Below, piece by piece: positions 1-32,464 of a stretch of DNA of 32,464 nt. Below the pieces are notes generated by a model. It was not told where the DNA came from. It did no database searches and was given only the letters and a program-made list of their open reading frames with translations. Made by a program: the position numbers and the translations under genes. Position 1 is the first letter of the stretch, and each line of letters opens with the position of its first letter. This DNA is from Spirosomataceae bacterium. Its GTDB lineage: Bacteria > Bacteroidota > Bacteroidia > Cytophagales > Spirosomataceae. The stretch covers positions 1 through 32,464 of the forward strand of contig JAKONH010000449.1 of assembly GCA_022702045.1 (NCBI GenBank), given 5' to 3'.

Positions 1-893
1 ATCACAATATCACTTTGCCAGAGTTTATTCCATTCGGCACGATGGCGGGTCAGTAGTCGCTCGGTGCGTTCAAGCGCAGCAAACAGCGTCAGGCGTTCGG
101 CTTCGTTGTGCGGATCAGCCGTATGAGCGGTCGAGGATACCGAGCCAACAACACTGAACCGGTAAGTTTCGCCAGCTTTCAGTCGCTTCTTGAACTTGGC
201 CAGGTGCATATTATAATCCCAGTCTTCGTGAATTACATCAGGCTCCTGCCCGTGCGGTTCGTCGAAAATAAAGCTGGTGGATGCGGCTACAGTATGCCGC
301 CCGGTCGGGCTTTTGGCGACGGACGTCAGCAGACGAATGGTTACGTGTGAGCGGTCGATCTCGGAATACAGGTTTTTGACTTCCCGCAGGTTGTCGGGCG
401 TTTCGATAACGCTGGCAGGCATGATCTCACAGTCTTTCTTCGCTGTGATTTCCATCATCGTCAGTTCGGAGAAAGGCAAATGGCGCAGCGCCATCATCGT
501 TTGCCGTACACTGACTTTATCTTTGTAATCGAACGTCGTTGTCAGCGCGGCTTTCTGCATATCAAGCGTCTGTCGGTAGTTGCTGATATCCTTAGGCCCA
601 ACGCGCGTACCATCAACGTCGAGATTTATGTTGGCGAAGTTGAACACCTTCAGGATGTTCGACACCCGCCCCCGGCCATAGGTGTCGAAGGCACCATTCA
701 ACACCACGTCTTTCACTTTCATCGGCTCCGGCGACGATACCAGACCGACCATCCCGTTGGCAACCGTGATACCGTAGTAATTAGCCGGGTTAATATTTTG
801 CCCAACAATAAGCCATTCGGGTGGAGCGTCCTGCGAATGCACGGACGAAGTAGCTGTGACAAGTAAGCCAGCCAGTAATAACGTTTTCTTCAT
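1..893 (-). CDS. GH65-type glycoside hydrolase, N-terminal part (cut by window edge)
   Basis: An open frame runs without a stop from an ATG at 893 to the window edge, giving about 297 residues; the C-terminal part lies outside. It starts with a Sec signal (MKKTLLLAGLLVTATSSVHS, cut before QD). The body reads as a beta-sandwich: a YYGITVANGMVGLVSSPEP stretch, DVVLNGAFDTYG, and near the edge ERTERLLTRHRAEWNKLWQ followed by SDIVI. An H..EW..LW..DI.I segment of this kind precedes the catalytic (alpha/alpha)6 barrel in family GH65 (maltose, trehalose and kojibiose phosphorylases; glucosyl-galactosyl-hydroxylysine glucosidase type). It is therefore probably a periplasmic enzyme acting on an alpha-glucosidic bond. 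Hydrolase or phosphorylase cannot be decided without the catalytic domain. It has its own promoter match (917-947) and is the last visible gene of a same-strand cluster. Confidence 0.72.
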   Translation of the reverse strand, partial: MKKTLLLAGLLVTATSSVHSQDAPPEWLIVGQNINPANYYGITVANGMVGLVSSPEPMKVKDVVLNGAFDTYGRGRVSNILKVFNFANINLDVDGTRVGPKDISNYRQTLDMQKAALTTTFDYKDKVSVRQTMMALRHLPFSELTMMEITAKKDCEIMPASVIETPDNLREVKNLYSEIDRSHVTIRLLTSVAKSPTGRHTVAASTSFIFDEPHGQEPDVIHEDWDYNMHLAKFKKRLKAGETYRFSVVGSVSSTAHTADPHNEAERLTLFAALERTERLLTRHRAEWNKLWQSDIV

Positions 894-916
894 GTAGCTA
901 TAGAAAAACTATTTGT

Positions 917-947
917 CAAAATAATTCTATTCTACAGTATAAAACAA
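917..947 (-). promoter_or_regulatory. Bacteroidota-type promoter for the GH65-type gene
   Basis: On the minus strand TTG (945-947) is followed after 20 nt by TTATTTTG (917-924). This is one mismatch from the consensus TTG-N19-21-TAnnTTTG. The -7 box ends 24 nt before the ATG at 893, so the leader would be short (about 20 nt). It suggests the GH65-type gene can be transcribed independently of the genes upstream. Confidence 0.55.
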
Positions 948-1011
948 TGGCCTAACAGCCAGCTGCACATGAATAGCCGGCGGGCCGTCGCAAACTCGTT
1001 GAATTACTAGC

Positions 1012-1725
1012 TTAATTAGGACTGTACGTAATTTGAACTACGGCCGATTGAGATCCATCGACATTGGTCCGCTGCCAGCCAAAGGCTATGGGTAACTGTT
1101 TTGTGACATAATATTCGAGCCCCACTACGAGTTGCCCCTGTACGTGTTGTCCGGAAATCCAGTCGCCCAGCAGGTGTAGCTTTTTGAATATGCCGGCGTC
1201 GAAACCACCCTGAAAACCATAGGCTCGACCTTCGCCCAGGTAAGTCTGATTACCGACGTACCCACCCAGCGACCATTTGTAGCGCTGTTTTTTTAACGAA
1301 CCCGCCAATTGACCGTACCCATAGGATACGAAACGGGTTCGATGATTGGGCGACAGGTTAAATCCCACCTGCGTACCAAAGCCAATCTCCAGCTGCTCAG
1401 CGATAGGAAACGCTTTCTGCGCGTTGACCAGCACCAGCGGACTGTACGGCATCTGTGTGCTCGTATCGTTGCGGGAAATCTGCCGTTGATCGGGATCGTA
1501 AATCAGATTGTACAGATTCGCTCCAATCTCAACGTTGTTCCCTAATCCATAATTGACTGTTGTTGCCGAGTGGTAGGACGACTCGATGTTAAACTGCTGC
1601 TGAATCGCGAATTTGTGCTTATCAACGATGTCGGACGAGGGCACGTTAAAATACGTTTGCTGGCTAAAACAGGGTTTTGTCACCAGCAACGCGACGGCAC
1701 AGATAAGTCGGAATATATGCTTCAC
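1012..1725 (-). CDS. Small outer-membrane beta-barrel protein, unknown function
   Basis: Encodes 237 residues starting at a GTG (1725-1723); no ATG precedes it in a sensible position. A signal peptide (MKHIFRLICAVALLVTKPCF, cut near SQQ) is followed by alternating polar/hydrophobic strands with Tyr, Gly and Asn, for example VNYGLGNNVEIGANLYNLIY, VGFNLSP, YKWSLGGYVGNQTYLG and LVVGLEYYV, and a final VQITYSPN. This pattern fits a small transmembrane beta-barrel in the outer membrane. No enzymatic motif is visible and no specific family was recognised. It lies 71 bp after the haloperoxidase-like gene and 118 bp before the GH65-type gene, all on one strand. It could be a channel or a structural partner of the cluster, but this is inference. 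A palindrome sits directly against its start codon (1727-1751). Confidence 0.75.
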   Translation of the reverse strand: MKHIFRLICAVALLVTKPCFSQQTYFNVPSSDIVDKHKFAIQQQFNIESSYHSATTVNYGLGNNVEIGANLYNLIYDPDQRQISRNDTSTQMPYSPLVLVNAQKAFPIAEQLEIGFGTQVGFNLSPNHRTRFVSYGYGQLAGSLKKQRYKWSLGGYVGNQTYLGEGRAYGFQGGFDAGIFKKLHLLGDWISGQHVQGQLVVGLEYYVTKQLPIAFGWQRTNVDGSQSAVVQITYSPN

Positions 1726-1726
1726 A

Positions 1727-1751
1727 GGCTGTTGAGTTTAGCTAAACAGCC
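1727..1751 (-). promoter_or_regulatory. Nested inverted repeat next to the GTG start
   Basis: GGCTGTT (1727-1733) pairs exactly with AACAGCC (1745-1751). Inside lies a perfect 12-bp palindrome, GTTTAGCTAAAC (1736-1747). The outer repeat ends one base before the GTG start codon at 1725. In RNA it would form a hairpin over the ribosome-binding region; in DNA it could be a dimeric operator. Which, if either, is not determined. Confidence 0.4.
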
Positions 1752-1796
1752 AATGTGAACGTTTCCGGGCTCACTAGCATTAAAGCCCTGTTAAAG

Positions 1797-3152
1797 CTAG
1801 CGTGCAGCGACAGCTTTGCGCCGGGTTGTAGCTTTCTGCACGACCCAGTTGCCTACTTTTTCGCCTTCTACCTGTCCGTTGTCCAGCGCCGACCGGTAGT
1901 GAATACCACCATATAGCCGGCTAATCGATGCTTCATTGGCAGCATCGCGGAACGACTTGAATGAGCGAACGCCATGACCGTATTTGTACTCGGTTGAATC
2001 GGTGAACGCAATGTTATCGCCCATCAGGTTAGTGAGTACCGTCGCTGCAGCTGTCGAGATTACGCTGTGCCCGCTTGGATACTCGGGGAAGGGCGGGGTT
2101 TGCAGGAAGGGCGTCCATTTCGGGTCCATCAGCTTATTGATGACTGTCTCCGGCCGGACCATGTTGCTGCGGTACTTCTCGTCCCAACATGAAATAAAGC
2201 CATCAGTCAGCGCAAACGACGTCAGCGCGTATGCTTCGACCATCTGCATCATCGACAGCTTTTTCTGCCGCCCAACCGTCTGCGCGATAGCCATCCAGTG
2301 ACCACCGGGGGTCATTTTTTTCGACGCATACATAACGTGCCCGGCTACGTTCATAACAAACGCATTGTCGTCCCAGAAATAAGCCGTCGCTTCCTGCTCT
2401 TTCGTCAGATTCTTGCCTATAGTGTACACCTCATCAACCTCCTTCCGGTACGGGTTCCCCGCAGTCATGTTGTATGGTAGTGGGCGCGTCGGCATGAACT
2501 GATTACAAGTGTCCATGGCCCAGCAACGCAGCTTATTCCACTGTGGCTCGGCCGCATCCATATAGGCAGGCGGGGTTGGTACCCAGGTTCCTTCGGCGTT
2601 CGTTACCGTGTGTTTAAACCCGCGCGTCTGTTTGTAATTGTCTTTGGCTGCGTAATCGAGCACGTGTTTGGCGACGGCTTCTCCATACGCCATCGAGCGT
2701 TCGTACACGTCGTCGGGAACACCATCCTGCTTGTATTTCTCGTAAAACGGCTTCTCAAATTCATCGTAAAACTCAACGCTAAACGTAAGTGCACGAGCAA
2801 CGGTCATGAAGGCGCGGGTACTGGCCAATGGGAAACAATACTGCTTACCAGCTTCAGGCTGCGGCCCATCACTAAACCGCTTCAGCTTACCCGCCAGCGA
2901 CTGATAATTCGGATCGAAGGGAGTGAGTGCTTCGTAACCCGCCAGGTTTGCATACGCATAAATCCTGCTTGCAACGGGTGGCGAAAAAATGTCGTGAACA
3001 ACGACTTCGGTCAGTTTATTCAGTGCGGCATTGTAGCGTTCAGTATCAGCGGCTTTAGCATTATATTCAGCCGGTGTCGACTCTTTCTGACATCCCGTCA
3101 GCAGCGCCAATGCTACAAACGGAAGGCTAATCCAATAGGCAATCGATTTCAT
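1797..3152 (-). CDS. Vanadium-dependent haloperoxidase / PAP2-superfamily lipoprotein
   Basis: 451 residues. A lipoprotein signal ends in the lipobox LLTGC (Cys21), so it is anchored in a membrane, likely the outer membrane. The PAP2/haloperoxidase active-site set is complete: K326-x6-R333-P334, then P359-S360-G361-H362, then S411-R412-x5-H418 (SRLYGGIH). In vanadium haloperoxidases these residues bind vanadate (Lys, Arg, Ser, Gly-His, Arg) and His ligates vanadium; in acid phosphatases the same set binds phosphate. The long helical N-terminal half (about residues 30-310), much larger than in small PAP2 phosphatases, favours the haloperoxidase-like group. The true reaction (halide or peroxide oxidation versus phosphate ester hydrolysis) cannot be told from sequence. 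It lies 155 bp downstream of the FG-GAP pair on the same strand, with a possible promoter at 3208-3215. Confidence 0.85.
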   Translation of the reverse strand: MKSIAYWISLPFVALALLTGCQKESTPAEYNAKAADTERYNAALNKLTEVVVHDIFSPPVASRIYAYANLAGYEALTPFDPNYQSLAGKLKRFSDGPQPEAGKQYCFPLASTRAFMTVARALTFSVEFYDEFEKPFYEKYKQDGVPDDVYERSMAYGEAVAKHVLDYAAKDNYKQTRGFKHTVTNAEGTWVPTPPAYMDAAEPQWNKLRCWAMDTCNQFMPTRPLPYNMTAGNPYRKEVDEVYTIGKNLTKEQEATAYFWDDNAFVMNVAGHVMYASKKMTPGGHWMAIAQTVGRQKKLSMMQMVEAYALTSFALTDGFISCWDEKYRSNMVRPETVINKLMDPKWTPFLQTPPFPEYPSGHSVISTAAATVLTNLMGDNIAFTDSTEYKYGHGVRSFKSFRDAANEASISRLYGGIHYRSALDNGQVEGEKVGNWVVQKATTRRKAVAAR

Positions 3153-3207
3153 ACGGTAGGACAGTTACGCAGCTGATTTCTGAGTATTTATCAGCTAGTA
3201 GAACTTA

Positions 3208-3215
3208 CAAAATTA
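3208..3215 (-). promoter_or_regulatory. Possible -7 box for the haloperoxidase-like gene
   Basis: TAATTTTG on the minus strand is a perfect match to the Bacteroidota -7 consensus TAnnTTTG, about 55 nt before the ATG at 3152. No TTG lies at the ideal 19-21 nt; the nearest is only 15 nt upstream. The call therefore rests on the -7 box alone. Confidence 0.3.
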
Positions 3216-3307
3216 ACGGAAAATACCAGACAAAAGGAAGATTTGCACGCGGTACTTTGTATCCCATTTTTGTCGTTAGCTAGCTCCTTTGTTTTGCCGG
3301 TACCGGT

Positions 3308-6300
3308 CTAGCGTCCTATGGCAAAAAGTTTGGGCCGGTCGTTATTAACTAGGTTAATCAGGTACTGGCGACCGCTGATCGTGATCGGACTGATCTGTTT
3401 GACTTCGCCACTGACGACATATCCACTCTTTGCTGCCGACAACGCCCGGAACCGCCCACGTCCATCGTTAGCCAGCACGATTCCCCGGCAGGCATCAATC
3501 ATCCCCAGTTGTGGTAGGAAGTGAGTGAAATTCCCCCCTAAAATGATATCTTTCCGGCCATCGGCATTGACGTCTTCGCAGGCAATAGCGTTAACGCATG
3601 ACAATTGCACAACCGATGGAAGCTGAGCGAGCGAAAATTGCCCGCTCCCCCCATTCAACGCCACAACCGATTTCCGATAGTTGACTGTTTTTACCTGCGC
3701 TTTTTCCAGTACATCAGGTGTAAACAGGTCCTGTATCGACTTTGTCGCGTAGTCGTGGTGCTTGAGAATCTTGGTTTTCAGAAATGGAAACTGATCGGCC
3801 ATTTCACGTTTCAGGAATATGGGCATGTCTTTGCCATCGATAGTCTTGGTCATGATTTTGTCGAGGATCCCATTCTTATCGAAGTCACTGACCCATAGTT
3901 TGAGGGGCGCCTGCTCCGATGCTTTGAGCGAGAAGTTTTCGCCGATATTACCCAGCACTAAGTCAGCTCGACTATCCCCGTTGACGTCCATCACGCCAAC
4001 GCTGCCCCAGAAACCGCTGACGTTTTCCAGACCAGTAGTGGTTTGGTGAAGTTTTCCGTCGTCAAAGCGTAACACCTGCGGAGCCATCCAGTCGCCAACA
4101 ACGACTAGTTCTTTCTTCCCGTCGCCCGTTAGGTCAGCCCAGGCCGCGTCGCGCACCATACCGATTTCCAACAGGTCGGGCGCTACCCGCTGTGTGACAT
4201 CGTCGAACTCGCCGTTGCCCACATTGTGATACAGAAAACTCTGCGGACTAACGCCGTATTGAAGCGGATAACTTCGGTTACCGACAAACAGATCCATTCT
4301 GCCGTCGTTGTCGTAATCATACGGCAGCACGACCGATGTATTCATGCCATTGGGCGGTAACGCACGGCCATTGAAGGTAAAACCACCCTTGCCATCGTTG
4401 ATATATAGCCGGTCTAGCCGGTCGCGCGGATCAGTTGCGGGTTCATTGCCACCACTACCCACGTACAGATCGAGGTCACCGTCGCCATCGGCATCAAAAA
4501 ACTGTGCAGCTGTATCTTCAAAGCCACTAAAGCGCGAAAAGAAAGCCTGCTCTGCTTTGGTAAATCCTGAACCGGTTTGCAGATACAGTTGTCCGCCCTG
4601 TCCTTTCGCACCGCATACGTATAGATCGGCCCGGCCATCGCCGTTAACGTCGCCAATAGCTGCTTTCGGCCCTTCCGACGACAGCTTCATTGGAATATTG
4701 CGCTCATTGAAAAAGTCTTCGTAGGCATCTTCAACATGCTTGTCTAATTGAATTGGCGATGCCGTCAGCAGGGCAGGTACAGCCATTCTGGGGGGCGTCG
4801 CAGGCATCACCTTTCCATCCTTAGCCGAGTACGTATACGTCTTTTTAGCAGCGACGTTTTTGATGACGCTAACCCGCTTATCGTACCAGGTGATACGTAC
4901 CGAATCCAGGTTGTCGAGATTTCCCAAACCGATTGTCTGTGTGTATTCAGCTCCCGACTGGAACCCCCTCGATGGCGCTACGTACCGGCTGAATATCTGC
5001 CCGCCACCAAACAGTTCTATGTTCGACCCAATAGCGTAGGTATTTTTATCGGCACCTGTTAGCCGGATACGAATGAAGTTGTTGGCCGGGTTTCGCTCGG
5101 CATGATTCTGATACACGAAACACGGCTGGTTGACATTGTTAACGACAAGATCGAGATCACCGTCGTTGTCGAGATCAGCATAGGCGGCCCCATTTGAGAA
5201 TGACGGATCGTCCAGCCCGAAATCAGCACCCCGCTCGTCGAACTTGAGGTTTTTCCGGTTGTAGAAAAAGTTGTTGGGGATGGGGTTCGACGGCATGTTC
5301 TTCACAATCTCATCGAACTGTTGTTTTTTTCCCGACAATGCCATCCGCTGTGCCAGATCGTTGGCGAAAAAGTCGATAAAATCTTGGTCAATGACGTCGT
5401 GGTAAATACCGTTGCAGACATAAATGTCGTTGTATCCGTCGTTGTCGGCATCAAACATCAATGCCCCCCAACTCCAGTCGCTGGCCGCTACATCAGCATA
5501 GCAGGCAATTTCGCTGAACGTTCCGTCCTGATTGTTTAGCTGCAGACAGTTTTGCTGTAGCTGATTATAAAATCCTTTTTCCCGCTTCAGGTTTGCCAGG
5601 TAATGGTTCTCGAATGAGGTTGTCGTCTTGAGCCGTTTCTCATCGCGAGGCAACATCTCGGTCGTAAAAATTTCGGGATGACCATCGTTGTTAATATCGG
5701 CCATGTCAGCTCCCATCGACGCGATGCTCAGGTGCTTCATCCGCGACTCAATGTCTTCTTTGAATGTCCCGTCGTGCTGATTGACATACAAGTAGTCTTT
5801 TTCGAAGAAGTCGTTTGATACGTAGATATCAGGATACTGATCATTGTTGACGTCGACAATGGTCACGCCCAGGCCAAAGCCAATCAGACTGCTGTAAATA
5901 TTAGCTTCCTTGCTAACGTCGTGATACACGCCATTGTCGTTGCGCATCAGTCGATCGCCACCACCTTTCAGAAAGTCTTTCACCGGCCAGTCTTCCGCCC
6001 GCAGATTGCGGCTACTTTCATAATTGACCGAGTTGACAGGAATAAAGCTGTTGTTTAGAATATAACAATCGAGGTCGCCGTCGAGGTCGTAGTCGAAAAA
6101 AGCGGTCTGGGTTGTATAGCCGTTTTCATTCAGCCCGTACTTCTTTGCCGATTCGGTAAACGTCAGATCGCCGTTGTTGATGTACAGGTCTTTCTCCTGC
6201 CCGACGTTTTTCTGGTAGCCGGCGTTACTCACGAAGATGTCGAGTCTACCGTCGTGGTTTACGTCGACCATCACCACGCCCGTTCCCCACTTACCTTTAC

Positions 6301-6643
6301 CGCCAACGCCAGCTTTGTCGGTGATATCTTCGAACTGCCAGTTTCCTTTGTTCAGATATAGCTTGTTCGGCCCCATGTTGGCCGTGAAGTAAATGTCGGG
6401 CAGACTATCGCCGTTGATATCGCCGACCGCTACGCCCCCACCGTTGTAAAAGTTACGGTAGTTGAAGATGTTAAAGTCTTCCCGATTCTTAACCGTGTTC
6501 TGAAAGTCGACACCAATCGACTCGTTGTCCATCCGCTCGAACAGCGTGTCTTTTTTCGCATTGGAGCAGCTGCTGATCAGCAACATACTGACCACGAGAT
6601 AGGCGTACAGCAGTAAGTTGCTGTGCTTATAAGTACAATTCAT
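3308..6643 (-). CDS. FG-GAP/VCBS repeat lipoprotein with ASPIC/UnbV domain (copy 1)
   Basis: 1111 residues. The lipoprotein signal ends at LISSC (Cys26). The mature protein is a string of FG-GAP/VCBS repeats carrying calcium-binding DxDxDG-like loops. I count 14 of them, for example DINGDSLPD (75), DVNHDGRLD (127), DYDLDGDLD (184), DLDNDGDLD (490) and DVNGDGRAD, DADGDGDLD further on. Between the two propeller halves, about residues 537-606, lies an ASPIC/UnbV domain (IGSNIELFGGGQIF ... SRGFQSGAEYTQTIGLG ... VRITWYD). Such repeats fold as beta-propellers that bind ligands or proteins; no catalytic residues are evident. It is a surface or periplasmic lipoprotein. It starts 47 bp after its paralogue (6691-9945) and is probably co-transcribed with it. 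A binding role for the SusC/D substrate is inference. Confidence 0.88.
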   Translation of the reverse strand: MNCTYKHSNLLLYAYLVVSMLLISSCSNAKKDTLFERMDNESIGVDFQNTVKNREDFNIFNYRNFYNGGGVAVGDINGDSLPDIYFTANMGPNKLYLNKGNWQFEDITDKAGVGGKGKWGTGVVMVDVNHDGRLDIFVSNAGYQKNVGQEKDLYINNGDLTFTESAKKYGLNENGYTTQTAFFDYDLDGDLDCYILNNSFIPVNSVNYESSRNLRAEDWPVKDFLKGGGDRLMRNDNGVYHDVSKEANIYSSLIGFGLGVTIVDVNNDQYPDIYVSNDFFEKDYLYVNQHDGTFKEDIESRMKHLSIASMGADMADINNDGHPEIFTTEMLPRDEKRLKTTTSFENHYLANLKREKGFYNQLQQNCLQLNNQDGTFSEIACYADVAASDWSWGALMFDADNDGYNDIYVCNGIYHDVIDQDFIDFFANDLAQRMALSGKKQQFDEIVKNMPSNPIPNNFFYNRKNLKFDERGADFGLDDPSFSNGAAYADLDNDGDLDLVVNNVNQPCFVYQNHAERNPANNFIRIRLTGADKNTYAIGSNIELFGGGQIFSRYVAPSRGFQSGAEYTQTIGLGNLDNLDSVRITWYDKRVSVIKNVAAKKTYTYSAKDGKVMPATPPRMAVPALLTASPIQLDKHVEDAYEDFFNERNIPMKLSSEGPKAAIGDVNGDGRADLYVCGAKGQGGQLYLQTGSGFTKAEQAFFSRFSGFEDTAAQFFDADGDGDLDLYVGSGGNEPATDPRDRLDRLYINDGKGGFTFNGRALPPNGMNTSVVLPYDYDNDGRMDLFVGNRSYPLQYGVSPQSFLYHNVGNGEFDDVTQRVAPDLLEIGMVRDAAWADLTGDGKKELVVVGDWMAPQVLRFDDGKLHQTTTGLENVSGFWGSVGVMDVNGDSRADLVLGNIGENFSLKASEQAPLKLWVSDFDKNGILDKIMTKTIDGKDMPIFLKREMADQFPFLKTKILKHHDYATKSIQDLFTPDVLEKAQVKTVNYRKSVVALNGGSGQFSLAQLPSVVQLSCVNAIACEDVNADGRKDIILGGNFTHFLPQLGMIDACRGIVLANDGRGRFRALSAAKSGYVVSGEVKQISPITISGRQYLINLVNNDRPKLFAIGR

Positions 6644-6690
6644 TGCTATTTTTTAACAAGGCGGTTACGGCGACCGCTGACTCTATACAC

Positions 6691-9600
6691 TTATCGTTTT
6701 GAAGCCAGTTTATGGCTTTGGTCATTCAATTGCGCGGCCTGGAGTTTACCAGCACAAAGGCCCATCAGTATTGTCTTGCCAAGTTGCTTTACATCGCGCA
6801 CATCACCACGTACGAACAGACCTGTTTTGTCGACGGGGATTTCAGCAAACTGCCAGTTGCGCTTATTACTCAGCACGATACCGTGGTTGGCATCGACTTT
6901 TCCGATGCGCAGTCGCATCCGGGAATTGTTACCCATCAGCAGCAGGTCAGTGGTGCCATTGTGGTCAAAATCGGTTGCAAGGATACCATATACAGGCGAT
7001 ACCTGCGCTATCATCGGCAACGAGTGGGGTATCAATGTACCATCCTTATTTTCCAGCACTAACGTGCGCAACTCATTGATTTCTCTGGTTTTGGCCTGTT
7101 TCAATTGCTGCTCATCGAAACAGTCTTCGATTGTCGCATCGGCATAGGCTTGATAAGTCGTAAACTTCTTTCGTAGCGAGGGCACCTGCTCACAGATTTC
7201 ATCGCGCGAATAAGCCGGGTAGCGTTTTCCGTCAATTAGGTAGCTCATAAAAAAATCCAGCGTACCATTCTGATCAAAGTCATCGTAGATCAGCGTAGCC
7301 GGCTGTTCGGCGGTTGCCCGCACAAACGTATTCAATCCCAGGTTACCGACAACCAGATCAAGATCGCCGTCGCCATCCAGATCGGCGGGTTGGATACGGT
7401 TCCACCAGCCGGCCAGCTCAGTATATTCTTTGCGAGTCCCAGCCTGCAGTTTACCCTTCTGGTTGAGCAACACCGTCACCGGCATCCACTCGCCAATGAT
7501 GACCAGATCAGGATATGTGTCCCGATTGATATCCAGTATAGCGGCATCGGTCAGCATACCCAGCCGCCCCAGCGATTGCCGAGCGAAGTGCGCTTTTCCA
7601 TCGTTGATAAGCAGGAAGCTTTCGTCATCGGCCGGGAAGCGAAAGGGCTTGATACCGCCCCCCACGAACAGGTCCAGATCACCGTCCCGGTCAATGTCGA
7701 GTGCTTTCACACAGCTTCCGTTGTCGGCTTCAGCAGGCAACAGTTGCGCCACATAGCCCGTCGGTGTGGCGAGCCATAACTGATCCTGCCGTCGGTCAGC
7801 CTCAGCCACACCATAGCCACCATTAGCCAGGTACAGATCCGGCTGACCATCACCATTCAAGTCGGCAAATAAGGCATCGTTGGTAGTCGCCTTTGTGAGG
7901 CCCGGCAATGGCAGTGCCTTAAACGAACCATCCGTCAGCTGTTGAAATAATTGCCCTGGCTGCTGCGCGTTTCCACTGATAAATACCAGTTTCTGTCCGT
8001 TCCGCTGACTTACCGCCAGTCGGGGACCAGCCGCTGAATACTGCGTCGGCAATAGTATCTGTCGGTCGAAGTTGCTGGTCGAATCGACCTTATGTACGAA
8101 ATCAGGGCCGGAGCCGGGAGAGAAAATCGCGTCTGTAGCTGTCTTGCTCGCAGGTTCATTCGCTGTAGCCTGCCGGTAACTCAGTGTCAGCGTCTGATCG
8201 GAATTGACGTTTTTCACCGTCTGTACCCGCCCATCCGGCCACCGAACCATTACACTGACTGTGCCCGGTTGATTACCCAGCCCAACCAGAAGATCACCGT
8301 GACTGCATGATTCATACCCCCGCGTTGGGTATCGCTCCTGGGTTTGCGTTCGAGCGTTCTGGCTGACCTCGACGGTGGCACCGATTCCAAACGGGTTATC
8401 CTGAGTACCAACCAGTTTTATAGTCAAATAATGCGTTGCTTTCGTTTCCCGTTCCTGATTCTGGTAAAGCCGGGCGGGTTCGTTCAGGTTATTTGTGATC
8501 AGGTCAAGATCACCGTCATTGTCCAGATCAGCGTAGGCGCATCCGTTCGATACAGTTGATTCGTCGAAGCCCCATGCTTTCTGCTCATTGGTAAACGTCA
8601 GATCCTGATTGTTCCGAAAAATGTAGTTTTTAGTCAGTGTCGTCGGCATCTGCTTGATCTGCTCCAATACGTTGTTACCCGGTGTCTGATCGGAGAACTT
8701 GACAAAATCAGCGTTGGTAAAATCCCGCAGAATGCCGTTGCTGACGAAAATATCTTTGTATCCATCGAGATCGAAATCAGCCAACAAAACGCCCCAGCTC
8801 CAGTCGGTAGCTGCCACGCCAGCTAGCTGACCGAGCTCGGCAAACTGCCCATCAGCCTGCTGAATTTGCAGCATATTGCGCATATTCTGATGCCAGAACC
8901 CATTGCGTAGCTGCGCCTGATACACGGTCCAGTTGTCGGGCCAAGGTAACAGCTTCTGTCGGGCGTTACTTTCCGGAAGCATGTCGAGCGTCATAATATC
9001 CGGGCGACTGTCGTTGTTCAGGTCAGCGACATCCATACCCATCGCCGAATACGACGTATGTTCAATTCGATTCCGTAGCTCGTCGCGAAACGTACCGTCT
9101 TTCTGGTTGATATAGAGATAGTCGTCTTCAACGAAATCGTTCGACACGTATACGTCCGGATAACCATCGTTGTTCAGGTCAGAGACTGATACGCCAAGTC
9201 CAAATCCCAGCGGATTTCCTTTGATACCTGCCTGCTCAGACACATCTACGAAAAGCGGAGTCGCTGTACTGCCGCCCTTACGACGTTCTACCGTCATGTT
9301 ACGAAACAGTTTATCGCCCGCGTTATAATCACGCTCGACACGCATAACAGCCGCTTCTTTCCGCTGGTAATTCTTCAGGTTATGATTGATCAGAAAACAG
9401 TCGAGGTCGCCATCGAGGTCGTAATCGAAGAAATTGGCCTGTACGGAATAGCCTGAGTCAGCCAGTCCATACTCGGCCGCCCGATCGGTGAAAGTCAAAT
9501 TTTTGTTGTTGATAAGTAGTTGATTTCGCCGTAGCGAATCCGGGCGCAGACCAGAATAGCATACATAAATATCAAGCCATCCATCGGCATTGACATCGGC

Positions 9601-9945
9601 CAGTGTTACGCCTGTCTTCCACCCCCCTACCCGTCCGCCAACGCCAGCTTTGTCGGTGACGTCAGCGAAGTGCATATCCCCTTTATTCAGGAATAGCTTA
9701 TTCCCCACCTGATTGCCGGTAAAAAATAGATCGACACGACCGTCGTTGTTTAGATCACCAGCCGCTACCCCGGCACCGTTGTAGAAATATTCGAACGACA
9801 GAATGTTCTCAGTCTCGGTCTCCTGTAATTGATTGGTAAACTGAACCCCCGTTTCTTCCGGATTTGTTTTTGTAAAGAGTGGCGTTCTCTGACTGCAAGC
9901 ATAAAATAGTACACTACTGAGCAGTACGGCGGGCCATAGTTTCAT
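6691..9945 (-). CDS. FG-GAP/VCBS repeat lipoprotein with ASPIC/UnbV domain (copy 2)
   Basis: 1084 residues, paralogue of the neighbouring 3308-6643 gene along its whole length. The lipoprotein signal is short (MKLWPAVLLSSVLFYAC, Cys17). I count 13 calcium-loop motifs, such as DLNNDGRVD (64), DVNADGWLD (117), DYDLDGDLD (174), DLNNDGYPD (256), DFDLDGYKD (390), DLDNDGDLD (474), DIDRDGDLD and DLDGDGDLD. An ASPIC/UnbV domain lies at about residues 520-590 (FGIGATVEV ... YPTRGYESCSHGDLLVGLG ... VMVRWPDGRV). Shared blocks with copy 1 include the YNGAGVAAGD/YNGGGVAVGD start, KAGVGG, FFDYDLDGDLDC, GFGLGV and ATDWSWG/ASDWSWG. It follows susD by 140 bp, with a strong terminator-like hairpin between and no obvious promoter, so it may depend on read-through from susCD. 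Confidence 0.88.
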   Translation of the reverse strand: MKLWPAVLLSSVLFYACSQRTPLFTKTNPEETGVQFTNQLQETETENILSFEYFYNGAGVAAGDLNNDGRVDLFFTGNQVGNKLFLNKGDMHFADVTDKAGVGGRVGGWKTGVTLADVNADGWLDIYVCYSGLRPDSLRRNQLLINNKNLTFTDRAAEYGLADSGYSVQANFFDYDLDGDLDCFLINHNLKNYQRKEAAVMRVERDYNAGDKLFRNMTVERRKGGSTATPLFVDVSEQAGIKGNPLGFGLGVSVSDLNNDGYPDVYVSNDFVEDDYLYINQKDGTFRDELRNRIEHTSYSAMGMDVADLNNDSRPDIMTLDMLPESNARQKLLPWPDNWTVYQAQLRNGFWHQNMRNMLQIQQADGQFAELGQLAGVAATDWSWGVLLADFDLDGYKDIFVSNGILRDFTNADFVKFSDQTPGNNVLEQIKQMPTTLTKNYIFRNNQDLTFTNEQKAWGFDESTVSNGCAYADLDNDGDLDLITNNLNEPARLYQNQERETKATHYLTIKLVGTQDNPFGIGATVEVSQNARTQTQERYPTRGYESCSHGDLLVGLGNQPGTVSVMVRWPDGRVQTVKNVNSDQTLTLSYRQATANEPASKTATDAIFSPGSGPDFVHKVDSTSNFDRQILLPTQYSAAGPRLAVSQRNGQKLVFISGNAQQPGQLFQQLTDGSFKALPLPGLTKATTNDALFADLNGDGQPDLYLANGGYGVAEADRRQDQLWLATPTGYVAQLLPAEADNGSCVKALDIDRDGDLDLFVGGGIKPFRFPADDESFLLINDGKAHFARQSLGRLGMLTDAAILDINRDTYPDLVIIGEWMPVTVLLNQKGKLQAGTRKEYTELAGWWNRIQPADLDGDGDLDLVVGNLGLNTFVRATAEQPATLIYDDFDQNGTLDFFMSYLIDGKRYPAYSRDEICEQVPSLRKKFTTYQAYADATIEDCFDEQQLKQAKTREINELRTLVLENKDGTLIPHSLPMIAQVSPVYGILATDFDHNGTTDLLLMGNNSRMRLRIGKVDANHGIVLSNKRNWQFAEIPVDKTGLFVRGDVRDVKQLGKTILMGLCAGKLQAAQLNDQSHKLASKR

Positions 9946-10030
9946 TGTGAAAGCAACAACAGACGAGCGTAATATATCGCAGCGAGGCTGGTCTTTTGCT
10001 TATTTTAATTCATACAGGTCTTTAAACTAT

Positions 10031-10060
10031 AAACAGCAGCCTGCTGGCAGGCTGCTGTTT
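10031..10060 (-). terminator. Strong hairpin after susD (intrinsic terminator or attenuator)
   Basis: Perfect 13-bp inverted repeat: AAACAGCAGCCTG (10031-10043) and CAGGCTGCTGTTT (10048-10060), with a 4-nt loop. It begins 26 nt after the susD stop. On the minus strand the stem ends in TTT and is followed by ATAGTTTAAA, a weak U-rich tail. It probably ends most susCD transcripts, leaving partial read-through into the FG-GAP genes. Confidence 0.7.
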
Positions 10061-10085
10061 ACGTAACGTAGCTGATAGTTAACTA

Positions 10086-11663
10086 TTATAGGTAACCGGG
10101 GTTCTGAGGAGCCAGGTTTGGGTTACTGTCGATAGCCTGCTGCGGGAATGGGAACAGAACAGCAGTTGCAGGCGATGTTGCAGACCGTTGGTCAACCGGT
10201 TGCAAGAATGTACCAAAGCGAATTTGGTCACTCCGGCGCCAGCCTTCCCAGTACAGTTCGCGGCCACGTTCTGCCAGCAGACCCGTCAGATCAAGGCTGC
10301 CCAGGGTTGATGCACCACGGGTAGAACGCAGGTTGTTTACGATAGCCAGTGCTGTCTGACCCTGCGAATCCGTACCACCCCGCAAGATCGCTTCAGCTTT
10401 CATCAGCATTACGTCAGAGTACCGCAGGAACACGTAATCGTTGGACGGTGCATCAACGGCACCAGGCTGTGGCAGGTACTTGATTACCCGGATACCCTGT
10501 ACTTCGTTGGCGAAACCGAGGTTGACGTTTGGGGTAAACACCAGCGGGTTACCGCTACGGTCGGTAGCCGCAACGGCAGTTGTTGTATTTGGCTTAACTA
10601 CATACTGCTGTCCCACTAGGAAACCCGCGTTCAAACCCGTCTTCGATGTCAGATCTGATGGTTGTGAAGTCAAACGTTCATCCGACTTCTCAAAGCTATT
10701 GTAGAAGTCAGCCAGCGTCGTAAAGCCGTTCCATGCGTTTACATATTGATTATAGTGCAACGTCATATAGTAGCGGTTCCGTACGTTACCAGGCTGTGCA
10801 GCCGAGCTGTTTGCAATCGTAAAGATTAGCTCTTTCGACAGTTGGTCGTTGTTCCAGTGGAAGCTATCGAAATATTTCCCTTTCGCTGTCAGCGCAAATT
10901 TATTCGACGCAATAACCTGATTCGAGAAATACACGGCCGAGTCCATGTCTGACTTAACAAATGTATACGGACCCGCCGGGCTCGACGAATTCGTATAGAC
11001 CGCTTTGTTCAGGTACATTTTGGCAAGCATTGTTGCAGCCGCTTCCTTCGTCGCTACATTCTGTGCAGAACCGGATGCCAGATTGTTGAACGCATACCGC
11101 AGATCACCAATTACGAAATTGGTAGCTTCTGTACGGCTTAGTACACGTGGATTAGCATCAGCCGCATCCGTTACTTGCCTAACCGGAACCCGGCCGAACA
11201 AGTCAACAATGTACGAGGTAAAAAAACCCCGCAGGAAGCGTGCTTCTGCCGCCCGCTGCGTACTTGATCCCGCTACAGACAAAGCCTGAGTAGACCGGAA
11301 AGCACCTGTGTTCAGATCGTTCCAGGCTTCCAGAATACGCTGGTGCGAAGCATCCCATGTATGCTGGTGCAGTTTCCGCCACGTGCCGAAGTCATCCCAG
11401 TCAGTACCCCGTGTTGGTCCCATCATTTCATCAGAGGGGTGCTCTTCCATAGCATACGTACCACCCTGGTTGGTAGCGATGTTGTTCAGAATCGCATAAG
11501 CACCCTGCAATGTTGCTTGCGGGTCGAGTGGCACAGCATCCTGAGACGCCGACGTTGACGACAATTGACCAAATACCTTGTCGTCCAGATTGGTACAGCT
11601 GATTGTGCTCATCATGAGAGCAGCACCCAGCACACCTACTGTATTATATTTTGAGAAGTTCAT
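10086..11663 (-). CDS. SusD/RagB-family outer-membrane nutrient-binding lipoprotein
   Basis: 525 residues. The lipoprotein signal ends in STISC (Cys23) and continues TNLDDKVFG. Family features include the N-terminal segment with AYAILNN and WNDLNTGAF, the SusD-type helical repeat region (RAAEARFLRGFF; EAAATMLAKMYLNKA), the late block FLRYSDVMLMKAEAILRGG with LAIVNNLRSTRGAS, ERGRELYWEGWRRSDQIRFG, and the closing FPFPQQAIDSNPNLAPQNPGY. SusD proteins form the lid of the SusC transporter and capture the substrate at the cell surface. Length is normal for the family. It follows susC by 108 bp, with a perfect 16-bp hairpin between them, and is followed by a terminator-like hairpin. No substrate can be assigned. 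Confidence 0.95.
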   Translation of the reverse strand: MNFSKYNTVGVLGAALMMSTISCTNLDDKVFGQLSSTSASQDAVPLDPQATLQGAYAILNNIATNQGGTYAMEEHPSDEMMGPTRGTDWDDFGTWRKLHQHTWDASHQRILEAWNDLNTGAFRSTQALSVAGSSTQRAAEARFLRGFFTSYIVDLFGRVPVRQVTDAADANPRVLSRTEATNFVIGDLRYAFNNLASGSAQNVATKEAAATMLAKMYLNKAVYTNSSSPAGPYTFVKSDMDSAVYFSNQVIASNKFALTAKGKYFDSFHWNNDQLSKELIFTIANSSAAQPGNVRNRYYMTLHYNQYVNAWNGFTTLADFYNSFEKSDERLTSQPSDLTSKTGLNAGFLVGQQYVVKPNTTTAVAATDRSGNPLVFTPNVNLGFANEVQGIRVIKYLPQPGAVDAPSNDYVFLRYSDVMLMKAEAILRGGTDSQGQTALAIVNNLRSTRGASTLGSLDLTGLLAERGRELYWEGWRRSDQIRFGTFLQPVDQRSATSPATAVLFPFPQQAIDSNPNLAPQNPGYL

Positions 11664-11717
11664 TTTGTCTTTTATTGATAAAACGTGTACAAAACCCGTT
11701 TTGATTTACGACGGTGT

Positions 11718-11759
11718 GATTAAACTTTCCTGAGGAAAATTCTTCAGGAAAGTTTAATC
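11718..11759 (-). other. Perfect 16-bp hairpin between susC and susD
   Basis: GATTAAACTTTCCTGA (11718-11733) pairs exactly with TCAGGAAAGTTTAATC (11744-11759) around a 10-nt loop. It starts 12 nt after the susC stop. On the minus strand it is followed by ACACCGTCG, not a U-tract, so it is not a canonical terminator. It may protect or process the susC mRNA 3' end, or set the susC to susD ratio. Confidence 0.6.
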
Positions 11760-11771
11760 GATTTGAATACG

Positions 11772-14700
11772 TTAGAAGCCTACGTTCAAACCCAGCGTGA
11801 AGGTACGTGGTGTTGGGTATGGCGTGTAATCGATACCCAGCGATGGTACATTGTTCAATACTTTCACTGTGTTCACGTTGGGGTTCAGGCCTGAGTATGG
11901 CGTCAGGATGAACAGATTCTGACCAGTCAGCGAAACGTTCAGCGTTTTGGCAAATCCGCCTTGTGGCAGATCGAACGTATAACCAATGTTCAGGTTCGTC
12001 AGCCGCAGGAAATCACTCTTCTCAATGAAGCGCGACGACACTGAACCTGGGTTCAGCCCGTTCTCTGCCGAGTTTGCTGCTGCATAATCTACATTACGAC
12101 CGTTTTTCAGCGAGCCTTTCAGGAAAAGAGCGTTAGACGTATTGTTGTATAGATAACCGCCTACCTGACCATCGAAGAATACGCTGGCGTTAAAACGACC
12201 ATAGGTGAAGTTGTTGGTCAGACCAAGACGGGCTTTTGGGAAGGGGCTACCCTGGTAAGACGAGGCACCACCATCAGCATAGGTCGAATAACCATTGGCA
12301 TCGTAGCCGGTAAACGTCGGCGTGAAGAAGGCAAACGGAGGGTAACCGTTCGTCACCAACTGTGCATAAGCGCCTGAGAGACCCTGGCCATCGATTGCCC
12401 CAACCGTTACGGTTGTACCGATGTTCTTCACTTCATTTTTCAGCGTTGTGAAGTTAGCCTGGATTTCCCACGCGAACTTCTGAGTCTGAACTGCCTGGAA
12501 GTTCAACGATAGCTCGACGCCTGTGCTAACAATTGCACCTGGCAGGTTGACGAACTTATATTGTACCGGCGCAGGCTGTGCATAGAAAACCTGAAACAGC
12601 GTGTTGGTTGCTTCACGGTGGTAGTAATCGATCGAACCACCCAGACGACCCTTCAGAATCGAGAAGTCAAGACCAACACCAGCAGTTGCATTCTGCTCCC
12701 ACTTCAGATCCGGGTTCGGGTTATTCTGCTGTGTTTGCGATCCATCGGCGTTACGTGTGAAGATGATCTTCGACGCACCACCAGCGAAATCCTGGTTACC
12801 CGTAATACCATAGTTAGCCCGCAGTTTCAGATCATTGAAGATATTCTTCGGAATGAAACTTTCCTGCGACAGACGCCAGGCACCGGCAATCGATGGAAAT
12901 ACACCGTACTTGTTATTGACACCAAAGCGCGATGAACCATCGGCCCGAACCGTTACCGTTACCAGGTATTTTTCCAGGAAGTTGTAGTTCAGACGGCCGA
13001 AGTACGACTGCAGGTCGTTTTGGCTACGTGATGAGCCTGAACCAAACGAAGTGATAGCAGCTCCCGTAGCAGGGTTTTTAGTAGCAGCAGCACCTAGATT
13101 ATCAAGGTAGCTGATGTCCGCTTCGTTATAAGGGAAGTTACCCGCAACCTGATAGTTTGTACGCGTACCGAAGGTCTGGTACGAGAATCCTAACAATCCT
13201 TCCAGTGTACCAGGACCAACAGTTCCGTTGTAATTCGCTGTGTACTCGACCAGTTTCGACAACCGGGTCAGGTTATTAACGTACGCGTAGCCACCCAAAC
13301 CAGTCGTTGGATCAGCGAAGATATTGGCACTGGCAACGTTCGGAATGATCGTTCCTGTCAACTGTGCGTTCAGGCGCGAGTCGATGCTTGTACTCCGCGT
13401 TTGTACCGAGTTGTCAACACCGAAGTTAGCCTTCAACGATACGCTGGGCAATACCTGCCACGTAGCACTGGCGTTGGCCAGCGAACGGTTCGTCACGCCA
13501 TTGTCTTTGTAATATTCCAGGATAGCAGCCGGGTTACGGAAACCACCCCCCGATAATTGATAATAGGTACCATCAGCATTACGTACGGGATATGTTGGGT
13601 TGGCCGAAATCATGGCCCCAATGATATTACCGTTGTAACCAGCGTTGTTGTTGTTCAGCGTGTACTGATCCTGAATGTTCGACGTAGTAGCATTCACAGC
13701 CAGCGTTACCTTGTGGTTGAACAGATCATGCGATGCGTTGATACGACCTGTTATCCGTTTCTGACCTGTTTTGTCGATAACCCCCTGCTGATCCTGATAA
13801 CCCAGCGAGAAGTTATAACGTGTGGTTTCCGTACCACCACCGAAGCTGGCGTTGTAAATCTGCGATACTGACGTGCGGAACAAAATATCCTGCCAGTCAG
13901 TATTACCACCAGCGTTTACAGCACCATCCGACGCATTACCGCCAGCAGCGGTAACCCCGGCAATAAAGTCGCTGGTTTTCAGCAGATTATACCGTTTCAA
14001 CGGACTGGCAATAGCTGTAGACGCTGACAGATTCAGTTGCGATTGGCCGACTTTACCTTTGCGCGTTGTAATCAGAATTACACCGTTAGCACCCCGAGCA
14101 CCGTAGATAGCGGCAGCCGACGCATCTTTCAGGACAGAAATGTTTTCGATGTCGTTCGGGTTTAGGAACGCCAGTGGGTTACGGGGCGTCGAGGTGCCAC
14201 CCGCACCAACATCCACACCACCACTATTGAAATCACCACCGTCAAGTGGGACACCATCGACAACGTACAGCGGGTTGTTACCAGCCCGCAACGACGTAGC
14301 GCCACGAATCTGCACATTGATACCGGCACCGGGTTCACCACTGGCAGGCGTAATCTGCACACCGGCAACCCGGCCCTGTAACAGTTGCTCAGGCGAAGCG
14401 ATAACCCCTTTGTTAAACTCCTTCGTGCTCAGCGTCGATACACTACCGGTTGCGTCTTTTACTTTCTGCGTACCATAGCCAACAACGACAACTTCGTTCA
14501 GTGTCTTGTTATCTTCGACCAAACTAGCGTCGACGGTTGTGCGCGAACCAACGGCTATCTCCTGCGACGTGTAGCCAATCGAGCTAAACACCAGCGTAGA
14601 ACCACCCGGTACGTTGGCCAACTGATAGGTACCGTTTCCATCAGTCGTCGTTCCTTTTGTGGTTCCCTTAATTTGTACCGTAACCCCTGGCAGACCGGCA

Positions 14701-14873
14701 CCGGTGGCATCGATCACTTTACCCGAGATTGTCGTACCCTGCGCAAACGCAGCTTGTGTGCCCAGCAAGGCACACAGCAGAACAACCAGCATACCTAGTC
14801 GGGCCAGGATCGTGCTGGTTTGCGTACACCGAACAGCGTCGGCGCGACCTACTAAGTAGGATTTGTCCATCAT
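11772..14873 (-). CDS. SusC/RagA-family TonB-linked outer-membrane transporter
   Basis: 1033 residues from ATG 14873; a second ATG follows at once. The N-terminus is long, with a hydrophobic signal core at about residues 25-45 (ARLGMLVVLLCALLGTQAAF, then AQ). Next come a carboxypeptidase-like regulatory domain (TTISGKVIDATGAGLPGVTV ... GTTTDGNGTYQL ... VFSSIGYTSQEI), a TonB-box-like segment (LNEVVVVGYGTQ), a plug domain (LLQGRVAGVQI, IRGATSL, PLYVVDGVPLDG, SVLKDASAAAIYGARGANGV) and a 22-strand-type barrel ending PRTFTLGLNVGF. There is no STN domain and no adjacent sigma/anti-sigma pair, so induction by trans-envelope signalling is not suggested here. It is the first gene of the cluster and has a consensus promoter (15056-15087). 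It imports a substrate captured by SusD, powered by TonB. Confidence 0.96.
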   Translation of the reverse strand: MMDKSYLVGRADAVRCTQTSTILARLGMLVVLLCALLGTQAAFAQGTTISGKVIDATGAGLPGVTVQIKGTTKGTTTDGNGTYQLANVPGGSTLVFSSIGYTSQEIAVGSRTTVDASLVEDNKTLNEVVVVGYGTQKVKDATGSVSTLSTKEFNKGVIASPEQLLQGRVAGVQITPASGEPGAGINVQIRGATSLRAGNNPLYVVDGVPLDGGDFNSGGVDVGAGGTSTPRNPLAFLNPNDIENISVLKDASAAAIYGARGANGVILITTRKGKVGQSQLNLSASTAIASPLKRYNLLKTSDFIAGVTAAGGNASDGAVNAGGNTDWQDILFRTSVSQIYNASFGGGTETTRYNFSLGYQDQQGVIDKTGQKRITGRINASHDLFNHKVTLAVNATTSNIQDQYTLNNNNAGYNGNIIGAMISANPTYPVRNADGTYYQLSGGGFRNPAAILEYYKDNGVTNRSLANASATWQVLPSVSLKANFGVDNSVQTRSTSIDSRLNAQLTGTIIPNVASANIFADPTTGLGGYAYVNNLTRLSKLVEYTANYNGTVGPGTLEGLLGFSYQTFGTRTNYQVAGNFPYNEADISYLDNLGAAATKNPATGAAITSFGSGSSRSQNDLQSYFGRLNYNFLEKYLVTVTVRADGSSRFGVNNKYGVFPSIAGAWRLSQESFIPKNIFNDLKLRANYGITGNQDFAGGASKIIFTRNADGSQTQQNNPNPDLKWEQNATAGVGLDFSILKGRLGGSIDYYHREATNTLFQVFYAQPAPVQYKFVNLPGAIVSTGVELSLNFQAVQTQKFAWEIQANFTTLKNEVKNIGTTVTVGAIDGQGLSGAYAQLVTNGYPPFAFFTPTFTGYDANGYSTYADGGASSYQGSPFPKARLGLTNNFTYGRFNASVFFDGQVGGYLYNNTSNALFLKGSLKNGRNVDYAAANSAENGLNPGSVSSRFIEKSDFLRLTNLNIGYTFDLPQGGFAKTLNVSLTGQNLFILTPYSGLNPNVNTVKVLNNVPSLGIDYTPYPTPRTFTLGLNVGF

Positions 14874-15055
14874 AGGTTTTGTAAAATTTAATGAATAAGA
14901 CTTGGGGGTGGTTTATACTTGCTGGCTTATATACTCACCGTTGTCTGTATCTGCACAGATAATGGCGGTTTCTGACTACTCACAGGCAAATCAACACCGT
15001 TTTATAGCTTCTGCACTTATTCCAGATTAAAGGCGAACATAGCAAGACCAGTGGG

Positions 15056-15087
15056 CAAAACTAATAGAATTACTCCTAATAATACAA
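15056..15087 (-). promoter_or_regulatory. Consensus promoter of the susC operon
   Basis: On the minus strand TTG (15085-15087), a 21-nt spacer and TAGTTTTG (15056-15063) match TTG-N19-21-TAnnTTTG with no mismatch. Transcription would start near 15050, giving a leader of about 175 nt before the susC ATG. The leader contains a small hairpin, TATCTG (14948-14953) with CAGATA (14956-14961). A long leader could host post-transcriptional control; no known riboswitch was recognised. Confidence 0.65.
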
Positions 15088-15306
15088 GGTCGTAAAATCA
15101 AAATTTGCACAATGAAAGTTAAAATTGTATTATAGTAATGAGTAGAATTTTACTATTCTAAGTCAGGAAAAAGTACGATTCGCCACAAACCAATTTAAAT
15201 AATTGATTATCAGCACATTTTCCATTGTTTACTAGTAGCCTCAGGCACTGTGCTTTATTTACTGAATGCACTGCTGGATGATCGGGAAAATGATGCGTTT
15301 TTGGGC

Positions 15307-15314
15307 TATTTTTG
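15307..15314 (+). promoter_or_regulatory. Possible -7 box for the FAD/Fe-S dehydrogenase
   Basis: TATTTTTG matches the -7 consensus TAnnTTTG exactly, 48 nt before the ATG at 15363. No TTG is found at 19-21 nt upstream. In the leader, CTGGG (15330-15334) and CCCAG (15344-15348) could form a short hairpin 14 nt before the start codon. Confidence 0.35.
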
Positions 15315-15362
15315 TATAAAATGTACTGGCTGGGCAGAACTATCCCAGTATAGCCTACCGAT

Positions 15363-18323
15363 ATGAATGCTGGTTTTTTCCAGTCTTTGGCCGAACAACT
15401 GACCGGAGACCTTTACGACGATACGACTCAACGCACCCTGTACGCAACTGACGCATCCGCCTACCGCGAAATGCCAGCCGCTGTAGCTGTGCCTAAAACC
15501 GTTGACGATCTTAAAACGCTAATTGCTTTTGCTCGGCAACACAAGCTCTCGCTTATTCCGCGTACCGCCGGTACATCGTTGGCCGGTCAAGTGGTTGGCA
15601 GTGGAATTGTGGTCGATGTGTCGAAACATTTCACGAAAATTCTGGAGATCAATCCTGAGGAACGCTGGATACGGGTACAACCCGGCGTCGTGCGCGATGA
15701 GTTAAACCAGTTCCTGAAACCATACGGTCTCTATTTCGGACCGGAAACGTCGACGGCTAACCGGGCTATGATCGGGGGCATGGTTGGTAATAATTCCTGT
15801 GGCTCCAACTCCGTCGTGTACCGGGCTACCCGCGAGCACACGCTGTCAGTAACCGTATTGCTGGCCGACGGCACCGAAGCTGAATTCGGTCCTATGGCGT
15901 CGAATGAATTCAGCGAACAACTTGAGTTGGCAAGCCGGAAGAATGGTTCGGCGTCGCTGGCGGATAACATACTGCTGACGACGAATACGATACTAACCGA
16001 CTCAGCCAATCAGGCGGAGATACGGCGTAATTTTCCGAAGCAGACCATTGAACGGCGTAATACCGGCTACGCGCTTGATGCGCTGCTCGACATGGAACCG
16101 TTTACCCCCGGTGGTCCCGCATTTAACCTGGCTAAGTTTATCGCGGGTTCGGAAGGAACGCTCTGCTTCCTGACGGAGATCAAGCTCAATCTGGTTCCAT
16201 TACCACCCAAAGAAGGCGGTCTCGTTTGCGTGCACTGCCGGTCGATCGATGAGTCGTTGCGGGCAACGCTGGTGGCGCTAAAGTACCAGCCCTATGCCGT
16301 CGAACTCATCGATGACATCATTCTGGCACGGGCCGATGAAAACCCGGAACAGCGCAAAAACAGCTTCTTTGTTCAGAAGACTAGTCACGATACGTTCCCG
16401 ATCATTCTGGTTGTCGACCTGTCGCGCGATACGCGGGAAGAAATTCAGGCGTTGGCCAACGAGATGGAAGCTGAGATGCGGGCTGCAGGACTCGGTTACC
16501 ATTACCCCCTGCTGTTCGGCGAAGACACCAAGAAAATCTGGACCTTACGCAAAGCCGGTCTGGGTCTGCTGGGTAACCTGCCTGGCGATGCCAAGGCGGT
16601 TGCCGTTATTGAAGACACCGCTGTCGACGTGCATGATCTGCCAGACTTTATCCGGGAGTTCAACGAGATTCTGAAAGAAAATCAGATGTCTGCGGTACAC
16701 TACGCCCATGCCGGGTCGGGCGAGATACACCTGCGACCGATTATCAACCTGAAGACGGCCGAAGGGCACCGACAGTATCGATTGATCGCTGAACAGATCG
16801 CGACGCTGGTTAAGAAATACGACGGCTCGTTATCGGGTGAACACGGCGACGGACGGCTGCGAGGTGAGTTTATTCCGCAGATGGTTGGTCAGCACAACTA
16901 CGAGCTGATGCGCCAGATCAAGCATACATGGGACCCCGACGGTATCTTCAACCCCGGTAAGATCGTCGAAACGCCCCCGATGGATACGTTCTTACGCTAC
17001 GAAGCCGGTCAGCAAACGCCCGACTTCCAAACGTATTTCCGGTACGGAAACCAGACGATACTGCAACATGCGGAGCAATGCAACGGTTCGGGCGATTGTC
17101 GCAAAACTGAACGGTCGGGTGGTACGATGTGCCCCAGCTACATGGCTACGCGCAATGAGAAAGACACTACTCGTGCCCGGGCCAATATCCTGCGCGAAAT
17201 GCTGACGCATTCGCCAAAAGAAAACCGTTTTGATAACCCCGAGATCAAGGAAGTATACGACCTCTGCCTATCCTGCAAAGGTTGCAAGTCGGAATGCCCG
17301 TCGAACGTCGATGTGGCTAAACTGAAGGCTGAATTTCTACAACATTACTACGACGCGAATGGGGTTCCGCTACGATCGCGCATGATTGCCAACTTCGGCC
17401 GCTTATCTGGCCTGGCCTCGCTGGTCCCCTGGGCGTATAACGGTGTGTTAGGAACGCCCGCGCTGCGACGCATTGCCAACCGAACCCTTGGCTTCCACCC
17501 TGAGCGGAGCATGCCATTACTCGATAAGACAACGCTGAAAAAGTGGTTCACATCGCGGCAGCCAACGGCACAATCAGCTGGAGATAGCGCTCAGAAAATA
17601 GTCTACCTGTTTTGCGACGAGTTTACGAACTTCAACGACGTACCCGTTGGTCAGAAAGCGGTGCAGTTGCTCGAACGGCTGGGCTACACGGTGCTCATTC
17701 CCGAGCATGGCGAGAGCGGCCGGGCAGCCCTATCGAAAGGTATGCTGAAAATGGCGAAGCCGATGGCCGAACACAATGTACGCACACTACGAAACGTCAT
17801 AACAGCCGACAGACCTCTTGTCGGGCTGGAGCCATCCGCTATTCTGACGTTCCGCGATGAATATCCCGACCTGGTCAACGAGTCGCTGGTCAGCGATGCG
17901 AAAGCCTTGTCGAAACACGCGCTGACGTTCGAAGAGTTTATCGCTCGTGAACTCGACGCTAAGCGTATCCGTCCCGAGCAATTTACGCAAGAGACGCGCC
18001 TGATCAAGCTGCATGGCCACTGCCAGCAAAAAGCCGTTTCATCGCTCGTACCGGGGAAGAAAGCCCTATCGTTACCGAAAAACTACACCGCGCAACTGAT
18101 TCCGTCAGGCTGCTGCGGTATGGCCGGTTCGTTTGGTTACGAAGCCGAACACTACGATGTATCAATGAAAATTGGCGAGCTGGTTCTGTTCCCGACAGTC
18201 CGGCAGCAACCCGAAGAGGTCATCATTGCCGCACCAGGCACCTCCTGTCGCCATCAGATCAAAGACGGCACCGCCCGTAAAGCGCAGCACCCCGCCGAGA
18301 TTCTATTCGACGCGCTGTTATAG
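15363..18323 (+). CDS. FAD-linked D-2-hydroxyacid dehydrogenase with Fe-S domain (Dld/YdiJ type)
   Basis: 986 residues, close to the length of E. coli YdiJ. The N-terminal part (about 38-250) is a PCMH-type FAD-binding domain: IPRTAGTSLAGQVVG, FGPETSTANRAMIGGMVGNN, SGEGT-like AGSEGTLCFLTEI. The FAD-oxidase C-terminal domain follows, with HYAHAGSGEIHLRPIINL and SGEHGDGRLRGEF, ending in the PDGIFNPGKI block. A ferredoxin-like region has cysteines C573, C579 and C590, then C635, C638, C641 and C645 (CLSCKGCKSECP). The C-terminus is a CCG-type cysteine-rich domain (HGHCQQKAV; PSGCCGMAGSFGYE). It likely oxidises D-lactate, D-2-hydroxyglutarate or a related 2-hydroxyacid in the cytoplasm or at the inner membrane, passing electrons through the Fe-S centres. 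The exact substrate is undetermined. It diverges from susC and converges on the permease. Confidence 0.9.
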   Translation: MNAGFFQSLAEQLTGDLYDDTTQRTLYATDASAYREMPAAVAVPKTVDDLKTLIAFARQHKLSLIPRTAGTSLAGQVVGSGIVVDVSKHFTKILEINPEERWIRVQPGVVRDELNQFLKPYGLYFGPETSTANRAMIGGMVGNNSCGSNSVVYRATREHTLSVTVLLADGTEAEFGPMASNEFSEQLELASRKNGSASLADNILLTTNTILTDSANQAEIRRNFPKQTIERRNTGYALDALLDMEPFTPGGPAFNLAKFIAGSEGTLCFLTEIKLNLVPLPPKEGGLVCVHCRSIDESLRATLVALKYQPYAVELIDDIILARADENPEQRKNSFFVQKTSHDTFPIILVVDLSRDTREEIQALANEMEAEMRAAGLGYHYPLLFGEDTKKIWTLRKAGLGLLGNLPGDAKAVAVIEDTAVDVHDLPDFIREFNEILKENQMSAVHYAHAGSGEIHLRPIINLKTAEGHRQYRLIAEQIATLVKKYDGSLSGEHGDGRLRGEFIPQMVGQHNYELMRQIKHTWDPDGIFNPGKIVETPPMDTFLRYEAGQQTPDFQTYFRYGNQTILQHAEQCNGSGDCRKTERSGGTMCPSYMATRNEKDTTRARANILREMLTHSPKENRFDNPEIKEVYDLCLSCKGCKSECPSNVDVAKLKAEFLQHYYDANGVPLRSRMIANFGRLSGLASLVPWAYNGVLGTPALRRIANRTLGFHPERSMPLLDKTTLKKWFTSRQPTAQSAGDSAQKIVYLFCDEFTNFNDVPVGQKAVQLLERLGYTVLIPEHGESGRAALSKGMLKMAKPMAEHNVRTLRNVITADRPLVGLEPSAILTFRDEYPDLVNESLVSDAKALSKHALTFEEFIARELDAKRIRPEQFTQETRLIKLHGHCQQKAVSSLVPGKKALSLPKNYTAQLIPSGCCGMAGSFGYEAEHYDVSMKIGELVLFPTVRQQPEEVIIAAPGTSCRHQIKDGTARKAQHPAEILFDALL

Positions 18324-18340
18324 AATGGTTGAATGGTTGA
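18323..18340. repeat. Short tandem repeat after the dehydrogenase stop
   Basis: GAATGGTT occurs twice in a row (18323-18330 and 18331-18338), starting at the last base of the stop codon. A third related GAATG follows at about 18347. Nearby, ATCATTCT occurs twice (18375-18382 and 18399-18406). The 60-bp convergent region holds no clear terminator hairpin. Confidence 0.4.
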
Positions 18341-18383
18341 GTTACTGAATGAGCTAGCGCACGAATCACATTCCATCATTCTG

Positions 18384-19787
18384 TTAGTCAATCACGCTAT
18401 CATTCTTCAACTCAAATGGCCACTGCCGGCGGTAGCGGTTGAAAAGCAGAAAAGCAACGAGGCCTAGTGTGAGCACGATCAGGCCAGAAAGCATAAACGT
18501 TAGCTTGGTAGATGCGAAGATCAGCAGCCATACGCATATGGCCAGTATAACGGGTAGCGGGTAGAGCGGCATACGGAAGGGGAAACTGTCAGCCGCCCGA
18601 CGACGGTGCAACAGTAGCAAACCGACCGCCTGCCCAACAAATTGTATGATGATACGCATCGCCAGAATGCCGTCGATTACGTCGCTGAGCCGGAATAGCA
18701 GGCTAAATACAAAGCCAAGTCCACCCAGAAAAAGCAGCGATACGTAGGGAAACTGCCGCGTTGGGTGGAGTTTTGCAAAGACACGTAGAAATTGTCCATC
18801 TACGGCCGCAGCATAGGGAACGCGCGAATACCCCAGTAACACTGCAAACAACGACGAGAAAGCGACAACCAGTACCAATACAGTAGCCAGTTGAGCAGCG
18901 CCCGAACCGTACAACCGTTCGACAAACGTACTCACAATAAACTGACTGTGCTGTGCCTCCTGCCAAGGTACGACGCTGACGACGCTTATGTTCATCAGCA
19001 GATACAGCACCGCGATACCGGCAACCGAAATAAACATACTGGCCGGTATGTTCCGCGTCGGTTTCTTTATTTCTCCGCCCAGATGACAGACGTTATAATA
19101 GCCGAGATAGCAATAGATGGTTTTGACGGTGGCCTGCCCCAGCCCTACCGCCAGCACGCCCCCACTGATGGAACTTACCGAAGACAATGTCTGTGACAAA
19201 GGAATCTGCGCATTGCTCAACCCGCCAACGATAATCCAGCCGAGGGTGAGCAACACGGCGCCCCACATCACAACGCCAATGGTACCGATGGAGTCAATCT
19301 TGCGGTAAAGCAGGGCAATAATGACCAGCACGATACCACCTGAAATAGCTTTCCGTTGCCATTCGTCCAGTGGGGTCAGATACGATACGTATTGCGCAAA
19401 TCCGATGGCACCCGACGCTAATACGAGCGGGGCCTGAATGAGTGTCTGCCAGACGTATAAGAACGATAGCAACCGCCCCCAGCGCTGCTCGCCGTACGAA
19501 ATTTTAAGGAAGTTATAGCTTCCCCCCGCCTGCGGAAAGGCAGCACCCAGTTCCGACCAGACGAACGCGTCGACCAGGGAAACGAATGCCCCCAGCACCC
19601 ACGCCCACAGAAAAAATCCGCCCCCCAGCGTTTTGATCACCAGCGGCAGGACAACGAACGGTCCGATACCGACCATGTCGATCATGTTCAGCGCCGTACC
19701 CTGCAGCAAATTCAGCCGACGTGGTAAATGATCGGAAACCGGCGCGGCCGGCTGACTGGACGAACCAGTCGATGCAGCGTTCGACAA
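18384..19787 (-). CDS. APC-superfamily amino-acid permease
   Basis: 467 residues with about 12 hydrophobic segments. The first helix carries the family motif MIDMVGIGPFVVLPLVI, corresponding to the unwound GxG substrate site of APC transporters. Other blocks are VWSELGAAFPQAGGSYNFLK, GYYNVCHLGGEIKKPTRNIP (the cytoplasmic E-x-x-x-P-x-R-x-I-P loop) and LLGYSRVPYAAAVDGQFLRV. It is an inner-membrane importer or exchanger of amino acids or a related amine; specificity is not predictable. The proposed start is a TTG (19787-19785), because no ATG precedes the first helix in frame; the hydrophilic N-terminus (about 28 residues) is plausible but the start is uncertain. It follows the TonB receptor on the same strand, but the terminator at 19901-19931 suggests separate transcription. 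Confidence 0.88.
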   Translation of the reverse strand: MSNAASTGSSSQPAAPVSDHLPRRLNLLQGTALNMIDMVGIGPFVVLPLVIKTLGGGFFLWAWVLGAFVSLVDAFVWSELGAAFPQAGGSYNFLKISYGEQRWGRLLSFLYVWQTLIQAPLVLASGAIGFAQYVSYLTPLDEWQRKAISGGIVLVIIALLYRKIDSIGTIGVVMWGAVLLTLGWIIVGGLSNAQIPLSQTLSSVSSISGGVLAVGLGQATVKTIYCYLGYYNVCHLGGEIKKPTRNIPASMFISVAGIAVLYLLMNISVVSVVPWQEAQHSQFIVSTFVERLYGSGAAQLATVLVLVVAFSSLFAVLLGYSRVPYAAAVDGQFLRVFAKLHPTRQFPYVSLLFLGGLGFVFSLLFRLSDVIDGILAMRIIIQFVGQAVGLLLLHRRRAADSFPFRMPLYPLPVILAICVWLLIFASTKLTFMLSGLIVLTLGLVAFLLFNRYRRQWPFELKNDSVID

Positions 19788-19900
19788 GGGCGTAGGGTTA
19801 ACGTTGAGGCCGGGAGTGGCCCATGCGTGTAAGGCTGGATCACCGGTAAAAGTTCGCGTTCAAACGAGCTGAGCGACGTATACGACCAGGTACATACAAA

Positions 19901-19931
19901 AAAACCGGTCAGTTGATAGCAGACCGGTTTT
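19901..19931 (-). terminator. Intrinsic terminator of the TonB-receptor gene
   Basis: Perfect 10-bp stem AAAACCGGTC (19901-19910) / GACCGGTTTT (19922-19931) with an 11-nt loop. The minus strand continues in an unbroken T run (complement of A at 19898-19904), the classic intrinsic terminator form. It lies 24 nt after the receptor stop codon. Confidence 0.85.
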
Positions 19932-19954
19932 CAAAGACGACCAGTTAAGAGACC

Positions 19955-22930
19955 TTAGTTCAGCAGTTCGTCGAACGTCAGACTAACGTAGTACATGGCT
20001 CCGATAGTCGGGTTACCCCAGCCGGTGGTGTATTGGTTGCGCAGAATATTGCTGCCACCCACTTTCAGAATCAATTTGATTGGTGCTATTTTTTTGCTCA
20101 CCTGCGCGTCCAGCGTACTGAAGGCGGGAATGACAATCTGCTGACTGTTGGCTAGCGTACGCGACTGTACAGGTTGCAGCAGTTCCTGCCACAGGAATGC
20201 GTCCTGGTTGCGCCAGGTCACGTTAAAACCCCAGCCGCTATTACCTATGTTCCGGTTAGCAACGGATAGGTTGTAGCGGTATTTGGGCGTGTTGAACCCG
20301 ATCTGGAATCCATCGTCAAGTACGTTCTGATTCTTCTTGCTGTCGAACAGACCAACACCGCCAGCGTTCAGCGTCGTATTTGACAGATTTCCTCCGATAG
20401 TAAAGTTCTTGGGCAACACATAGTCGATACCTAAGCCAAAGCCCTGATACGTAATACTTTTGTCGTAGTTGCGGGGCGTTTGAATGGGCACGGACACACC
20501 TGGATTGCTTAATACAACAGCGCCGATGTAATTCTGCATCTGACTGTTGTAGTAGTAGGCGTCAATCAGCAAGCGGTTTGCGATCAGTCCCTTATAGCCT
20601 ACCTCGAAGGTCAGCACGCGTTCGGGCTTGAATTCGGGGAAATCGTAGCTGGTCGTGGTGCCGAAAATTGTGGTGCGGCCATCCCGCAGATTGTACCGAT
20701 CACGTACGGCCGGCAAACCACCAATTAACAGCGCAACCGGCGTATTGAGGTTGATATACTGGTTCTGCGTAGTCGGTATGCGGAACCCGGTCTGATAGCT
20801 TGCCCGGAAGTTGTGATCCTTAGCCGCTGTCAGTACCGCCGATATACGCGGACTGAATACGCCCTGGAAGTTTTGGTTTTTATCGTAACGAACCGAGCCC
20901 GTTATCTTCAGTACATCCTTAAACGACTTGATAGCCTGTACATACGCGCCGTACTCGTGAATTGTGTATTCTCCGCCCTCAGGTTTTTGCAGAAACAGCG
21001 TTCCACCTGAGTTAAGGGCATACATACGGTAGTTGGCTCCAACAGTCAGGTCAACCAGGTTCGGATCGACGAGCGAGCGGAGGTGGTACATTCCTTCGGC
21101 ATGATACAGGTTTGTCCGGTCCAGAAATTTCGCGCCCTGTGCGATCGGTTGCTGTTTAATGGCGTCGGCATACTGATTAAACTGCGCCGAACCAACGGCG
21201 GGTTTACCGGCATCAGCTACCCCCAACGCAGCTGCCTGCAAGGTCGGGGCCAGCGTATTTACCGAGGCTATAGCCGACTGGTAAGCGGCTGCTACGTTTC
21301 CAGGATTAGCTGCCAAGGCCTGCTGCAAGGCGCGGGGGAACGCCTGCAAAGCGCCACCGGCATACGTAAACGCATACTGCGGGTACCATGAACCCAGTAG
21401 GTTGGACTGATTGATACTAGGCTTCCACGCTTCCAGGATAAACGAACCTAACAAGCCAGCTGCGTAGGCATCACCCGAGCGTTCTTGTGTGCTGTAGGCC
21501 CGTACGAAAAAGTCGCTACCGCGCAGTTCTGCTTTGTACTGAGCCAGCTTGAAATTATTGATATAGTAGCGGTCGGTAGACGTAAACACGGTGGTCCCGC
21601 TCCCCCAGTTGGCTTGTAGAATACCTTCAAGTTTGTCATTGAACCGATAATGCACCGCCCCGTTCAGCTTCAAACTATGCGTGTTATAATCGACCAGACC
21701 ACGTTCGGGATAACCGGTACGCGACACCACCGTGTTGGGTAGTAATACATCGTTGACAATCTGCGAAGCGGCTATACCCGTCTGCGCTGACACCTGCTGA
21801 ACGCCACCAATCAACTGCGCCAGTCGCCCAGACGGATCGATGACTGATAGCTGTGATGCTGGCACGCCCAACAATTGCGCGAAGATGGGCCGAAACGACG
21901 CCAGACTAACACCCGATGAGTTTTCGTCGCCGTATACGTTAACCCCATTGTAACCGGGGTTATTCTGCGCTGTACCGGTCGACGGGTTATAGCCATTGTA
22001 GAAGCTTTGATCGCGATAATCCGTCGCCTGCCAGTCCTTGGCCGTTACGTAGTTGGCGTTTACTTTGAACGCCAGGCGATTTTTGAAGGCTTTGGCGTAC
22101 CGAAACGCTACGTCGTAGAAAGGCGTGTTGACTTGCGAGGTTCCGTCAGCGGCTGTTCTGTTGGTCGCACTCATCACGCCCCCCCTTGCCTGCGCACTTA
22201 GGCCCTGATAGGTAAATGGACTTTTCGATGTCATCAGCAACAGCCCGTTGATCGCGTTAGGGCCGTACAATGCCGATGCAGCACCCGGTAGTAATTCAAC
22301 GCTTTCCAGATCAAGCTCGGAAATCCCGGCAACGTTACCGACGGGGAAGTTTAAGCCCGGTGCCTGATTGTCCATACCATCTACCAGTTGCACCAGCCGG
22401 TTATTTCCGTTACTGCTAAAACCGCGCGTGTTGACTGAGCTGAAGTTGACACTCTGCTGACTTACTTCCACCCCTTTCAGGTTACGGAGCGCGTCGTAAA
22501 AACTGGGGGCGGCTGTCGACTGAATACTTCGTATATCCATTTTCTCGATGCTCACCGGCGACTTAAGCACATTTTCTTCGACGCGCGACGCCGATACAAC
22601 GACCTCCTGCCCCAGCATGACCTGCTCTTTCAACGCAATGTCGAGATCGGTGCGGTTACCGTTGATAACGACTTCCTGCGTCTGAAACCCAACACCGGTT
22701 ATGGCCAGAGTGAACGGCGGGGGTGTATTGACTGATAGCGAAAACTGCCCTTTCTGGTCGGTAATCGTACCAACGACTTTTCCCCTGACAGCAATGCTTA
22801 TACCGGCCAGCGGCTCACGTTTCGATTCATTCGTTATTCGGCCTGACACACGCGTTTGGGCGGCAGCAACCAAACTCAGTAAACTCCACAGACAGGTCAG
22901 GCAAAGTGTGTAGGTAGTGGTTTTTTGCAT
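19955..22930 (-). CDS. TonB-dependent receptor with N-terminal carboxypeptidase-like domain
   Basis: 991 residues from ATG 22930. A longer frame back to 22990 exists, but the signal peptide (MQKTTTYTLCLTCLWSLLSL, then VAAAQ) begins at 22930, and the extra 20 codons cover an inverted repeat, so the shorter start is preferred. Domains: carboxypeptidase-regulatory-like (TRVSGRITNESKREPLAGIS ... GTITDQKGQFSLSV ... GVGFQTQEV); TonB plug (QEVVVSASRVEENVLKSPVS, YDALRNLKGVEVSQ, NTRGFSSNGNNRLVQLVDGM, ESVELLPGAASALYGPNAIN); and a barrel ending YYVSLTFDELLN. It is not a SusC partner, as no susD follows. A low-complexity Ala/Gln-rich stretch near LQQALAANPGNVAAAYQSA is probably an extracellular loop. Substrate unknown. 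A terminator follows, and it diverges from the Gfo/Idh/MocA gene. Confidence 0.92.
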   Translation of the reverse strand: MQKTTTYTLCLTCLWSLLSLVAAAQTRVSGRITNESKREPLAGISIAVRGKVVGTITDQKGQFSLSVNTPPPFTLAITGVGFQTQEVVINGNRTDLDIALKEQVMLGQEVVVSASRVEENVLKSPVSIEKMDIRSIQSTAAPSFYDALRNLKGVEVSQQSVNFSSVNTRGFSSNGNNRLVQLVDGMDNQAPGLNFPVGNVAGISELDLESVELLPGAASALYGPNAINGLLLMTSKSPFTYQGLSAQARGGVMSATNRTAADGTSQVNTPFYDVAFRYAKAFKNRLAFKVNANYVTAKDWQATDYRDQSFYNGYNPSTGTAQNNPGYNGVNVYGDENSSGVSLASFRPIFAQLLGVPASQLSVIDPSGRLAQLIGGVQQVSAQTGIAASQIVNDVLLPNTVVSRTGYPERGLVDYNTHSLKLNGAVHYRFNDKLEGILQANWGSGTTVFTSTDRYYINNFKLAQYKAELRGSDFFVRAYSTQERSGDAYAAGLLGSFILEAWKPSINQSNLLGSWYPQYAFTYAGGALQAFPRALQQALAANPGNVAAAYQSAIASVNTLAPTLQAAALGVADAGKPAVGSAQFNQYADAIKQQPIAQGAKFLDRTNLYHAEGMYHLRSLVDPNLVDLTVGANYRMYALNSGGTLFLQKPEGGEYTIHEYGAYVQAIKSFKDVLKITGSVRYDKNQNFQGVFSPRISAVLTAAKDHNFRASYQTGFRIPTTQNQYINLNTPVALLIGGLPAVRDRYNLRDGRTTIFGTTTSYDFPEFKPERVLTFEVGYKGLIANRLLIDAYYYNSQMQNYIGAVVLSNPGVSVPIQTPRNYDKSITYQGFGLGIDYVLPKNFTIGGNLSNTTLNAGGVGLFDSKKNQNVLDDGFQIGFNTPKYRYNLSVANRNIGNSGWGFNVTWRNQDAFLWQELLQPVQSRTLANSQQIVIPAFSTLDAQVSKKIAPIKLILKVGGSNILRNQYTTGWGNPTIGAMYYVSLTFDELLN

Positions 22931-23237
22931 AATTCGTTCGTAACCAGTTAACAGCAGATGCAACAAGTCTCTTGTTGAGTAAACATACATATTCGTCTAA
23001 CTTTTATCTTATTTTTTCTAACTAATGCATTAAAATAGTTAGTAGGCGTGTTTATTATGACTGACAGTCAGTAATTTACAACTACATAAACGGTGACAAA
23101 ACGAGTCTGCAACACCAAGCTACGCATCGGTGCACTAGCCTATCTTCTTCATGTTCATCCTGAGTGAGTTAGTATATCTGCCCGGGTACGCTTCTTTTTA
23201 CTATGTTTCTGACCCCCTTATCTAAATAATAGACGCT
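22931..23237. promoter_or_regulatory. Divergent regulatory region with two inverted repeats
   Basis: This 307-bp region between the TonB receptor and the Tat-exported oxidoreductase has no gene. It holds CAACAAG-TCT-CTTGTTG (22961-22977), a perfect 7-bp inverted repeat 31 nt before the receptor ATG, and ACTGAC-A-GTCAGT (23060-23072), a perfect 13-bp palindrome in mid-region. The first could be a leader hairpin or operator; the second looks like a dimeric operator. TATGTTTA on the minus strand near 22984 and TATGTTTC on the plus strand near 23203 each miss the -7 consensus by one base and lack a good TTG partner, so no promoter is claimed. Confidence 0.45.
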
Positions 23238-24605
23238 ATGAAACACGAGCACTCTTCCTTCCCGCTGACAGATCTCGCGGATCGTCGGGCTTTTCTCAAA
23301 GCATCAGGTTTATTCGCTGGTGGTACTCTACTGAGTACATTGCCGGGCGTAGCCTTCGCCAACGGTTACCATACATCAGCCAACGACGTTATTAAGGTCG
23401 CGTTGATTGGCTGCGGTGGCCGGGGCACAGGCGCAGCTCAGCAAGCACTAAGTACGAAGCAGAACGTGAAAATTGTGGCACTGGCCGACGCCTTCCGCGA
23501 TCGGGTGGATAGTGCGTATAAAGCGCTGACCGAACGCGGAGCCAAAGCCGCCGACGGAACGCCTAAAGTGGATATACCGGAAGACCGTAAATTTGTCGGT
23601 TTCGATGCTTACAAACAAGCCATTGCCTTAGCCGATGTCGTCATTCTGGCTACGCCACCGGGCTTTCGGCCCAGCCATTTCGAAGAAGCCGTTCGGCAGG
23701 GCAAACACGTATTCATGGAAAAACCGGTAGCAACTGATGGACCGGGGGTACGGAAAGTGCTGGCAGCGGCCGAAGAAGCTAAAAAGAAAAAGCTGAACGT
23801 TGTCGTCGGTCTGCAACGGCGTTACCAGCCCAGCTACCGTGAAATGATCAAGCGGATTCACGACGGCGCCCTCGGCGATATCGTGGGCGGGCAGGTGTAC
23901 TGGATCAGCGGGGGTGTCTGGCACAAGCCACGCCAACCTCAGCAGACTGAAATGGATTATCAGATGCGCAACTGGTACTACTTCAACTGGCTGTGCGGTG
24001 ATCATATCAACGAGCAGCACGTCCATAATATCGACGTGGCGAACTGGGTCAAAAACAGCTATCCCGTGTCCTGTCAGGGAACGGGGGGCCGGCAGGTTCG
24101 GAACGGCAAAGACGACGGCGAAATCTTCGACCACCATATCGTAGACTTCGTGTATGCCGATGGAACAACCATCAACAGCCAATGCCGACATTACGAAGGT
24201 ACCTTCAGCCGGGTGGACGAGATGTTCCTGGGCACGAAAGGTAAGGTTGAAGGAATGGAGAAACGGAGCAGTGCCTTGCTGGGCTACAACGGCCAGCCTA
24301 TTTATACTCACGACGCTAAAGCGGATGGCAATCCGTACCAGATCGAGCATGACGAACTGTTCGCAGCCATTGCTAAAGGCGATTACAAATTTGCCGATGC
24401 AGAGCGGGTAGCGAAAAGTACAATGACAGCCATCATGGGCCGGATGGCAACATACTCGGGTAAAGTAGTGAAGTGGGATGAAGCGCTGAACTCGCAGATC
24501 GACCTGTTCCCCGAAAAATTGGCCTGGGATGCTATGCCCAAGGTTCTGCCAGACAAAGACGGTTTTTACCCCATTGCCGTCCCTGGCAAAACGGTGACGG
24601 TATAA
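23238..24605 (+). CDS. Tat-exported Gfo/Idh/MocA-family oxidoreductase
   Basis: 455 residues. A twin-arginine signal is clear: R16-R17-A-F-L-K, a hydrophobic core (GLFAGGTLLSTLPGVAFA), then cleavage before NG. This indicates folding with its nicotinamide cofactor in the cytoplasm and export to the periplasm. The Rossmann fold begins KVALIGCGGRGTGAA; E161-K162-P163 (EKPVATD) is the family's lysine motif. The C-terminal domain holds GDHINEQHVHNIDVANW (from about D255), with histidines typical of the substrate site, and FDHHIVDFVYADGT. Members act as NAD(P)-dependent sugar or polyol oxidoreductases, or as glycosidases using an oxidation-elimination route; the substrate is not known here. It diverges from the TonB receptor and may share its control region. 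Confidence 0.92.
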   Translation: MKHEHSSFPLTDLADRRAFLKASGLFAGGTLLSTLPGVAFANGYHTSANDVIKVALIGCGGRGTGAAQQALSTKQNVKIVALADAFRDRVDSAYKALTERGAKAADGTPKVDIPEDRKFVGFDAYKQAIALADVVILATPPGFRPSHFEEAVRQGKHVFMEKPVATDGPGVRKVLAAAEEAKKKKLNVVVGLQRRYQPSYREMIKRIHDGALGDIVGGQVYWISGGVWHKPRQPQQTEMDYQMRNWYYFNWLCGDHINEQHVHNIDVANWVKNSYPVSCQGTGGRQVRNGKDDGEIFDHHIVDFVYADGTTINSQCRHYEGTFSRVDEMFLGTKGKVEGMEKRSSALLGYNGQPIYTHDAKADGNPYQIEHDELFAAIAKGDYKFADAERVAKSTMTAIMGRMATYSGKVVKWDEALNSQIDLFPEKLAWDAMPKVLPDKDGFYPIAVPGKTVTV

Positions 24606-24662
24606 ATCCTGTGCATATCGGATTGTAAACCGGACAATCGATTCTGTTTGGATTTCCGAAAC

Positions 24663-25718
24663 TTAATTCGTCCGATTGATAAGTGAGGTCGATTGCCAGT
24701 TGTGCAGTCGACCTCGTTTTCGTTCGACCAGCTGTACGGTAGCATAGGGGAACCGGCGAATCAGTCGGTAGCTTTGGCGCAATCCGGCTACGCTGAACAC
24801 CTTGGTCAGCGCGTCGGCCTGCCAGCCCGTAGGTGCAGAAACAGTAGCTCGCACGAAATGGCGCAGCCCCAGACCAGACCGTGGGTTCATAATGTGCGAA
24901 TACCGCTTACCCCGATAATCGAGATGCCGGTACAAGTCGCCCGAGGTAGTAATGGCAACGTTATGTAGTACTAGTGTAGCCGTGTCGCCTGTTTCGGGCG
25001 ATCCGATGCTGACGCGCCAGCCAGCCTGTCCTGGCGGAGCGTCGCCGATGAGGATGTCGCCCCCTAAATCGAGCAGGGCGGATCGAATACTAAGCTGTTG
25101 CAACACACACATGGCTTCGTCGTTGGCAAACCCTTGCCCAATTCCCCCCACATCGAGTCGCATGCCGGGTCGTCGCAACCGGGCGGAGCGGGTCGTGCTA
25201 TCGAGTTCAAGCAGTCGGTAGCCAACGGCCCGGTGCGCCTGCCGTCGTTGTTTTGCTGTTGGAAACTCACCCCGCCGAACCGCCCGACGCCACAGCAGCG
25301 AAAGCGGTCCGACTGTCGGATCGTAGCGACCGCCTGACAAGCGGGCGATGGTTTGTGCTTTTGCTAATACACCGAACAAGTCAGCGGACAGCGGTATCCA
25401 GCGACCGCTGCCGGCCGTTTCCGACAACCGATTTATTTCTGACCCATCCTGATAATCACTCATCACTTGGTTCAGTGAATCCATTCGGGCGGATACGGCC
25501 TTGTTTGCCCGGTTGGCGGTCAGGCTGTCGGTGGCGTATAGCGTCAGCGAAAATTGTGTGCCCATCAGCCCCCGCCGAAACTGATAGCGCCCTAGCGTCT
25601 GGGCTGACAAGGAAGTCACACTCAACCAAACCCAAACTACCGCTGGCAAAACGGGCGTCCGTTGTGACAAATGCGCGCCGACATGGGTTAGTAAATCGAC
25701 ACAAACACGCACGAACAT
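24663..25718 (-). CDS. ApbE-family FAD:protein FMN transferase
   Basis: 351 residues from ATG 25718. It transfers FMN from FAD to Thr/Ser of target flavoproteins outside the cytoplasmic membrane, using Mg2+. A signal-like segment (about residues 17-40: LSQRTPVLPAVVWVWLSVTS, then LSAQ) is followed by RRGLMGTQFSLTLYA. Core motifs are SGGRYDPTVGPLSLLW, LDVGGIGQGFANDEA, the flavin-site SALLDLGGDILIG, and TTSGDLYRHLDYRGKRYSHI followed by MNPRSG, with the metal-binding region at the end. The start is uncertain: ATG 25718 overlaps the ATG of the divergent 68-aa gene, and a TTG at 25670 would give a more compact signal peptide and leave 46 bp between the genes. No flavinylation target is visible nearby. 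It converges on the Gfo/Idh/MocA gene. Confidence 0.9.
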   Translation of the reverse strand: MFVRVCVDLLTHVGAHLSQRTPVLPAVVWVWLSVTSLSAQTLGRYQFRRGLMGTQFSLTLYATDSLTANRANKAVSARMDSLNQVMSDYQDGSEINRLSETAGSGRWIPLSADLFGVLAKAQTIARLSGGRYDPTVGPLSLLWRRAVRRGEFPTAKQRRQAHRAVGYRLLELDSTTRSARLRRPGMRLDVGGIGQGFANDEAMCVLQQLSIRSALLDLGGDILIGDAPPGQAGWRVSIGSPETGDTATLVLHNVAITTSGDLYRHLDYRGKRYSHIMNPRSGLGLRHFVRATVSAPTGWQADALTKVFSVAGLRQSYRLIRRFPYATVQLVERKRGRLHNWQSTSLINRTN

Positions 25719-25923
25719 GGTTACGATCAAAAACAAGTTCCTTCTGTTAGCTGTCGGTTTCTGGCTTTCCGGCCTGATTCTGACCCTAATCGGTGCAGCA
25801 GGCCGGTCGCAACACTGGTCATCGTCCGGGTTGTTGTTGACAGTTGGCATTACCGCGCAGGCTATCGGTTTTGGCTTCTTCGGCTATGTGCTGATGCAGG
25901 CCATTTTCTCAAAGAAGAAATAA
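25717..25923 (+). CDS. Small two-helix membrane protein, unknown function
   Basis: 68 residues: a short basic start (MVTIKNK), a first transmembrane helix (FLLLAVGFWLSGLILTLIGA), a short loop (GRSQHWSS), a second helix (LLLTVGITAQAIGFGFFGYV, then LMQAIF) and a basic tail SKKK. By the positive-inside rule both ends face the cytoplasm. The composition is that of a real membrane protein, and the frame is not a shadow of a gene on the other strand beyond its start. It ends 1 base before the converging aroC stop. Its ATG overlaps the ATG of the divergent ApbE gene by two bases if that start is right. Function not recognised. Confidence 0.7.
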   Translation: MVTIKNKFLLLAVGFWLSGLILTLIGAAGRSQHWSSSGLLLTVGITAQAIGFGFFGYVLMQAIFSKKK

Positions 25924-25924
25924 C

Positions 25925-27031
25925 CTACAGTGTAGCCGACACAGGCGTCGACTCGACGCGAGCGGCTTTGTTACGCAGCATCATGTCAGCCAGTACCAAT
26001 GCCGCCATCGCTTCAACGATCGGCACGGCACGGGGCACGACACATGGATCATGCCGCCCTTTGCCCGACACGGTAACCGGTTGTCCATCGACGTCGACAC
26101 TATCCTGATCCTGCATGATGGTAGCAACTGGTTTGAACGCCGTCCGGAAGTAGATGGCTTCCCCATTACTGATGCCGCCCTGAATACCGCCCGACTGGTT
26201 GGTGCGGGTCCGAACAGCCCCGCTTTCGTCGGTGTAAAACTCGTCGTTGTGCTGCGAGCCAAACAATTCAGCCCCAGCGAAACCACTGCCATACTCAAAG
26301 CCTTTCACAGCATTAATACTCAGCATAGCTTTGCCCAGTTCAGCGTGTAGCTTATCAAATACAGGTTCACCCCAGCCTGCCGGTGCGCCCGTAATCACAC
26401 AGTCGACAACACCGCCAACGGAATCGCCATTCTTGCGTACCTCGTCGATGTATTGGAACATCTGCTCCGCCATGTTAGGGTCGGGGCACCGAACGGCATT
26501 ATCTTCCGCTTTTGCCAGATCGAGTTCAGTATACGCTTTTGTCAGTTTCAGCGTGCCGACCTGCGATACATACGCTTGAATCTGCACGCCCTGCTGCGCC
26601 AGCAACAATTTGGCAACCGCTCCGGCCGCTACCCGCGCGGCCGTTTCGCGAGCCGACGAACGCCCACCACCCCGGTAATCGCGGGAGCCATATTTCGTCT
26701 GGTAGGTATAATCGGCATGCGACGGGCGAAACTGACGGGCGATATGGCCGTAATCTTTGCTACGCTGATCGGTATTGCGAATCAGCAGCGCAATAGGCGT
26801 ACCCTGCGTTTGTCCGTCAAATACACCAGACAGCACTTCGAACTCGTCGGCTTCGCGCCGTTGCGTCGTGATGCGCGACTGACCGGGCTTACGTCGGTCG
26901 AGTTCCTGCTGAATAAAGTCAGTGTCGAAAGCCAGGCCTGCCGGGCAGCCATCGATGACAACGCCAATGGCCGGGCCGTGCGACTCGCCAAAAGTGGAAA
27001 TCTTGAAAAGGGTACCGTATGTACTACTCAT
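25925..27031 (-). CDS. aroC: Chorismate synthase
   Basis: 368 residues, typical length. It catalyses the last common step of the shikimate pathway, converting EPSP to chorismate with reduced FMN, in the cytoplasm. Signatures: the N-terminal block [20 protein letters not shown], the arginines of [20 protein letters not shown], the central [20 protein letters not shown], and the C-terminal [20 protein letters not shown]. Its ATG overlaps the stop of the upstream batD-like gene in an ATGA junction (27028-27031), so the two are co-transcribed and probably translationally coupled. Converges with the 68-aa gene with 1 bp between. Confidence 0.98.
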
Positions 27032-28455
27032 TTTTTTACAATGATAAAAATCACGCCAACCAGCATCAGCACGATCAGCACACTGGCCAGCCCCCGGATC
27101 AGTTCGACCTGATTAATCGGTTGCTCACTACTATCCTGCGTTTTCAGTCCAGCGTAGATCGACCGGGCGGCCAAACTGCTTTCCCCACTCGTACCAGCTA
27201 CCGCTTCGTCAGTCGACACCGCTTCGTCAGACGGATCAGCAACACCCCCAACGCGGAGAGTTAATCGAGGGCGCAACGTATCGTACCGGGCTGACTGCGG
27301 GTCGAAGTAAACCCATTGAAACCGATTCGCCAACGAAACCAGCCCATTTTGATTCGGAACGATAAAATAAGCGAAGCTTTTCTGGCCGGTAATCTGCGTA
27401 CCATCCCGGTTGATGGTTAGGCGTTCTTCAGGCGGGAAGACGTCGACATTACCCGAGTCGGCTACCAGAATGGGAGCCGGTAGCGTGGCAATATTACCCT
27501 CCCCCATCACCTGAAACGTGTACTGTGCGCTTTGCCCCGCGTTGACCCGGCGCCGATTCAACCGTTCGACAAGTCGGAAGCGCCCGACGGGAATCTGTTG
27601 GTTACTGGCTCGCGCAGGCAGCGACTGTACGTCAATTGTTAGTGGTTTGCTTGTGAACGCAACACGCACGGGAGCGCTGTTGCCTGGCCCAGGCCGGGAA
27701 AGTTGCAACGTTACCGCCGGAATCGACAGGGGGCGGGCAGCTACCGGGAAAAACACCGCCTGATACAATAGGTATTGTCGGAAGGTGTGAGTCCCAATCC
27801 GTACCGTGACCGGTTTCAGCTCGGTAATATTTCGGTTTTCCTCCCAGGCATTGACTGGTCTGATTCGGTTGGCAATCTGCTGTATCTGCTGATCCAACGC
27901 CGTGAAGTTCAGCGCCTGCGGATAGTTGTCGGCAATAAAAAACGATAACGTTAGCGCAACGCCTTCGCCCGCATAAATCCGCCGTTTCGATGCCGACAAT
28001 TCCAGGAAAGCGGACCCCGGCGCAGGCGCGACGGCCGTTGTCGACAAACTACCTGATGCGACGGCTGCGCCGGGTCGGACCATCAGCACGGCACCCTCCG
28101 AACGGGCCGTGTTGTCACCTACCGTAATCGTGAAAGGAGCCAGTATATAGCGCCCCGGTGCTTTCGCCTGATAGGTCTGCGTAATGACCTGACTGACGGT
28201 TACTTTACCATCCGCTTCGGCACTCGTTACGCTGGCGGAGATTCCTTTTTTCGTGAATCCGGGAATATCGGGAAAACGAATATCCGGGCGCTCGTCGCTG
28301 TTCCGAACGGCTACGGATATGGTATAAGGCCGTTCGATCGAAAAATTAGTAATGCCAAGTTCAATGGCTACTAGATTATCAGCCTGTTGCGCCATAACCG
28401 GCGTAATCGCTAGAATAAATAATACAAACAATTTTCGGAATATTGCAATTATCAT
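27028..28455 (-). CDS. batD: BatD-family protein (aerotolerance-related)
   Basis: 475 residues. A signal peptide ([20 protein letters not shown]) is followed by repeated Ig-like beta-rich domains ([40 protein letters not shown]; the [20 protein letters not shown] block and [20 protein letters not shown]), as in BatD/oxygen-tolerance proteins. One C-terminal transmembrane helix ([20 protein letters not shown]) anchors it with the bulk in the periplasm. BatD is normally encoded with BatA, BatB and MoxR genes in an aerotolerance operon; none of these is present here, where the partner is aroC. It may be an orphan or paralogous copy. The role is uncertain even for the family. Overlaps aroC by 4 bp. 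Confidence 0.85.
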
Positions 28456-28590
28456 CAGTACATTTGGGCAACAATACTAGAAACGAGCCGTTCTCGGTAT
28501 AGACAACTCCGTGGCGATTTGGCTACAACCCTTATTTTCCACTAACGTCATAAGTAACGAATCCCTACAACTAAAAACGCACAATGTGGT

Positions 28591-28812
28591 ATGCTTTCTA
28601 TGCTTGAATACATCAAAACCATCCTTCAGAAGGTAAGTTTTGATAAGGCTCTGTTCGAGAAAGAACTGGCCAAAGCCATTAAGCTACTGATTCCTAAAGA
28701 GGTCAAGCAACTCAGGCGGTGGTGTTACGTCCAGTTCGGTAAAATCTATCGGTCCGTGTTGAACCGGTGCTTCGCCCGGGTGCCGTTTACATCAAGGATG
28801 AGATTTACATAA
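28591..28812 (+). CDS. Small basic conserved-looking protein, unknown function
   Basis: 73 residues, or 70 from the second ATG at 28600. The sequence is helical and basic: MLEYIKTILQKVSFDKALFE, KELAKAIKLLIPKEVKQLRR, then WCYVQFGKIYRSVLNRCFAR. It has no signal peptide or membrane segment and two cysteines. The amphipathic spacing of Leu/Ile/Lys and an own terminator 28 nt after the stop support a real gene. It resembles small cytoplasmic proteins of unknown role that I associate with Cytophagales genomes, but this is from memory and not checked. It diverges from batD and converges on the metallo-hydrolase gene. Confidence 0.68.
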   Translation: MLSMLEYIKTILQKVSFDKALFEKELAKAIKLLIPKEVKQLRRWCYVQFGKIYRSVLNRCFARVPFTSRMRFT

Positions 28813-28839
28813 GGTCTGACTCAATGTCGGTTTATCGTC

Positions 28840-28870
28840 AAAACCCCGGCTTTCACAGCGCCGGGGTTTT
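28840..28870. terminator. Bidirectional intrinsic terminator
   Basis: Perfect 11-bp GC-rich stem AAAACCCCGGC (28840-28850) / GCCGGGGTTTT (28860-28870) with a 9-nt loop. T runs follow on both strands, so it can serve the small plus-strand gene and the metallo-hydrolase gene whose stop is at 28885. Confidence 0.88.
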
Positions 28871-28884
28871 GTGTTTACGTAGGC

Positions 28885-30282
28885 TTACGTCAGGGTGACC
28901 ATCTCACCCATTACCGGAATCTGTACATTCGGGAAACCAGCCGCCAGTAGTTTTTCCAGCCATACCTGCTGCGTGTCGTAATCGCCATGCACCAGGAAGA
29001 TAGTCTTGACACGGGCGGGGTCCTGACAGCTTAAAAAGTCAAGCATCTCCCGGTAATCGCCGTGGGCCGAAAACGAATCCATAACCTCGACGCGACCATT
29101 GACCTGGTATTTTTCGCCGAAAATCGTCACTTCTTTCTCGCCCCGTTTCAGCGCCCCACCCAGACTGTTGGGCGACGCGTACCCAACCAGCAGAATCGTT
29201 GTGCTGGTCTTTTCGACGTTATTTTTAATGTGATGCTTGATCCGCCCGGCTTCGGCCATACCCGACGGCGCGATAATAATGCAGGGTTCATCGCTGTTGT
29301 TCAGCAACTTTGAGTCCTCCACGTCGGCGATGTAATACAGGTTCGGAAAGTCGAACGCGTCGCCGTCTTTCTTGATGTATGCCAGTATGTCGGGATTGAA
29401 ATCTTCCTCATGCCGACGCATAACCCGCGTCGCCAGCACCGACATTGGGCTGTCGATATAGACGGGTATCCGGGGTAGTTTACCTTCGCTGGCCAGTTGG
29501 TCGAGTGCGTAAATCAGTTCCTGCGTCCGGTCGACAGCGAAGGCAGGTATCAACAGTTTACCGCGCTGCTCTACACAGGTTTGCCGGACGATACGCAGCA
29601 AATGACTTTTCATATCGGGCTCGACTTCATGGAGCCGGTCGCCATAGGTCGATTCGCAGAGAATATAATCGGCCTGCGGGAACCGGTCGAACCGGCGCAG
29701 AATTTTGTCGTCGGGCCGACCGATGTCGCCACTAAACGCCAGACGTATATCACTCCCGTTTTCGCGAATTGTTAAATTAACAGCGGCACTCCCTAATAGG
29801 TGGGCTGCGTCGGTTAGCATTCCCACTGCGTCGTCACAGATTACGAAGGACTCGTTGTAGGCTACCGGGACCATCTGCGTCAACGCCTGCCGTACATCGC
29901 CCTCGTCGTATAGGGCTTCCAGCTCAGCTTCCCCCCGCCGGCTGCGTCGGGCGTTGACCCGCTCCAGATCGCGCACCTGAATCCGGGCGCTGTCCATCAG
30001 CATAATCTCGCACAGGTCGATTGTCGCTGAAGTCGTATAGATCGGCCCGGCAAATCCCTTCCGAACCAGTCGGGGAATCAGCCCCGTGTGGTCAATGTGC
30101 GCATGCGACAGTACCATGTAGTCGACCTCAGCCGGGTCGAAGCCAAACTGCTGATTCAGTTCGTCTGTATTGATTCCCTGAAACAGTCCGCAGTCGAGCA
30201 GAATACGATTGCCAGATGCCGTTGTCAGCAGGTGTTTGCTCCCGGTTACGGTACGGGCAGCGCCCCAGAATTGAATAGTCAT
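28885..30282 (-). CDS. Metallo-beta-lactamase/beta-CASP RNA-specificity hydrolase
   Basis: 465 residues. The metallo-beta-lactamase fold carries zinc motif 2, H60-A-H62-I-D64-H65 (SHAHIDHTG), with later ligands in TDAAHLLGSAAV and FSGDIGRPD. A beta-CASP insert follows (LLIPAFAVDRTQELIYALD; YIDSPMSVLATRV; IIAPSGMAEAGRIKHHIKN), and the C-terminal RMMBL part has MDSFSAHGDYREML and FLVHGD. The architecture is that of CPSF73-like bacterial nucleases, predicted to act as zinc-dependent RNA endo- or exonucleases in the cytoplasm. It is not RNase J, which has a different length and C-terminal domain. Substrate RNA unknown. It ends 15 nt from a shared terminator and diverges from pbpC. Confidence 0.93.
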   Translation of the reverse strand: MTIQFWGAARTVTGSKHLLTTASGNRILLDCGLFQGINTDELNQQFGFDPAEVDYMVLSHAHIDHTGLIPRLVRKGFAGPIYTTSATIDLCEIMLMDSARIQVRDLERVNARRSRRGEAELEALYDEGDVRQALTQMVPVAYNESFVICDDAVGMLTDAAHLLGSAAVNLTIRENGSDIRLAFSGDIGRPDDKILRRFDRFPQADYILCESTYGDRLHEVEPDMKSHLLRIVRQTCVEQRGKLLIPAFAVDRTQELIYALDQLASEGKLPRIPVYIDSPMSVLATRVMRRHEEDFNPDILAYIKKDGDAFDFPNLYYIADVEDSKLLNNSDEPCIIIAPSGMAEAGRIKHHIKNNVEKTSTTILLVGYASPNSLGGALKRGEKEVTIFGEKYQVNGRVEVMDSFSAHGDYREMLDFLSCQDPARVKTIFLVHGDYDTQQVWLEKLLAAGFPNVQIPVMGEMVTLT

Positions 30283-30425
30283 AGCAGATGAATAGGGGTT
30301 GGGTTCCGGAATACGTAAAGATGTGACGCCCCGCGCAAATATGACGAACCTCCTTTCGTTTCTTTGCCAGACAAGTAACCTGTCCGCTCCTCACCGTGAT
30401 TTTACCAACATCGCTTTGTACGGCA
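30283..30425. other. 143-bp divergent intergenic region
   Basis: Separates the metallo-hydrolase and pbpC starts. TTTCTTTG near 30359 (plus) and CATATTTG near 30337 (minus) each miss the -7 consensus by one base, and neither has a properly spaced TTG. No hairpin or repeat stands out. Confidence 0.3.
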
Positions 30426-32464
30426 ATGCGCCGGTGGCTAACAGGGCTCTTCCGGTCAGTGACAATGTGGATTACGGCCGGACTGGTTCTTCTATTGGTA
30501 CTGCTGGATGTATTACTGCCCTTCCGCCCCTCCATTGCGTATTCAACTATCGTGACGGCCAGCAATGGGCAAACGCTGCACGCCTTTCTGAGCCGTGACG
30601 ACAAGTGGCGGTTCTACACCGAACTGAAGGAGATTACGCCGTTGCTGCGCGAAACGGTATTGTTTAAGGAAGACCGTTATTTTCGCTGGCATCCCGGTAT
30701 CAATCCCGTTTCGCTGGTCCGGGCCGCTGCCCGTAACCTGCTGACCGGTCGACGTACGTCAGGCGCGTCGACCATTACGATGCAGACCGTGCGTCTGCTG
30801 GAACCCCGTCCCCGTACCTACACCAGCAAACTGATTGAGCTAGCTCGTGCCCTGCAATTGGAACTGCATTATTCGAAAGACGAAATTTTGCAGCTGTATC
30901 TGAATCTGGTTCCCTACGGCAGCAACATCGAGGGAATCAAATCAGCCGCGCTGCTTTACTTCGGCAAATCGCCCGACTTGCTGAGTCTTGCTGAACTGAC
31001 CACGCTAACGATCGTTCCCAACCGCCCGTCGAGTTTGCGGCCGGGGCCACACAACGCCCGACTTGTTCAGGCCCGCAACGAGTGGCTGCTGCGGTTTCGC
31101 CGGGCCTGCTTGTTCGCCAACGAAGCCATCGCCGACGCGCTAACCGAACCGCTTACGGCCCATCGACGCGCTGCGCCCCGCCTGGCTCCGCACCTGTCCC
31201 GCCGACTGCAGCACGAGCAACCCGATCAGCCAATCATTCACGCTACCCTCGACCCAACGACGCAGGCGACGGCAGAACGGCTAGTGCAGAACTATGTCAA
31301 TCGGATACGGGCATTGGCTATTCAGAACGCAGCTGTGCTGGTCGTCGACAATGAGACGCGGGAGGTGCTGGCTTACGTAGGCTCGGCGAACTTCAGTAGT
31401 GTGTACGACGGCGGGCAGGTCGATGGTGTACAGGCCGTCCGGTCGCCGGGCAGTGCATTGAAACCACTGTTGTACGGGCTGGCGTTCGACGCAGGCCTCA
31501 TCACCCCCAAAACCCGCCTAGCTGATGTACCGACCAGCTTCAACGGCTACGAGCCCGGCAACTACGATATGCGGTTCAACGGTCCTGTTACAGCGGAGTT
31601 TGCGCTGGCCAATTCGCTCAACATACCGGCCGTCGCCCTTCTCCACGAACTGGGCACGAGCAAGCTGGTCGCGAGTCTGAAACGGGCGGGTTTTTCAACG
31701 ATCAACAAACAGGCGGGTGTACTGGGGCTGTCGATGGTGCTGGGCGGCTGCGGGGTAACATTACAGGAAATGACCCGGTTATACACCGGTCTGGCTAACG
31801 ACGGAATCGTCCGACCGCTACGCCTGACCAACGCACCCGGCCGTTCGGCAACTGACACCAGCGGGCAGGTGCTGCTATCACCCGAAGCTACGTTTCTGGT
31901 TAAGCAGACGCTTACGCAGGTTACCCGACCCGACCTGCCCAACAACTTCGACAACAGCTACCACCTGCCCCGGATTGCCTGGAAAACCGGGACGTCATAT
32001 GGTCGGCGCGATGCGTGGAGTATCGGGTATAATCAGCGCTATACGATTGGCGTGTGGGTAGGCAACTTTTCGGGTGTTGGAGTGGCCGAACTGAGCGGAG
32101 CCAACATCGCCACACCGCTGCTGTTTCAACTGTTTAATACGCTCGACTACGACGCAGCCAACGGCTGGTTTAAACAACCCACCCGGCCGAACTGGCGCTT
32201 GACGACGCGACTGATCTGTCCCGAAACCGGCGACGTACCAAATCACTTCTGTACCCGCACCGTATCCGACTACACGATCATGGGCGTATCTCGCTACCAG
32301 CGGTGTCAGCATCGACGGTGGGTGCTGACAAACCCGGCGGGTACGGTATCGTACTGTGCGCACTGCCGCCCCGATCAGTCGACGGACGACACCAGCTTAG
32401 TTGTCCGGCGGTCGTACCCCAACCTACCGCCCGACGTACTGGCCTACTACCAGACGCAGCAGGT
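30426..32464 (+). CDS. pbpC: Penicillin-binding protein 1C, truncated by window edge
   Basis: The frame stays open from ATG 30426 to the window end, giving 679 residues; a GTG at 30396 would add ten unconvincing residues. A transmembrane anchor (about 14-33) is followed by a GT51 transglycosylase domain: catalytic E82 in KEDRYFRWHPGINPVSLVRA, then GASTITMQ (113-120) and LNLVPYGSNIEG. The transpeptidase domain has S343-A-L-K346 (SPGSALKP), S397-L-N399 and K520-T-G522 (WKTGTSYGRRDAW), so all catalytic motifs are intact. A Cys-containing region (ICPETGDVP, CQHRRW, YCAHC) follows. The BiPBP_C-like end expected in PBP1C is at most partly visible. The protein polymerises and cross-links peptidoglycan in the periplasm. 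In many bacteria it follows a large alpha-2-macroglobulin gene, which is not upstream here but could lie downstream. Confidence 0.93.
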   Translation, partial: MRRWLTGLFRSVTMWITAGLVLLLVLLDVLLPFRPSIAYSTIVTASNGQTLHAFLSRDDKWRFYTELKEITPLLRETVLFKEDRYFRWHPGINPVSLVRAAARNLLTGRRTSGASTITMQTVRLLEPRPRTYTSKLIELARALQLELHYSKDEILQLYLNLVPYGSNIEGIKSAALLYFGKSPDLLSLAELTTLTIVPNRPSSLRPGPHNARLVQARNEWLLRFRRACLFANEAIADALTEPLTAHRRAAPRLAPHLSRRLQHEQPDQPIIHATLDPTTQATAERLVQNYVNRIRALAIQNAAVLVVDNETREVLAYVGSANFSSVYDGGQVDGVQAVRSPGSALKPLLYGLAFDAGLITPKTRLADVPTSFNGYEPGNYDMRFNGPVTAEFALANSLNIPAVALLHELGTSKLVASLKRAGFSTINKQAGVLGLSMVLGGCGVTLQEMTRLYTGLANDGIVRPLRLTNAPGRSATDTSGQVLLSPEATFLVKQTLTQVTRPDLPNNFDNSYHLPRIAWKTGTSYGRRDAWSIGYNQRYTIGVWVGNFSGVGVAELSGANIATPLLFQLFNTLDYDAANGWFKQPTRPNWRLTTRLICPETGDVPNHFCTRTVSDYTIMGVSRYQRCQHRRWVLTNPAGTVSYCAHCRPDQSTDDTSLVVRRSYPNLPPDVLAYYQTQQ

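What the first reader, a model, noticed from the sequence alone, without database searches (positions are those of the whole stretch)
1797..14873. SusC/D transport cluster with paired FG-GAP/ASPIC lipoproteins and a haloperoxidase instead of glycan enzymes
Seen: susC, susD, two roughly 1100-residue calcium-loop beta-propeller lipoproteins and a vanadium-haloperoxidase/PAP2 lipoprotein lie on one strand with no other gene between. Known: SusCD pairs usually travel with glycosidases, lyases, sulfatases or peptidases. Inference: this may be a capture-and-oxidise or capture-and-dephosphorylate system for a non-classical substrate (halogenated or phenolic matter, phosphorylated polymer), with the FG-GAP proteins as extra surface binders. 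Similar associations may exist in other Bacteroidota but I cannot confirm a described function.
Basis: partly seen in the sequence, partly recalled or inferred. Interest (0 to 1): 0.8.

Follow-up and report, generated by a model that had tools for sequence, protein, structure and literature searches.

The report
Surface capture-and-oxidise gene cluster (Bacteroidota)
Next to a nutrient importer this bacterium carries two large calcium-loop surface-type proteins and a vanadium enzyme of the iodide-oxidising kind; similar gene sets recur in many Bacteroidota and on a plasmid of another phylum, which suggests a little-studied way of catching matter at the cell surface and treating it chemically.

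Summary
In detail: SusC, SusD, two ~1,100-aa FG-GAP/ASPIC proteins and a PAP2-fold lipoprotein lie on the minus strand (14873-1797), gaps 47-155 bp. The PAP2 protein is of vanadium-haloperoxidase (VHPO) lineage: closest solved relative Zobellia iodoperoxidase 4cit, active-site motifs kept, family profile finds VHPO-type chains and no phosphatase in the PDB. 'Instead of glycan enzymes' is wrong: the run continues into a 237-aa gene and a GH65 gene cut by the contig end. The set is conserved: 18 of 20 fetched orthologue loci keep SusC-SusD-FG(2 or more)-VHPO. In a phylum sample an FG gene lies directly upstream of 46 of 83 VHPO genes (about 0.1 expected), and all 58 VHPO genomes also have ASPIC genes (83 of 238 others do). 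Linkage is not universal: 30 of 83 have no FG in their run. A near-identical copy of the characterised iodoperoxidase lies behind three FG genes. A Gemmatimonadota plasmid carries SusC-SusD-FG-VHPO. Within the genus the VHPO stays constant while the SusCD/FG block is exchanged. I read it as a surface capture-and-oxidise locus with an interchangeable capture module; substrate and halide are unknown. The open-library papers I could list do not describe the association.

The parts
11772..14873 (-). SusC/RagA TonB-dependent outer-membrane transporter (1033 aa), first gene of the run
   Evidence: TIGR04056 684 bits, TIGR04057; Plug, TonB_dep_Rec, CarbopepD_reg_2
10086..11663 (-). SusD/RagB lid (525 aa)
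   Evidence: PF07980 E 1.2e-17; one of 32 SusD genes found in the genome (33 rows, two from one gene)
6691..9945 (-). FG1: FG-GAP / UnbV_ASPIC protein (1084 aa), 11 DxDxDG-type calcium-loop motifs, probable lipoprotein
   Evidence: PF13517 E 1.9e-70, PF07593 E 2.7e-18; loops; CRTAC1 9etn E 1.8e-5
3308..6643 (-). FG2: FG-GAP / UnbV_ASPIC lipoprotein (1111 aa), 9 calcium-loop motifs
   Evidence: PF13517 E 1.3e-76, PF07593 E 1e-13; loops, lipobox-like start; CRTAC1 9etn E 1.2e-15; integrin alpha-V propeller by profile
1797..3152 (-). Vanadium-haloperoxidase-type PAP2 lipoprotein (451 aa)
   Evidence: PDB 4cit E 1.1e-122; K326 R333 S360 G361 H362 R412 H418 kept; profile A3 hits 12 PDB sequences, 10 named vanadium halo/chloroperoxidase plus NapH1 and NapH3
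1012..1725 (-). 237-aa ORF with signal-like start; no Pfam or NCBIfam match; recognised in 5 of 20 orthologue loci
3..893 (-). GH65 N-terminal half, cut by the contig end; full orthologue L040:1543-3582 resembles F. johnsoniae alpha-1,2-glucosidase FjGH65A
   Evidence: PF03636; 7fe3 E 8.6e-235 for the L040 copy; 7FE3 is FjGH65A

Best explanation
A conserved outer-membrane capture-and-oxidise locus. Shown by sequence: one same-strand run of SusC, SusD, two calcium-loop FG-GAP/ASPIC proteins, a VHPO-lineage lipoprotein, a 237-aa protein and a GH65 relative, with the FG-VHPO core recurring widely. Inferred: the FG-GAP/ASPIC propellers bind a polymer or particle at the cell surface in a calcium-dependent way and present it to the SusCD importer. 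The vanadate-loaded VHPO, tethered beside them, uses peroxide to oxidise a halide (iodide or bromide more likely than chloride, from its kinship with the Zobellia enzyme), and the hypohalite attacks the bound matter or what shields it. SusCD takes up released pieces and GH65, where present, removes alpha-1,2-linked glucose. The capture block (SusCD/FG) is exchanged between lineages while the VHPO stays constant, so the chemistry is fixed and the target varies.
For: Five-gene run. VHPO lineage; active-site positions invariant in A3 except G361, nearly invariant. Gene order SusC-SusD-FG(2 or more)-VHPO in 18 of 20 fetched orthologue loci. Phylum sample: FG directly upstream of 46 of 83 VHPOs, in the same run in 53, FG plus SusC/D in 24; chance about 0.1 of 83, assuming 900 genes per Mb. 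All 58 VHPO genomes among 296 (own genome included) have ASPIC. A protein I count as 443 of 450 identical to 4cit is encoded behind three FG genes (L126 and L262). Gemmatirosa plasmid SusC-SusD-FG-VHPO-FG-SusC-SusD. Constant VHPO, exchanged capture block. Seven loci have an extra gene between SusD and FG; the copy read carries a CAVCH heme motif and weak, sub-threshold cytochrome and Cu-monooxygenase matches.
Against: 30 of 83 phylum-sample VHPOs, 21 of 38 in hand-picked paralogue loci and 54 of 80 in named genomes (some on short contigs; 30 of the 51 with 9 kb or more upstream) have no FG gene in their run. SusC/D is anywhere in the stretch for only 37 of 83. The Zobellia-like locus has no SusCD directly upstream. 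Adhaeribacter swui carries a 53%-identical VHPO on a plasmid with no FG gene in the stretch. No clear peroxide-making oxidase was seen among the 40 ORFs scanned; the FAD-oxidase-domain gene beside SusC reads as a YdiJ-like dehydrogenase. VHPO relatives need not oxidise halides (NapH3, recalled). FG genes also stand with other enzymes (GH29 in L083). No activity, vanadate, expression or substrate data exist for the window protein and no structure model could be made.
Confidence: 0.5

Rival explanations
1. A glycan-utilisation locus for an alpha-glucoside or trehalose/kojibiose-type sugar in which the VHPO-like protein plays only a side role, such as coping with peroxide or halogenated defence compounds met on the food.
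For: GH65 in the run in 9 of 20 orthologue loci and 11 of 83 phylum VHPOs; trehalase, MFS and ROK genes in some loci; a Zobellia iodoperoxidase gene (vIPO3) was up on a brown alga against alginate, reported beside stress genes (PMC9296495, passages).
Against: FG, not GH65, is the commonest neighbour: 46 of 83 directly upstream. GH65 is full-length in 8 of 20 orthologue loci, a fragment in 2 and not found in 10 (one a contig end), while the VHPO is kept in all 20 at 79-97% identity.
Confidence: 0.22
2. Surface defence or competition: VHPO makes hypohalite that kills or disarms neighbours (or quenches signals), and FG-GAP/SusCD bind the cells or their debris for uptake.
For: Lipobox-like starts are common in the families (VHPO 144 of 215, FG 121 of 183, SusD 54 of 75, control ORFs 97 of 882); general chemistry of VHPOs (recalled).
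Against: No immunity, secretion or toxin gene was recognised among the proteins scanned; a nutrient importer is the first gene.
Confidence: 0.13
3. Capture and dephosphorylation: the PAP2 protein is a phosphatase for a phosphorylated polymer or sugar phosphate.
For: Pfam names it PAP2; the two enzyme types share fold and active-site plan (recalled); GH65 beside it would suit a sugar phosphate.
Against: The family profile finds 12 PDB sequences, VHPO-type, and no phosphatase at E up to 0.001. The Asp four residues after the last active-site His, usual in PAP2 phosphatases (recalled), is replaced in 204 of the 209 family members with the motif (221 examined), window included. This is a weak control: it was readable in only one of the genome's four small PAP2 proteins (L264, Asp), and the genome's VHPO-like L267 has Asp too.
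Confidence: 0.1

Closest known systems
Polysaccharide utilisation loci / SusCD utilisomes of Bacteroidota
   Same: SusC-SusD pair first in the run, large surface-type proteins after it, a glycosidase-family gene (GH65) at the end
   Different: The conserved catalytic gene is of vanadium-haloperoxidase type; FG-GAP/ASPIC proteins stand where other binders are usual; many copies show no carbohydrate enzyme nearby
Zobellia galactanivorans vanadium iodoperoxidase (PDB 4cit/4usz)
   Same: Best solved relative, near full-length match E 1.1e-122, same active-site residues; a near-identical copy lies behind three FG genes
   Different: 45% identity to that copy; the residue before SGH is Pro, not Thr; the Zobellia-like locus lacks adjacent SusCD
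Cartilage acidic protein 1 (CRTAC1) / ASPIC-UnbV proteins
   Same: FG-GAP repeats plus ASPIC domain
   Different: The bacterial proteins are about 1,100 aa with a second FG-GAP half that matches integrin alpha-V propellers by profile
Flavobacterium johnsoniae GH65 alpha-1,2-glucosidase FjGH65A (7FE3)
   Same: Near full-length match of the L040 orthologue; both catalytic Glu positions are Glu in the printed alignment (residue numbers from the PMC8626586 abstract, offset of three inferred)
   Different: The window copy is cut by the contig end; activity untested

Membership tests
Vanadium haloperoxidase (V-IPO lineage) | K-X6-RP, SGH and SR-X5-H vanadate-binding motifs (roles recalled) | tested here: met
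   KYRSNMVRP, PSGHS, SRLYGGIH present; columns invariant or nearly so in A3
Vanadium haloperoxidase (V-IPO lineage) | Kinship to a proven VHPO rather than to phosphatases | tested here: met
   4cit E 1.1e-122; 12 profile hits: 10 named vanadium halo/chloroperoxidase, 2 NapH1/NapH3, no phosphatase
Vanadium haloperoxidase (V-IPO lineage) | Vanadate-dependent halide oxidation with peroxide | not testable with these tools
   needs purified protein
PAP2 phosphatase | SR-X5-H-X3-D, Asp four residues after the last His (recalled) | tested here: not met
   window has Ala; 5 of 209 family members have Asp; small PAP2 L264 has Asp; weak discriminator, since VHPO-like L267 has Asp
SusCD pair | SusC/RagA TonB receptor followed by SusD/RagB | tested here: met
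   TIGR04056, TIGR04057, PF07980
Polysaccharide utilisation locus | SusCD with linked carbohydrate-active enzymes | tested here: inconclusive
   GH65 is the third gene after FG2 in the window; in the run in 9 of 20 orthologue loci, not in 11
Polysaccharide utilisation locus | Induction by and growth on a glycan | not testable with these tools
   no expression data
ASPIC/UnbV (CRTAC1-like) proteins | FG-GAP repeats plus UnbV_ASPIC domain | tested here: met
   both proteins above the curated cut-offs

The most novel reading that the evidence does not exclude
An oxidative counterpart of the polysaccharide utilisation locus: a surface machine in which calcium-dependent FG-GAP/ASPIC propellers and SusCD form an exchangeable capture head on a fixed halide-oxidising vanadium enzyme, able to move between phyla. 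It could be the genetic basis of the glucose-, oxygen-, calcium- and peroxide-dependent iodine uptake reported for Arenibacter C-21, whose genome has at least five genes homologous to the Zobellia iodoperoxidase (PMC5064120, whole text). Its relative A. palladensis has SusD, an opposite-strand gene, then FG, FG and VHPO (L249). Glucosidases such as GH65 would feed glucose to an oxidase that makes the peroxide; that oxidase was not found beside the genes.
Probability: 0.2. Interest if true: 0.85.

Novelty: new variant of a known kind. Interest (0 to 1): 0.62.

Why it matters
To my knowledge neither the role of bacterial iodoperoxidases nor that of bacterial ASPIC/UnbV proteins is understood. 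Repeated linkage of the two, often with a nutrient importer, across Bacteroidota and on a Gemmatimonadota plasmid, gives both a shared, testable setting: halide oxidation as part of food capture. It would add an oxidative branch to how Bacteroidota attack organic matter and bears on iodine and halocarbon cycling.

Tried and rejected
Phosphatase reading: weakened by the profile search and, less strongly, by the missing Asp. Chance adjacency: rejected. The Fisher test (p 9e-23) and the binomial do not correct for shared ancestry; on a 207-row VHPO tree the FG label needs 31 changes (17 forced by starred branches; shuffled mean 69), so it is clustered yet gained or lost many times. That tree is a FastTree with long branches; I use it for no more than this. 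The run rule (same strand, gaps up to 600 bp) misses cases: L085 (FG ends 743 bp before the VHPO; coordinates) and L102, where the VHPO was lost in ORF picking but SusD-FG-FG-VHPO is there. Without that rule FG is anywhere in the stretch for 61 of 83. One search scored at most 5 candidates a genome, so VHPO counts per genome are lower bounds. A family-level tally typed summed to 60 instead of 58 and is not used.

Literature: ten searches of the open PMC library, nine of them bearing on the association (52 was on GH65). Searches returned no paper; some searches listed only 20 of 64, 20 of 194 and 10 of 92. No listed paper links VHPO with SusCD or FG-GAP in the title or the part of the abstract shown; only two hold both 'haloperoxidase' and 'polysaccharide utilization' in that spelling, and neither describes the link in the passages seen. 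Subscription papers, among them the Zobellia V-IPO paper of 2014 and the Arenibacter uptake paper of 2007, are not held, so the association may be noted there.

Rows dropped: of 87 VHPO places, the 4 of the window's own genome and G054 (already L067) were left out and the 2 weakest (G178:C95, G103) not fetched; 80 were fetched. Of 34 other same-genus genomes with an orthologue, 20 loci were fetched and G011. The loci were picked by hand.
Full report
What is there. The window is contig C297 of a fragmented genome (5.34 Mb, 646 contigs, 82.9% complete). On the minus strand lie SusC (11772-14873), SusD (10086-11663), two FG-GAP/ASPIC proteins (6691-9945 and 3308-6643) and a PAP2-fold protein (1797-3152), with gaps of 108, 140, 47 and 155 bp (domains). 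The run goes on with a 237-aa ORF and the first half of a GH65 gene that the contig end cuts. No tRNA and no Rfam match at gathering level is present.

The PAP2 protein is of haloperoxidase kind. Its best solved relative is the Zobellia vanadium iodoperoxidase 4cit (E 1.1e-122, residues 14-441). The positions K326, R333, S360, G361, H362, R412 and H418 are kept in the aligned family (that these are the vanadate ligands is recalled). A profile of 23 family members finds 12 PDB sequences at E up to 0.001: 10 named vanadium haloperoxidase or chloroperoxidase, and NapH1 and NapH3, which I recall as VHPO relatives, NapH3 with a halide-free reaction. No phosphatase is among them. The Asp usual four residues after the last His in PAP2 phosphatases (recalled) is Ala here and is absent in 204 of 209 relatives with the motif, out of 221 examined. 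As a control it was readable in one of four small PAP2 proteins of the genome (L264, Asp), but VHPO-like L267 also has Asp, so it is a weak sign. Activity is not shown.

The FG proteins. Both match FG-GAP_3 and UnbV_ASPIC and carry 11 and 9 calcium-loop motifs. Single-sequence searches find cartilage acidic protein 1; a profile of 59 members finds it again, and integrin alpha-V propellers for the second half. Binding of anything is inferred.

Conservation in the genus. 34 of 35 other same-genus genomes have a VHPO at 78% identity or more, one of them partial. Of 20 such loci fetched, 18 show SusC-SusD-FG(2 or more)-VHPO, one is a short contig with FG-FG-VHPO and one (L047) has VHPO without FG. 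GH65 shares the run in 9 of 20; it is full-length in 8 loci, a fragment in 2 (one beyond the run rule) and not found in 10, one of these a contig end. In the own genome the four VHPOs at E up to 1e-50 all stand beside an ASPIC gene, and 5 of the 8 ASPIC genes belong to such loci.

Module exchange. Against the window, the VHPO is 79-97% identical across the 20 loci and GH65 80-95% in the nine where BLAST aligned it (one over 122 residues only). SusC, SusD and the best FG matches are 30-43% identical in 15 of 20 loci, among them G030, the closest by VHPO (97%). In G020 they are 80-96%. In G008 and G013 SusC, SusD and FG1 are 57-72% and the best FG2 match 43-44%. L045 has only FG (41-43%) and L047 none. 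The capture block has therefore been replaced at this site while the VHPO stayed. G020 is a 3-contig genome, so the combination is not an artefact of the window's assembly alone.

Across the phylum. In 296 genomes drawn evenly (own genome included), 58 have a VHPO at E up to 1e-50, and all 58 also have an ASPIC gene, against 83 of the other 238. In 79 of 80 fetched loci the script found 83 VHPO genes: FG directly upstream in 46, in the same run in 53, FG plus SusC/D in 24, GH65 in 11; FG is anywhere in the stretch for 61 and SusC/D for 37. About 0.1 of 83 is expected by density, assuming 900 genes per Mb. L102, missed by the script, has SusD-FG-FG-VHPO. In the hand-picked paralogue loci FG shares the run of 17 of 38 VHPOs; the distant ones L091-L098 have none, 0 of 8, though distant L176 and L177 do. 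In 80 named-genome loci chosen by similarity to one VHPO the figure is lower: FG in the run in 26 of 80, and in 21 of the 51 with 9 kb or more upstream. On a 207-row tree the linkage changes 31 times.

Named cases. A protein 443 of 450 identical (my count of the printed alignment) to the Zobellia enzyme is encoded behind three FG genes in G238, whose next gene upstream is an opposite-strand symporter, not SusCD. Arenibacter palladensis (L249), Allomuricauda taeanensis (L256) and Algoriphagus hitonicola (L242) carry FG-FG-VHPO; the second has SusC-SusD directly upstream, the first SusD beyond one opposite-strand gene. Gemmatirosa kalamazoonensis plasmid 2, of another phylum, has SusC-SusD-FG-VHPO-FG-SusC-SusD on one strand, with one weak opposite-strand SusC match over the second FG. 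A Hymenobacter volaticus plasmid has SusC-SusD-FG, a further ORF, then a VHPO in two ORFs. An Adhaeribacter swui plasmid has a VHPO with no FG in the stretch.

What it does. The most constant parts are a halide-oxidising type enzyme and calcium-loop surface-type proteins; importer and sugar enzymes come and go. I commit to capture and oxidation at the surface, followed by import (0.5). A sugar locus with a side-role VHPO (0.22), surface defence (0.13) and dephosphorylation (0.1) remain. In seven loci a further gene lies between SusD and FG; the copy examined has a CAVCH heme motif and sub-threshold cytochrome and Cu-monooxygenase matches, perhaps a second redox part. No clear peroxide source was found among the 40 ORFs scanned. 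The Arenibacter C-21 phenotype (iodine uptake needing glucose, oxygen and calcium, with a peroxide-generating system able to replace glucose; PMC5064120, whole text) fits the parts list but has not been tied to these genes.

GH65. The full copy in L040 matches 7fe3 nearly end to end. 7FE3 is FjGH65A, an alpha-1,2-glucosidase that cleaves kojibiose (PMC8626586, abstract and passages). Both catalytic Glu positions are Glu in the printed alignment, with a numbering offset of three that I inferred.

Novelty. Each part is a known family, and plasmid records already name such proteins vanadium-dependent haloperoxidase. The association and its module exchange were not seen in the listings of the open-library searches; key subscription papers could not be read. 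I rate it a new variant of a known kind.

Noticed in passing
window 3-893 (-); L040:1543-3582: GH65 gene after the VHPO, full-length in 8 of 20 orthologue loci and a fragment or not found in the rest; the orthologue resembles an alpha-1,2-glucosidase and may mark a kojibiose-type substrate.
   Followed up: partly
L039-L058 against window 1797-14873: SusC/SusD/FG block replaced at one site while the VHPO stays nearly constant between close relatives.
   Followed up: partly
L075-L078, L113, L115, L118 (e.g. L076:8676-10019): A ~450-aa gene between SusD and FG; the L076 copy has a CAVCH heme motif and weak Cu-monooxygenase and cytochrome matches.
   Followed up: partly
L126:7925-8821, L067:7567-8466, L132 and eight other loci: A ~300-aa gene (GyrI-like C-terminal part by Pfam on the L067 copy, just under the cut-off), directly after the VHPO in eight loci and upstream of it in three; function unknown.
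   Followed up: partly
L120, L127, L135, L142: A second, longer VHPO-like gene (513-552 aa) close behind the first, forming a separate deep branch of the tree.
   Followed up: no
L180 (Gemmatirosa kalamazoonensis plasmid 2): SusC-SusD-FG-VHPO in Gemmatimonadota, followed by a further FG gene and SusCD pair, suggesting transfer between phyla.
   Followed up: partly
window 15363-18323 (+): FAD-oxidase/4Fe-4S gene (YdiJ-like, under the NCBIfam cut-off) divergent from SusC; an opposite-strand FAD-oxidase-domain family gene lies at the same side in 12 of 20 orthologue loci.
   Followed up: no
window 19955-22990 (-): A second SusC-like TonB receptor (CarbopepD, Plug, barrel) with no SusD gene beside it.
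   Followed up: no
L083 (own genome, contig C105): SusC-SusD-FG followed by an alpha-L-fucosidase with F5/8 C domains: FG proteins also accompany an ordinary glycan enzyme.
   Followed up: partly
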